Assembly (NCBI GenBank): GCA_027475525.1
Contig: JAMWFC010000102.1
Coordinates: forward strand, 434,001-498,000
Origin: Macrolepiota albuminosa
Taxonomy: Eukaryota > Basidiomycota > Agaricomycetes > Agaricales > Agaricaceae
Direction: 5' to 3'
Length of the DNA stretch: 64,000 nt
Both the position numbers and the translations under genes were made by a program. The notes below the pieces were generated by a model, which made no database searches, was not told the origin of the DNA, and saw only the letters and a list, made by a program, of their open reading frames with translations. Shown in pieces: positions 1 through 64,000 of this stretch (position 1 is its first letter; every line of letters begins with the position of its first letter).

Positions 1-50
1 CCACTGCCAAGCCTGCTGTTGATGCGCCTAGCCTGTATGGGGTCCTATCA
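1..50 (-). repeat. Truncated end of a family-B-type LTR
   Basis: The first 50 bases match, with a few changes, the last 50 bases of the element B LTRs as read on the plus strand (12540-12589 and 23121-23170), including the terminal GGTCCTATCA. The rest of this LTR lies outside the window. It shows that the repeat island continues to the left. Confidence 0.75.
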
Positions 51-1423
51 GCATCATCACTGGACAGGTCCCAGAAAATGCACAGTAGGCAAGAGATTGG
101 TGGCAAGAAAAAGAGGTAATTGGTGCTTATATAAGGCTCAAAATGTAGCAAGAATGTGCTAAAAGTTGCCAAGAAAAGACGCTAAGAGGCATGAGAGAAA
201 GTCACCAATAAAAAGTGCTAAAAAGCATGGGAGAGTCACCAAAAAGAGGCGCTAAGGAGCACAGGAGAGAGTTGCCAAGGAAAGGCACTAAGAGACACTG
301 AAAAGGGTTGCTAAAAGGCGCTAAGTGTTAGCACCTAAAAGAGGTGATAAAATGACAAGATTGCTTAGTAGATCTAAGCACAAATGCCTTGCCATAGTTG
401 CAAGGCGCTAAAAGATTGCAGACAGAGAGAGTGAGAGAGAACTAAAGCAGAGTCCTTTGCCAACATGGTCAACAAAAGGTAGTCTGTTGCATAAGGTGAC
501 CAAGATGTTGGGATACAATCCCTACTGCCAAATTGATGCTGTACTACTAATAAAAAGTAAGTATTTTTATGTAAGTGAATGCCATAAATTAAACTATATG
601 GTGAAACAGTCCACAATCATGCTGTCAGTATGAGTTGGCAAGGTGCTAAGTGACGTCAGGTGCTAAGGTGAAACTCCAAGCTGTCTGTCATGAAAATACT
701 TCATTATTCCTCCTGTAAGCACTGCCACTGGCTAAGTGCATCATTTCAGATTGATTGGTGCCAAGTGTCTGTGTCTGTATATGGCCCTGGAGAATGAGTG
801 GCAAGGTGTGGCAAGGTGTCAAGATGCTAAGAATAAATAATGCTATAAAGAGTGGTTCTGGAGTAATTAGAGGCTCCAACTGCAAGTTATTAACATAAAA
901 ATATGCAAAAATTAGCTTCCGGAGCACTAAGGCGTGCCGCTCCTGATGGTATCAATGTGTCAATGTGAGGTGCTTGTGTTGGCACTATCTGTAGACATCT
1001 ATAATGGGAGTTCATCAGTGGTATTTTTCTTTGAGATCCAAGATAAATAGCAGTGATGCTTTAAAATTCAGGGTAAATAGCAAGGATGCTTTCAAGTACA
1101 GGGATAAATAGCAAGGATGCTTCAGGGCTGAGGTAGAACATGTAGCAAGATATTCTAGGGTTAAGATGGTGCAGGTCATGATAGAAGACACACAACATAG
1201 CCATGGTTAATAATTTATTATCAAGCATTTCAAGAGTATACCCAGGTGAAGTTAATCTACCTAGTTCAATGATGGCTGGTGGGTAAAAAGCTCAGACTTG
1301 CTGCATAGCACTTTTAATACATATGCAGAGTTTAGTTAGAAACTCATCATCTTGCAGTCTGATGTTAAAGAAGTTACTAAACAAGTTAAAACATGCATTT
1401 GAGGCTGACTTTGAGTATATTTC
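51..1423. other. CpG-poor decayed repeat flanking element C on the left
   Basis: No gene is supported here. Positions 60-460 carry degenerate versions of family-B LTR phrases: CAGGTCCCAGA near 66, TAGTTGCAAGGCGC near 397, and many GCTAAG or GCTAAA words. This suggests an old B-related LTR that has lost most CpG sites. Positions 1150-1423 read open for stretches on the minus strand, but with stops and a frame change relative to the sequence on the other side of element C, so it may be a decayed gag-like region. Low-complexity GCTAA-rich sequence fills 150-330. Confidence 0.45.
1040..1126 (+). repeat. Three-copy tandem repeat, unit about 30 bp
   Basis: Three diverged copies of a unit containing TAAATAGCA followed by GATGCTT start near 1040, 1070 and 1101 (spacing 30 and 31 bp). 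It lies inside the decayed repeat to the left of element C. No function is evident. Confidence 0.7.
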
Positions 1424-1720
1424 TGTAAGAGAATGTAAGTTCTGCTTCACTTAGAGACGACAAGACCAACAGAATAGAACAAAGATTGATTTTACGGGAA
1501 AAAGTTAGTCTCAAAAATACACGAATAGTCTCTAAATACCCTCTAGCATTAAGGTTTACAATTGGTTCCCCTCGATTGTGAGCTCCCCAGAACGTCTACC
1601 ACGTGATTTACGATGTGATATCCCCTAATTGAGAACCGTGATTAAATAGTTGAGGAAAACCGAGAGAACCGTGCAGCTGGTGTCAGATGGTGTCAGTTTG
1701 AGTAAGCCTTCATGCTTACA
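1424..1720 (-). repeat. Element C 3' LTR
   Basis: This is the 297-bp partner of 33455-33751. It begins TGTAAGAG and ends CATGCTTACA. On the minus strand a short purine run (CATGGGAGAG, 1721-1730) sits just upstream and probably is the polypurine tract, which makes this the 3' LTR. Confidence 0.9.
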
Positions 1721-1799
1721 CTCTCCCATGTTTTCTGAAAATCTATTGTCCTCTTAAATCATCCTTCCTCCTCTCCCACTCATCCAACGCTATAGTATC

Positions 1800-4700
1800 C
1801 TTCATTTCTCTACCACTCTTCCACTCATTATGGTTGGGACCATAGCCACGCCAACGCACAAGGTATTGCATTTTCCAACCCTGTCGTCATTTATTGAGAA
1901 TGCAATCGATGAAATGTTCCTCCTGCCCATCCTCTGTAACAACGGGACCAGACATTTCCAAACAACATGAGGGAAACAAGGAGTCATTGTTAGGGACATA
2001 CAGTGATAACAAACTTGCATGAAACCTATTGACAATATTCATCAATTTTAAAAGGTTGAGCACATACTCTGATGATTCCGGGAAGGCTTCCAACACGATA
2101 AAAGGACCATCTTGCCTTGGCATGAACTTGGCCACACGGCCATCACATTTTTGCATGTACTCCTGTCGCCGATTCGCTGTTGAAAGCATGACCTTGTCCC
2201 CTATGTTGTAAGGAATCTCAGGAGCCCAATGATTGTTTGCATGATGTGCCTGGTCAATCTTTGCTGCAATCAAATTGTCCATGGCCTCCAAGAAATTTCC
2301 TTCGATCTCCAGCAACATGCGCAGTGCCAAATCCTCCGTCGGAGTATTGATGGGTGGTGCTGGGAACAATAGTGGCAAAACTCGAGGAGAGAAACTGGAT
2401 TTCAATTGAAACGGAGAGTACCCAGTTGATGTGTTAATTGTATTCATCATTCCGAATCTGATACGTGGTAATGCCTTTACCCAACCTGTCTGTAGTCAAT
2501 CAACATGAAATTGAATACACTGAACTATGGTTTTGTTCAACCATTCCAATGCGCTATCGGTCTGCAGGTAAAAGGAGATGGACATTTTATGTTTGACCCC
2601 CGTCAATTTCATCAGGGCTTTCCAAAACGCCGACGTGAACAGAGTATTTCAATCAGTTATGATTTCATATGGCAAACTATTCTCACAGTACCAATCACAA
2701 AAAAATATGCTGGCAAATTCTTCTCCTGTTTGTGTTGTTTTACATGGGGAGATGCATATTTCAGCCCCAATACGGCACGTCATGGAGCAAAATTCATTGA
2801 ATCCTTTGTCCAAGGGCAAGGGGCCCACGAAATCAAGTGTTACCGATCTGAAATGACAGTCAGGAATGGGCAAGGGGTGCAACGGCCCTACTGGCTTCAA
2901 GGTGCATGATTTGTTCCTTTGACAGTCCATACATGAGGGTATGTACCCTTTTATCAAATCACGGCGCATATTCAGCCAGTAGTTGGAGTGTCGCAATGAC
3001 ATGTATGTCTTGTCAGCTCCGAAATGGCCAAGTTTGTCATGCGTGATCCAAAAAAGATCTTCACGCAACCCGCGGTAATTTGGTATGATCAACTGCTCAC
3101 CCACATAAAGTAATCCATTCTTTCTTTTAATACCTAGTACCACCATGCTCTTTTTCATATCATTCAGGATCCTTCTGGTGTATTCATTGACCTCGTATCC
3201 TTTCTTAAGCACAATCACCATTGAAGGCTCTGCCTCAAGAGTCAATACTGCTGCATTTTCAACGTCCACCTCGGGGAAGCAAGAGAGGGCATCCGCAACC
3301 GTGTTGTCTTCCCCTCTTATGTAGTTCATTGTATAGTCGTATTGCGCCAAATATTCTATCCACCTTGCCTGACATTTCAACAAATCGTGTTGTGTCTCAA
3401 AGTTTTTCAATGTCTTGTGATCTGTATAGACTTTGAAATTCAATCCCAGTAAATCCGATCTCCATTTATTTAAGGTGCATACAATGGCCAGCATTTCCTG
3501 TTTGTGCGTAGGGTAATTCTTTTCTGTGGACGTCAACTGCCAAGATTCAAATGCCACCAGCTGGGCTGACTCTCATGTCTTCCCAAATGACAAAACTGCC
3601 CCTGTTCTCCACTTGCTCGCATCACACGTTACGAAGATCTTATTGTCTCCCGGGTTTTGGTGTTCGATGGTTGTCAGGCAATCTCGACCTATAACCAGTT
3701 GTTTGATACCGTCAAAGGCTTGTTGGTGTTCCAATGTCCACCATGGGATAGCCACGTTAAACTCCTTCTTGGTCAATGACATTAAAACAGATGTGTGTTC
3801 AGCGAGTGCAGGCAGGAAAACAGCAATGTAGCGCACCAATCCCAAAAATTGCCGTACATGCTTTGCCCTCCTGGGCTGTGGCCAGTTAATGATTTTCTCC
3901 ACCTTTGAAACGTCCGCTTCAATCCCCTTATATGAAATGTGATGACCCAAGAAATCGATTTCCATGCAAAACAGATCACTTTTCTTTAGGGAACAGAAAA
4001 GTTGTGCCTTCTGTAAGGCTTCTAAAACCTTCCAAACATTCTCCTCGTGTTCCTTCAGCGTTGACAACCAAATAATTATATCATCGAGGTAAACGTGACA
4101 AATCTTTCCTATATAGTCACGTAGTGCGAGGGTAACTCGTCGTTGTTGTGTCGCAGGAGCATTGCGCAACCCCATTGGCATCACGACCCATTCCCATAAC
4201 CCAAAAGGCGTCAAGGTGGCCGTGTACTTAATATTATCCAGGTGCACCAGTGTCTGGAAAAAGGCATTTGTCAAGTCTATTTTTCCCAAGAAACGTGTTC
4301 CTGGCCATGTGCAATCTGCCAGGATGTCGTCTATGCATGGTAAGGGAAAATGGTCAGGGATTGTGCATGCGTTTAGTCAACGATAGTCATTGACCCATCA
4401 TGGTAAGGCCATGGGATCTGCTTTAGGAATTACAAATGAAGGGCTGGCATACGGAGATGATGACAGCTGAATCCTTCCTGCCTTGACATGCTGATCAATC
4501 AGGGTTTGCCAACTATCACGATATTTCCTCGGACATGAATACGAACAAGCAACGGTGATCTTAGCAAGCGGTTTTACTTGTATGTGGTGATACACACTTG
4601 TAGGTAGTTCACTTGCATGTGGAATGTCGGGGGGAAACTGGGCTTGAAATTGTTTTTTCATTCTTTCGTCCAATTTCTTCAACCTATTTTTGCCCACCAA

Positions 4701-4938
4701 CGTCTCGATCCTCGCTCTTATCAGTCCTAACAGCATTGGTTTCCCCATTGCTGTGTCCTTCTTTAAGTGTGCAAAACGTTGGGCCTGTTGTGTGAACAAG
4801 GCACTTAACTGCGCATGTACAGGCTTCATCAACAATTTCACCTCTGCACGCCCTTCTTGGATCCACCCTCTCTCCTTTCGCTTCCTTTCCTTTTCCCACT
4901 TCTGCCTGATCTTAGGTGCCACTGGCAGGGCCTTACGT
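1800..4938 (-). pseudogene. Element C pol: RT, RNase H, integrase, chromodomain (broken)
   Basis: Read from 4938 leftward, the product is a Ty3/gypsy polyprotein. The RT core has the motif YLDD near 4100, followed by an RNase H segment with TDHKT (about 3420). The integrase has an HHCC zinc region (about 3060 to 2925, ending CMDCQ), DDE residues in LDFVG, ITD and ALEW, then the STGYSP motif (about 2430). The C-terminal chromodomain includes YLVRWRGYG near 1850. In-frame stops interrupt it, including three between 4398 and 4290, TGA near 3571, one after ITD near 2648, and TGA just before the chromodomain. The N-terminal part continues in frame across the solo LTR into 5892-6704. It is non-functional. 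Confidence 0.9.
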
Positions 4939-5891
4939 TGATAGGACCCTATACAGGTTAGGCGCATCAACGGCAGGCTCGGCACCGGTTCCGGAAACCT
5001 TGCCGCACTTGTTCCGAACTTGGCGCACGCGTTTTACCTATTTTAAGCCATTCCCGACGGCCGGACACGGCAAGAAGCAGATCCGATCAGTGATAGCGCC
5101 AACGGCAGCAAGAATGACAACTGACAGATGGCATCAGTCACTGATGACAGCGCTTAGCGAGAAGCTTGATGATCTATCAAAAACTGACGGACAGCTTGGC
5201 GTTTGACCTTGGCGTCTGACACTGCTTACCGTCTCGATTTGGCGCCCAACGTCGCTTAGGCGTTCTGACAGACAGAAGGGTGATGGATTGATGATTTAGC
5301 ACCGCGATCTGCCGCCTGGTGGCGCCAAGGGTCTTGAATGGACGGTAGGGATCTGAAACCGTTGGAGCTACCCCTATGAAATTTTCCAGTTTACCGCACT
5401 TTGGCGATGGTTGGTCACTGGCGACGGTGAACTCCTTGTAGTATATATATTACTTACCGACTTGTACATACGGACAGGAGAACAATAGACCACAGTTTAC
5501 TCCCCTTTCCTCAGTCTCCCTTACGCTCAAGAGCTCATTTACGCTACGGTCGGCAACGTCAAAACTCATCGGCAGTTGCAGACGTTCGCCAACACTCGAC
5601 ATACTCGCGCCTTGCAACTACGGCAGGCATTATCGACGCTTAGAACTTCGCTAAGCTTATCGTGCTCTTGCCGCTCACCCTCGCCGTCTTCACTTACCGC
5701 ATTTCCTTAGGCGCTTTACCTTAGCGCTTGACACTTGCCGACTTCGTTACCGACTTTTACCCTTTTTCACAGACGCGTTCTCTGGGACCTGCCCGGGACT
5801 CCTCAAATCACTTATAGCGCACCCAACGCACACTCTTGGTACGGTAACACAATTGTTACATTTGTTACTGACCAAACTTTGGGCGTCATCA
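4939..5891 (+). repeat. Solo LTR of family B inserted in element C
   Basis: A 953-bp sequence beginning TGATAGGACCC and ending GGGCGTCATCA matches the reverse complement of the element B LTRs (943 bp) with scattered differences. The 4-bp duplication ACGT flanks it (4935-4938, 5892-5895). Deleting the LTR and one ACGT restores an open gag-pro-pol frame of element C across the junction. A solo LTR normally results from recombination between the two LTRs of a full element, so a complete B-family copy once sat here. It lies in the opposite orientation to element B. Confidence 0.92.
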
Positions 5892-6704
5892 ACGTCTTTG
5901 AGTAGGATCTGGCGAATTGAGTAAATCAAACCCATTTTTCTTATCTATCACGGTCCCCCCTTCAGGGTCAAGCATGAGGCCATTGCACGTCACAAAATCC
6001 AAGCCTAAGATAAGTTCAGACTGAAGGTTGGGACAGACAATGAAAATTTGGGATCTAGAACGCCATTGGGCACAAGGCAATATAATTACAAGTTTTACGT
6101 ATTCTTTCAAAAGCTGAATTTTGTTCTTATTTTCTGCCAAGAAGACACCTGATACAGCAAGCGGACAGTGCAGTTGTCGAGTCAATAACCCAAGGCTATT
6201 CACGAGCATTGTAGAAATCAGTGCTGGGGGAGCTCCGGTGTCAATAAGCGCATTGGTTGGGACAAGGGATGGTCCCAAGACAAAACAAGAATAAGTGAGA
6301 TGAAGTGGGAGCACGTACCCACTTCCAGCGTCACTACTATCCATTTCATCCAAGGATCCTTCAAAAACAGCAGCAACAGTGATTGACGCTGTAGCCCCTC
6401 CTTCTCCTCCAGCTGACTTATTCTGCCCTTTAGCATATTCCTTCTGTGCGGCCACAGCAAACTCAGGTGTTAAACGTCTCTTATTATACTCCTCTAACTT
6501 CAACACCTGACCTTTGTCTGGGCAGGACGCAGCACGATGGTCAATGTAAAGACGACGGCATTGGTAGCATCTGGAGTGTGCATCTAAGATGTTGCGTTCT
6601 TCAGTCGTTAAGGCATAAACATTAACGCACATGGTCGAGGACATCGTGTTCATGGTGCTGCTTTTGGCTACATTTCCTGTTGTAGTCAGTTTGGCATTGT
6701 TTGT
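5892..6704 (-). pseudogene. Element C gag zinc knuckle and aspartic protease segment
   Basis: On the minus strand this stretch is open and continues the gag half at 32312-33059, the two being separated by the A+B nest. It contains a CCHC zinc knuckle (C-x2-C ending CPDKG, near 6560-6515) and a retroviral-type protease with the DTGAPP active-site motif (near 6235). Its left end joins in frame to the RT-proximal linker beyond the solo LTR. The segment has no internal stop but belongs to a polyprotein broken elsewhere. The Met shown at its right end would come from element A LTR sequence and is not a genuine start. Confidence 0.85.
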
Positions 6705-7747
6705 TGATAGGCTTCTACTCGGACTGAGCGCATCAAGGGACATTATAGGCCGACCAACACTTGACACACTAAAGGCTCTAGCAACCAGCCTTGGGTACAG
6801 AGCAGCCCTAGCGCAGGCGCTCTATGGCAAGACTTATCCATTCATCTCAATCACCAGTAGCAGCCCCTCAGCGCACTCCACTCAGTTACTTTGAAGACCA
6901 AGAAGACTCAGGACTCATAGCGCTAGCATAACGGCGGGAGGGGACTCTGACCAAACCCCGATCAGTACTGGAAGGAGTTAGCAATTGGCGCTGTCAATCA
7001 CCGAGGCACCTCAATCAGAAGTCTAAAAGACTCAATGACGATGAGACAGGATACACGCAGACCCGACATTTAAATCTATCAAAAGATGGTACAATGTTTA
7101 GCGCCGGAATTAGCGCTCACGGCGTCTGTCGAGGATTCCCCGACCATACCCCGGGATGGCATGGCCAATTAAATTACATCAAAAAGTGAGCAAACTCGTA
7201 CCACTTCTAAGTAGTTTTAGAGTCGCCGTTGGTCGCCGTCACCCATGTGCTGCAGGTCGCCGTTGACAGGTGGCCGTTAGCTACAGTCACGAAGAGAGGC
7301 GCTAATTGGTAGCGCCGTCAATGGACTTATTTTGGAAATAATGTAGCGCATAGTATAAAAACTAGCTACTTGCCATGTATATAACAACGAATCGTAACCT
7401 CTTGAGCACCCAGTTACACTTAGCGTTCAAATCGCGCTAGCATTGCCTGACTTTGCCACCAAGTTCGGCGCTAGCTTCGTCTATCTCGTCTTCGTCGTTT
7501 ACGGTGCCACCTACGGGCACGCTACGCTGCGCTATTCGTTTCTTTCTCTATAACTTCTCCTAAGCTACGACGCTTACCACTTGCTAGGTAGCATCCGAGG
7601 CGCTATCATCTAGCGCATCGCCCTATCACCTCTGCTTGAGCACACCGGGACCCTGCCGGGACTCCTCACAAACCCGTACGCCAGGCGCTGGAGACGGTGT
7701 TGTACTGCGTATACGTCCAGCGCACCCAACCACAGTTGGCATCATCA
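6705..7747 (+). repeat. Element A 5' LTR
   Basis: This is the 1043-bp partner of 31269-32311. It starts TGATAGGCTTC and ends GGCATCATCA, the other copy ending GGCGTCATCA. It shares short blocks with the family-B LTR (GGGAC..TGCC.GGGACTCCTCA and AGCGCACCCAAC), so the two families are distantly related. It is rich in the palindrome AGCGCT and the words GGCGCTA and TTAGCG. Confidence 0.93.
7354..7361 (+). promoter_or_regulatory. TATA box of element A 5' LTR
   Basis: TATAAAAA lies about 390 bp before the LTR end and is repeated at the same offset in the 3' LTR (about 31918). It is the best candidate for driving the genomic gag-pol transcript. A second AT-rich word, TATATAAC, follows about 25 bp later. 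Confidence 0.55.
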
Positions 7748-7750
7748 TTT

Positions 7751-7769
7751 TGGAGCCCACCGCGAGGGG
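7751..7769 (+). other. Primer binding site of element A
   Basis: TGGAGCCCACCGCGAGGGG starts 3 nt after the LTR. TGG is the expected complement of a tRNA CCA end. The same 18-nt core occurs at the matching place in element B. I could not identify the tRNA from memory. Confidence 0.7.
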
Positions 7770-8138
7770 TTCTATTGAGGCAGAATTCCGCCGGAAACTC
7801 GAGCCCAGCGACAGCGCCGCCTCCTATTGGAGAGCGCGTTTGAACAAACCTTAACTGAGTCACCACACTTACCAGGCGCGCTACCGAGGCAGACCTTAGA
7901 TCAGGAACTTGAAGCCGCTCCAGATAGCTTGGCTGAAAGCTTCTTCCTGTTTTCCTGACCGTTCAAATACTTAGCAGGTGAAAACCATACACCGCTTACT
8001 CCTTTGGAAGAGCTGTCTAGGTCATTATCGCCAGAACCTAGCGACTCAGAATTACCTGAGCCAGTACCGACTACAACTACGCCAAGCAAAACTACCACTA
8101 ACACTACTATTCCCACCACGACGTCGACGCCAGCTAGT

Positions 8139-10501
8139 ATGGAGCAGGCAAACACACCGCGTATGCCGCCAAGAAACCACTTCTCGTCGCCAAAATGGGA
8201 CGAGACGAAACCTCGCGAGCTAACACAGTATTTCCGAGAATTGGAATATTTATTACGCGACTGTCGAGTCACCGACAACACACAAATGAAAGAATACGCC
8301 GCCAGATACGTTTCCTACGATACCGCGGAATCCTGGACGGGACTGGATGAGTTTCAAGGATTAACACGAGAGGCGGTGCCAAGGTCGTTTACCTACGAGG
8401 AATGGAAAAAGGCGATCATTAAACTGTACCCTGGCGCTGAAGAATCCACGCGCTATACCGTCCTTGAAATCCAGAAACTGGTACAGGATACCTTCGCAAC
8501 GGGCATTTATACACTAGGCACGCTATCTACTTATTATCGAGACTTCCAGCGAATTGCAAGATGGCTAGTACAGAATGGCAAACTCTACAGGAACGAGGAA
8601 CGGCGCTTGTTTCAACAAGGCATTCCAACATCACTTTGGACTCGTATAGCTCGTCGCTTAGAAATTCTTAAGTCCGACCACCATCCTGAGGAACCCTACG
8701 ATATAGAAGACGTCTTTGAAGCAGGTAAATGGATACTGAAAGGCACGGATACTGGCATCCCCTTCCAGCGACCTTCTAGCACTGATAACGGAGGAAAGGC
8801 GCCACCTGTTGCGGCGCCCGCACCTAGCGCAACTAACAATCAAGGAGGTTTTGTCAAGAAGGAGGACCTGGAAAACGCAGTCAACACGGCTGTCGCAAAC
8901 GTTATGAGCAAATTGGAAACGTTAATCTCGACTAGCCTTAATGCGCCACGAGGTAATATGCAATCCGGCCCTTGTCACTTCTGTGGTGAGGCAGGACATA
9001 CGATGACTCGCGGACGCTGCGCTATCCTCGAACAATACCTGCGCCAAGGAAGAGCACGCCGAGGCGCCGACGGGAAAATAGTCCTACCCTCCGGCGCTAA
9101 CATCCCTCTATATCCTGAGCACCGAACCTTCCAGGGGCGAATTGATGAATGGCACCGACGTAACCCTGGGAACTTAGCGACGGGCAATCTCAATAGTACG
9201 GCCGCAGCGGAGGCAGAAACAACTCCACAACAGGCGCTAATCCATGAAGTACTCCAGCTTAACGCTGTTAGCGAGCGACCGACGTTGTCACGGGAGGAGA
9301 GGATCGAGACGTTGGAAAGGGAGCTAAAGTCGCTAAAGAATCAGGTTTTCGATGGTGTCGAGATTAAAAAGAGCAAGCAACCGTTGAAAGACTATAGACC
9401 CTCAGGCGCTACGTCAGATCCAGCACCCGCAAAGCCTGCGAATCCCAGCATCAACGACGACACACCCGATACGGCCAAAGCCTCAGCTAGCGCGGAACCA
9501 CCATTACACCCGTATTCAGGACTTGCCGGTAACTACGCTCCGCCTATCAATCGAAACTTTGGGGCGCCAGACAAGCCAGCAGGAGGCTACCGACCAACGG
9601 CACCAATCTACGACATAGAAAAATCTAAGCAAGTATTCGATCGTATTATGAAAAGTCAAGTCACGATGTTGGTAGGGGAGCTATGCAGTGTGGCGCCAGA
9701 CGTCAGGAATCAGATGCGTACAGCGGTAACCCCTCGACGGAACGTAGCTAACAATGTAACGGCGGTGGACGAATGCGACGACGTGCTACCTGGATTCGCG
9801 TACATAACGGAGACGGTCGCGTCGGAAATCAAAGAAGAGACCGCGCCACCCAAAGAAGCTACGTCCATTGACCCGGTTGAAACTTACCTTAAGTCGCTAA
9901 GATCTAGCGACGATCCCGCCGTCCTCACGGTAGCTCAAGACTCTCATGTGATTCGCTCGATTATGTTGACAGTTGATGGAAAAAGCGAGATAGAATCTAT
10001 CGTGGACAGCGGATCACAGATTATTTCAATGGCTGCCGACGTCGCTAACGAGCTTGGCATCATTTACGACCCGACCATCATTCTTAATATGCAAAGCGCT
10101 AATGGCACTATTGATCGATCCTTGGGAATGGCTCGTAACGTGCCATGCGCTGTTGGCGATCTTACGTTTTACCTTCAAATACACATTCTTAGATCGCCTG
10201 CGTACGACTTATTAACGTGCCATGCGCTGTTGGCGATCTTACGTTTTACCTTCAAATACACATTCTTAGATTGCCTGCGTACGACTTATTATTAGGGAGG
10301 CCCTTCAACGTTTTAGCCCGATCAGTAGTCAAGACGACGTCTGAAGACAAAACGACGCTAACTATTAGCGACCCTAACTCGGGCGTCAGAAGAACGGTAC
10401 CAACGTTTCCACAGGGGAAATTCCAGAAACCGGGACCGAGAAAGCGACCTTACGTTAGCGACGACCCTTGCGAGTGTTTTCCGGCGCCATCGAGGAGATG
10501 A
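8139..10501 (+). CDS. Element A Gag-protease polyprotein
   Basis: This encodes the capsid, nucleocapsid and protease part of element A. The ATG at 8139 (MEQAN) is chosen because element B starts with the equivalent MEQQ; the frame is open further upstream but without ATG. Gag residues about 1-250 match element B closely. A CCHC-type knuckle with long last spacing (C-x2-C-x4-H-x6-C) lies near residue 279, Pro/Ala-rich linkers follow, and a protease motif VDSGSQ is near residue 621. The frame is broken by a 77-bp tandem duplication (10137-10290); with one copy removed it runs to the TGA at 10499-10501. Pol follows in the -1 frame with a 43-nt overlap. Function is known for the family; intactness is inferred. 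Confidence 0.88.
10137..10290 (+). repeat. 77-bp tandem duplication no. 1 (gag-pro of A)
   Basis: Positions 10137-10213 are repeated immediately at 10214-10290 with one C/T mismatch. It shifts the protease frame by 77 nt (+2). Element B has a single copy of the matching region at its own protease position, apart from its own artefact. Probably an assembly overlap. Confidence 0.9.
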
Positions 10502-11646
10502 GTGATGAGGATCATGGAGATGAAGCGCTTATCTTGGACTATAACCATCGGACTGGGCAAGTAAATTTTATATCATATACCCCTTTAGCCCATGAAATCT
10601 TGAATTCTTCTTCGTCGCTTACTAGTGAAGCGTTATCCTACTTATACCTCACTGTACCCCTTTAGCCCATGAAATCTTGAATTCTTCTTCGTCGCTTACT
10701 AGTGAAGCGTTATCCTACTTATACCTCACTGCATCAGATATTACTGAAAACCTTTCAACAGACACTTATTTTGTTTCTACTCCCGACTCTAAAGAACCTT
10801 TGATATCAGGTTTCGCTAGAAACCATGACTCTATTTATAATACGTTTGCTAACAATAGTACCCCTAATCGCAAAGGGGTTCAGGTCAAGAAGAAATATAA
10901 ACCAGTGGCGCTTAAAACAAAACCAGTAGCGAGCGGCGTACCCAAAGAATTTCGCATCGAAAGAAAGATCATTGGAGACCCGTTAGCGACTCTTCCCGAG
11001 CTTAATCCGAACCTGCCACCCTTTGAGCCTACCGGACGATTTACGGAAGAACGACGAGCGCTATTCCTTAGCGCCCACGATACAGGCTTTCTATCAACGG
11101 CGGAACTAGATGTATTGACCGACATTATGCGAAAACAAAATGAGGCATTTGCTTGGGAGGATTCCGAACGCGGTAAACTGAGAACTGACTTCTTTCCGCC
11201 AGTGGTTATACCAATGATACCTCACGTACCTTGGACCGAGCATAACCGCCCTATACCGCCGGGTATCGAAGCTGAAGTTTGCCAAATTATTCGTTCCAAA
11301 ATAGCGGCAGGAGTATATGAGCCTTCCAATTCGGCATACCGGTCACGATGGTTTTGTGTACTGAAGAAAAATGGAAAGCTACGTATAGTTCATAGTTTGG
11401 AGCCGCTAAACAAAGTCACGATTCGTCATTCAGGGGTACCGCCCTTCCCCGATCACGTCGCTGAATCGTTCACGGGAAGAATATGTGGCGCTACCCTGGA
11501 TCTGTACGTTGGCTACGACGAGCGCTTAATTCACCCTGCCTCTCGCGACTTAACAACGTTCCAAACGCCATTCGGAGCGCTACGATTGGTTACACTTCCC
11601 ATGGGATGGACTAATTCGGTACCCATATTCCACGACGACATTACGT
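10459..11646 (+). CDS. Element A Pol, first part: linker and N-terminal reverse transcriptase
   Basis: This is the -1 frame following gag-pro. It has an acidic linker, a basic KKKYKP segment, then RT motifs including LKKNGKLR and the PFGALRLVTLPMG core. It ends at HDDIT where element B is inserted. The second half continues at 23175; removing B and one ACGT rebuilds DDITFILQPEIPH exactly as in the element B homologue. A 77-bp duplication (10580-10733) breaks the frame early in the linker and is likely artefactual. RT copies element RNA into DNA in virus-like particles (family knowledge). Confidence 0.88.
10475..10481 (+). promoter_or_regulatory. Candidate -1 frameshift site between gag-pro and pol (element A)
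   Basis: TGTTTTC lies in the 43-nt overlap of gag-pro (ends 10501) and pol (frame open from 10459, one base behind). Element B has the same heptamer at the same distance from its gag-pro stop, followed by CCATCGAGGAG in both. Slippage on TTTT would join the frames. It is not a canonical X-XXY-YYZ heptamer. Confidence 0.45.
10580..10733 (+). repeat. 77-bp tandem duplication no. 2 (pol linker of A)
   Basis: Positions 10580-10656 are repeated at 10657-10733 with a mismatch near the end. It causes a frame shift at the start of pol. Same unit length as the other six duplications. Confidence 0.9.
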
Positions 11647-12589
11647 TGATGACGCCCAAAGTTTGGTCAGTAACAAATGTAGCTTAAGTGTTACCGTACC
11701 AAGAGTGTGCGTTGGGCGCGCTATAAGTGATTTGAGGAGTCCCGGGCAGGTCCCAGAGAACGCGTCTGTGAAAAAGGGTAAAAGTCGGTAACGGGGTCGG
11801 CAAGTGTCAAGCGCTAAGGTAAAGCGCCTAAGGAAAATGCGGTAAGTGAACACGGCAAGGGTGAGCGGCAAGAGCACGATAAGCTTAGCGAAGTTCTAAG
11901 CGTCGATAATGCCTGCCGTAGTTGCAAGGCGCGAAAGTGTCGAGTGTTGGCGAACGTCTGTAACTACCGATGAGTTCGACGTTGCCGACCGTAGCGTAAA
12001 TGAGCTCTTGAGCGTAAGGGAGACTGAGGAAAGGGGAGTAAACTGTGGTCTATTCCTCTGATCTGATGATTGTACAAGTCGGTAAGTACTTTTATACTAC
12101 AAAGAGTTCGCCGTCGCCAGTGGTCAAAGAGCGGTAAACTGGAAAATTTCCTAGGGGTAGCTCCAACAGTTTCAGATCCCTGCCGTCCATTCAAGACCCT
12201 TAGCGCCACCAGGCGGCAGATCGCGGTGCTAAACCATCAGTCCATCACCTTTCTGTCTGTCCAAACGGCTAAGCGATGCCAGGTGCCAAATCGAAGCGCT
12301 AAGCGGTTTCGGACGCCAAGGTCAAACGCCAAGCTGTCCGTCAGTTTTTGATAGATGATCAGGCTTCTCGCTAAGCGCTGTCGTCGGTGACTGATGCCAT
12401 CTGTCAGTTGTCATTCCTGCTGCCGTCGGCGCTATCATTGATTGGATCTGCTTCTTGCCGTGCGCGGCCGTCAGAAGTGGCTTAAAATAGGTAGAACGCG
12501 TGCGCTAAGTTCGGAACGAGTGCGGCAAGGTTTCCGGAGCCGGTGCCGAGCCTGCCGTTGATGCGCCTAATCTGTATAGGGTCCTATCA
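11647..12589 (-). repeat. Element B 3' LTR
   Basis: 943 bp, read on the minus strand from TGATAGGACCC to GGGCGTCATCA. A TATAAAAG box on the minus strand lies near 12096. It is preceded (on the minus strand) by the polypurine tract at 12590-12600. Confidence 0.93.
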
Positions 12590-12600
12590 TCTCCCCCCAA
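12590..12600 (-). other. Polypurine tract of element B
   Basis: On the minus strand TTGGGGGGAGA abuts the 3' LTR. The tract and about 25 nt before it (GACTGAGGACAGTCAA) are the same in element A at 31230-31268, so plus-strand priming signals are shared by the two families. Confidence 0.8.
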
Positions 12601-12684
12601 CTGAAAAATTGACTGTCCTCAGTCACCAAATAAGGCTACCATTACCGCTTTTGTGACAAGTGGTCCGTGCGTTCTTGAGATTTG

Positions 12685-12691
12685 GTTTATA
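12685..12691 (+). promoter_or_regulatory. Possible TATA element of the antisense gene in B
   Basis: TTTATAG lies about 70 nt before the ATG at 12760 and just inside the polypurine tract. The equivalent gene of element A has a better TATAAAAG at a comparable place. Weak on its own. Confidence 0.35.
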
Positions 12692-12759
12692 GTCCTGGCG
12701 CATGAGTATGGACTTCGTTTCTCCTCCACATCTTTACCTGGCGCTCCAATAAAAAAAAT

Positions 12760-15165
12760 ATGTCTTTTCGAATTCCAACTCCGCCCCCTGTTCCTTCCCA
12801 AGCTGCCCAAGAAGCCGCCTACGCTTACATAGCGAAGGCCAATAATTTCATTCGACATATCGAGGGCGTTGGCGCCGAGGCGCCCCAAAAATTGGTCGTT
12901 GGCGTGATGAAGCTCTTGGAGCGCTGGTACGAGGTACGCGTCCTTGGCGTTGGGTGGGAGCGTGAGATCGAAGTGCGGGAATGGTGCCGTGCTCGGTATG
13001 TTGACAATCTTGGCGCCGAGTGGTTAGCGCCTTTCTCTCGTTTTGTACGTTGCTTTTGCTGCCTGTCGTGTCGCTTGCTGATCGAATTGCCAGGCGCCTC
13101 CTCCCGTCCCCACAATTGAGGACGAGCTGGAGGATATTCTGTCCGGTGCCTTGCCGATGACGGTAAGCGCGCCAGCGGCAGAGTGAGTATTCCTGACCCA
13201 TTCCTTTGACTTAGCTTTGGTCTGATTTATCGCCCCATAGCAAACAGGAGGTGTTGGCGCCCTTGGCGCGTATGCAGGTGGAAGAAGAGATCGCGGCAAG
13301 GCAAGAGGAGGTTTCCCAGGATGCCCGCGAGATTATGAGAGGGATAGAGGAGCGAGAGAGGGTGGCAGCGTTGGCGGCAGAGATGGAGGAGGTTGCCGCG
13401 GGGAAGGCGCCTGCCGTTGAGAGGCAGGCGGTAGCAGGGGGATCCGGTAAGGTAGGTCGCGCCGGCAGCACGTCGAGCCCAGTGCTGCCGGCTAGCAAGT
13501 CGGGCTCGCCGAGGAAGCCGGCAGGTGCTTCCAAGCGTAAGGTAAGTGCTGATTTCGCTTGCCGTTGCCGACAGTCGCTAACGACTTTTGCAGAGTCGCA
13601 AGGCGGCTCCTCAATACGCGGTAAGTGGTCCCTTCTTTTTGGACTGAAATCACTAAGTCTTTGTAGGCGCCAACACAATCGAGCTTTGACGACAAGGAGC
13701 TCAGAGGACTGTTGTTGCCGCGTCGCGAGGAGGCAGTCCTTGATGAGGGGCAGGAGGCCGGAGTCGTCATGGAGGAAATGAAGGGAAAGAAGACCGTTTC
13801 CCTGGCGACCCGGCAAGCGTTTAAGGAGGCGCGAGGAGCGGTAAGTGACATTTCTGTCTCCTTTAGTCTCTTGCTGACTTGTAGCGCTAGTGTGATAAGT
13901 GCTGGGCCGACAACGACCCAGAAGGCTGTTGGTTCCCGACCGGGGCCCAGCCTTGCTATCGTTGTGGCGCCCTCAAGCGCGCCTGCACTATCGATGGGGC
14001 CAAAAGTCGCGAGCGTGGCGGCGCGCCAGACGCCCTCGTCGAGAAGACGTTTTCCCGCGCGGTATTGGTAAGGAGGGCTAGGGAATTTGTGGAGGGGCAG
14101 AGGAAGAAGGTTGCTGCCGGTGGCATGGCAGTAATTGGACGGGCCTCCTTGGCGTTGCCGACACGCCAAGGGGATGGGTCAGAATCTGTTGGCAATCGAG
14201 GCGCCGGCGAGCGCCAAGGGACTTCGGTCCCAGAAAAACGACAAGCCCCTTCCCCCAGCAAAGGGAAGGGCAAAGCAAAGCGACCTCGGGTAGTGTCGTC
14301 GCCTTCCCCCTCGCCAACCCCTCAAGACATCGAAATGGCCGATCTCGAGAAGGCCTTGGCGGCGAGTCGCCTGCCTCCTCGCGATTCTGAGGCAGGCCCA
14401 AGTGGCCTTCTGTCGCCTATTCATTTGGCGGCGAGGTCCCTTGGTGAGGAGCAGGAGGTAGGAGAACGAGAAGCGGTTGGCGACTCGGCGCCTCAAGAGG
14501 AGCGGGAAGACGCTCCCGCAGACGTCGAGATGGGGGAGGAGAAGGCAGAGGGGGCGGCAACGGGAGGGGATGAAGACGCTGAAGGGGAGGAGGATGAAAC
14601 CTTGGCGACGCAGCGCCAAGGCGACGAGGAGGTGGTAGCGGGAGAGGGCGAGGAAGCGGCAGGAGTCGCCAGGGAGGAGCCTGAGTGGCGCTGGCTACCT
14701 CCCTACAGTAGCGTGGCCCCTTGGGAGGTTTCAGACCCGGAGGACGTTGCCGGTCTGGAGCCTAGGCGCCCCGTAATCGCCAGGATCAATCCTGCTTGGA
14801 CGCCTCAACCGCAGCCAACGGTCACAGGCGACGCCTTCAACTGGCTGGGACAAGACCTCGTGTACCCGGTAGTGGCGCTTAACCCGCGGGAGATGCTGGA
14901 GCGGTTTTCGAGGAGGGCGGCAACGATGGAGGCGGCAATGGGGCGAGAACGGGAGCGAGTCCGAGGGCAGCTCATGGCGCTGAGGTTGCGCTATGCCAAC
15001 CTTGGTCGTAGCCTTAGCGTCCTTCGCGACTACCAGGCAGATTGCCAAGCCGCCATCGATTGGCAGACCGCCAATAACATCTTGCCGGGCGACCTGCTTC
15101 CTCTTCGCGACTCTTCGTTGCCGATTTCGGACGATTCCCTGCCCATGGACGATGACAGTGATTAA
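12760..15165 (+). CDS. Antisense spliced gene of element B (Cys6-motif protein, about 707 aa)
   Basis: Six exons with in-phase GT-AG introns are deduced: 12760-13044, 13094-13162, 13248-13541, 13594-13620, 13667-13840 and 13891-15165, all phase 0. The protein has a helical N-terminus rich in Trp and Arg (residues 1-95), an Ala/Glu/Arg coiled-coil-like part (119-216), then, at the first codon of exon 6 (about residue 284), six cysteines spaced C-x2-C-x8-C-x8-C-x2-C-x6-C. A basic region, a long acidic low-complexity stretch and a C-terminal domain with GDAFNWL and GDLLPL follow. Exons 1, 2, 5 and 6 align with the element A gene. Function is unknown; the cysteines suggest zinc and nucleic-acid binding. 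No stop interrupts it. It is encoded opposite to gag-pol, in the 3' part of the element. Confidence 0.82.
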
Positions 15166-15581
15166 ACGAACCTTAGCGTAGATAGGTCGTTTATTGTATA
15201 GCTTTTTGATACCGCCTCGATATATATATATTGCCGTTTCCCTACCGAGTGAAAGAATAAGTCAAATAATCTGAGTTAGCGTAGCGGCAGAGAGCAGAGA
15301 AAGTAAAGCAGGCAGCAAGTATTCTAAGATAGGTTTTTAGCAAAAGGAGTAATATGTGAGGGACTTAGACAAATTTTGGAAAAAAGGGAAACGCTCAGTA
15401 GATCATCATAGCGAAAAACCCTTGGCGAGAGTTGCGCAAGGCGCTAAGCGCTGGCGACACGCTAGCGCTGCGGCTTGACTATGTAAGAAATTGTCTGTGG
15501 AATATAGTACAGTAAGTATCGGCAAGAAAGATAAGTAAGGTAAGTAATAGAAAGAAAGAGCTTATCAATATTTAGTCTTTT
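15166..15581. other. Convergent 3' ends of the antisense gene and pol in B
   Basis: This 416-bp spacer lies between the stop of the antisense gene (plus) and the stop of pol (minus). It is AT-richer than its neighbours, with TATATATATA near 15220. It presumably holds both 3' UTRs. No ORF is supported. Confidence 0.5.
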
Positions 15582-18500
15582 CTAATCGTTTTCTTCTTCT
15601 TCAACTAGAGTCGGCAAGTCATCATCGTCCAATAATTCTGTTTCTTCCAGTTCTCTTAACTTGGCGGTGTCGATATCTAGCGCTTCAAGCGGCAAGTCAA
15701 TGTGTTTTCTGGCGAGATACGGTAATAGGCGGAAAGCGGCAACCGGTCGATGTAGTACTGAACCATCTAATTCACAGAGCACGTAAGCGCCTCCACGGTT
15801 ACGAGAGATAACTACCAAGGGCCCTAGATAGCGCGGGCGCATTTTCTTATTGTATGAGGTTTCAATTTTGGAGTTGCGCATAAGCACTAGCGCTCCTCTC
15901 GGGAAGTTGTAATCTTTGATGGTAGCGCTATGCTCGGTTTCGAATCGTAGAGCTGCTTGGCGACGTGCGCTAAAGACTACCTCGTGGAGTCGCTCTAAAT
16001 CTTCTTTCCTTCGCTGGAGATCAATAGCTCGTCTGGCGATAAGATCGGTAGTCGCTAAGATGCTGTTGGGTGCTGGTTGAAGGTAGGTCGCTTCTATGAT
16101 GTCGGCAGGGAGTAAAGGATGGGTGCCAGTAGCCGCGTAATAGGGAGAACAACCCATGCGCTTACGAATAGTAACTCTTTCCGACCAGAACACTGAATAG
16201 GTCGCTTCACTCCAACGAGACTCGTCGCCATCGACTGCCTTGAAGAGCGCTTGCCGAACGTCAAAGTGTGGTCTCTCTACCAGGCCATTGGCGCGCTTGT
16301 TGTAGCCAGATACTCGAATGTGGTGAATATTGTATTTCTTGGCGAGGTAAGTTAGCGCTTTGATGATGGGCGCACCGTTATCCGTGACGATTTCTCTTAG
16401 CGCTCCCCACCGGCAGATGACGTCTTCAAATAGCCACTTGGCGACCGCCTCGGTATTTTCTCTTTGAAGCATGCGAAACTCAGGCCAGTGGATTAGCGAG
16501 CAACGACCTTGAATGATGTACTTATAGCGACCAGATTTGGGCATGTGCATGGTATCGACGTAGATTTTGCTGAAGAGGGGAGCTGGCGTTGCAACGGTTG
16601 GCGGTATGAGTACTTGGCGTGTCTGTTGAATTTGGCAAAGGTGGCAAGTCCTAATGTACCAGGCGATGTCGGCACTAGCGTGTGGCCACCAGAAGCGTTC
16701 TAACAGAGAAGCTCGAGTAGCGTACAGACCTCTATGACCTAGCTCGTCATGCATAGCGCGCAAGACTCGTAAGCGACCTTCTGGCTTGATGATCAGCTTG
16801 TGGGCGCCATCTCGATTTCGTCGCCAAAGTCGGTTGTCGGTAAAGAAGAAATGGGTAGCGTAGCGGATAAAGGTCGCGTATTGTTCGTCGGTAAGGTCTG
16901 GGGGTCGCTTAAGGTCTTGTATCCATTGCTCGACTACTAACAAGCGACTATCTTCCGCCTTTGCTTTAGCGGAACGGGGAACGGCATCGTAGGTCAGGTT
17001 TTTGCTGTCTTCTCTTAGCGACTGGGGTTCCTGTACGACTTTTACTGGAGGCAAGTCTTGTCCAAGGATGCTTGCCGTGTAGAATGTGAGGGGTGCGCTA
17101 AAGGTCTCGGGGCGGTAAGGGACGATGGGATGTAACAGGATACTGGTAGACTGTTGCCGTCGTAATAGGGGGATTGGCTGTTGTATGAGGTGCACGAAAC
17201 CATGTAAGCGGTCGATCCAGTCCTCGAAATCGCTATCAGCCTGTGGGTCCACTGCCGGGTCGCCAGGCTGCCGTGGTTGCCTAGAAAGTCCATCTGGTCC
17301 GTGGAAAGAGCTCTTGACGTGTACCAGCTCAAAGTGAAACATGAGGATAGCGACTACCCACCGGTTCATGCTAGCGGACGGCTGGATGTCGGGATTCTGC
17401 AGCATGCCTTTGATGTACCTAGCGTCGACTTCAACAATAAGGTTGCGCACGCCAATCAAATACATCTTTAGCGACCGGAAGGTTTTGAAAAGCCCATAGA
17501 GCTCTAGCTTAGGCTGACTGTAGCGAGACTCTCGGTCGTTTAGCGTGATCGACCCAAAGCGGTTGTAGCGTCGCTGTTTCCGATTGTCGCTAAGGCATTG
17601 GCACAAGAAGTAGCCAACGGCAATGTACGAGGTATCCACCGCCAAGATAACAGGGTCGGCAGAGGTATAATCGATGGGGACTAGGGGCTTGGCGTCCTGC
17701 AGAGCTTTTACTAAGTCGCGTTGGGCAGTGACCTGGTCTGGCCCAAATTCGAAGGGCTCGTTAGCGCGGGTGAGTCGGTTAAGAGCATGTGCGCGATGGG
17801 CAAAGTTTTTGACGAAGATCCTGAGAACGCCAACGGTGCCAAGAAAGGCGCGAACTTCAGATAAGTCGCGGCAAGGACCCCAGCGCTCTAAGAGTGCTAA
17901 GCGAGACTCGTCGGGAACACGACCGTCGGGAGTGCAGATGTGACCAAGTATTTTGAACCTTGGCACGCAAAGGAGGAGTTTGTGACCGCTAAACGTACCA
18001 CCGCTATACTTCATACGTTGGAGAGTATTTTGAACCTTGGCACGCAAAGGAGGAGTTTGTGACCGCTAAACGTACCACCGCTATACTTCATACGTTGGAG
18101 AACTCGATTGAGCAGCTGGAAAAAGTCCCATAGCGCTAAGCGAATATTGGAGTTGTCGGGATGGGTCGCCGGTAAGCCGTTTACGAGTCGCCAGTCTTTG
18201 GGGCCTTTGACGCCAACGTCGTCGATGAAGCTAAGGACGTTATGCGGTATCTCGGGTTGGAGGATGAAAGTGATGTCGTCATGGAATATGGGGACTGAGT
18301 TTGTCCAGCCCATCGGTAAGGTGACTAGGCGCAAGGCGCCAAACGGAGTTTGAAAAGTAGTGAGATCCCGGGAAGAGGGGTGTATCAGGCGTTCGTCGTA
18401 GCCAACATAGAGGTCAAGGGTGGCGCCACAAATGCGCCCGGCAAAGGACTCGGCAAAGTGGTCAGGAAAAGGCGGTACGCCAGAGTGTCGTATGGTTACT

Positions 18501-19507
18501 CTATTCAGCGGCTCAAGACTGTGAACTATACGTAGATTGCCGTTCTTTTTGAGGACACAGAACCAACGAGAGCGGTAAGAACTATTGGAAGGCTCGTAGA
18601 CGCCAGCCTGTATCTTGGTCCTAATGATTTGGCAGACCTCGGCTTCGATCCCAGGCGGTAGCGGTCGGTTGTGCTCAGTCCACGGCACATGAGGGATAGT
18701 CGGGATGACGACAGGCGGGAAGAAATCTGTACGTAGACTGCCGCGTTCTGAGTCCTCCCAAGCAAAGGCTTTGTCTTGCTTAGCGACGAGATCGGTAAGG
18801 ACGTTCAACTCATCCTTGGTCAAAAATCCTGTGTCGTGCTCCTTGGCGAACTGCTGCTGGCGCTCCATGGTAAAACGTCCTGTGGGCTGAAAGGGTGGCG
18901 GATTCGGTGATAAGGTCGGTATGTCGGCAAGAGGGTCGCCAATGATCTGGCGCTCGATTCTAAAAGTCTCGGGAGAGTGCGTAGCAACGGGTTTTGTTTT
19001 AAGCGCAACTGGCTTATATTTCTTTTTAACTTGTACCCCTTTCCTTTTGGGAGTGTTAGCTTGGTTATACACAGATGTGGAAAGGGGAACTGTAGCCTGA
19101 GGAGCGGCAAGTCCAAGAACGGCAGGAGACGAGGCTCCGGGAAGGGTAGTGAGATACGTATCGGTAGACGCAATATTTTGAAACGATTCGGAGGCGGTAA
19201 GGTATAAGTACGCTAGAGCTGAGTCGGTAATATCTGGGTTTTTCTGAGAAAGCTCAGCGTCGGTAACGTTAGAGGAAAGCAAAACTTCATCGTCAAGACA
19301 AGCGGTAGATATAATATTTACAAGACCAGTTGAATGGTCATATTCCAGCGTTAGCGCTACATCTCCGTGATCGTCGCCAATCACCTCCTCGATGGTCTGT
19401 GAAAACACCGGTGTGGAGGCTCGTTGGCGTGCGCTACATCTCCGTGATCGTCGCCAATCACCTCCTCGATGGTCTGTGAAAACACCGGTGTGGAGGCTCG
19501 TTGGCGT
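15582..19507 (-). CDS. Element B Pol: reverse transcriptase, RNase H, integrase
   Basis: The frame enters by a -1 shift from gag-pro near 19480 and stops at 15582. Order: acidic linker, KKKYKP, RT with LKKNGNLR, PFGALRLVTLPMG and FIDD (the YxDD box with Phe first), RNase H with VDTSYIAVGYFL, integrase with an HHCC zinc region (HDELGHRG and CHLCQ) and DDE residues in VDTMHMP, TDNGAP and VERPH, then a GPL/Y module (RPRYLGPL). There is no chromodomain. A 77-bp duplication (17948-18101) splits RT and another (19354-19507) lies at the start; with single copies the frame is open throughout. It aligns along its length with Pol of element A. Probably active. Confidence 0.9.
17948..18101. repeat. 77-bp tandem duplication no. 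3 (RT of B)
   Basis: Positions 17948-18024 are repeated at 18025-18101. It shifts the frame between the two halves of the B reverse transcriptase; single copy restores continuity. Confidence 0.92.
19354..19507. repeat. 77-bp tandem duplication no. 4 (gag-pro/pol junction of B)
   Basis: Positions 19354-19430 are repeated exactly at 19431-19507. The unit covers the gag-pro stop and the candidate frameshift heptamer, so both appear twice. Confidence 0.92.
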
Positions 19508-21847
19508 GTTGATCGGTAAATTCCGGGGGCTTAGCGCGGGCGCCTTTTCGTTGTCCCCTAGGGAACGTTGGCACCGTCCGTCGGATTCCGGAATTGGGGT
19601 CGCTAATTGTGAGGGTCGTTTCCTCGTCGGTAACTGTCTTGACGACTGATCGCGCCAAGACGTCGAAAGGTCTGCCGAGTAATAAGTCGTATGCTGGGGA
19701 GCGTAAGATGTGTATCTGAAGGTAAAATGTAATGTCGCCAAGGGTGCACGGCACATTCTTGGCGAGGCCTAGGGATCTGTCCACGGTACCGTTAGCGCTC
19801 TGCATGTTTAGTATCCAAGGGTGCACGGCACATTCTTGGCGAGGCCTAGGGATCTGTCCACGGTACCGTTAGCGCTCTGCATGTTTAGTATCACCGTAGG
19901 GTCGTAAATAAGGCCTAAATCGTTAGCAACTTCTGCTGCCATAGAAATAATCTGAGACCCGCTATCCACGATTGCCTCTACTTCGTGCTTGTTGTCTACG
20001 GTTAGCGCTACCGAGCGGATAGCGTGCGATTCTTGAGCGACGGTAAGAATTGCTGGGTCCTCTCCATGGTCCACAGACCTAAGGTAGGTCTCTACTGGGT
20101 CCACAGAAGTGGCGTTAGCGATAGGGTCGGCAGGAGTGTCTTCAGTGTCGGGAGAGTCGATGGTAACAGAGAAACCAGGAAGCGCATCGTCGAGTTCATC
20201 AACCTCGGCAACGGCTGTCGCCAAAGGTCGTCGAGGAGTAACTGCTGTCTTGACCTGATTGCGAACGTCGGGAGCAATACTGCAAAGTTCTTCAACTGAC
20301 AAGGTGACGGCGGTTTTCATGATGCGGCTAAAAACGTGGTTTGATTTTTCGATGTCGAAAATTGGCGCTGTAGGTCGGTAGCCACCCTCAGGACGTTTCT
20401 CGGGAGCGGCAAAGTTTCGTTGTGCGGGAGCGTGATAACGGTCGGGAATCCCAGAATAGGGATGTAAAGGCGGCAAAGGTGGTTCGGGAGCGGTAGCGGA
20501 CGATGAGGGTTCTGGAGCAGGAGCAGGGGTAGTAGCAGGCGGTGCGGCAGGAGCAGGCGTCGGTAATTTGCTAGCGGGAGGCATCGGCTTGTATCCTTTA
20601 AGAGGTTGTTTGGGCTGCTTAACTTCAACCCCATCAAAGACCTGGTTCTTCAGCGAATCCAACTCCTGTTGCAGCTTGGCGATACGTTCTTCCCGCGAGA
20701 AAGTAGGGCGGTCGCCAACGCTGTCGAAGTGTAAGACCTCGTGGATCATTTGCTGTTGGGTCGCCTGTTCGGGGTCGGGGTTGGCGTTGCCAGATAGCGT
20801 GCCGGTAACGATTTGTCCTGGGTTGCGCCTATGCCATTCATCAATTCTCTCCTGGAAGGACTTCTTGTCGGGGTAGTTGGGAATGGTGGCGCCAGAGGTA
20901 AGAACTATCTTGCCGTCGATAGCCCTTCGAATTCTTCCTTGCCGAATATAATTCTCGAGGGTAGCGCAGCGTCCTCGAGTCATAGTGTGGCCGATTTCCC
21001 CACAGAAGTGGCAAGGGCCAGGTGCGGGTACGTTAGCGGGTCGGTTAGCAGTGAGGTTGGTGGTGATCATGGTTTCAATACGTGTCATAGCGGAAGCGAC
21101 AGCGGCGGTAATAGCAGCATTGAGCTCCTCCTTCTTAACGAAGTCGGCAGCAGGAGGCGGGATGGGAATGATACCGTTAGTTCGCTCAGGTGGTGGGCTC
21201 GTCCTAGCGCGCTGCAGTCCAACGCCAGTGTCCGTTCCCTTGAGAACCCATTTACCGGCTTCAAAGACGTCGGCAACGTTATAGGGCTCGTCTGGGTGAT
21301 GAGCCTGATGAACTATCTCTAGGCGACGAGCAATACGCGTCCACAGTGAAGTCGGGATGCCCTGCTGAAATAGGCGACGCTCCTCGTTAATATAGAGCTT
21401 GCCGTTCTGCAGAAGCCACCTAGCAATTTTCTGGAACTCGCGGTAATACGTGGAGAATGCGCCAAGAGAAGAAGTGCCGTTGTCGAAAGATTCCTGTACT
21501 AGTTTCTGCAGCTCGTTTACCGTGTATCGGGTAGCCTCTTCTGCGCCAGGGTACAACTGGATCACTGCCGTTTTCCAGTCCTCGTACGAAGCGCCTTGAG
21601 CTGGAGCTGGCGGGGCGGCAGGAACAAAGGCGGCAAACTCGGTTAAACCTGTCCATGTCTCTGCCGTGTCATACGATACGTATCTTGCCGCGTACTCCTT
21701 CATCTGCGTGTGGTCGGTAATGTTACAGTCTCTGAACAAATACTCCAACTCTTTGAAATACTGGGAGAGCTCCCGTGGCTTGGTCTCGTCCCATTTCGGT
21801 GCCGAGAAGTGGTTGCGTGGCGGCATGCGTTGGACTTGTTGTTCCAT
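19458..21847 (-). CDS. Element B Gag-protease polyprotein
   Basis: It starts at the ATG at 21847 (MEQQVQRMPPRNHF) and, after removing the 77-bp duplication at 19738-19891, runs to a TGA at 19458-19460 (first met at the equivalent place in the other junction copy). Gag residues 1-230 align with element A. A zinc knuckle C-x2-C-x4-H-x6-C lies near residue 280, a Pro/Ala-rich linker follows, and a VDSGSQ protease motif lies near 19965. Pol lies in the -1 frame. The conserved TGTTTTC occurs just before the stop. Family role: particle assembly and RNA packaging. Confidence 0.88.
19738..19891. repeat. 77-bp tandem duplication no. 5 (protease of B)
   Basis: Positions 19738-19814 are repeated at 19815-19891, splitting the protease reading frame of B. 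Confidence 0.92.
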
Positions 21848-22206
21848 GGCGACTGTGTTGGCGAGTTCGGTTAGCGGTAGTGGGGAAGGAGTTCTGGAGA
21901 TTGGCGACGGGGTAAGCGAAATGAGTTGAGAAAGAGGCGTTAGCGGAGTAATGGGAGTGATTGACTGCGGTACGGTAAAGGGCGACGCTAAGGGGTCGTC
22001 GGCACTATAATCGAGGGAATGCGGGAAGAGATCAGGAAAAGCGTCTACAGTGGCGTTCTGTAGTTCCTGGGCTAGAGAGAGACCCGGTAAGGCACCAGGT
22101 GGTTGTGGGGTTGATGGGTGGGAAGGAGCTATGCCTTCTGCCGACTGGTCTAGCAGGCGGCGCCTACGCTGGAGACGGGTTTCTGGCGGAATTCTGCCCT
22201 AGAGAT

Positions 22207-22224
22207 CCCTCGCGGTGGGCTCCA
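22207..22224 (-). other. Primer binding site of element B
   Basis: On the minus strand TGGAGCCCACCGCGAGGG starts 3 nt after the 5' LTR end. It is identical to the core of the element A site, so the same tRNA should prime both families. Confidence 0.7.
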
Positions 22225-22227
22225 ATT

Positions 22228-23170
22228 TGATGACGCCCAAAGTTTGGTCAGTAACAAATGTAGCTTAAGTGTTACCGTACCAAGAGTGTGCGTTGGGCGC
22301 GCTATAAGTGATTTGAGGAGTCCCGGGCAGGTCCCAGAGAACGCGTCTGTGAAAAAGGGTAAAAGTCGGTAACGGGGTCGGCAAGTGTCAAGCGCTAAGG
22401 TAAAGCGCCTAAGGAAAATGCGGTAAGTGAACACGGCAAGGGTGAGCGGCAAGAGCACGATAAGCTTAGCGAAGTTCTAAGCGTCGATAATGCCTGCCGT
22501 AGTTGCAAGGCGCGAAAGTGTCGAGTGTTGGCGAACGTCTGTAACTACCGATGAGTTCGACGTTGCCGACCGTAGCGTAAATGAGCTCTTGAGCGTAAGG
22601 GAGACTGAGGAAAGGGGAGTAAACTGTGGTCTATTCCTCTGATCTGATGATTGTACAAGTCGGTAAGTACTTTTATACTACAAAGAGTTCGCCGTCGCCA
22701 GTGGTCAAAGAGCGGTAAACTGGAAAATTTCCTAGGGGTAGCTCCAACAGTTTCAGATCCCTGCCGTCCATTCAAGACCCTTAGCGCCACCAGGCGGCAG
22801 ATCGCGGTGCTAAACCATCAGTCCATCACCTTTCTGTCTGTCCAAACGGCTAAGCGATGCCAGGTGCCAAATCGAAGCGCTAAGCGGTTTCGGACGCCAA
22901 GGTCAAACGCCAAGCTGTCCGTCAGTTTTTGATAGATGATCAGGCTTCTCGCTAAGCGCTGTCGTCGGTGACTGATGCCATCTGTCAGTTGTCATTCCTG
23001 CTGCCGTCGGCGCTATCATTGATTGGATCTGCTTCTTGCCGTGCGCGGCCGTCAGAAGTGGCTTAAAATAGGTAGAACGCGTGCGCTAAGTTCGGAACAA
23101 GTGCGGCAAGGTTTCCGGAGCCGGTGCCGAGCCTGCTGTTGATGCGCCTAACCTGTATAGGGTCCTATCA
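22228..23170 (-). repeat. Element B 5' LTR
   Basis: 943 bp, nearly identical to 11647-12589. The three differences noted are G/A near 23099 and two C/T changes near 23136 and 23151. It is followed on the plus strand by the ACGT duplicate and the resumed RT of element A. Confidence 0.93.
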
Positions 23171-25783
23171 ACGTTTATTCTCCAACCCGAAATACCCCAC
23201 CATGTGCTTAGCTTTATCGACGATGTTGGCGTTAAGGGCCCAAAAGATTGGCGCCTTGTAAATGGGAAGCCCGAAGTGCATCCGGAAAATCCTAACATCC
23301 GCATGGCGCTATGGGACTTCTTCCAGTTGGTCAACCGGGTGCTCCAGCGCATGAAATATTGTGGTGGGACTTTCTCAGGACACAAGTTGATTCTTTGCGC
23401 ACCACAATTTAAAATTTTAGGGCACGTTTGCACGCCAGAAGGCAGGATCCCTGAGGAGAGCCGATTAGCGCTTCTAGAAAAGTGGGGAGTCTGCCATAAC
23501 CTCTCGGAAGTTCGCGTGTTTCTAGGCATGGTAGGCGTGTTGCGCATGTTCATACACCATTTTTCACATCGAGCGCACGCGCTAAATCGCCTAACCCGTT
23601 CAGGGGTTCCCTTCGAATTCGGACCCGACCAGATTAATGCCCAAAAGGACTTAGTGAAGGCGCTACAGGAAGCAAAGCCATTAGTGCCCATCGACTATAC
23701 GACTGCCGACCCCGTTATACTTGCAGTTGACACTTCATATATCGCCGTTGGCTTCTTCCTATGCCAATGCGATGGCGAGAACCGAAAAATCAGGCGCTAC
23801 AACCGCTTCGGATCGATTACCCTTAACAACAGAGAATCGCGCTATAGTCAGCCCAAGCTAGAGTTATATGGCTTGTTTCGATCGTTCCAGGCGCTACGCA
23901 TGTACCTTATCGGGGTTCGAAATCTGATTGTCGAGGTCGACGCGCGTTACATCAAGGGAATGCTCCAGAACCCTGATATTCAGCCATCAGCTAGTATGAA
24001 TCGCTGGGTAGTAGCGATATTAATGTTTCACTTCGAATTAGTACACGTCAAAAGTGCGTTCCACGGGCCGGACGGATTATCTAGGCGACCCAGACAGCCG
24101 GAAGATGAAGCGCTAGACGATAGCGACAACAACGTATTTGACGACTGGATCGATCGACTGCATGGTTTCATACATATCATCCAGTTGCCTATTCCGGCGC
24201 TTCGCGAAGACCAGCCCGTTCTATCTTGGCTACATCCTATTGTTCCGTACCAGCCCCGACCATATCAGGCAACCTTAACTTTTTACACGGCCAGTATCTA
24301 TAACGTCGCTAAGCCATCTAACGATCTAAAGATAGTTGAGGAACCAAGACCCTTGCGGGAAGACAGTCATAACTTACCATATTCAGCGGTACCTCGAAGC
24401 GCCAAAGCTAAGTCAGAAGATCAGCGAGTTGGCCAGGTTAGGAAGTGGCTACAGGATTTGTGACGACCATCAGACCTTACGGATACGGAATACGCCACCT
24501 TCATTCGATACGCGACAACCTTCTTTATAGTGGAAAACCGACTTTGGCGACAAAATAGAGATGGCGCCCACAAGCTAGTAATTAAACCGGACAATCGAAT
24601 TAGAATTCTACGCGCTATGCACGATGACTTGGGACACCGTGGACTCTACGCAACAAGAGCGAACCTTTTGGAGCGCTTTTGGTGGCCTCAAGTTAGCGCC
24701 GATATTGCGTGGTATATTCGCACTTGTCATCTCTGTCAAATCCAGCAGACACGTCAGGTTCTTATTCCCCCAACAGTAGCGACCCCAGCGCCGCTATTTG
24801 GAAAAATATATATCGACACCATGCACATGCCCAAGTCAGGGCGCTACAAGTATATCATTCAAGGAAGGTGTTCCTTGGTACATTGGCCGGAGTTCCGTAT
24901 GCTCCAACGAGAAAATACAGACGCTATAGCTAAGTGGCTCTTTGAGGACGTTATCTGCAGATGGGGAGCCCTTCACGAGATCGTCACAGACAATGGAGCG
25001 CCAATAGTTAAGGCGCTCACTTATCTTGCCAAGAAGTACAACATTCAACACATACGGGTTTCTGGTTACAACAAGCGCGCCAACGGAATCGTAGAAAGGC
25101 CTCATTTCGACGTTCGACAGGCGCTATTTAAGGCGGTCAATGGTGACGAAAGTCGCTGGAGCGAAGCGACTTATTCGGTCTTCTGGTCGGAGAGGGTTAC
25201 CGTGCGAAAAAGGATGGGTTGTTCACCCTACTACGCGGCGACAGGCACCCATCCACTCCTCCCGGCCGACATAGTGGAAGCTACTTACTTACAGCCACCC
25301 CCGAATTCGATACTATCTTCCACCGACATGATTGCTAGGCGCGCTATAGACTTACAGCGACGCATGGAGGATCTCGAGCGCTTACACGAAGTAGTATTTC
25401 AAACTAGACGACAAGCTGCGCTACGATTTGAAAGCGAGCACAGCGCCACGATTAGAGACTACAACTTCACCTCTGGCGCCCTCGTACTAATGCGCAACTC
25501 AAAGATCGAAGTTACCCATAACAAAAAGATGCGACCTCGGTATCTGGGACCCCTAATAGTGGTTTCCCGCAATAGGGGAGGCGCCTATGTACTCTGCGAG
25601 TTGGACGGCTCAGTTTTGCATCGACCAGTAGCGGCGTTTCGACTCATCCCCTACTTAGCACGGGAACACATTCCCTTACCTTCGTCGGCGCTGGACATTG
25701 ACACGGCTAAACTACGAGAACTGGAAGAAACAGAGTTAGTGGATGATGACGAGACCCCTGTTGACGACGACGAAGAACAGTAA
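23171..25783 (+). CDS. Element A Pol, second part: RT palm, RNase H, integrase
   Basis: This continues the RT cut at 11646: FIDDVGVKG (YxDD box, about 23210), RNase H with VDTSYIAVGFFL, integrase zinc region (HDDLGHRG and CHLCQ, about 24620-24745), DDE residues in IDTMHMP, TDNGAP and VERPH, and the GPL/Y module near 25545. It ends at 25783 with an acidic tail and no chromodomain. One in-frame TGA at 24461-24463 interrupts the RNase H to integrase linker. The flanking residues match B (WLQDL, RPSDLTD), and CGA to TGA is a plausible origin. The copy is therefore probably not autonomous. Confidence 0.88.
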
Positions 25784-25930
25784 ATGAAGGCGAAGGACAA
25801 GGCGCTAGGTGTTAGCGCCCCCGTTAAGTAAACTTAGGTCATGTCTCCCTTTCGGAAGGCATATTGGATGACATAAATAGCTATGGTACAGGCGAGAACA
25901 CAAAATCAACTACGGTTACTACGTTACGAG

Positions 25931-26649
25931 CTATGCTGAAGAAGACCGGCGACGAGAACCTCGGACTCGCTCCCTGGGCCGCCTAAAGGAGGGAGGACCG
26001 CCTGGAGGAGGAAGAGGGGCGCCTGGTGTAGGCACCGGAGTGCTCGAAGGCGGCGCGTTGCGAGATACGGCGGGAGGAATGCAGGATGAAGGTACTGGAG
26101 CGCTAGGAGTTGGCGCAGGAGGAGCGCCTGGAGGAGGGGCAGCGAGTTCGGGGGAAAGGTCCCACTCCCCGTAGGAGGGCTGAAGCGAGGGCGGAAAAGG
26201 AAAGACCACGCAGTCGAGGACTGCCCTACGGGCACGGGACTCAACCAGGAGCGGAAGGGGAAGCCACAAAAGGCTCTTGGCAACGGCATGGAATTAGCAA
26301 CCCAAGGTCAGAAGGAAAGAGCTATTGACTAACCAAACTACCAGTCTCCCGAAGAAGGCTTGCCAAACTTGCTGCGCTAGGCGTAATAATCAACTGCGAA
26401 CACATGAGCAACAAACAAGATACGCGCTAACAGGAGGCGAACCGTGACCAGAGACTCATCCTGGTCTATCATCCATTCGGTGGAGGCGTCCAACAGGATG
26501 CGATATCGGCGCACCAGGGTCATGGTATTTCCGTTTTCATGAGGGAAACCCCCCGTAGGCATAATAGCCAGGAAGTGTTCAATACGATCCAAGATCGCGG
26601 GGCGGTGAGGAAGTTCCGGATCTGGGAGAAGTATGGAGGGTGCTGGCAT
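25931..26649 (-). CDS. Third antisense gene of element A (hypothetical, Pro-rich C-terminus)
   Basis: The ATG is at 26649. The first exon encodes a helical segment that resembles the first exon of the gene at 26969-27484 (both have an FL..PAG/PTGG-type turn followed by RR and a Trp about 10 residues later, then RI). Downstream on the same strand a Pro/Ala-rich frame ending in a basic tail (RRPRERVRG then RRRSSSA) stops at 25931. The exon junctions between these parts were not resolved. It lies antisense to gag-pol and converges on the pol 3' end. Function is unknown; a paralogue of its neighbour is likely. Confidence 0.45.
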
Positions 26650-26805
26650 GATGAAATACTAACAAACTTAAGGGCGGCAGAGCCCATAAAATATCTCTAG
26701 CTACTTGCAGGGTCGCAGCGACTTAGGAACTTTTACATGGGCGAAACAATCACGAGGGGGGGGGGGCGACAACAACGATGCATTTAATATACGACGACAT
26801 TGGAA

Positions 26806-26959
26806 ATCAAGAATCTAAAATCTGTCAGTTCTGTGGCGCTACGGAGAAGGGAAGATCACCTTACATAAACGACATGGGAGGCATCAAGAATCTAAAATCT
26901 GTCAGTTCTGTGGCGCTACGGAGAAGGGAAGATCACCTTACATAAACGACATGGGAGGC
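26806..26959. repeat. 77-bp tandem duplication no. 6
   Basis: Positions 26806-26882 are repeated at 26883-26959, in the spacer between the two short antisense genes of A. Confidence 0.92.
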
Positions 26960-26968
26960 AAAAGCAAA

Positions 26969-27484
26969 TCAAGGAGCGGGCAACAGGAGGAAACGCGTCC
27001 CTCCGTCAGAGGGGCCACGAAAGAGGCGACCACCGGTAGAAGAACGAGGAGACTGGTGAAGAAGGCGCGGTTAGACAGGAAAAGAAAGGAGTAACGGGGT
27101 AAGGACAGACGGACCAGATAGTGGCTTTCTTCCAGCAGCAGCTCAAGACGCTCTCGCGTGGAGGTGGGAGGAAGTTGCTTTAATTAGCGACTGTCAGCAA
27201 AGAAGAGGGCGAAAAAGGCAGGAGCGCACCTGAAAAATGCGACTCCAGGCCTTCTCCATACCAAACTGCATCAGAGGTTTGCTATCCGACCAGATCTCAC
27301 AGGCCGCACGCAGCAACTGGCAGCGACGACTTAATTCGAGGGCGCCATCGTCCAGTTCTGGCACGCTGCCAGCAGGATAGTGGTGAAGGAAAGAGGTGAC
27401 ACGCTCTAGGAAAGTGGGAGGGTCCATCATGACGTGAGCACGATCACAGCGGGGAGTCCACACCAGGCCGGTCGGGCTGGTCAT
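26969..27484 (-). CDS. Second antisense gene of element A (hypothetical, about 133 aa)
   Basis: Three exons are deduced, all phase 0 with GT-AG introns: 27484-27230, 27177-27115 and 27052-26969. A TATAAAT-like box lies about 40 nt upstream of the ATG on the minus strand (near 27523). The protein begins MTSPTGLVW, has a helical body with ELSRRCQLLR and a Trp-containing segment, then a short exon rich in Leu and Glu, and a Gly/Ser/Arg tail ending LLLPAP. It resembles the N-terminal part of the neighbouring gene at 26649 and, weakly, exon 1 of the large antisense gene. I do not recognise it. Element B has no counterpart. Confidence 0.5.
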
Positions 27485-28603
27485 CGCGAAGACTGATGAG
27501 ATCCAGTTGATGCATATGCAATTTATAGGACACGGCTAGAGTTAGAACGGCGACAGCGTGGGAGGACGTTTCACAAAGAACGAGGACCCTGACGAAGATA
27601 CTAGCCAATGAGAGGCGCTTGACTCATTGTTGGACCGCGCAGAAAGGAAATCGCCATTCTAGACCTAGCGCTTATGATCACCATCACCGAATAGCCACAA
27701 AACGATTTCTGGCACTCTATTACTTTATAGAATAAGCTTCTTGCATGGACCTACTTATTATTTTACAGACGATACCCTTTTCTTTCTAGGCTGGCGCGAT
27801 AATGGCTATTGGGCAGCGCCGGCAACAGGGGTTTTTGCGCCATGATGATCTACTGAGCGTTTCCCCTTTTTACTTATTTTCTGTTGATTACTTACAAACT
27901 GACGATTTGAAGCCAAGGGTGATGATCTACTGAGCGTTTCCCCTTTTTACTTATTTTCTGTTGATTACTTACAAACTGACGATTTGAAGCCAAGGGAGGC
28001 GTTTATTTTAGTATCACACTACAAAGTTCATATCAAAAGACAAAGTCCATAAAAAGTTTAAAAGCGCTGATGGTCGGTGTCAGGGGACCCCTCATTCCTT
28101 TCTTCTTTCACTCCTTATTTCTTCACTCTCCTTTCATTCACTTCCTTATTTCTTCTACCATTCTCTCATTTTGCTGTTACTACTTCTTCAACACTATCTG
28201 TTGGTACTATTCTCAACCTTTGAGGTGCTCTGGTTCTTTAGCTATCACTCAGACAAGTGTGGGCCCTTCAGCACCGCTCCAGGCTGCTTAGATAAGCCGG
28301 AGTTTGCCTTTCTGACTTCTAAAGTCCGGAGTTTTCCTCCCTTGTTTGCACACTTGTTTGGTTAGTCAATTTTCGAGTTTTTAAGGTTTTGTTGTACTGT
28401 ACAGTTGTTTCCCATGCTTCAGAGGCCCCAGAAGCGTCCAACCTGGCATAGGGAATCCCCAGACTTGTTCTCTTTGGATCTCCCTCTGCCAGGTGAGTAG
28501 CTACCTTGATATTGTCAGTATATATTCTAATACACTTTGGATCTCCCTCTGCCAGCTGTGTGACTGAGCCACAGCCTCTAGAGGTTGCCCTTACAGTCGG
28601 CAA
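27485..28603. other. Spacer of element A with a CpG-poor repeat insert
   Basis: No gene is supported. 27843-27996 is a 77-bp duplication. From about 28075 to 28603 the composition changes: CpG becomes rare, unlike the rest of A, and a long pyrimidine-rich run fills 28090-28200. The 21-nt phrase CTTTGGATCT plus CCCTCTGCCAG occurs twice, near 28474 and 28536. About 75 bp (28535-28605) resemble 35488-35572 outside the nest. This looks like a small inserted repeat whose right end touches the stop codon of the large antisense gene. On the minus strand the end has a TGGCTCAGT word like a tRNA A box, so a SINE is possible. Confidence 0.4.
27843..27996. repeat. 77-bp tandem duplication no. 7
   Basis: Positions 27843-27919 are repeated at 27920-27996 in a non-coding spacer of element A. 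Confidence 0.92.
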
Positions 28604-31122
28604 CTACGGATCATACTCGGGAAGGGCGGGATCGCCCAAAGGAAGCAAGTCCCCATCCTGGATCGAGTTACTCGCTTGCCACTCAAGTGCAGCGGTAATA
28701 TCGTCATGGAGCTCGAGAAGGAGGCGCTCGCGGCGAGCTAAGGTGGAAACGCGAGGACGCAGGTTTGCAAGTTCACGACCAACGGCTTCGGTCGCATCCT
28801 CGATATGGCGGAGTTGCTGGCGAAGGTCGGCAGAAGGGCGGAGAGGGGTAACAGGATAGGAGAACTCGTCCCTGAGCCAAGGGAAGGCGTCACCAGAAAC
28901 TCGCATGGCGGGAGGGGGAGTCCAAAAGGGATCGAACTTATGGAAGGTTAGAAAAGGGGAGAAAAAGGGGAACAAACAAAAACGGACGTACCCAGACAGT
29001 TACAGGCGCACGGGGTGTCCACTCATGGCGCTCGTCGCCAGGGGACATAGCTCTGGCGGAAGAAAGATGGATGCCGTAGGGAGGCAAGTATCTCCAGCGG
29101 CGACGACGCTCACCTTCCGGCACCAGGGTTCCTTCGGATTCCAGCGCTGCAGAAGTCTCGCGACTACTAGGAAAAGAAGAGGAGCTGTGGGGAGGAGTAA
29201 GGGATGGAGTGATAGGGAGAGCAACCGGAGTGTCGCTAGCCGCAACCGACTCGGGGGCGGGGGTAGCGCCAGCGTCAGACATAACGACATCTTCGGCAGC
29301 AGGGATAGCCACAACGACGGGAACGGGAGTGGGGGACCTATCAGTCAAGAAGTTAGCACGCGAAGAAAAGAGAAGTTAGGAAAATGCGTACTGGTTACCA
29401 CTGGGGCCACTCTGACAAGGGTTAGCGGCGATAGGGGGAGTAAGGCGAAGCAGGAGAGCGCGTACTGCCAACAGCGCATCGGCATCAACAACGGGCTCAG
29501 CTTCATCATCATCCTCTCCCTCGGCATCCCTCTCAGTGCCTTCCCCCTCATCCGTAGAAGACTCGGTCGAAGACAAAACCACAGGCGTAGCAGGCGCTAG
29601 CTCGCGGCGCTTACCAGGGCTCTTGCCAGGAGACGCGACAACAGGCTTACGTTTCGAAAGAACGGGACGACAAGGAGAGCGAGCAAAAGGTGCCGCCACG
29701 GTAGTACCATCCTGGGTAGTCGGCAGCGCCAGGCTGGCTGCGCTGATTACCGTGGGTTGGTGAGTAGCCGCCAGATCACGTTGCTGCAGCACAAAGTCCC
29801 GGGCGTTACGAACCAACACCGCGCGCTCATAGTTCCTTTGCATAATGGCGTCCCTACCACGTTCACGGGTACGAATCCTGTTGAAGGCGCAGCCTCGTTT
29901 CAACGCATCGCACCGATAGCAAGGCAGAGACGCGGTAGGAAACTAGCAGCCCTCAGGGTCGTTCTCAGACCAACACTTGTCACACTAAGAAAGAAGTCAA
30001 CGATGGCATGAACCTACTATGGGGCAAACCAGTGCTTACCGCGCCAATCTTTGCCCTAAACGCGCAACGCTCCAAGGGCGCAACGGTAACCTTCTTCTTG
30101 CCGCCCAGCACTTGGACACCAGCCAGGACGCCGGTATCAATAACGGTAGTATCACGGCGAAGACGCAAAAGGTCGCGAAGCTCCGCGTCGGTGAACATGG
30201 TCTGGTTAGGCGCCTATCGACATTAACATTTAGGCGCTAAAGTCTAGCGACAACGAGCAAAGCACTTACGACATACAAAGGGGGAACACGAGCAGGGAGA
30301 TTGATCTGGAAGGGGGAGAAGTCAGAAAAATGGAGTAAGGAAGATAGGAAAAGAACGCACGGTACGTTTGGGAGGAGAACTAGCACGAGCAGGAGGCGCT
30401 CGTTCAATAACAATGGCGAAATTACGCGGAGGACCGTGAGAAGTTGGGCGCGTCGGGCCGGGTCGTGGCTCGCTACGAGAAACGGCAATACGTTTGATGG
30501 CCAAATGGGGAGGGGCAGTACGGACGGGAGAAGCAGCGCTTGGGGCAGGGCGAGTGGAAGAAGCAGCGCCACGAAAAGGGCTGCCAAGAACGGAAGGAGG
30601 CGGAACAGAAGTCAAAGAAGGAGGGGCGGTAGGAACAGAAGGGACAGTAGAGGCCGAGGGGGCAGTAGGAAGACTGGCGACGGTGGGAGACGTGGCAACC
30701 GACTACTCAAGGATTAACAGTGGAAAAAGGGGGAGAAGGAAGGACTTACTTCGCTGACCTCGGTGCTAGCCAACAACGCGTCGATCTCGTCAGATAAGGA
30801 GGGAGCCTAGTATGGGCGCTGAACCTTAGCGCCACAACGCCAAAATCAAACTTAGAAAACTTACGAAAAGGTCCACGAAAGGGCGCAACCAATCGGCACC
30901 CTCATACTCACGGTACCGGGCCACGCACCACTCACAAACCTCGTCACCCCGCTCCCAGGAACTGTCGGAGCCGCGGACCACAAGCCAGCGCCGATAGAGT
31001 TGCATAATACCAGGGACGGTTTGTGGCGCATCGGCGGGACCGACAGACTTAGCGCGATCAAATAAATAGGAGGCCTTAGCCAGGAAATTGCGGAGAGCAG
31101 AGGCGTCGAAAGAAGTGGACAT
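28604..31122 (-). CDS. Antisense spliced gene of element A (Cys6-motif protein, about 712 aa, one nonsense codon)
   Basis: Eight exons are deduced: 31122-30865, 30806-30750, 30702-30361, 30305-30270, 30213-30040, 29984-29392, 29337-28992 and 28936-28604; lengths sum to 2139 nt with consistent phases. Homology to the element B gene is clear: the exon starting APS at 30806, the 174-nt exon at 30213 (same length in B, with AELRDLL matching KELRGLL), the exon that opens with Cys-Asp-Lys-Cys-Trp, and a C-terminal domain with GDAFPWL and GDLLPL. The Cys6 spacing is the same as in B. A TAG at 29943-29945 replaces the Trp that B has beside the third Cys. A TATAAAAG box lies about 50 nt upstream. Function is unknown; it may bind nucleic acid. 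Confidence 0.8.
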
Positions 31123-31171
31123 ACTGGGAAGATGGGAAGGAAAACACGGGAAGGTGAAGTACGGAAAACGA

Positions 31172-31180
31172 CTTTTATAA
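31172..31180 (-). promoter_or_regulatory. TATA box of the antisense gene in element A
   Basis: TTATAAAAG on the minus strand lies about 50 nt upstream of the ATG at 31122 and about 80 nt from the polypurine tract. It implies Pol II transcription into the element, against gag-pol. Confidence 0.6.
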
Positions 31181-31257
31181 GGCGCCGGCGGCATTATACG
31201 GACCGTAGCGCAGTCAAATTAACGACGGCGTTTGACTGAGGACAGTCAATTTTTCAG

Positions 31258-31268
31258 TTGGGGGGAGA
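31258..31268 (+). other. Polypurine tract of element A
   Basis: TTGGGGGGAGA directly precedes the 3' LTR and is identical to that of element B. Confidence 0.85.
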
Positions 31269-32311
31269 TGATAGGCTTCTACTCGGACTGAGCGCATCAA
31301 GGGACATTATAGGCTGACCAACACTTGACACACTAAAGGCTCTAGCAACCAGCCTTGGGTACAGAGCAGCCCTAGCGTGGGCGCTCTATGGCAAGACTTA
31401 TCCATTCATCTCAATCACCAGTAGCAGCCCCTCAGCGCACTCCACTCAGTTACTTTGAAGACCAAGAAGACTCAGGACTCATAGCGCTAGCATAACGGCG
31501 GGAGGGGACTCTGACCAAACCCCGATCAGTACTGGAAGGAGTTAGCAATTGGCGCTGTCAATCACCGAGGCACCTCAATCAGAAGTCTAAAAGACTCAAT
31601 GACGACGAGACAGGATACACGCAGACCCGACATTTAAATCTATCAAAAGATGGTACAATGTTTAGCGCTGGAATTAGCGCTCACGGCGTCTGTCGAGGAT
31701 TCCCCGACCATACCCTGGGATGGCATGGCCAATTAAATTACATCAAAAAGTGAGCAAACTCGTACCACTTCTAAGTAGTTTTAGAGTCGCCGTTGGTCGC
31801 CGTCACCCATGTGCTGCAGGTCGCCGTTGACAGGTGGCCGTTAGCTACAGTCACGAAGAGAGGCGCTAATTGGTAGCGCCGTCAATGGACTTATTTTGGA
31901 AATAATGTAGCGCATAGTATAAAAACTAGCTACTTGCCATGTATATAACAACGAATCGTAACCTCTTGAGCACCCAGTTACACTTAGCGTTCAAATCGCA
32001 CTAGCATTGCCTGACTTTGCCACCAAGTTCGGCGCTAGCTTCGTCTATCTCGTCTTTGTCGTTTACGGTGCCACCTACGGGCACGCTACGCTGCGCTATT
32101 CGTTTCTTTCTCTATAACTTCTCCTAAGCTACGACGCTTACCACTTGCTAGGTAGCATCCGAGGCGCTATCGTCTAGCGCATCGCCCTATCACCTCTGCT
32201 CGAGCACACCGGGACCCTGCCGGGACTCCTCACAAACCCGTACGCCAGGCGCTGGAGACGGCGTTGTACTGCGTATACGTCCAGCGCACCCAACCACAGT
32301 TGGCGTCATCA
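31269..32311 (+). repeat. Element A 3' LTR
   Basis: 1043 bp, about 99% identical to 6705-7747. Differences seen by eye are all transitions, most of them in CpG or former CpG sites (for example CCG/CTG near 7099 and 31315). Confidence 0.93.
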
Positions 32312-33059
32312 TCGTAATGTTCTTAAGTTGAGTCTTTCCAGCAGCTGCGATGGAGTCTGCAAGATATTTGCTGATCTGAGCCTTATGGGCAGAAATGACC
32401 TTGTCAATGTCAGCAACAACATGAAGCCACTCATCGAGATCAGAGATCTTATCGTAACAATCTTCTTTGTTACTAAGGGTGTACTCTCTCTGCATGTCGT
32501 CCAGGCAGTGAAGCAAGATGTGATCGCGAAATTTCTTGGTAGGGATGTGGAAACGTGGGAGGGTGGCGAGAATGTTGTTGGCTTCTCTCAGTGCACTGGC
32601 CCAGACTTCAAAGCTCTCATCCTCACGCTGCCCCTTTGACAACGTCTTAGCTACCTCTTATGCCCAATCTGTAGACAAAACAATTCCATGGAGTCTTGCC
32701 ATGAACCCCGCAAAGGTGAGCGTTTTCAAGGTGGCATCATTTTCTCTCACCCAGGCATGCACCGTGGGCGAATCAATATTAAACATAACTCTTTCAACCT
32801 GCTTGTCCTCCCCTATTCCTTTATGACTGAAGTAACGTCTGCAGTTGTATTTGAATTCTTTGAGCTGTCTAGGCCTGATCGAGCCTTTGCCAATAACCAG
32901 AGCATGACTGAAAGACACTTGTGTGACTTCTGCCGTATATAACGTCGTCTTTGAGGCTGGCATTGTGGGATGGCAAGATGGTGGAAGGCAATCTGAGTCG
33001 TCCGATGAGTCAGATGAACACGACGACAAGGGCGAGGGTGGCGAAGAGATAGGAATCAT
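32312..33059 (-). pseudogene. Element C gag, N-terminal half
   Basis: From a plausible ATG at 33059 the frame encodes a Ser/Asp-rich start, then a retrotransposon Gag domain with the pair HAWVREND and EVWASALRE (near 32755 and 32600). It ends at AAGKTQLKNIT where element A is inserted; the frame resumes at 6704 (NNAKLTTTG). A TAA at about 32657 interrupts it after DWA. Family role: capsid. Non-functional. Confidence 0.82.
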
Positions 33060-33454
33060 GGAACAAAGGCTGGGTGGAATGGAATTTGTAAGGGTCAAAC
33101 ATTGTCGAACCAAGGACGGCAAGTGTGGACGGCAAGAGCGTGAGGTAGAGTGTGAATGTGGTTCAAGAGTCCTTTGCGAGCGCATGCAAGCCAGATTGTG
33201 AAATTCTACCCCCAAGTGGGGCCACAAGAGAGGGTGTCTAAGGGCAGCTGCCTTGGCTCCTTTTAACTCCCACTTCAACCGATGAATTTCCATTGTCAGG
33301 ACCGATCTCGGTCCTGCCTGAAGGAAATGAAACCCCAGAAGAAAACAAGCGATAGACAGGTGTGCCACCAGAAGACCAGAAGCACTTGGAATAAGACAAA
33401 GCAGTGTCAAGAAACTGTACCTTCGAGACTGCTTTGTTCGATTCAAAAAAAAAG
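33060..33454 (-). other. Element C leader between 5' LTR and gag
   Basis: This is the untranslated leader. No tRNA-type TGG site follows the LTR; a T9 run comes first. Eleven or so nt later GAACAAAG is complementary to CTTTGTTC inside the LTR, which would allow self-priming of the Tf1/sushi type. This is suggestive only. Confidence 0.4.
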
Positions 33455-33751
33455 TGTAAGAGAACATAAGTTCTGCTTCACTTAGAGACGACGAGACCAA
33501 CAAAATGGAACAAAGATTGATTTTACGGGAAAAAGTTAGTCTCAAAAATGCATGAATAGTCTCTAAATACCCTCTAGCATTAAGGTTTGTGATTGGTTCC
33601 CCTCGATTGTGAGCTCCCCAGAACATCTACCATGTGATTTACGACGTGATACCCCCTAATTGAGAACCGTGATTGAATAGTCGAGGAAAACCAAGAGAAC
33701 CGCATGGCTGGTGTCAGATGGTGTCAGTTTGAGTAAGCCTTCATGCTTACA
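33455..33751 (-). repeat. Element C 5' LTR
   Basis: 297 bp, starting TGTAAG and ending CTTACA as its partner at 1424-1720. On the minus strand GGGTATTTAGAG is a possible TATA region. Followed by the ATTTC target duplicate. Confidence 0.92.
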
Positions 33752-35850
33752 ATTTCCTTGAGTTTTTCTCACATTGCAACAGGTCCTCATAAATATTATC
33801 AATGTGCATTTTGTTTCTTTTATCAAGCCACTAGTAGATTTCATCAGCAGCTCTGTCACTACAGAGCAGGTAGGACCATATTGTCTGGGCTGATGCAGAG
33901 TCTCTTATCCAGATACTATTTGGAAACCACCTACAAACATTAAGCACTCATACATTGTCTTTTCCTGCTCTGCATATTCAATCATGCCAAGTTTAGATAT
34001 TGGTAATTGTGATGCAAGTGCTATATCTTCCATGCAAAGCTCACAGGCCAGGGCTGATTGAAACTAAAAACATGAGACTGTGCAAGCTTGAAATAAAGCA
34101 AGTGAGTGCTTTAACATCTAGGAATAGAGCAGGTAGTTTGATCTTCTATTTAAGTCTGGTGGCCAGGGCCTATAATTTATTGCAGCTAATCATGTGCAAG
34201 GAACTAAACTTCTGATCTGACAGATTTTAGACTTGAGTCTGGCATTTGGTGTCTCATATTCAGTAGATAAAGGATATGAGATTACCAGGGAGTAAAAATA
34301 GTTTAGTAACATGTGAGTAAAACAACATTTACATTGCGAGGCAGTCCTGGCACTTATAGCTTCAATACTTTTACCTTCTATTAACTGTGAGTAGCAGTCT
34401 GTGCTCATCATGTCTTCATCCAGCACCTTCATCTACATCATATTTGATACTACTTAGAGGCATATAAATGTTATAAACTTTATTTTGCATCTATCTTTGT
34501 TATTTTATGGGCACTCACAATTTGACAAATACTGTCAGAATCACCAAGTTTAGTGCTATCAATCACAACCTATTATGCAATGCTGCAAGTGACTAAAATT
34601 CTGCCTAAACTTCCTTGCAACATTATAAAAGCATTAAGCATTTTGTGCTAAGTAGCTATTGCATCTGAGAACACTCAGCAACTTTTTGGCATTATCACCA
34701 AGATCATCAAATCTGACATTACTGTATCAAATATTGTCACTTTCTATCTTGCTGCCAAACTTTGTGCTAAAACTTGACATTCACACCTTGTTACACCAGA
34801 TGTTCAAAAAAACAGCAGAAACAATGGGATAAACTCTAGAACAAAGTAGATGGAAATAAAAGAAGAGGAAGAAATTTAAAAAGTCAACAGAACAGGGCAT
34901 AGCCAAAGAATAGGAAAGACTGCACTTGCCAAGCATCAGGTGATTAGTAACTAGTGCCCAGACTCAGCAACTCAATGCATCAAAGTGGGATCATGCATCA
35001 GAGTGGTGATTCATGCATGAAGAGGAAGGAAAAATATAAAAAGGGTAGGAATTTAAGGGAGTCAGACAAGCCATGGCTCAGAGTCCCCAGAGAGTAGATG
35101 TCTTAGGCTTACAAGCAGTAATAATTATTGTCTTTGGGTTATTAGTATTAATACTATTTGGCACCAATTTTGAGTGTGATTCAATTACATTCTTAATAAG
35201 TCAATAAAAAGTATGTATGCATCTATGTAAACCAAGCCCCAGTACTTAGTGAAATTGATCAGTTATTGAAATGAGTTGAATTCAATTGTACCAAGTTTTA
35301 CAATGAAATATTCCGTTTTGCATCTAGTAGCAAAAAGTATAAGTATCTTTATAAAGAAAGATCCACATAATATTGACCTAGTTGTGTAAGGTTCCTCAAA
35401 AATAAAAGTCCCCTCCTCTCCAACCTTATACCCTGGATTTTTCTAACATGCACTCCTTGGTAGTTACAGTTCCTGCCTAATATATCTTTGGATATCCTTT
35501 AACCAGTTGTGTGGTTGTGCAATGGCCTCCAGAGATTGCCCCTTCACATACTGACCAACTGTAAGCATCTCAAAAGGGCTATCTACATTGCCTTTCTCCT
35601 GCCCACCTCAATGCTTGCTTGTTCCACATGCTTTCTTCTGTCTGCTTTGTTGTTTTCTTCTTGTCAATTCAATGTCACTTATAGAGTAGGAATCAGAATG
35701 TACTCTATTCTCACCTGTCAAGCCAATTCTCTAGCAAATCTCCATTCTTTCCTGTATGAGTAGTCTCAAAAACATTCATTACAAAATGCTGAACTGACAT
35801 GCTTCTAGATTTATACAGGATTTGGTACTACACACAAACCACATATAGCG
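33752..35850. other. CpG-poor decayed repeat flanking element C on the right
   Basis: AT-rich and almost free of CpG. On the minus strand 33757-33930 reads as a plausible coding remnant (WLDKRNKMH, EDLLQCEKN) with stops. Removing element C joins it to similar sequence left of 1424, so C seems to sit in an older element. 35488-35572 resembles the insert at 28535-28605. No intact gene or LTR pair could be delimited. Confidence 0.45.
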
Positions 35851-36324
35851 CTTTTTCATTACTCTTTAGTGTCACTTTGTTCAGATCCGGACCGACGTCC
35901 AAGTAATGAGAATCTTGAGCACTGGGATTGATTGATTTCATCACCTGTGACGAAGATGGCTTGACAATCTATATCCTGGTCAAATGATGCTGTAGTCTCA
36001 TGTGCAGATGGGGACAAAAATACACCTGGAGAACAAACTGAGAGATCTCTCGCAACAAATGTTGGAATGATATGAGGCATATGTGGGCCTATATGGTTTA
36101 GTATGTCAGCAGTGATTAATTCGCAATAAAGGAACTAAGAATTGAGATGGGATCTGTACCTGTGTATTTCCACATTCACATTGAGCATGCGGTAGAAGTG
36201 GAGCACATAACAACATGATGGTCGAATCTTTAAATGTGTATCTCGGGAGCACTGGCAACGACACCACTAGTAAAAAGGTCCGGGCTCTGAATTTGGCCTA
36301 ACGGACACAGCTTCTTCTCTGTGT

Positions 36325-36834
36325 TCAATTTTTCTCTGTTAGGTCAAACGTCGTATACGACTGGCGTTCAGAGCGCACATCCTTGTATGCATCTTTCTCT
36401 GACTTGCGATTCATCAGGAGTTGCGATGCATGCTTCTGATGGTACGAACCCAGTGAGAGGATAATCGGGCAACGCTGATTGCGGCTAAACTTCCGTGCGA
36501 AGATATGATCAATATAATGTGATTCAACCTCCAGGACATTGAAGTTCCCTTCGTTATCAGAAGAGGATCGTGAGTTGTTATTGATAAAATTAGAGTCGGA
36601 TAAGTAAAAGTTTCCTGGGTATCTCTGAAATGGCAGTATCTCACGTGCGCTCTGCAAAATTGAATATGAAGAACAGATGATGCATTTGATGTGGGCCAAT
36701 TTGACGGACAGAAGATATTTGCAGAGCACAACGGAGATCCCCGTCGGAGAACTGAAAACCAAGCCCAGGTCTGGTCCAGAAATGATGAGATTACAGCCTG
36801 GTTTAAGCATTTTAATTTGTTTGTACACGCGCAA
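36325..36834 (-). CDS. Unidentified ORF, 169 aa, possibly one exon
   Basis: This is an open stretch of 170 codons with mixed, non-repetitive composition and a Ser/Asn-rich centre. I do not recognise a family. The upstream minus-strand sequence to about 37170 (an ATG followed by TDSPHSDGD) is also partly open, so it could be the last exon of a longer or decayed gene. The plus strand carries a shorter overlapping ORF. Length alone is the evidence. Confidence 0.25.
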   Translation of the reverse strand: MRVYKQIKMLKPGCNLIISGPDLGLVFSSPTGISVVLCKYLLSVKLAHIKCIICSSYSILQSAREILPFQRYPGNFYLSDSNFINNNSRSSSDNEGNFNVLEVESHYIDHIFARKFSRNQRCPIILSLGSYHQKHASQLLMNRKSEKDAYKDVRSERQSYTTFDLTEKN

Positions 36835-38275
36835 GGACGGACCTAATTGTCAGAGCTTCAAGGTTCAAGTGAAATTCGTGGTATTAGAGCGAATGCCAGA
36901 GGTTCACCATTATCTCCATTTGTCGGTGATTCTTCAGCATCGAGATCAGACTAGGAAATTTATCCCCAATTGCAAGAAACTGATGTGGTCATGCAGAAAT
37001 CCAGCACCCATTTAAAGGGTCCGGAAATTGTACAGAAGCGCCTTGGCAGGCTTGTGCAGCTCCATCGGGCCTGAGCTCCAGTCTGGATGTCCCCATCTGA
37101 GTGAGGACTGTCCGTCATTATACCTAGTGCAAAGAATAAGTTGTCGTTGTTCTTCTACTCTGATAAGGCGAGCAATTCAGATTTTCAAACCGGCCTCTGA
37201 TGAAAACTAAAGCGTGACACCATCATAATAGGTAGACCCAACCAGCCCAAGTCATTTCATAACTCAAACAAGGAAGTACTTACCCAATGAAATCTATCAC
37301 CTATCGCAGCAGCGAAAGTTAATGCATAGAAGAACTCAGCTTTGTAGGATACCTCCAATCCTTCGTTGGGTCGCGTCCTCCTTCCAAATGTTCCAAGTAT
37401 TTCCATTATGTATTTGTTAGTCAATTAATTGTGTCCGCAAACCTGAAGTATCGGAATTGTTTCGAGTAAAGTCTTGCCTGAAAGATTAAGTACTGTGCTG
37501 ACCGGTTTTTCATGTTGTGGAGCCCGCTCTATAGTACCCTATTCGTTGGGTGATTCAACCTTTGGAACGGTCTATGTCCTTGTGTGCTAAGTATCCATGA
37601 CCAAGAAATATTTCCTGTAAGACAAGGGGATAAGCAGAAACAACAATTAGCAGACCTCATTCTGCCGCTAATCACTCATTCAAGTTAGTTCAAAAGGTGA
37701 ATCCTTTTTCAACGGAGCTGACACAACTACCGTGATTGACGTCTTCTGTGGGCATCAACCTGAACTCCGAGCCAAAGAGAGCTAAGAAGCGTTAACTAAT
37801 ATATTGATTCGCTTTTGAAATACCTGTCATGACGTGACCAAATAACCTTAGGCGTGTGACCATTCTGACCCTATTCGTGGACATCTGTAACGAGCCGAAT
37901 GTATGCAACACCACAGGTGTGCACTAAACTAGGCATTTGACGCCTCACAATGCCCATTGGGAGTTTCAATCGGCGACTTGAAATTTGATAAGGATGAGAT
38001 GCATTGATTGATCTAGAACTTGTGGGCCATATGTGGATGGCTAGCGCGTGGAGTACGAAAGGTGTGAAAGATAAAAGAACATCCATCAAGTTGATAAAGA
38101 ACATGAGTTTGATAGATATCGAAGTGTAGACACAGCATGCGACACGAAAGCCTTAGCGCAGCTAGAATGTTGTACAATGATAGAAGTATATCTTGCGTTT
38201 GAGAAGATCATCACCTACTGGAGGCAATGCGGGTCCTTCTTCTCTTTCCAAAGAAAAAAAAACATTTGTTGGAAC

Positions 38276-39060
38276 TTAGTGTGGGTCTAAAGATAGGTAC
38301 AAGTTGATGCGGACCGGGCCATTCAAGTAATGTGTCACTGGCCTACGTGAGCGTGAGTGGCCAATTCCTAGATTATGTGCCTTTGTGACTTCGGATGTAT
38401 TTATACGTCCTTCTTTGTGACCGTGAGGTGAAAGCGAAATCAGTCCACCGTCAGGCAAAGTGATATTGCTTTTCTAGAGATCGAAAATGTGCGCTGGTGG
38501 ATGTTGGAACAGGGCAGGCACACCAAACGGAATAAATGTGGAATCTTTGCGGCATTTCTGTACCCACAAATGATTGAACGGCGTTTCTTTGACCTGAAAC
38601 ATGTAGGTATATAGTGCACGAAGATCGATGTAAGTGACAAACTGCATGAGATTAGCAACGTTCATCAGGTTTTGACAGGAAGGAGCACTGCGATGGACTC
38701 AGGACCCATGATGTTCAAGATCCTAGATCTGAGTCAGATAAGCTGAGTCAGACGAATCGAAATTAATCCACAAGAGCTATCTTTGTTCGTACCCACAGCC
38801 TACAGTGAGGAGAATTAGTCCTGAATGGGGACGAGAGGATGGAGATGCGCAAGGTACTGCACGGAGTCGACAAATTCAGCGCCTACATGATTCTTTGTAG
38901 GTATGCAAAGTTGGATCTCCAAGCTGTAACCTGGACGGGGAAAGTATGGAATAGAAGCCGAGGGCTGTGCGAACCTGCTATTATGATATGCATTTAGGCG
39001 TGCTAGAAGCCTAATACGCTGAATGTGTGGATTGACTCGTTCTTCAGGCCCACATTGAAG
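38276..39060 (-). CDS. Coding-like exons of an unidentified gene
   Basis: Three minus-strand blocks look coding. 39060-38815 follows a good acceptor (ATCACAG) and contains PYFPRPGYSLEIQLCIPT and VDSVQYLAHLHP. 38665-38474 contains FVTYIDLRALYTYMFQVKE and HLWVQKCRKDS. 38458-38276 contains LPDGGLISLSPHG. I could not connect them with certainty: the first ends in a TAA at 38815 and no clear donor was found. It may be a gene with poorly visible introns or a recent pseudogene. No family recognised. Confidence 0.3.
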
Positions 39061-39715
39061 CTGTGATTCGATGGTGTGAAGAGAAAATTTTCAATCAAAG
39101 ATAGGTGATCAGCACTTGTCAAGTTGAAAAATTGGGGCACTCAAGGGTTAACAACGTTTGCTGATAACATGGAGCAAGCGAAGAACACGTTTCAGGATAC
39201 TTTCTACGAAATCGCATCCGAACTGTATGGAATCATGTACACTTTTTTGCCAGATGCAGATTTGTCGATATTATTGATAGACTCTCGTCGAGGGTCACCC
39301 TTGAAGATACTTAACAAGGATGAGGTACGATCTTGTTTGAAGTTCTCTTTTGTGTGAGACGACGTTGGCTACGAACCATAATTGTGTGGAGAAGCCGATT
39401 TAGGTAACCCCTTTAAACTTTGTCTCTTTTGTCTTAGTTATCCCCTCGTGACAAGACTGCTTCGCCCTTTGCCTTTTCCATGGTCGTATTGTCTTTGCAG
39501 CATCGACGAACTATGAATGCCCGATCTAATAACAAAAAGCTCTACACAGACGGGTAAAGAACAAAAGCTCCGGGACCTTGCCGATCTGTTTTTGTTTAAC
39601 CAGATCCGTTGACTTATTCGTTCACCCACGCGTACCGCCTCCATTCCTATATAATCTCTAACAATGAAGCGAGGAATCACGCCTCTACAGCTGTACAATT
39701 ACTGTTCGTGTACCA

Positions 39716-40678
39716 ATGGCAACCTATTATACGCAACCAGCTGCTGCCAACTACTACACCCCTCCCATGACGATGCAAAAACAAAGGGGTTATCGTATCT
39801 GTGACCAGTGTGGTGCAGTTGAAACTCCTGCAGTAAAGTTCAGGCTCTGTGGCGGTTGCGTACGTCCCGAGTTTCTTGCCTGCTGTCACCGTCCTGACGC
39901 AAACCTCAACTGCTCTATTAGATGACGACTCAATATTGTGTATGTCATTGACTTCTATTGTTCAGCCATGATTTCTAAATTTATTTACTAGTCACAAGAC
40001 TGCCAAAAGATGCACTGGCCCTTGCATAAATCAATATGCCAGCACACCGCAGGCCAGATTTCCAACATAAAACAGTCCGCTTCTGCTGGGTATGGCGACG
40101 CCGAACTACAAAAGTGCCTCCGAAAATTTGCCTCCGCCCACAGCGCACTGCTCGGATGGGCCGGCTTCCAAGCACTAAAACTCAAACGGCTCCCTGCGAA
40201 CATCCGTCAAAACGCGTTGCTCATCGAACTCGCTCATCACAGCCGTTATTCGGAGTCGCACCGCCGGTGAGTTCTTCTGTAGATTCCCTACCTGATTGAG
40301 GATCCGTTCTCACCCGCAAACTAGATTCTCCATCAGTAGGACCCATGTTGTGCCTCGGACATACGTGCGAGATCCTCTAGTAATCTCTGACATTCAACGA
40401 CGGGAGGAGCGATGCCGTCACAACGGGGGTATTGGAACCCTCGTGATTATCATCCAGTGTGGAGCCATCTCTCAGGTCATGCCCGTGGAGGTCGACCCTC
40501 CAAGCAGAATATCCTGGGACACTCGAGAGGATTGGGAAGATGTGCTCCATCACTTTGTTGATTCAGGGAGGACAGACTTCCAACCTATATCTACGACTTC
40601 ACGAGGGTGAGTTCTGTCCACCAGTGCTACCTGTAACAAATCATCGACGCATGGTTTTTTAGCATCTACTACGGATAA
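39716..40678 (+). CDS. MYND-type zinc finger protein, 244 aa
   Basis: Five exons: 39716-39859, 39922-39939 (18-nt micro-exon), 39992-40266, 40325-40606, 40663-40678; phases agree and the stop is TAA at 40676-40678. The N-terminus starts MATYYTQPAA. The MYND finger (about residues 29-71) has CDQC, then CGGC, QYC contributed by the micro-exon, QDC, HW and HKSIC, giving the full seven Cys and one His set only when the micro-exon is included. The remaining about 170 residues have conserved-looking acidic and aromatic segments (SRISWDTREDWEDV). MYND domains bind proline-rich protein partners. No SET or other domain is seen. Small MYND proteins of this kind are numerous in mushroom genomes; the specific role is unknown. 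Confidence 0.82.
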
Positions 40679-41706
40679 GAGTTACTAAGCGCCGGCTATC
40701 CTTCCTTTGCGCCCCCACCCAGAATATTCCATTTCCATCACGCCTCTGACGTCGCATAATTTCCTGCATTGCACTTCACTACCTTCTAAAAATACCTTTC
40801 GCTTATAACGGTGACACTCGCTCTGTAACATCGTCTTCTGCTGTGTTCGCACCATCGCAAACCATCGCTCGCGCTGCTCTGTACTTGCTATGTAAATTAT
40901 TATACCTGTACTGTTAGCTATACAACATCTACAACTGGTTTTGATCATTCTTTGGAAAGTTAATATGTGTGCAGCAAAAATATTTGTGTACCCAGTGTCG
41001 AATCTCCGGTAACTAGACTATACAGACCATACGTCATTATAAGTCCAGTATGCATTACACAGCGGCAAGTCATCATTGCCTCGAGCTCATTCCCGCTACT
41101 TTGGTTCTTGGTCCCTGATTTCCTGACCCGTGATTCAAAGTGCTTCTCCGCCTTGTCTCATTCCATATCCCATCTTTTTTTTTCGTCTCAACCTCACCCT
41201 CGCACCATGAGCGCCGTATTGGGATCTTCAAGGGTCGCGGCCGTTTTCACCCCTGTGTTGAACATCAGTAGTGTACCTTTGTGTCTTCTCTATCGTCTCG
41301 GCATTACCGTTCTGAGGAATGTGAGCTTCCTCGCTTTTAAACACTTTTCGCGCCCATTTTACGTTTACTTGCTCCCTTCACTTCTCTATATCGCACAATC
41401 CTGTGTATCTCATGACGCTCAGCAACGATTGGTTTGTTCAGTATTGCATATTGACGAGGCAACAATGTAAATTGTAAACACGTTCTTCAGTATGGCGATG
41501 AATTTTTTAATAAGCCTAGTTTCATTTGTAGCGGGCTCTGCGGCCGCAGGGCGCCCGTAGAATACTATATTCAATTCAATCCTTTAATTCAGTTGCTCAT
41601 TGAATATTGAGCGGGACGCGTTCGATCACGTGACTCCAGATTTAGGGTCATGTTTTATTAAGTGTGACAGGTCTACCCTTTGCAAGTCTTAAAGTTACAA
41701 TTCGAC
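40679..41706. other. Spacer with a possible small ORF
   Basis: No firm gene. An ATG at about 41208, preceded by a pyrimidine-rich leader (T9 then CTCAACCTCACCC), opens a frame beginning MSAVLGSSRVAAVF and continuing to a TAA near 41470; it has possible introns I could not settle. Composition would fit a small mitochondrial or membrane protein, but nothing identifies it. Confidence 0.25.
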
Positions 41707-42315
41707 ATGACAAGTACACCAACGACGGCTGCACCTGGTGATAGCTCTCGAACGCAGACAATAACAGATTCTGTTCCAAACACGGAGAGCCCTTCAAGCT
41801 ATCCCAACTTGATAGGGACACTTCATTTGAGAGCGGGATCCCGAAACAGACAGCGGGTTGTGTGGAAGGATGATGTAGTAGACAATGAGGGATGTGGGAG
41901 AAAGTCGTCCAAGAGTAAGATTCTCGGATATAATTCTCTCATTTGATCTCATTCGAGTTCTTGTTTCAAAGTTTGTTGCATATATCATAAACCACGCAAG
42001 TTTGACGAATCATCAAGCGAGGAAGATTCGGACTCGGACTCCTCACTGAATATTATTAGACGTCGAATACATACACATGACCACGCCCATGAACATAATA
42101 ACCATGATCATACCAACGACGAAGCTAACGGGGCCGGATTTCAAGTGCGATCAAGTCAATCAGAGACAGTGTGCGAACTGGAGAAAGATGAGAACTGCAA
42201 TGCGTACGAAAGAATGCCAAGCTCGAAGAAAGGCAAACAAAGAGGTAAGCCGCTTGTCTCAAAGCTCTAGTACTGCATGTTACTCTAATACTGCGTATAG
42301 CTATAGAGTGACGTT
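41707..42315 (+). CDS. YPI1: Type 1 protein phosphatase regulator (YPI1 / inhibitor-3 family)
   Basis: Exon 1 is 41707-41914, exon 2 41972-42244, and a tiny last exon ends near 42310 (acceptor choice uncertain, only a few codons). The N-terminus is Thr/Ser/Pro-rich with TLHLRAG. The family signature is present: RVVWKDDVVDNEG, then GRKSSK, split by the intron, then ICCIYHKPRKFDESSSEE and an Asp/Ser acidic run, followed by a His-rich stretch and a Lys-rich end. The family binds and controls PP1 in the nucleus; the KxVxW-like segment and the Cys-Cys motif are its contact sites (family knowledge). About 162 aa, a normal length. Intron 1 interrupts the most conserved motif. Confidence 0.9.
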
Positions 42316-45300
42316 TGTAGACCAACCGGTGACAATTTGATTGTCTAGACATGGACATGCCAATGTTTTATTTCCTGAAAATACTCTATCTTAGTCGTCA
42401 TCGAGACTGTGAACTGAGAGGACAGTCGATGGGTCTTAACTCCAGACTCCGATTCGAACAGCTGGCACCGTTCGAGCTGAGCTTCCAGATAGCACACTGT
42501 GGACAAGCCGCGACTTGGTCGCCTGGTGACTGTTCGTGGGGTTAAAAACAGGTTTAGACTTGAATGGCCGTGAAACAAGTTCAGGTATGAGGACAGTGAA
42601 GAGGTGATGTAGATGTTCTTTCAGACTCTGAGCTGAAATCAGTCCTGATCTCAAGCCAAACATCAAAATCTGCAACCGTTAAATATTTTCGACAGGCTTA
42701 TTCTGTTATTATCACCTCGGATAAGAACTTGCAGTCGTAAAACCAGTGATAGTTCTGTCCGCATGATTTGAGATTTTACGACATTGTTTCGCAGGCCAAT
42801 TCCGTGCGAGCTCATGTCGATGCTGATTTGCATTATATACTAACTTGCTAAGGGGTGTTTCTAGCTTTCTTGATGGTTTTCATGTTGATAAGGCATGTCT
42901 AAGACGTTGTGAGATACGAGTCGTCTTGCAGGAAGTCGTCACGTTTTCCAAATGTATATCATTTTTTCATGTTTCTGGTGGATCTCAATGGTACACTAGG
43001 ATTAATGCGAGAACATTTGCACACTCCTGGACCTGCAGGGATCGAATCTGATCTGGTAGATTGCTTTTTCGTCTCGTCCTGCATGAAGTGCCGGGCGAGG
43101 TTCTAAGGTGCTATCTTGATTTACTGACTATAATGCTATTTCTATGGAGGTAGAATCAATACTGATATGCCACACGGCGGGCTCTTGTGACCGAGCCTTT
43201 TCTCGTTTGAGAATAGAAGCTGCTTTTCGGAGGTGATAAGCCATCAATCATGCAATTGTGGCTATGGACTGATAGTTGCTCAAGATCTAGCCATATTATT
43301 GTGCGTCATAGTATATCATTTGGAATCGTCCCCGCAGTCCGCAGTCATGGGATGCCTATAAGCTGCTAGGCGGATTAGGCTAGTTGTTTGACTACCTCTC
43401 TTACGAGACACTATTTGAACTGCGCACGATAATCATGCCGACTCGGGTGTAGTGACATCCAAATAATTTTCTATATATAGCAAATCTATTTCATACTCCA
43501 CTACAAGTGTCCCTCCTAGTCCCTCTTCCATAGCAATGGTGCGAATATATCCTTTGGGGTGGAATTTAATCGCCGATAACGAACTCTCTAAGGTAATCTC
43601 TGTGAGCCTTGTGTCTTGCTCAGCGTTATGTCAATGATTGACATTCTTTCCGCAGCTGTTGCGTTAATCAGATGCACCGGAATGGCTCATAAAACCTGAG
43701 ACATTATGCTGGCATTTTTGCAGCCGCTCGACTTTATATTTTCGTGCTTGTTCCCGGTGCGCCGATATGTAAGAATAATCATATATGCCATTCGTATACT
43801 ACACACGACATTTCTCAAGGACGCCATTTTCCCAATCAATATTTAATCAGGGGTGCAGATGGAATTTAATTCAATTAGAATTTTAGTCTATAAAGGAGTG
43901 ATTGACGTTTACTTGGAGGGATGCCGCCTAGAGCTATCAATTATGCAAGTAATAGTAACGACTTGTTCAGACATGGTATCGCGTGATGTTCCATTCCTCC
44001 AGCCATCAACACGTTACGAGATAATATTTCGTTGCTCACTGAGCTAAAATGATGTATCTCCTTTTGAATTAGGGGGTTCAATTTCCTCTTTTTTCATTGC
44101 GACCTATTTGTAGCTTCGAAGTCCTCACGACATATACGTGTTCGGACGAATGGCAGATTTATATAATAGGGAAATAAAAAGTTTAATTCTAATCATGAAT
44201 AAAACTGTAAAGAGACAATTAGTTTGAATCTAAAGAGTACACAAATTATTTTTTTGGAAAGAAAAAATGGAGACGTGAGTAAATCTCAGCGATTGCAAGG
44301 TAGCATTCACTCAAACTCAAACTCGAGCTCAAGAAAGAATCAGTTGAACCCGTAACGCACGCACGTACTAGTAAGACCGGCGCACTACCATTGAGAACTT
44401 CGAATAAACCTTTAGGCTTCTAGCTGACTGCGAGTCGTGAGTATTCAACCTTTGTTTGATATTTGGGCGCCAGGATGACACTATTACGATTTAATTTCGA
44501 TATGGATAGTACATACTTCGGCGATAATGTGGCTATGTCAGTCTGTAGGAGTCTTCCATTACATTGTACTCTGAGGCAATGTACTTTGAGGCAATGCATC
44601 GACATTTACCCATTAAGTATGAGGTGTGATACAATCCTGGTCAACCGGAACAAAAAAATAAGTAATTTCCATGTATGATGTTTGTGACGTTGGCCGCCAA
44701 AAATGGTGGGATGCTGTTGCGGGTGAGAGGAACGGTGATTCGCTCGGAGAGGGAGTGACACAGACGTCCTAGACATACATAGCGCCCAAGCCTAAGGCTT
44801 GAATCATTTCATAAAACGTTATAGTTGACAATTTTCATCCCTTGACAAAGTCCGATCGGCACACATACCTCCCTCACTCCCTCATTGTTTGCATCAAAGA
44901 CACAGATAAGATCGGTTGTGGCCACGTCAAGGCAAAGACCAGTTATTGTCAGTAGAGAGAAATCGAAGACGTCTCCTCGATCTGAAAAAACGTGAGATAT
45001 CACGTCCTTGGAAATACACTCTATGATGTTTTTGATAATCAGACCCGCCACGAGAAATCTGTTGAGGATGAACAAAAGAACATGAACAAAAGACGCAGAA
45101 CGTCAATGAAAGACAAAGAAAAAAAGGCTTGATATGCCAGAAAGAAAATTGACAGAAATCGACCAAGAAGTTGAACAACTGGGTCATAAAGCCAGAAAGA
45201 TTCCTGAGGTAGATAGAGCGAAGGAACAAAGAAGACTTTTGTTATTTTCATGCCGCGAAAGATACCCAAGTCAGTAACAGAGCGAATGAAGAACACAGAA

Positions 45301-45531
45301 AGATACATCCTGGCCTCTCCATACGGACGAACGATTCGCGTCTGATGGCAAATGAAGGGATATATATACATAAAGTCGGCGTCAAACCAGGGCAGGGCAG
45401 CATTGGGTCTCTGGGCATTTACAAGGCACTAAACATAAAAGAAGCATGTTAGGAATTGATGGTGCATGCTCATAAAACATTTTGGGCCATCATGAGTGAT
45501 ATAATACGCGTACGAATCCACCAAAACGCCC
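42316..45531. other. Gene-poor interval
   Basis: No gene is supported over 3.2 kb. A TATATA box near 43475 precedes an ATG at 43536 (MVRIYPLGW) and a good intron (GTAATCTC to CCGCAG), but the next exon stops after a few codons, so this may be a gene relic. 44200-44450 is AT-rich. The minus-strand ORFs at 44809-45371 are hydrophobic only because the plus strand is A-rich. Confidence 0.4.
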
Positions 45532-46080
45532 TTACTCCCTAGGAGCACCCCTACCGACACCGGCGAACTGCGGCCTGAACTCGCCAGGAGCACCACCCTC
45601 CTTCTTGCGGTAGTCATCACGATCTCCACGGGGAGCGCGGTAGGCGCCTTCTCCTCCAGAACGAACAGCAGCGGGACGAGGAGGGCGAGCAGCCTTTTTG
45701 TGTGTGGAAGGCACAATCTCGTTAGGAAGGTGGAGCCTATTACGATATTAAGAAGGCGCAAACGAAAAGCCCAAACAAATTTCACACACCATTCACGAAG
45801 GTACTCAACACCCTCGGGAGTCAAGACATAATAATACCACTGCCAAGAGAATTGAGTCTTGACATAACCCTTTGACGTCAGGCTTTGCAGAGCCTTAATG
45901 ACATGGAGATTGGGAACGTCGAGCTCCTCATGCTTGGGAGCATTGTAGTCCTTTTTAGCAACAAGGACACCCTCTAAGACACAGTCATATTGTCAATAGG
46001 ATTTCTCTTTGTGAAAAACCGAGCGTACCCTTGAATAGATTTTCGTAGATGGTGCGCCTGTTCTGTTTAGAAATGATCAT
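45532..46080 (-). CDS. RPS10: 40S ribosomal protein S10 (eS10)
   Basis: Three exons: 46080-46029, 45973-45790, 45736-45532; 441 nt, 146 aa. It starts [19 protein letters not shown], has the winged-helix plectin/S10 domain (residues 1-95) with [31 protein letters not shown] and [13 protein letters not shown], and the usual Arg/Gly/Pro-rich tail with [12 protein letters not shown] ending GRGAPRE. It is a component of the small ribosomal subunit head. Introns split after LFK and inside the W of REW. A separate spliced ORF lies just upstream on the same strand and overlaps the start codon. Confidence 0.97.
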
Positions 46081-46438
46081 GCTGGGCGGTACGGTTTCTT
46101 GGGTCGGAAGCTGAAGGAATAGAATAATGAATGAATAAAATATCAAACAAGAAATGAAATTGAATGCATACTGCAACAGATATGCACTGGTGTCCGGCTG
46201 GAAGATACAATCAAGTCAGTAAACAGGTCCTCGTCATCCAAAACTTCGATCGTCCATCCAGCCCCTTCCTCCCATCCAAATTTTCCCAAACCAACGTCCA
46301 AAGGACTACAGATGAGTAAAACATAGATTCGGCCACTTACATGGCAGTTACTGAGCAGGGCCTTCGAGGAGTCTTGACGTTGACGAGCGGCTGCTCGTTG
46401 ATGCACAACTTTCCCAATGTGGCCGAATTGTTTGTCAT
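46067..46438 (-). CDS. Upstream spliced ORF overlapping the RPS10 start (about 91 aa)
   Basis: From an ATG at 46438, exon 1 (46438-46341), exon 2 (46305-46172) and exon 3 (46110 onward) join with matching phases and good GTAAGT/TGTAG and GTATGC/TTCAG sites. The product begins MTNNSATLGKLC, contains GLGKFGWEEGAGWTIEVLDD and ends AQHDHF; its stop TAA (46069-46067) lies inside the RPS10 coding start, in another frame. If exon 2 is not spliced on its right side, the frame instead stops at 46143. It could be a separate small protein, a long overlapping upstream ORF in an RPS10 leader, or one half of a two-gene transcript. No family recognised. Confidence 0.45.
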
Positions 46439-47898
46439 TGCTATTTACTAAGGTCTAAAGCCAAACGTCCCGCAACAGTCCGAAAGAGGTAAGCCGAGCA
46501 AGCCTGGAGCGTCATCCATGCCACTTGCATACGACTTTTGGACGAGGGTGTTAACTTGTGATTCATTTGAATTTGCACAGTGGTATATGTTTTCGTAGGA
46601 GTTTGGACGTCTTAGCCAAACCAAGACTTCGAGCAAAAGTCGTTTTCCATATTGTAGAATTGGGATGGCCAGACCGAAGATGGTCCTTCTGCTCTTAGTG
46701 AATCAGTAGAAGTCTGGCCCTTCTGTTAAGCTTAATTCCGTGTTTCTCGCTCGAGCGATCCCAGCGAAGTATGAACACATGCGGCCCTGTTTCATAGAAC
46801 CATAAGCGTCCCACTGGTATCTCTTCTGGAAATACATGTCATAATGTTTCATAACTTCATAACAATGGACCTTTAATCAGAGGGGCACCCCTGTGGCAAA
46901 GATGCGCTCATCGCTAAGCACGTTGGTATGGAAGTAGATGGATAAAGTGTTTGGATTGAAAATTAGAATTTGATGCGCAATCATCGCTTCACCGACATGC
47001 CAATGCCGGAAAGGTGCCATAACCACTGACAGTCGGTGACTGCTACAAACTACAAGTAGTTCCAGACACTATCGGGATATGCAAATGGACCAGCAAGCTA
47101 CAATGTCAGCCATCACCATCGTGCAAGTCGGTCACTACTTCCGGAGACTATAACTACGGAAATAAAGTAATGGGTTGTTAAAGCTATCCGGTTGATCAAA
47201 TCCTAGTAGAAAACACGTATACGCACCCTAGTTTGGGAGAAAAATAAGCTCAAAAGTCATTTCAATCTGAGCATGGACCTTTGATACACTTTGCAGGTCA
47301 TTGACATGTGCGAGAATACTACAGGCGGCGAGATCTTATTAATTCAATTGAGACAGGGGTTCAACAATTCCTGCACCAAATTAAGTATGGCATTTCGAGA
47401 TAAAACATCCAAGTGCGGTCACGATGGAACGACATTAATGACTTTGCATATGTGTATCGTCCGCATATAGTGTTACTCCAATGGGATGAATGCAGCGTTA
47501 CAGCAAATTAAAGAGGCGAGCTGTCAGATCGGTCGGAGGTACAGAGACGTGGTTTGAAGCCTTGGTAAGCGGTAGCCAAAGATCAGCAGCGATAGTATCG
47601 CAGCAATACGGGCGCCACATCACTAATGTAAATGGTATCGGCGTGGCTATCTTCATGCTGTTTTCATACCGAGAGAAAAGGAGACTTGAGTATTGAAGCA
47701 AATCCGAGTACAAAACAAGATTGGCTATGTATTTACTTACAAACTTGCAAAGACTAGTATTTGCCTTGTCCATATCGGAGCATTCAATATAGACAAATGA
47801 TGCTAATACCAAATGTGGAGATGCGAGATTAAAAATAGCATTGAAGTTTTTTGTGGAAGAAGTAATACATTTGAGAGAAATTACCAGTCAGACTATGT
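46439..47898. other. Intergenic interval
   Basis: No gene is supported. A minus-strand frame at 47812-47498 (MVLASFVYIECSDMDKAN) has a GTAAGT donor near 47740 and could be a stray exon, but the following exon stops at once. The RPS10 promoter region should lie at 46440-46800. Confidence 0.35.
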
Positions 47899-49721
47899 TC
47901 ATTGAGGTAGTTCTTTAAACTTGACATCAAGACGAACATAGTTGTTGTAGAGTTCATCAGTGGTGAGGAGACCATCTTCTTTGTCTTTGTTCTTTGGATC
48001 CAAGAATGCGGAAATGGGCTACAATGCAAGCCAGAAAATTCAATTTTTCAATACACATGAGGAAGTGAGCACTATACCTCGTGAAATTCCAGAAATGCGG
48101 CACCTACGAGACATTAGAGTTGAACAGGGTTCATGATAATCGACTGGCGGACATACTTCCAGGTCCGTAGCCATCGCCATAATCCTTGATGCCTGACCCA
48201 CCGTGGATCTTCTTACGAGCACCGACGGCAGGTTTAGCACCGATGTTCGTGTAAAACATGACGCCGTGCTCTGATCAGCGGTTAGTAAAGCAAAGTCGAA
48301 CGAATGCTTGGCAATAGCACAAGACATACGATTAGTATCAAAAAGTAGCTTGATACCGCTCTTGGCAGAGGAGAGCTCCGCAGCGGCTGCTGGGCGGTTT
48401 CCGCGGTCAGGGTTACCCTGTACGTCATTGGAGGGGAGAACAAGTCCTTTGATCAAATCGAACTGGGAATCAAACAAACTCAGGGGGATGCGGGTCGGAA
48501 GATGACTAGCTCCTTCATTCTGCAGTAAGTAGAAGTCATCTAGTGAGGAGCGATCATGATGATATTGATTTATGTTTGTAGAAGTATACGAGACTGACCA
48601 TAACCCCTGTCTGGAGATAAATATCCAATCATTTTAGCAAAGTGTCCATGCTGTGGGTATTCTGTTGCAAGGAGGTATTCGTGGGTGGGGAGCGCGCCCA
48701 AGCCCAATTTAGCAACGCGATCAGACTGACAATGACGATTAATGATTGACTTCAGATCTGAAATATCAAACAGTGGATTACTTTGAGAGTCAACGTGTGT
48801 TCCTTGACTGTCGGTAAACGTCCATCTCGCAAGCTCGCTTCGAGGTTAAAGCCCCAGTGCTGAAAAACAATAATTCTAAGTGTTGTGTTTCGCATTATCA
48901 CTTGAAACTGACGGAGATGCACACCTGGGTGAGATTGACCGGTGTGACGGCCTTCTCCTTTTCGTCGAGTTTTGCGCGATACACAAGAATGATACTACCG
49001 AGATCGTGCTCAGGACTTTCCATTGTGGGTTCTCCTGCAGCGCGATATTTGCGCCCCTGTTCTCCCGGACCAATCAAAGCTACAAGTGCCTCAATGAAAA
49101 GCTTTCCAGGAAATCCTTCATTCCCGTCGGGCGAGACTAAACGGAAGATAGCATAGGACATGTTAGGAGACTGCAAGTTGCTCAGTTCTGCTGTGGAAAA
49201 AAGGGTAGGAGGATCTTCTGCGTTGAGCTGTGTCCAGGGCATCAAATCGAATCCGGTGATTCCACCGTGAAGAGATACATTTGGGCCCTCTGGAAGGTTG
49301 TTTGATCTTCGAGAAAATCTACCTCAACGATGACATACCATTGGCTATCGCGGTCATCTGTCCTTTGATTCCTTTCCGCTCTATCATGTGAGTTCCGGCA
49401 GGAATTCGATTCGTAAATCGGCCGATAATTGTGTTGACATATCTTTGAGTGGCATGGCCTTCTGGATCTTCAGGACCAACTACGATATCGTGCGTCTGCA
49501 CGTAATCAAAACATTGAAGCGGATTACTGCCATCGTACAAACTCACATGCCCATCGGCCTGCACGATAATGCGATGAAGAGTAAGCCCAAATGGCAAAAT
49601 CTTCGGATTCCATTGCATGAGATTACGTCATGGTTAAAACAGAATGATTACACAATACCTCTACAGCCAAAGAAGGCGTCAGCGATGGGAGAGTCAGTAG
49701 AAGAGGTTTGAATTCAGTCAT
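47899..49721 (-). CDS. Aldose 1-epimerase (galactose mutarotase-like), 428 aa
   Basis: Ten exons are deduced: 49721-49659, 49600-49547, 49495-49339, 49289-48925, 48859-48782, 48725-48599, 48512-48330, 48270-48157, 48103-48078, 48018-47899, giving 1287 nt. Signature segments in order: RYVNTIIGRFTNRI (about residue 50), GPNVSLHGGITGFD, SPDGNEGFPG, the catalytic-region HWGFNL (about residue 214), HEYLL, GIKLLFDTN, HGVMFYTNIG and SAAFLEFHE. The conserved His and the late Glu expected for acid-base catalysis are present. Family role: interconversion of alpha and beta anomers of hexoses. The acceptor of exon 7 is a choice that keeps the frame; a DPKNKDKEDG insert near the C-terminus makes the protein longer than average. 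Starts at MTEFKPLLL. Confidence 0.88.
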
Positions 49722-52244
49722 TCTTGGAGGCTGCTGTTCAGGTTATCCTAAGCGATGTGAACAAGGTAAGCAAATGAGACCGGGCGTCATGTGGCCCCTG
49801 CAGCCCCGACTATTACCCGACAAGAAATTGCTAGGAGGGTTCATCAACACCAGGACGTGGCTCTGTTAAAGATAATATCCTCTCGGTCCGAGACGAACCT
49901 GAAGGCCTTCAAACAATAGAGGCGTTATCCAACAAAAAAAAATTGCGGTCCTTTTGATAGGAACGAGGAACATGACTAGTTTGAACAAGTACAAGAATAG
50001 ACCGGACCGTTCAAAATGTTGGCAAGAACAGGCAGGTGATTGAGGCTCCCGCAAACTTCTTTCTTCTGCGACAGATGCGCGGTCTTTCCTAAGAGACGCA
50101 TCGTGTCGTTGGGTTGGAGCACTATCATCTAGCACTTACCAGACAGGCTTGGGAAATAATGCATATCATTCTTTGGCAAATCCCGCTGTTGCGCAGCAGT
50201 CGAGATACAGTAATTGAAATTCCGAGGTCTACCGTCCGGAGAACATATGGAATCGATGCATACGTGAGGCCCGAGGACATGTATGAAATAATTGTTTAGA
50301 AATTGTGTGAAGTTGTCTCACCAATCACCACTCTGTCAAGCTGAACATGAATAACCACACCAAACAACAATTCTCCTCGGTGTTCTTCAATAACTTACCT
50401 ATTTCACGTTTCCACTTCCTGGCAACGTGTGAATACTCGGCTGTTACCTGGAGTCCTCTGGAAAAAATGTTTTGTCACCCATCCACTCCAAACAAGGCAT
50501 ACGAGTTAAATATGTCATACCTAATGTGTTTCCGACTTAGTCCGGGGTGAGACAAGGTCCCGTTGCTCAGTCCCTTGGTGGCGAATGGTCAAGGAAAGTT
50601 GTCACGCCTGCCGAATCAACGGCAAGGCGGAGTCTAAAGTTCATTCACGTCCGAGTCACGTCTCGTTGATTAGCTAAGCTTTTCACTATTTTATTAAGGT
50701 GTGACGCCTTTGTGACATCCGACTCAGAAGGGGGAGTCATAGTATCGAATCATGACACTTATAACCGTCAAGTAACTCGATATTTCTGTATTTTCACATG
50801 GACAAGCTCGGGAGGAATGCCTGAATCAACCATTTTACCACCTTTTTTTACGTCAGGCAGAGCCGAAACGCAAAGATCTTTCTTTTGAAACTACGACTTG
50901 CCTCATTTATCAGATCTCTCGTCATCTGTTCTTTGGGGAACACTGGGTTTTATGGCGGCATTCTCCATGGTGTCTTCTGCGGTATCGGTATTTCTCCTGG
51001 ACCTGTTTCAGCGCCGGTATTCCATTCCGGTCGCTTCCTCGAGGCAGGGTGGTCAGGGATGTCTGATTCTATCTAAGGGGTTTCCCACTAACCCGGCATC
51101 CCATCTGCAAGCTCGCTTGATGTGAAAATAATGGACTTTTCGGAAATTTCCCCCTGTAATCTGTCCGTATCTAGGTCCTGACACTTGAAGGACTAAAAAT
51201 TTATCCAGTCTTGCGACTCACTTTGACAGTGCTTCGCTTAAGTGTCGCATGAGTAAACCATGTGATACTAGAAAAAAGACTGTATTAAAATCATCAGTGA
51301 GTACAATTTCATAGTGGCTTCAACACTGATTTTTCGGAGGTAGATATTCGAGAGCTCAACGAGATTGTGGGGTTGTAGCTGTGGATGGTGTTGATGTGAT
51401 AGAGATCTTTCGCACAGAAGATGGCACGTGTATGTAGTACGAGGCCTCATCGAAATATAATTGGAACGCCAACATATTGACATTGGCATCAGATTCGAAT
51501 TTGTGTGATATCGGTTGTTGTCGGTAACCTCCTCGGTGGTATGGTGGAGTTGTTAGCCAAGTCACACATGCAAGATTCCACTAGAATTCGGAAGTAGGTT
51601 TCATTCATTGACTGGAGTCACCACGGCGTCAAGCAAGAGGAGCGCGCTCATGGAACCCCTTGTGCTATGCATCATTGCACAGAAGGTTGATGATTTCAAT
51701 GTAGGGTGCTTCTTTGATATTGCGGACAGTCCGCGTCAAGGGTCATTTATAGATGTGAGATTACCACACCCTAGTTAGACCAAGGCTTTGGCAGTGGATA
51801 GCATGTCGTTGGTCACTAAGAAATAGGGCGTCACTGACAGCTAAGTATGGTTCATATGGGTCTCCCGGCTATCTAGGCTCCCTGTCCATCTAGCCGGCGC
51901 GTCTGTCATGGTTGCTCGACCACATTGTCATCGGCTCTAAATCACACCCGCCTGATTTTCCATTTGTAAACACGTGCCAAAACTAATTGATAGTCGAGGT
52001 GAATAAACTCAAGTGGGCACGAAAGGAAGCCTAGACACCAGTCACTGAATCGATCAGAAAGTCCACTAGAAACTATGCTATTGTTATTGCGCTACTAAAG
52101 ATGCTGATGATTACTAGTACATGTAAGATACAGAATAATTCTAGATAGAAGAAATGGTCCGGCCATTATAGTAGACTTTATGGAAATAGTTGCTGAGGCT
52201 TATGCAAAGGGTACAAGGAGGTGTAATGAAGGGCAAAACTTGTT
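49722..52244. other. Intergenic interval
   Basis: No gene is supported over 2.5 kb. Both flanking genes are on the minus strand, so the promoter of the epimerase gene should lie just right of 49721. The sequence is unremarkable; GAGTCA/TGACTC words cluster near 50660-50750 but prove nothing. Confidence 0.4.
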
Positions 52245-53726
52245 TCGGCAAATCAAAAAACAAACTAAATGGGAGAAGAGTGTCAATGAATGCTGACAGC
52301 CATGTAGATGAGCCAGACTAACCGAGTTCAGTAGTTTTGAACGATCGTTACGACCAACTCCGAAATTTGTTCCATTCCATTGGAATTGTGGGTTGTTCCC
52401 TTGTGCATGGATGGAGTCAAACAGCGTCATTTGGCTCGAGAAGTCGTTATTAGGGTATGACCCTCCAGTATAATGCGAAAACGAGTTATACACCTCGCTC
52501 GGCATCGTCGGATAGAGGCCGGATCCGTGTTCTTGACGAAAAGGATCGCGTGGTGAAGTATGAGAAGTAGAATGAGGTAGAGGAGGAGCGTAAATCAAGC
52601 GTGAATCATCGGCAAAGTTGGTAATGGCAGAATTAACAGAAGAATCGAATGGTTGGTGAGGTGAGATAGACAGTATTGGAGTGGGAAGGGCCTCTTCTTT
52701 GATATTGAATACATTGTCAGAAGGAAAGAATGTTAATCCATCACTCGTCGATTCCAATGGTGATGGAGTTTGTGTCCAACTTGAGAGCGTGTCATAGAGA
52801 TAACCTTCGGGCACAGAATCAATGGCCGAAGAGAATGGTGAATGAGGTGTGTCGGATATAGTGAGAGAGGGTGTGGAAGGCGAAACACTTGATGACGAGG
52901 ACGAGACACTTTCCGACTTTCTGTGGCTAAGATAGGGAAGAAGGTCTGGGGTCTTGCGACGCGACCGCACCCCACGGTCGGCGTTAAACCGAGTGATACT
53001 ATTATACCTGTTACTCTACATGAGTTGTCACCTCTTAAATGAGTCATGAATAGACATACCGATTCTTCGCCGAAAGTCCCGTTCGTCCAGGAAAATATGT
53101 CTTCACAATCTTGGTCCAAACTTTACCATGGTCGTTGACTGCTCGGAGGAGCATTTCGTCCTAGAGAGGATATTAGCGCTCGGGAACGAGAGTTGGTGTA
53201 AAGCGGCATTTACAGCTTGAGATGTCCAGGTTGTTCTGTCGATGGCTGGATTCAGTGTATCCGTCCAGCGCTTGGCGCATTCTGTATTTTACAATGAGGT
53301 ATTGCTCTTGAGACAAAAATCATGAAGCTCACGGTCACTGTTTCTTGTCTGGACTACAGAAGCGACGAGAGACCACCTTGAGGCATACTGTCGTTAGATG
53401 AAGCAAAGAGTCCTTAGGCTCACGAAACTCACCTCGTTCCATATTTATCGATACCTTTGACAAGTTTTTCATCTTCCTCAGGCGCCCAACCACCCTTCAC
53501 AACGTCGGAGGCCATCTTGGCGAACCAGCGCTTACGACAATCTTTGTTAGTCCGGTTAGGGACATGTTTCGCGATAGCGTGCCACTTGGAAGGATTCGGG
53601 TTGTCGGGATCCTCTACAGCCTAAGGGTCAGCTAGAGAAAATGTTGGCGAAGAACACCATCGTGAACCTTTAACTACAGCCTCGCGCAGAAGCTGATCTT
53701 CTTTGGCAGTCCATGATCGACGTTCC
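52245..53726 (-). CDS. MYB transcription factor with three SANT/Myb repeats (5' end unresolved)
   Basis: Visible minus-strand exons encode three Myb repeats: RRSWTAKEDQLLREAV with HVPNRTNKDCRKRWF; GGWAPEEDEKLVKGIDKYG with TRNSDQCAKRWTD; TTWTSQADEMLLRAVNDHG with GRTGLSAKNRYN. Each has the regularly spaced Trp or equivalent and a recognition helix. A Ser/Pro-rich low-complexity region follows (SESVSSSSSSVSPSTPS), then a Ser/Asn-rich tail ending near LLNSFVF after a last short intron (GTTAGT to TTTAG). First recognised exon 53726-53668, next starts 53620. The start codon was not found with confidence; candidate leader ORFs to 54034 do not splice in frame. Role: sequence-specific DNA binding in the nucleus; target genes unknown. 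Confidence 0.85.
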
Positions 53727-56700
53727 CTGCAAAGCATCATTCAAAGCAATAGAGAGGGAGGATAGGTGCAGTCAAGAGAGTGCGGGTCGAGATCCAAGTG
53801 ATGCGGTGACTGTACTTATGGATTTCAGCATCTGGTTCCTAATTTGTTAATCGGAATCGGGGATGGAGGTGGCGTTTTGGATGTCCCACAGTTTTCGTCT
53901 AGGTCCAGGAAGATCGGGATCAACTGCTGTGCCATATCCAGGTGGGCCAAGAACCCCATGAGAAAGTTTACCAGCTTACTTACGGAGACAATATCCGCGA
54001 AACAGAATGCCGTCAGACAAACAATGGTGTACAATAGAATAAGGTCAGCTCCATCCGGATGGGGTTCGCGTGGTGGATTCTTCGAAGCCCGAATATGTCG
54101 GCACGAGGGTGGATCTGTTTCTTGCCTTCATGTCACAGTGAAGAAATGAATGGATGTAGTCCTCTCAGAGGTAAACAGTCACCAGAAAACCAGTACTTTA
54201 GTGGTACAGCAGATGGAAACAGTTGCAGAGGGTTGTTGTCATGGAGATGAGACAAGTATTCGATTTTCAAGCTGTAACATAACTGAACTTGGTTCATCAT
54301 AGCAACAAGTTTGGGGGTGCTCGGTCAATTTCCAAGAAGGAAAATAGATTTATTAATGATTATTTTTCGGCTGTCACCTAATTATGTACGTGCCGTTCTC
54401 TCCGGCATCTACAAAAATTCAATAAATACAGAAAATATACTTTTTTGTAAATTATGTACCAAAGTTGTCGTCGTAAACCACTTAAAACATGGACATAACA
54501 CAGCTTACGTCTCTCTCCGATGGAGACGCGGGCCTGTCCTAGTCGTTACACCTGAAGCTTCACATCAATCGGGTAACCTTCTGCGGCGCGCTTATACAAC
54601 ATTGTGTATATGCGGATGACAATCTAACCCAACGCCGCAGTATAGGTGAAAGGCGCGTTGGTCCCGTAACCGATGCCTATCATTAGGTCCAAACGTTACC
54701 GATCAAAAGTGGGTGACTTTTGGGTTCAGCGAAAGGAGAAGGATCTGCTCGAGTCATGGTCTCAGCTGATAGCCGCTATAAAATCGGCAGTCGCTGGGAA
54801 CTGTAATCTCCGCGCATCGCCCGCAAAGTCAATGTTGGTGACATATGAAAAGCGATGTAGCACCGAAGAGATTTATAAGAGTGGCACTGGCGGATGTTCC
54901 AAGCATGGGATAGTATATTCATCCTTATTCGGCAAGAAGGCAAATACTGAATATTGAATATTCAAAAAAAACTGGTTTGCGCTGATCCATTTCGGAGATT
55001 GCCATGGATATTCGAGACGAGCTTAGATAAATACTCAACAACATATGGATGGAGAATTATATTAGACGATGTTATATGTGCATTTAGCGCCAAGAGGTGA
55101 GATGGCAACTGTCCCGAAGGTGTCGACCTGATGATGGATATTTTGGCTCCAAATGGAGAGGTTTACGGATCAAACGACGCGCCTTAGTCAAGCTGCATCA
55201 TATAATTAGGGACGTCACAGGCGCATACAAGCGACTGAAGAATGGAGGAGGAAGTACCAAAAGTAGAAATCATCTGCCCTGTTGATTTCAGAAAGGATAT
55301 GGAATTCATAACGATACCAGCAAAGTAGTTGCTCTCTGGAGAGCTGCATGAACTAAAATGACAAGTTGTCACACGGATAAAATTATTCACGGCTCAGGTA
55401 CGCCGTTGTCACTTGTTGTCTTCAGACCAATATCAAAGCTAAAAATTACCACCAATTCATTCTATGCACAAAAAAAGGAGATCCACTTGAACTCACTTAG
55501 TCTTAAAAAGGTCATGCCTTGCCTAACATTATCTCCCAGAGTATATGCCATCAAAGCAATAGGGCATATCAAGGATAGGCTTGAACACATCCCAGGTAAG
55601 CAGTATACAGTTGTCTGCAATCCAACATTGAAAACCGTCCGAGAATACAGAGGATATTACTTAAGAAATATCTGAACTAAACTGCCAGCACTGCCCACGA
55701 ACAACGGAATCAGATGTCGACGAAAATGATAACCTGACGCCTGTCAGAATTCAGAAAGAGTTTCCGTGCCTTAAAATTGTACCAAAGCCTGCATGAATGC
55801 ATTGAGGCGTGACCCACACTGAGCGGCGGGAAAGATAACTCGGTGGACTGCTCATTCAAGACAATCACATCATGGAAAATAGTGGGCGCTTGAGATTGCT
55901 ACGCATCTTTGGTCGGAAAGCTGTACATGTAATAGGAAAGAGCACAGATGTCACGAGCGCCCTATAAGACAAGAATAATTGTGTCAATGCACGAGGTTTA
56001 CTTACCTGATCCTATATACCAAAAGAGGTTGCTGCACAAGGGTCAGCAGGCGGTCGGCGTGCTATGGAGGACAGTGGATACATACTTATGCCACTTAACG
56101 AAGGAGCTGTGACCCGACCTCTAAGTCCAATACGCGGCAATGTGGGTCCAGTGCGAGGGCTTATGACCAATGAATCTCCTATAGAAAGTAGTGGCGGGCA
56201 CTTGTTACGATGAACAATTCGTTTGACATCGTGGGTCCAGTACTAGGGCTTACAACCAATTAATCTCCTATAAATAGTAGTGGCGAGCACTTGTTACGAT
56301 GGACAATTTGCTTGCACATTTTTTTCAACCGCTATAGCGTCCTGAGGAAATTCCAAGCTCGGTATGTTACCATTGGCCTCCTGACACAAGATGGTCAGCT
56401 TCTGAAATCCAGATGATCGCGTGAGCGAACAAACAAATACTTGGAACAAGCATAATGGGACTAAATCTGAGTGAAAGGATTAAGATATGACTGTCGATGA
56501 ACTTTGGTTGACGTGTTCGCTGAATTTGCCCCCTGATACAATCTACCGCGGATGGGAAGTTGTAAGGAGTACCAAATCTGTAGTTAACTAATGCATGGTA
56601 GAGATAGCAAAAATATCTTTTGAAATAAGTTAAACGGCTTACACGCGTGGTTTGAATTTGCAAAAAAAAAAGTATATATATTGATTTTGGACAGAAAAGT

Positions 56701-57107
56701 GATAACGCGCACCTTCCCTTTCTCTTTGATGGAGATGTACATCCTCTATCTCTATAGCTTTCATATGACTAAGCTGCTCGGGAGCGGGGATACCGAGGAG
56801 AAACTTCAGTTGCTGCCAGAAGTTTCGGGTAGAGTATTTGCACCAACGCCACTGTAGTCTGTCGGTGATGGTTTCCAACCGGCGACAGTCAAGATAACAC
56901 ACGTCACAATATGCCCCCTGAGAAAAAGGTATTCGAGAGGACGTCCGAACTTTGCAGTGGTCCGAGAAACGCGCTATCGAGTTAAAACACGCTAGTCCAG
57001 GCTGTTCGGGATTAGCACAGTCCAAATTTGTATACATCACGAGGTTTACACGTGATTCACATTTTTTCATTTCCAATCTAACCCTCGTAGGGTGTCTAAC
57101 GAATATC
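53727..57107. other. AT-rich interval between MYB and GMP synthase genes
   Basis: No gene is firmly supported. The first 300 bp probably contain the 5' exon or leader of the MYB gene. Plus-strand ORFs at 54673-54957 and 55358-55675 are open but resemble nothing and lack splice or promoter support. 56142-56318 is a two-copy tandem repeat. The GMP synthase promoter lies at the right end. Confidence 0.35.
56142..56318 (+). repeat. Two-copy tandem repeat, unit 89 bp
   Basis: Copies begin GTGGGTCCAGT at 56142 and 56231 and share the phrases AATCTCCTATA, TAGTGGCG and GCACTTGTTACGATG. They differ at about 12 sites, so unlike the 77-bp repeats this is a genuine old duplication. Confidence 0.85.
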
Positions 57108-59310
57108 ATGGCTGAGATTCACGATCAATTCGACACAATTCTTATTCTAGACTTTGGATCACAGGTGTGTGCAGGCAACTTATCGAAATTATGTGTCAAT
57201 TATCTGAATCATTGCTCACAGTACAGCCATCTGATTACTCGGAGATGTCGAGAACACAATGTCTATGCTGAGCTGATGCCATGCACTACTAAACTAAAGG
57301 ACATAAAGTTCAAACCAAAAGGTCCATTTTTATCGTATAATCGGGTTAATATAGCTGTTTTGAGCATCACCTTCGTAGGAATCATCCTATCGGGATCACC
57401 GTATTCTGTGTATGATGAAGGCGCGCCGCATGTTGACCCTGCCGTTTTTGAACTTGGAATCCCTATCCTTGGGATATGCTACGGCCTTCAAGTCCGTGCA
57501 TGTTGTGATGCTCGAACTTGCATATTCTGATCATTTGGCTTGGACCAGGAAATCGCTTGGAGCTTAAAGGGTGAAGTTTCACCCTGTAAACATCGCGAAT
57601 ATGGCTTTGCACAAATACAGTTAAAGGCATCTGATAATTCGTCTGTCGATGCGTTGTTCCAGGGCCTAGGAGACGAAATGCAGGTGCTTTTGTCAACGAA
57701 CTGTTTTGGAATACGATTGCTGATATTGAGATGGATAAGGTCTGGATGTCTCATGGCGATCAGCTGTCAAGGCCCCCACCAGACTTTCATGTCATTGGAC
57801 ATACTCGATCAGCTCCATATGCTGCCCTGGCTCACAATACGAAGCCAATATACGGTATTCAGTTCCACCCCGAAGTTACACATTCCCCGCGTGGTAAAGA
57901 ACTCATTGGTCGCTTCATTCTGAATATTTGCGGATGCAGGAAAAATTGGACAATGGTGCTCGCTTCTTTTTGACATACGCGTCGCATCTCCATTGAGTAA
58001 CAATCTACCTTCAGGAAGAATTCATTGGGAAGGAAATCGCTAGAATTCGCGAGATATGTGGTCCGAAAGGCCGCGTTATCGGAGCAGTTAGTGGCGGTGT
58101 TGACAGCACCGTAGCTGCGAAACTGATGCACGAAGCGATTGGCGATCGGTATGATGGATTACACAGCGACTATACATGAGGCTCATTGCTTTTAGCTTCC
58201 ACGCCATTATGGTCGATAATGGCGTTCTGCGGCTCAATGAAGCGGCTCAGGTTCATGAGATGCTCAATCAGAACCTTGGTGTAAACTTGACGGTTGTGGA
58301 TGCATCAGAGTTATTTCTCTCCAGGCTTGACGGCATCGAAGACCCTGAAAAGAAGCGAAAAATCATTGGTAACACCTTCATCAACGTTTTTGAAGCGGAA
58401 GCTGCCAAAATTGAAGCAGCAGCCGACCAGGAGGAAAAACAAGGTGCTACCAAGGGTCGGGTCGAGTGGCTCCTACAAGGCACTCTGTACCCCGACGTCA
58501 TCGAGAGCATCAGCTTCAAGGGACCTAGCGCTACCATCAAGACGCATCACAACGTTGGGGGTTTGCTAAAGGATATGAAGCTCAAACTTATTGAGCCACT
58601 CCGCGAACTTTTCAAGGGCAAGTGACTAGGCCTTTGTCGACTTTCATTGTTCATCCCCTTATAGATGAAGTGCGCGCACTGGGTAGACTCCTTTTGATCC
58701 CCGCGCCACTGGTGCAACGGCATCCATTCCCTGGACCAGGGCTCGCTATTCGTATACTGGGTCCAGTAACACGTGACCAGGTCAAAATCTTGCAACACGC
58801 AGATAGCATTTACATCGAGGAAATCCGTAAAGCAGGTCTCTACGATCAAATTGCGCAGGCATTTGCCGTGTTGCTGCCTGTCAAAGCAGTTGGAGTTATG
58901 GGAGATTCGAGGACTTACGAACAGGTGCGTGTTGCGTCGCAATCTGGATACATTTTAGATTGACGTTCAAATGCTCCACTCTTAATGCACCAGGTCATCG
59001 CCCTTCGTGCTGTGCAATCAGAAGATTTTATGACAGCTGACTGGTAAGAATTTTGTCTCCATTTCTACCTTATTTGATGATTGCTACGCTTTCTTTTTAC
59101 AACTCGCGACTGACTGGCGAGTCCGTTAGGTATGTCTTTCCATCGGAAGTCTTAAGGCGCATTTCGTCTCGTATTACAAATGAGGTTGCGGGGATAAATA
59201 GAGTTACCTACGACATTTCATCAAAGCCTCCAGCGGTAAGCGAACAGTGCATTTTTAAGCATGGAGGTATATTTACTCATTCGTTAACGTAGACTGTCGA
59301 ATGGTTGTAA
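57108..59310 (+). CDS. GUA1: GMP synthase (glutamine-hydrolysing), 539 aa
   Basis: Eleven exons: 57108-57164, 57222-57321, 57379-57491, 57549-57683, 57731-57955, 58015-58148, 58196-58617, 58665-58924, 58994-59043, 59130-59235, 59293-59310 (1620 nt). The class I amidotransferase domain has ILDFGSQ, the catalytic Cys in GICYGLQ and the His/Glu pair in FHPEVTHS. The ATP-pyrophosphatase domain has the P-loop SGGVDST, MVDNG and [10 protein letters not shown]; the dimerisation domain has [11 protein letters not shown] and the C-terminal KPPATVEW. It converts XMP, ATP and glutamine to GMP, the last step of guanine nucleotide synthesis, in the cytosol. Intron 7 (58618-58664) uses a GC donor. All expected catalytic residues are present. 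Confidence 0.97.
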
Positions 59311-60157
59311 CTTGTAGCACTGATAGAATATGGGTTTGTAGCTATGGATTCGTAATGAGACACCCGCGGGTTGCGTAGTCGTCGACTTTGGTTCTCTGCT
59401 GTCATCCTTCACTGGTAGAAACATAGATACTTGCATTGATCATTGGCGGATATTTTTACCGTCCTATTCAGCCGGTGGCTGATGATGGTCGATTCCATCA
59501 AGCAACGGTGACAGTAGTGATATATCAGATATTTATCAGAGAGCTTACTTACATCGTGAACTGACACAATCCGGAAACTACAAGCTACCCACCTGAGACG
59601 GAAAATGCTTTGTCCCACATGAGCCCCCGTAGAGCCCGGGTTTCGGATGTAAAAAGCAGCAAGAGAGAACTAGTGCGATCCAGATGGGTCCAGATGATGT
59701 CAAAGTATCGGAAAGGGGAAAGACAGCTTGGTGTATACTTAATCTGCATTGCACGGTCATGCTGTGTTCCCACAAGTACGGTTTCATGCTGTCAGCAGAA
59801 TACTGCGTTGATTTCATGCCAAACTGAGGAGCGAGGAAGGCTGTCAGGCGGGGTGGGAGTGGGGTGCCTTGAAAAGATGTGGGACTATGTACGACAACTG
59901 TCAAGGCTTTGTATTGTGACCTGAGACCATCCTTTTGCCGGTGCCGATGGAATCTGGATACGTTTCTATGCAGCCTTCTGTTGTGCGTGGTTTGGCTAGG
60001 CCTGGTAAAGCAACAAGACTAGAATAAGTGTCGGCACTTGTATAGTTATTTAGTCGCGAGCCTATCTTGCGATCTTATGATTGTTTGATTGTAATGAACA
60101 ACGGCCTTTTTGTCGTGCAAGCTTTGGGCTAGAATAAATTGGCGTTTTTAAAGAGAA
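59311..60157. other. Intergenic interval
   Basis: No gene is supported. A minus-strand frame at 59904-59578 ends in a good exon-like donor (TCTCAG then GTGGGT) and may be an exon of the ORF to its right, but I could not connect them. Confidence 0.3.
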
Positions 60158-60566
60158 TTAATACTCCCGAACCGCTCGGATGAGTTCCTTGCCTAGATGG
60201 AGTGCATTCCTTGTCCGACGAGAGCGAGCGATGGTGCTCGAGAGTGCAATTCTCTCTTCATCTCGATGCCGATCCGAGTCCGAATTCGTACATTACAATC
60301 CTGAGAAAAACGGCAACAATCCACCCTTCAATACGGAGCCGGTCTAACGATGCGCCACTAGTAGTGCTGTAGTCGAAACAGGAGTGACAAAATCCATTAT
60401 GTTCGACACGTATGAGGGGCACTTCTTGTGTCTCAAGGTCCCATGCAACCAACCAAGTCCCGAAGTCGACTGAAAGCTTTCCTTGGTGCATTGCTCGAGC
60501 AGTCGGAAGTAAGTGTCTTGTATCTTCAGAGTACGTGAGGAGGTAGCTGTATCCGCCGATGTCCAT
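60158..60566 (-). CDS. Unidentified small gene or exon
   Basis: From an ATG at 60566 (MDIGGYSYLLTYSEDTRH) the minus strand is open for 102 codons with coding-like composition (WLVAWDLETQEVPLIRVEHNG), stopping at 60258. A second frame then reads RHRDEERIALSSTIARSRR to a stop at 60158, so an intron between about 60415 and 60330 may join the two. No domain recognised. It is divergent from XRN1 with about 150 bp between the start codons. Confidence 0.35.
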
Positions 60567-60712
60567 CGGTGTTACATTGTTGCAACATTGTAATGACCGC
60601 GAAAAGGTCGAAGAACAAATTTAAATTTAGACCCCCGAAAATGGCAACGTGATCCATTTCGCACAAGCCACTCATTCCTCAAGTTTCAACCGCCAACCGC
60701 TTCTCGTCAATT

Positions 60713-63700
60713 ATGGGTCAGTCTGACCTCGTATTGAGCGAAATGGACCACTGATGATGTTCATTAACTTCAGGTATCCCTAAGGTACGTTTGACGATCA
60801 CTTTTGCTTTTGTCATTTCAATCATTTAATTGAACACGCGTCTTTAGTTCTTTCGCTACATTTCGTGCGTTGCTTGAGATTTTGAAACAATACGTCTCTA
60901 AATGTTGACAGTGAGCGCTATCCATTGACGTCTCAGCTCATACAAGAGAACAAGATACCAGAGTTTGGCGAGTAGAACAGAAATGAAATCTGTAATAATG
61001 TGATGGACTTATATGTTTTCAGATAACCTCTACCTCGATTTCAATGGCATCATCCACAACTGTGGGTATTCATTTATTCATTATCCTCAGGTGGAGAATA
61101 ATATTTGATTCATTGCAGGTTCACATCCCAATGACGAAGATGCGCATTTTCGATTGTCTGAGGAACAAATATTCACCTCCATATTCGCATATGTCGACCA
61201 TCTCTTTGGGAAAATAAAACCCAAAAAGCTCTTCTTCATGGCTGTGGACGGTGTAGCCCCTCGAGCAAAGATGAATCAGCAGCGAAGTCGGCGATTCAGA
61301 TCAGCCAGGGAGGCGAAAGAAGTGCGGGAGAAGGCGATCCGAAAGGGAGAAAAACTGCCCGACGAAAAGGCATTTGATAGCAATTGTATCACACCCGGTA
61401 CGTCTCAGAAATTTCGATGGTCGTCCTATCACCTCATTGTTTGCTTAAGGTACACCCTTCATGACTCGTTTGTCGGCCCAGCTACGCTACTTTATCAACA
61501 AGAAGATAACGGAAGACTCAGATTGGCGCAACGTGGAGGTAGTGTTGTCAGGACACGAGGTTCCTGGAGAGGGTGAACACAAGATTATGGAATACATCCG
61601 GCTATCGCGCGCTCAGCCGGACTACAATCCAAATGTCCGACATTGTTTATACGGACTGGATGCGGATTTGATTATGCTGGGGTTATTGAGTCATGACCCA
61701 CATTTTTGTCTATTGCGTGAAGAAGTGAAGTTTGGACCGTCCTCGAGGAAAAAAGGAAACACGAGGTCCGTTCCAACTTATACTTTCATCCAAAGTCATA
61801 TGATCAAATGTTCTCCTAGCTTGGAGTCAATGAATTTTTATCTACTCCACTTGTCACTGATGCGCGAATACCTGGACCTTGAATTCCGTGACATCGAACC
61901 TATATTACCATTTGACTACAGTCTCGAGCGTGTCATTGATGATTTTATTCTGTTGGCCGTGTTTGTTGGGAACGATTTCCTACCTAATTTACCGGATTTA
62001 CATATCCATGAGAATGGATTGGAGAAGCTGTTTGATGTGTACAAGAAGGTTCTGCCAGCCATGGGTGAGTGTTCCTTTTTCTTCCTGTAATATTCTCAGT
62101 CCATGAACTTTGCCAGATGGGTACATTAATGAGAGCGGAGTCATCAATACGAAAAGACTACAGCTAGTCTTGGACGAGATGGCGCAATGGGAACAGGAGA
62201 TCTTTGAGAGGGAGTATGCCGATGTCAACTGGTATAAGGGCAAGCAAGCAAAACACGTAAAGCAGATGGAACTTGCCCAAAAGCGGGCAAAGTTGAGTAC
62301 GGCCGTCTCCTCATATCATGATTCATACAGTTGACATTATCTGTCTAACCCCAGTCCTCACCATGGCCCAACGGGAGATTTTTGATCAGGTCAAGGCCTT
62401 TGTATTAGACAATAGGAAGATTGCGTCATCTGAACATACGCGGGGTGCTCGGTTAGCGATACCAAATGATTTTCCGGCGCGGGAAAGGAAGTTCATCGAG
62501 AAACTTGCAGAGGATCTGAACCTCAACGTGCGGTGGGATGAATATGACGAGCAGGATGTCAACCTTGTTACATTACGGTTCCCTGACGAACTCGAAGGGT
62601 CTGAGCCCACGGAGACGAACGGTACCGTAACTCCGAACAGGAATGGCGAGGGTGAAGAGGGAGATTGGGAGGACGTTGAGGATAAAGATGAGGACGAGGA
62701 AAGCAGGACTGCAGTGGATCGCGTGCTGAACAAGTATGAGAAGGCACACGTTATGCAGGATGATGAGGGAGGAGGGTTTGATGCGCGTCACGATCGGTCT
62801 CTTAAAGAGAAGATGGACGAATGGAAGCGCGGCTATTACCGGGTATGTGTTCCTCGTTGTGCTCCTCGTTATACTGCCATGATCGATTAACGATGGGTTT
62901 TCCTGTTGCTTAGGGCAAGCTAGAAATCTCATACGATGATCCTAAGCAGATGGGTGACCTGATCTTTAAATATGTTGAAGGGCTGCAATGGGTGATGCAC
63001 TACTATTACAGTGGTGTAGCATCCTGGGGGTGGTTCTATAGCTATCATTATGCACCTCGTATCTCAGGTGAGCTGACATTCTGCGTCAATTTTCATACTC
63101 GTAACATCCAATGTCGATGAACAGATCTACGAGGTATCGATCAAATGAACTTTGAATTTGAACTGGGGAAACCTTTTAGACCTTTTGAGCAGCTCATGGG
63201 TGTTCTTCCAGCCGCGAGCAGAGATAATATCCCTTTGGCGTATCAGGTAAGATCGATATGAAGTGCGGTACTCTGCTCTTTGTCTCAAATTGGTCGACAT
63301 ATTTGCAGGATTTAATGTATGACCCCAACTCGCCAATTCTTGACTTCTATCCTGAGGAGTTTGAGCAAGACCTAAACGGAAAGAAACAAGACTGGGAGGC
63401 GATTGTCAAAATCCCTTTTATTGATTCGAATCGCCTGCTCCATGCCTTGGCTTGTGCGGTCTTCCGTTCTTGTTCTGAACCATGTTTGATTTGAATGATA
63501 CGTTGACTAGCTCGGGAACATCGACTAACGCCTGAAGAAAAGCAAAGGAACGGCTTTGGAACGAGCACGAGGTTCTCATACAGCACAGGAGAACCAACTG
63601 TGTACCCTTCATCTCTGCCTGGTTTCTTCCCTCCGATTTACAGGTGTACATGTCTGTCGGAACCCTTTGACCTTCCTACACTCGACGGACTTCACTTGAT

Positions 63701-64000
63701 CGAGGGACTTTGTGATGGGGTGTTGATTGGTGTTGAAGCCCTTGCCGGTTTCCCTTCGCTCAAGACCCTCCCGCATGTTGCCGTCATTGGATTCCATGGC
63801 GTAAATGTGCACGGATCGGCAAGCCGGAACAAGTCAATGATAATAAACATCAAGAACCCGTACGAGCACACGAAGACGGAGGAAGTAGCACAGAAAATGG
63901 TAGGAGAACGTACATTTATGGGTTGGCCGTTCCTCCAGGAAGGGCTGGTAGTCGCGGTGTCGGATTCGCTGTTCAAGTATGAGAAGTTGGCAGTGGTTCC
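60713..64000 (+). CDS. XRN1: 5'-3' exoribonuclease 1, 5' part (continues beyond window)
   Basis: At least 14 exons: 60713-60716, 60774-60784 (11 nt), 60848-60864, 60912-60967, 61023-61061, 61119-61397, 61450-61765, 61820-62064, 62117-62296, 62355-62842, 62914-63067, 63125-63246, 63309-63453, 63511 to the end. It starts MGIPKFFRYISERYP, the Xrn1 form. Catalytic acidic residues lie in [22 protein letters not shown] and VGNDFLP. An acidic insert (about 62600-62710) precedes the conserved [20 protein letters not shown] and [11 protein letters not shown] segments. It degrades decapped mRNA in the cytoplasm. The donor at 60968 is GC rather than GT. The C-terminal domains lie outside. Confidence 0.95.

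What the first reader, a model, noticed from the sequence alone, without database searches (positions are those of the whole stretch)
12760..31122. Two related LTR retrotransposons each carry a homologous, multi-exon gene antisense to gag-pol
Elements A and B diverge strongly in LTR and coding sequence, yet both hold, between pol and the polypurine tract, a spliced gene on the opposite strand encoding proteins of about 712 and 707 aa. Shared features are phase-0 exons, an exon of exactly 174 nt in both, an exon that opens with the Cys motif, and the same C-terminal domain. Retention in two lineages argues for selected function in the element's life cycle. Antisense ORFs are known in some plant gypsy elements; a conserved spliced one of this type in a fungus is, as far as I know, not described.
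Basis: partly seen in the sequence, partly recalled or inferred. Interest (0 to 1): 0.88.

Follow-up and report, generated by a model that had tools for sequence, protein, structure and literature searches.

The report
Spliced antisense genes in fungal retrotransposons
Jumping genes in a mushroom genome related to the termite-farmed fungi carry, on their opposite strand, an intron-containing gene (in one family three such genes) that natural selection has kept working, so it probably makes a protein that the jumping gene needs or profits from.

Summary
Two nested Ty3/gypsy elements, A (11646-23170) and B (6705-32312, interrupted by A), each carry between pol and the polypurine tract a multi-exon gene on the opposite strand (A: 6 exons, 718 aa; B: 8 exons, 712 codons; 34% identical). 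Corrections: B's window copy has an in-frame stop in the cysteine exon, absent from 32 of 32 other copies read; one B intron is phase 2; the lengths differ slightly. In the host genome, pooled dN/dS is 0.097 for 21 A-type copies (cysteine motif 0.009), and 0.245 and 0.210 for genes 2 and 3 (first exons, 11 copies). Gene 1 is opposite to pol in 35 of 35 pairings found. All protein relatives found are named Termitomyces. The novelty claim is only partly right: an antisense gene (brtn) is published for fungal Boty elements, and plant Retand, Grande and RIRE2 have antisense genes. New here: many introns, a three-gene module, measured purifying selection. Most likely a nuclear accessory regulator; function and splicing are untested.

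The parts
11646..23170 (-). Element A, Ty3/gypsy LTR retrotransposon, inserted in the pol gene of element B
   Evidence: LTRs 11646-12589 and 22227-23170, 944 nt, 99.7% identical; gag-pol frames on - with RNase H, integrase zinc and protease domains; 4-nt target duplication ACGT read from the edges printed
12760..15165 (+). Antisense gene 1 of element A: exons 12760-13044, 13094-13162, 13215-13541, 13594-13620, 13667-13840 (174 nt), 13891-15165; 718 aa
   Evidence: 22 of 30 A-type loci have all ten splice dinucleotides GT..AG at the aligned columns
13891..13986 (+). Cysteine motif C-x2-C-x8-C-x8-C-x2-C-x6-C opening the last exon of A's gene
   Evidence: pooled dN/dS 0.009 over the first 40 codons of the exon
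12590..12600 (-). Polypurine tract of A (TTGGGGGGAGA on the - strand), next to the LTR
   Evidence: sequence; the motif is found in 26 of 30 A-type loci
12610..12625 (.). Dyad TGACTG-TCCT-CAGTCA between polypurine tract and gene 1 of A
15582..22198 (-). gag-pol of A, cut into three frames; 77-nt exact tandem duplications lie at the breaks
6705..32312 (+). Element B, Ty3/gypsy LTR retrotransposon, interrupted by A
   Evidence: LTRs 6705-7748 and 31269-32312, 98.9%; gag-protease frame 7959-10295, pol frames 10629-11687 and 23090-25783
28604..31122 (-). Antisense gene 1 of element B: exons 31122-30865, 30806-30750, 30702-30361, 30305-30270, 30213-30040 (174 nt), 29984-29392, 29337-28992, 28936-28604; in-frame stop at 29943-29945 in this copy
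   Evidence: each of the seven introns is GT..AG in 31 or 32 of 32 other loci; the stop is absent from 32 of 32
26969..27484 (-). Antisense gene 2 of element B: exons 27484-27230, 27177-27115, 27052-26969, about 133 aa (exon model read by eye); TATAAA at 27527-27522
25931..26649 (-). Antisense gene 3 of element B; first exon from 26649, last exon ending 25931 with a basic tail; inner exon junctions not settled
31233..31248 (.). Dyad TGACTG-N4-CAGTCA of B, next to its polypurine tract (31258-31268)

Best explanation
A family of Ty3/gypsy retrotransposons of a Termitomyces-like mushroom carries an antisense accessory module at its 3' end. Gene 1, starting about 150-170 nt inside the 3' LTR and reading back towards pol, is a spliced protein-coding gene kept by purifying selection. 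B-type elements add genes 2 and 3, which are related to each other. Shown: the anatomy, conserved splice sites, orientation, retention and selection at the protein level. Inferred: the protein is a nuclear, nucleic-acid-binding accessory regulator (helical N-terminal domain, six-cysteine motif, KRPR-type basic patch, acidic stretch, 63-residue C-terminal helix that suggests self-association), made from its own promoter, which acts on the element's own 3' end or LTR, the conserved dyad beside the polypurine tract being a candidate site. Antisense orientation explains how introns can survive in a retroelement: the genomic RNA carries only their complement, so they are not spliced out before reverse transcription (inference).
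For: Selection: pooled NG86 dN/dS 0.097 over 21 A-type copies, 0.009 in the first 40 codons of the Cys exon; only the true frame and its mirror frame -2 (0.192) are low, the other four frames give 1.5-3.2. For the 15 copies with a readable pol 3' part: pol 0.033, antisense gene 0.100. Genes 2 and 3, first exons, 11 copies: 0.245 and 0.210. Splice sites: all GT..AG in 22 of 30 A-type loci, 31-32 of 32 B-type loci per intron. Orientation: 35 opposite, 0 same. Three of three pol copies without a listed gene partner that I fetched do have the Cys exon antisense. Gene order: gene 2 follows gene 1 in 102 of 150, gene 3 follows gene 2 in 120 of 150 listed hits, same strand, with none on the opposite strand; A-type 0 of 99. 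Dyad: 642 exact copies in the genome, 0 for the reversed pattern; 17 of 17 pol copies on contigs C1-C43 have it 3.7-4.0 kb away on the opposite strand. Structure: N-terminal four helices, mean pLDDT 87; C-terminal helix 332-394 of the last exon with block means 91-96.
Against: No expression data: transcription and splicing are predicted, not seen. No Pfam family over its cut-off in gene 1, so 'nucleic-acid binding' rests on a motif; the Cys region was modelled with pLDDT under 40. Introns are less diverged (p 0.09-0.27) than synonymous sites (pS 0.36), which neutral introns would not predict; short introns, gaps or a role of the DNA itself could cause it. 31 of 99 listed A-type hits have a stop in the last exon (hand count) and 16 of 32 B-type loci are not intact in the 8-exon frame. 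Best-hit lists favour intact copies. The 51 of 100 listed dyads not near a listed hit were not followed up. The dyad may serve reverse transcription rather than a protein.
Confidence: 0.55

Rival explanations
1. Anti-silencing factor: the antisense proteins bind the element's own DNA and counter host methylation or silencing, like VANC of plant VANDAL elements (recalled, no call).
For: Older copies show CpG decay typical of methylated DNA: C>T/G>A at 206 of 780 CpG positions against 136 of 1916 other C/G positions (L069 to L070), 184 of 780 against 177 of 1925 (L069 to L071), 103 of 634 against 170 of 1743 (B to L072). So there is silencing to counter. The Cys motif is the slowest part of the protein.
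Against: CpG decay is common in silenced repeats and says nothing about these proteins; no homology to VANC was tested.
Confidence: 0.2
2. Particle or import accessory: the protein acts after transcription, in the particle or the pre-integration complex (nuclear import, targeting), and the dyad is a cis signal of reverse transcription beside the polypurine tract.
For: The dyad and polypurine tract are the best-conserved non-coding DNA shared by A and B (86% over 71 nt; 28 of 30 A-type and 30 of 34 B-type loci hold it); a basic patch and a helical N-terminal domain would fit.
Against: Made from the opposite strand and spliced, the protein would have to be made apart from gag-pol; no gag-like, envelope or known import domain was found.
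Confidence: 0.15
3. The antisense RNA itself is the functional product (dsRNA, regulation of gag-pol), and the frame is incidental.
For: Antisense RNA is discussed as a regulator in plant elements (PMC7264820, parts 1 and 2 of 3 read).
Against: Codon-level selection in one frame only, variation at codon positions 1/2/3 of 97/66/280 of 423, indels mostly in multiples of three.
Confidence: 0.04
4. A captured host gene or a chance overlap without function, or an assembly artefact.
For: The assembly has k-mer artefacts in these repeats: exact 77-nt tandem duplications, 6 in the window and 70 in the 81 fetched loci, none at any other spacing from 40 to 120. Window elements may be mosaics of copies.
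Against: The same exon chain recurs at many loci on different contigs and in proteins predicted in other Termitomyces genomes; dN/dS is about 0.1.
Confidence: 0.02

Closest known systems
brtn of Boty-like elements, Botrytis cinerea (Zhao et al. 2011, Virology 417:248; seen only as title in PMC8365987 and described in PMC7264820)
   Same: Fungal Ty3/gypsy element with an extra gene antisense to gag-pol between pol and the 3' LTR
   Different: Ascomycete; whether it has introns or cysteine motifs was not seen; homology not tested. Here a basidiomycete, 5-7 introns, up to three antisense genes
Plant antisense additional ORFs: Retand (TRP28, PF04195), Grande gene23, RIRE2, PvRetro13 (PMC7264820, two of three parts read; PMC11963269, abstract and passages)
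   Same: Place, orientation, presence in most copies, suspected nuclear or DNA-binding role; Grande gene23 is described as transcribed from its own promoter
   Different: No TRP28 match here; multi-exon structure; the papers' passages that I saw report ORFs, not a chain of five or more introns
HBZ of HTLV-1 (passage in PMC11963269; splicing and bZIP nature recalled)
   Same: Antisense gene read from the 3' end of a retroelement, encoding a nuclear protein; works like a possible model for this one
   Different: No bZIP match here; different kind of element; no evidence of kinship
Zn2Cys6 fungal transcription factors (PF00172) and DUF3716 (PF12511)
   Same: Six cysteines in two CxxC-led halves; DUF3716 gave weak matches in 2 of 11 proteins, best E 0.12
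   Different: Loop spacing 8 and 8 with an acidic first loop instead of the short basic loop of Zn2Cys6 (consensus recalled); no Pfam match to PF00172

Membership tests
Antisense additional-ORF elements (aORF-3R type) | Extra coding gene between pol and 3' LTR, antisense to gag-pol | tested here: met
Antisense additional-ORF elements (aORF-3R type) | Present in most copies of the family | tested here: inconclusive
   35 of 131 listed pol copies have a partner in the capped list of 99 gene hits; of the 96 without one I fetched three and all three have the gene; 17 of 17 pol copies on contigs C1-C43 keep the length of the region. Consistent with most copies, not counted for all
Antisense additional-ORF elements (aORF-3R type) | Conserved like the other element proteins | tested here: met
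   dN/dS 0.100 against 0.033 for the pol 3' part in the same 15 copies: constrained, though less than pol
Antisense additional-ORF elements (aORF-3R type) | Own promoter, antisense transcript | not testable with these tools
   Only TATA-like sequence seen (B genes 1 and 2); no RNA data
brtn / Boty | Sequence homology to BRTN | not tested
   No BRTN sequence was fetched
Retand TRP28 | PF04195 domain in the antisense protein | tested here: not met
   No such Pfam match in gene 1, nor in the first-exon pieces of genes 2 and 3
Zn2Cys6 cluster (PF00172) | Pfam profile match and canonical spacing | tested here: not met
   No match; spacing x2-x8-x8-x2-x6
HBZ-like | bZIP domain | tested here: not met
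   No bZIP Pfam match in gene 1
Ty3/gypsy LTR retrotransposon | LTR pair, polypurine tract, gag, protease, RT-RNase H, integrase after RT | tested here: met
   RT itself was read from the frames, not matched as PF00078 in the pieces scanned

The most novel reading that the evidence does not exclude
These are complex retrotransposons: a three-gene, intron-rich antisense module comparable in logic to the accessory genes of complex retroviruses, in which gene 1 makes a self-associating metal-binding nuclear factor that recognises the dyad at the LTR edge and controls the element's own transcription, priming or silencing, with genes 2 and 3 as duplicated co-factors.
Probability: 0.3. Interest if true: 0.85.

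Novelty: new variant of a known kind. Interest (0 to 1): 0.62.

Why it matters
If true, retrotransposons with accessory genes as elaborate as those of complex retroviruses exist in mushrooms, and the antisense strand is the place where a retroelement can keep introns. It gives a genus-wide set of hundreds of natural copies in which the role of antisense genes in LTR elements, unknown since the plant cases were described, can be tested by expression, binding and localisation, in fungi that live with termites.

Tried and rejected
Rejected: exon 3 start at 13248, replaced by 13215 after comparison with Termitomyces proteins. The protein search and query 1 used the earlier 707-aa model; searches used the 718-aa model. 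One search aligned loci without turning the minus-strand ones; its table is superseded.

Dropped rows: dN/dS used 21 of 31 rows (window plus 30 loci): L009 is the window copy, nine loci (L013, L017, L020, L021, L022, L030-L033) were left out for frame. For three of the nine (L020, L021, L031) the printed alignment shows an in-frame acceptor two columns away, so these look intact with a 30-nt exon 4; I did not recompute. Four of the 21 carry one stop, skipped as a codon. One search used 15 of the 21. Pooled pairs are not independent. Exon 4 alone gives 0.612 over 9 codons.
Full report
What is there. The window lies on a contig of a 100.1-Mb genome held in 129 contigs. Element A has LTRs at 11646-12589 and 22227-23170 (99.7% identical over 944 nt) and its gag-pol on the minus strand. 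Element B has LTRs at 6705-7748 and 31269-32312 (98.9% over 1044 nt), gag-pol on the plus strand, and is split by A, which sits inside its pol gene with a 4-nt target duplication. Their LTRs do not match each other, their pol genes are 72-77% alike in DNA. Both carry Ty3/gypsy domains: aspartyl protease, RNase H, integrase zinc domain.

Gene 1. On the strand opposite to gag-pol, starting 170 nt (A) and 146 nt (B) inside the 3' LTR and running back towards the end of pol, lies a multi-exon gene. A: six exons, 718 aa, five phase-0 introns. B: eight exons, 712 codons, the same five introns plus two, one of them phase 2. The proteins are 34% identical from end to end (E 3e-79). Exon 5 has 174 nt in both; exon 6 opens with a six-cysteine motif. 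The window's B copy has an in-frame stop in that exon, which none of 32 other B-type loci shares.

Genes 2 and 3. Between gene 1 and pol, element B has about 2 kb that A lacks, with two more antisense genes (27484-26969 and 26649-25931). Their first exons are related to each other (hhalign probability 90%, E 1.5e-6, 47 columns) and not detectably to gene 1. In the genome, gene 2 follows gene 1 on the same strand in 102 of 150 listed B-type gene 1 hits, gene 3 follows gene 2 in 120 of 150 listed gene 2 hits, mostly 0.7-0.9 kb on; no opposite-strand pair; and 0 of 99 A-type hits have either (lists typed, which are capped best-hit lists).

Copies. First-look candidates in the genome: 1238 for A-type exon 6, 837 for B-type, 376 for gene 2, 286 for gene 3 (candidates, not confirmed copies; 99, 150, 150 and 150 were scored). 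Without a stop in the matched stretch, by hand count of the tables: 68 of 99, 147 of 150, 140 of 150 and 130 of 150 listed. These lists favour intact copies. All ten splice dinucleotides are in place in 22 of 30 A-type loci; seven others differ at the exon 4 acceptor only and one is disrupted. Each B intron is GT..AG in 31 or 32 of 32 loci; 16 of the 32 keep the whole 8-exon frame.

Selection. Over 21 A-type copies pooled dN/dS is 0.097, exon by exon 0.03-0.13 (the 9-codon exon 4 gives 0.61), and 0.009 for the first 40 codons of the Cys exon. Reading the same columns in the other frames gives 1.5-3.2, except frame -2, which shares the third codon positions and gives 0.19. In 15 copies where the neighbouring 3' part of pol could be read, pol gives 0.033 and gene 1 0.100. 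First exons of genes 2 and 3 over 11 copies: 0.245 and 0.210. Against expectation, the introns are less diverged (p 0.09-0.27) than synonymous sites (pS 0.36).

Linkage to the element. Of 131 listed copies of A's pol end, 35 have a listed gene 1 within 6 kb beyond the 3' end of pol, 35 in opposite and 0 in the same orientation; 96 have none in the capped list. I fetched three of those 96 and each has the Cys exon antisense with an open frame of 387-423 codons. In all 17 listed pol copies on contigs C1-C43 the dyad described next lies 3.7-4.0 kb from the start of the matched pol stretch.

A conserved dyad. Between the polypurine tract and gene 1, A and B share TGACTG-TCCT-CAGTCA. The 17-nt form occurs 642 times in the genome, the reversed control 0 times; with a free 4-nt spacer 976 strand matches against 3 in the control, many of them the same site counted on both strands. 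It is in 28 of 30 A-type and 30 of 34 B-type loci (some loci do not reach that far). It may be a protein site, a promoter part or a reverse-transcription signal.

Protein. No Pfam match over cut-off for gene 1. The N-terminal exon is modelled as four helices (mean pLDDT 87); the last exon is mostly disordered with a confident helix at 332-394; the Cys region is not modelled with confidence. A basic KRPR-type patch recurs in A and the J132 proteins (alignment). This makes a nuclear nucleic-acid-binding protein likely, not shown.

Relatives. Three protein searches (23, 17 and 31 hits, two of them limited to about 8000 scored candidates) returned only proteins named Termitomyces, from strains T32_za158, T159_Od127, J132, Mn162 and T112. 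The search needs shared 5-residue words, so distant relatives in other mushrooms are not excluded. The host is therefore probably Termitomyces or a near relative (inference).

Literature. [quoted passage not shown] PMC11963269, abstract and passages; PMC8365987, passages). Retand's antisense TRP28 protein is suspected to bind DNA; Grande's gene23 product is nuclear and has its own promoter according to PMC7264820. The present case is the same kind with differences: many introns, three genes in one family, a different protein. Ten library searches did not turn up a fungal intron-rich case; subscription papers are mostly missing from that library.

Why antisense and spliced. A sense-strand intron would be removed from the genomic RNA and lost at the next reverse transcription; on the other strand it is safe. 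So a host-like intron-bearing gene can live in a retroelement only antisense, which fits the anatomy (inference from the known replication cycle).

Assembly caveat. Exact 77-nt tandem duplications occur 6 times in the window and 70 times in the 81 fetched loci (two of which cover the window itself) and never at any other spacing from 40 to 120: a k-mer assembly artefact that also breaks the window's gag-pol frames. Single elements may be mosaics; the conclusions rest on many loci.

Verdict. A real, selected, antisense, intron-bearing gene family in gypsy elements, with a newly seen three-gene version; a new variant of a known kind. The regulator mechanism is my best guess at 0.55.

Noticed in passing
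window 10578, 17947, 19354, 19738, 26806, 27843 (77 nt each): Exact 77-nt tandem duplications, only at spacing 77, also 70 times in fetched loci: k-mer assembly artefacts that shift frames in gag-pol.
   Followed up: yes
window 25931-27484: Two further antisense genes in element B, related to each other, conserved in order in many B-type copies.
   Followed up: partly
window 12610-12625 and 31233-31248: Perfect dyad beside the polypurine tract, 642 copies genome-wide in the 17-nt form.
   Followed up: partly
window about 15386-15410 (+) and 27886-27862 (-): A short motif (GGAAACGCTCAGTAGATCATCAT) downstream of gene 1 is shared by A and B, perhaps a terminator or poly(A) region.
   Followed up: no
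window 4935-5895: A copy of A's LTR, about 91% identical, lies in reverse orientation to the left of B, within an older gypsy-like stretch (1887-6821, - strand).
   Followed up: no
L069-L072: Diverged copies show excess C>T/G>A at CpG, which suggests methylation of these elements.
   Followed up: partly
L020, L021, L031: A sub-family with an exon 4 acceptor two columns away and a 30-nt exon (alignment).
   Followed up: no
window 45432-45992 (-) and 61449-62087 (+): Host genes to the right of the elements: a plectin/S10 domain frame and an XRN 5'-3' exonuclease frame.
   Followed up: no
window 1424-1720 and 33455-33751: A 297-nt direct repeat, 93% identical, outside A and B, unexplained.
   Followed up: no
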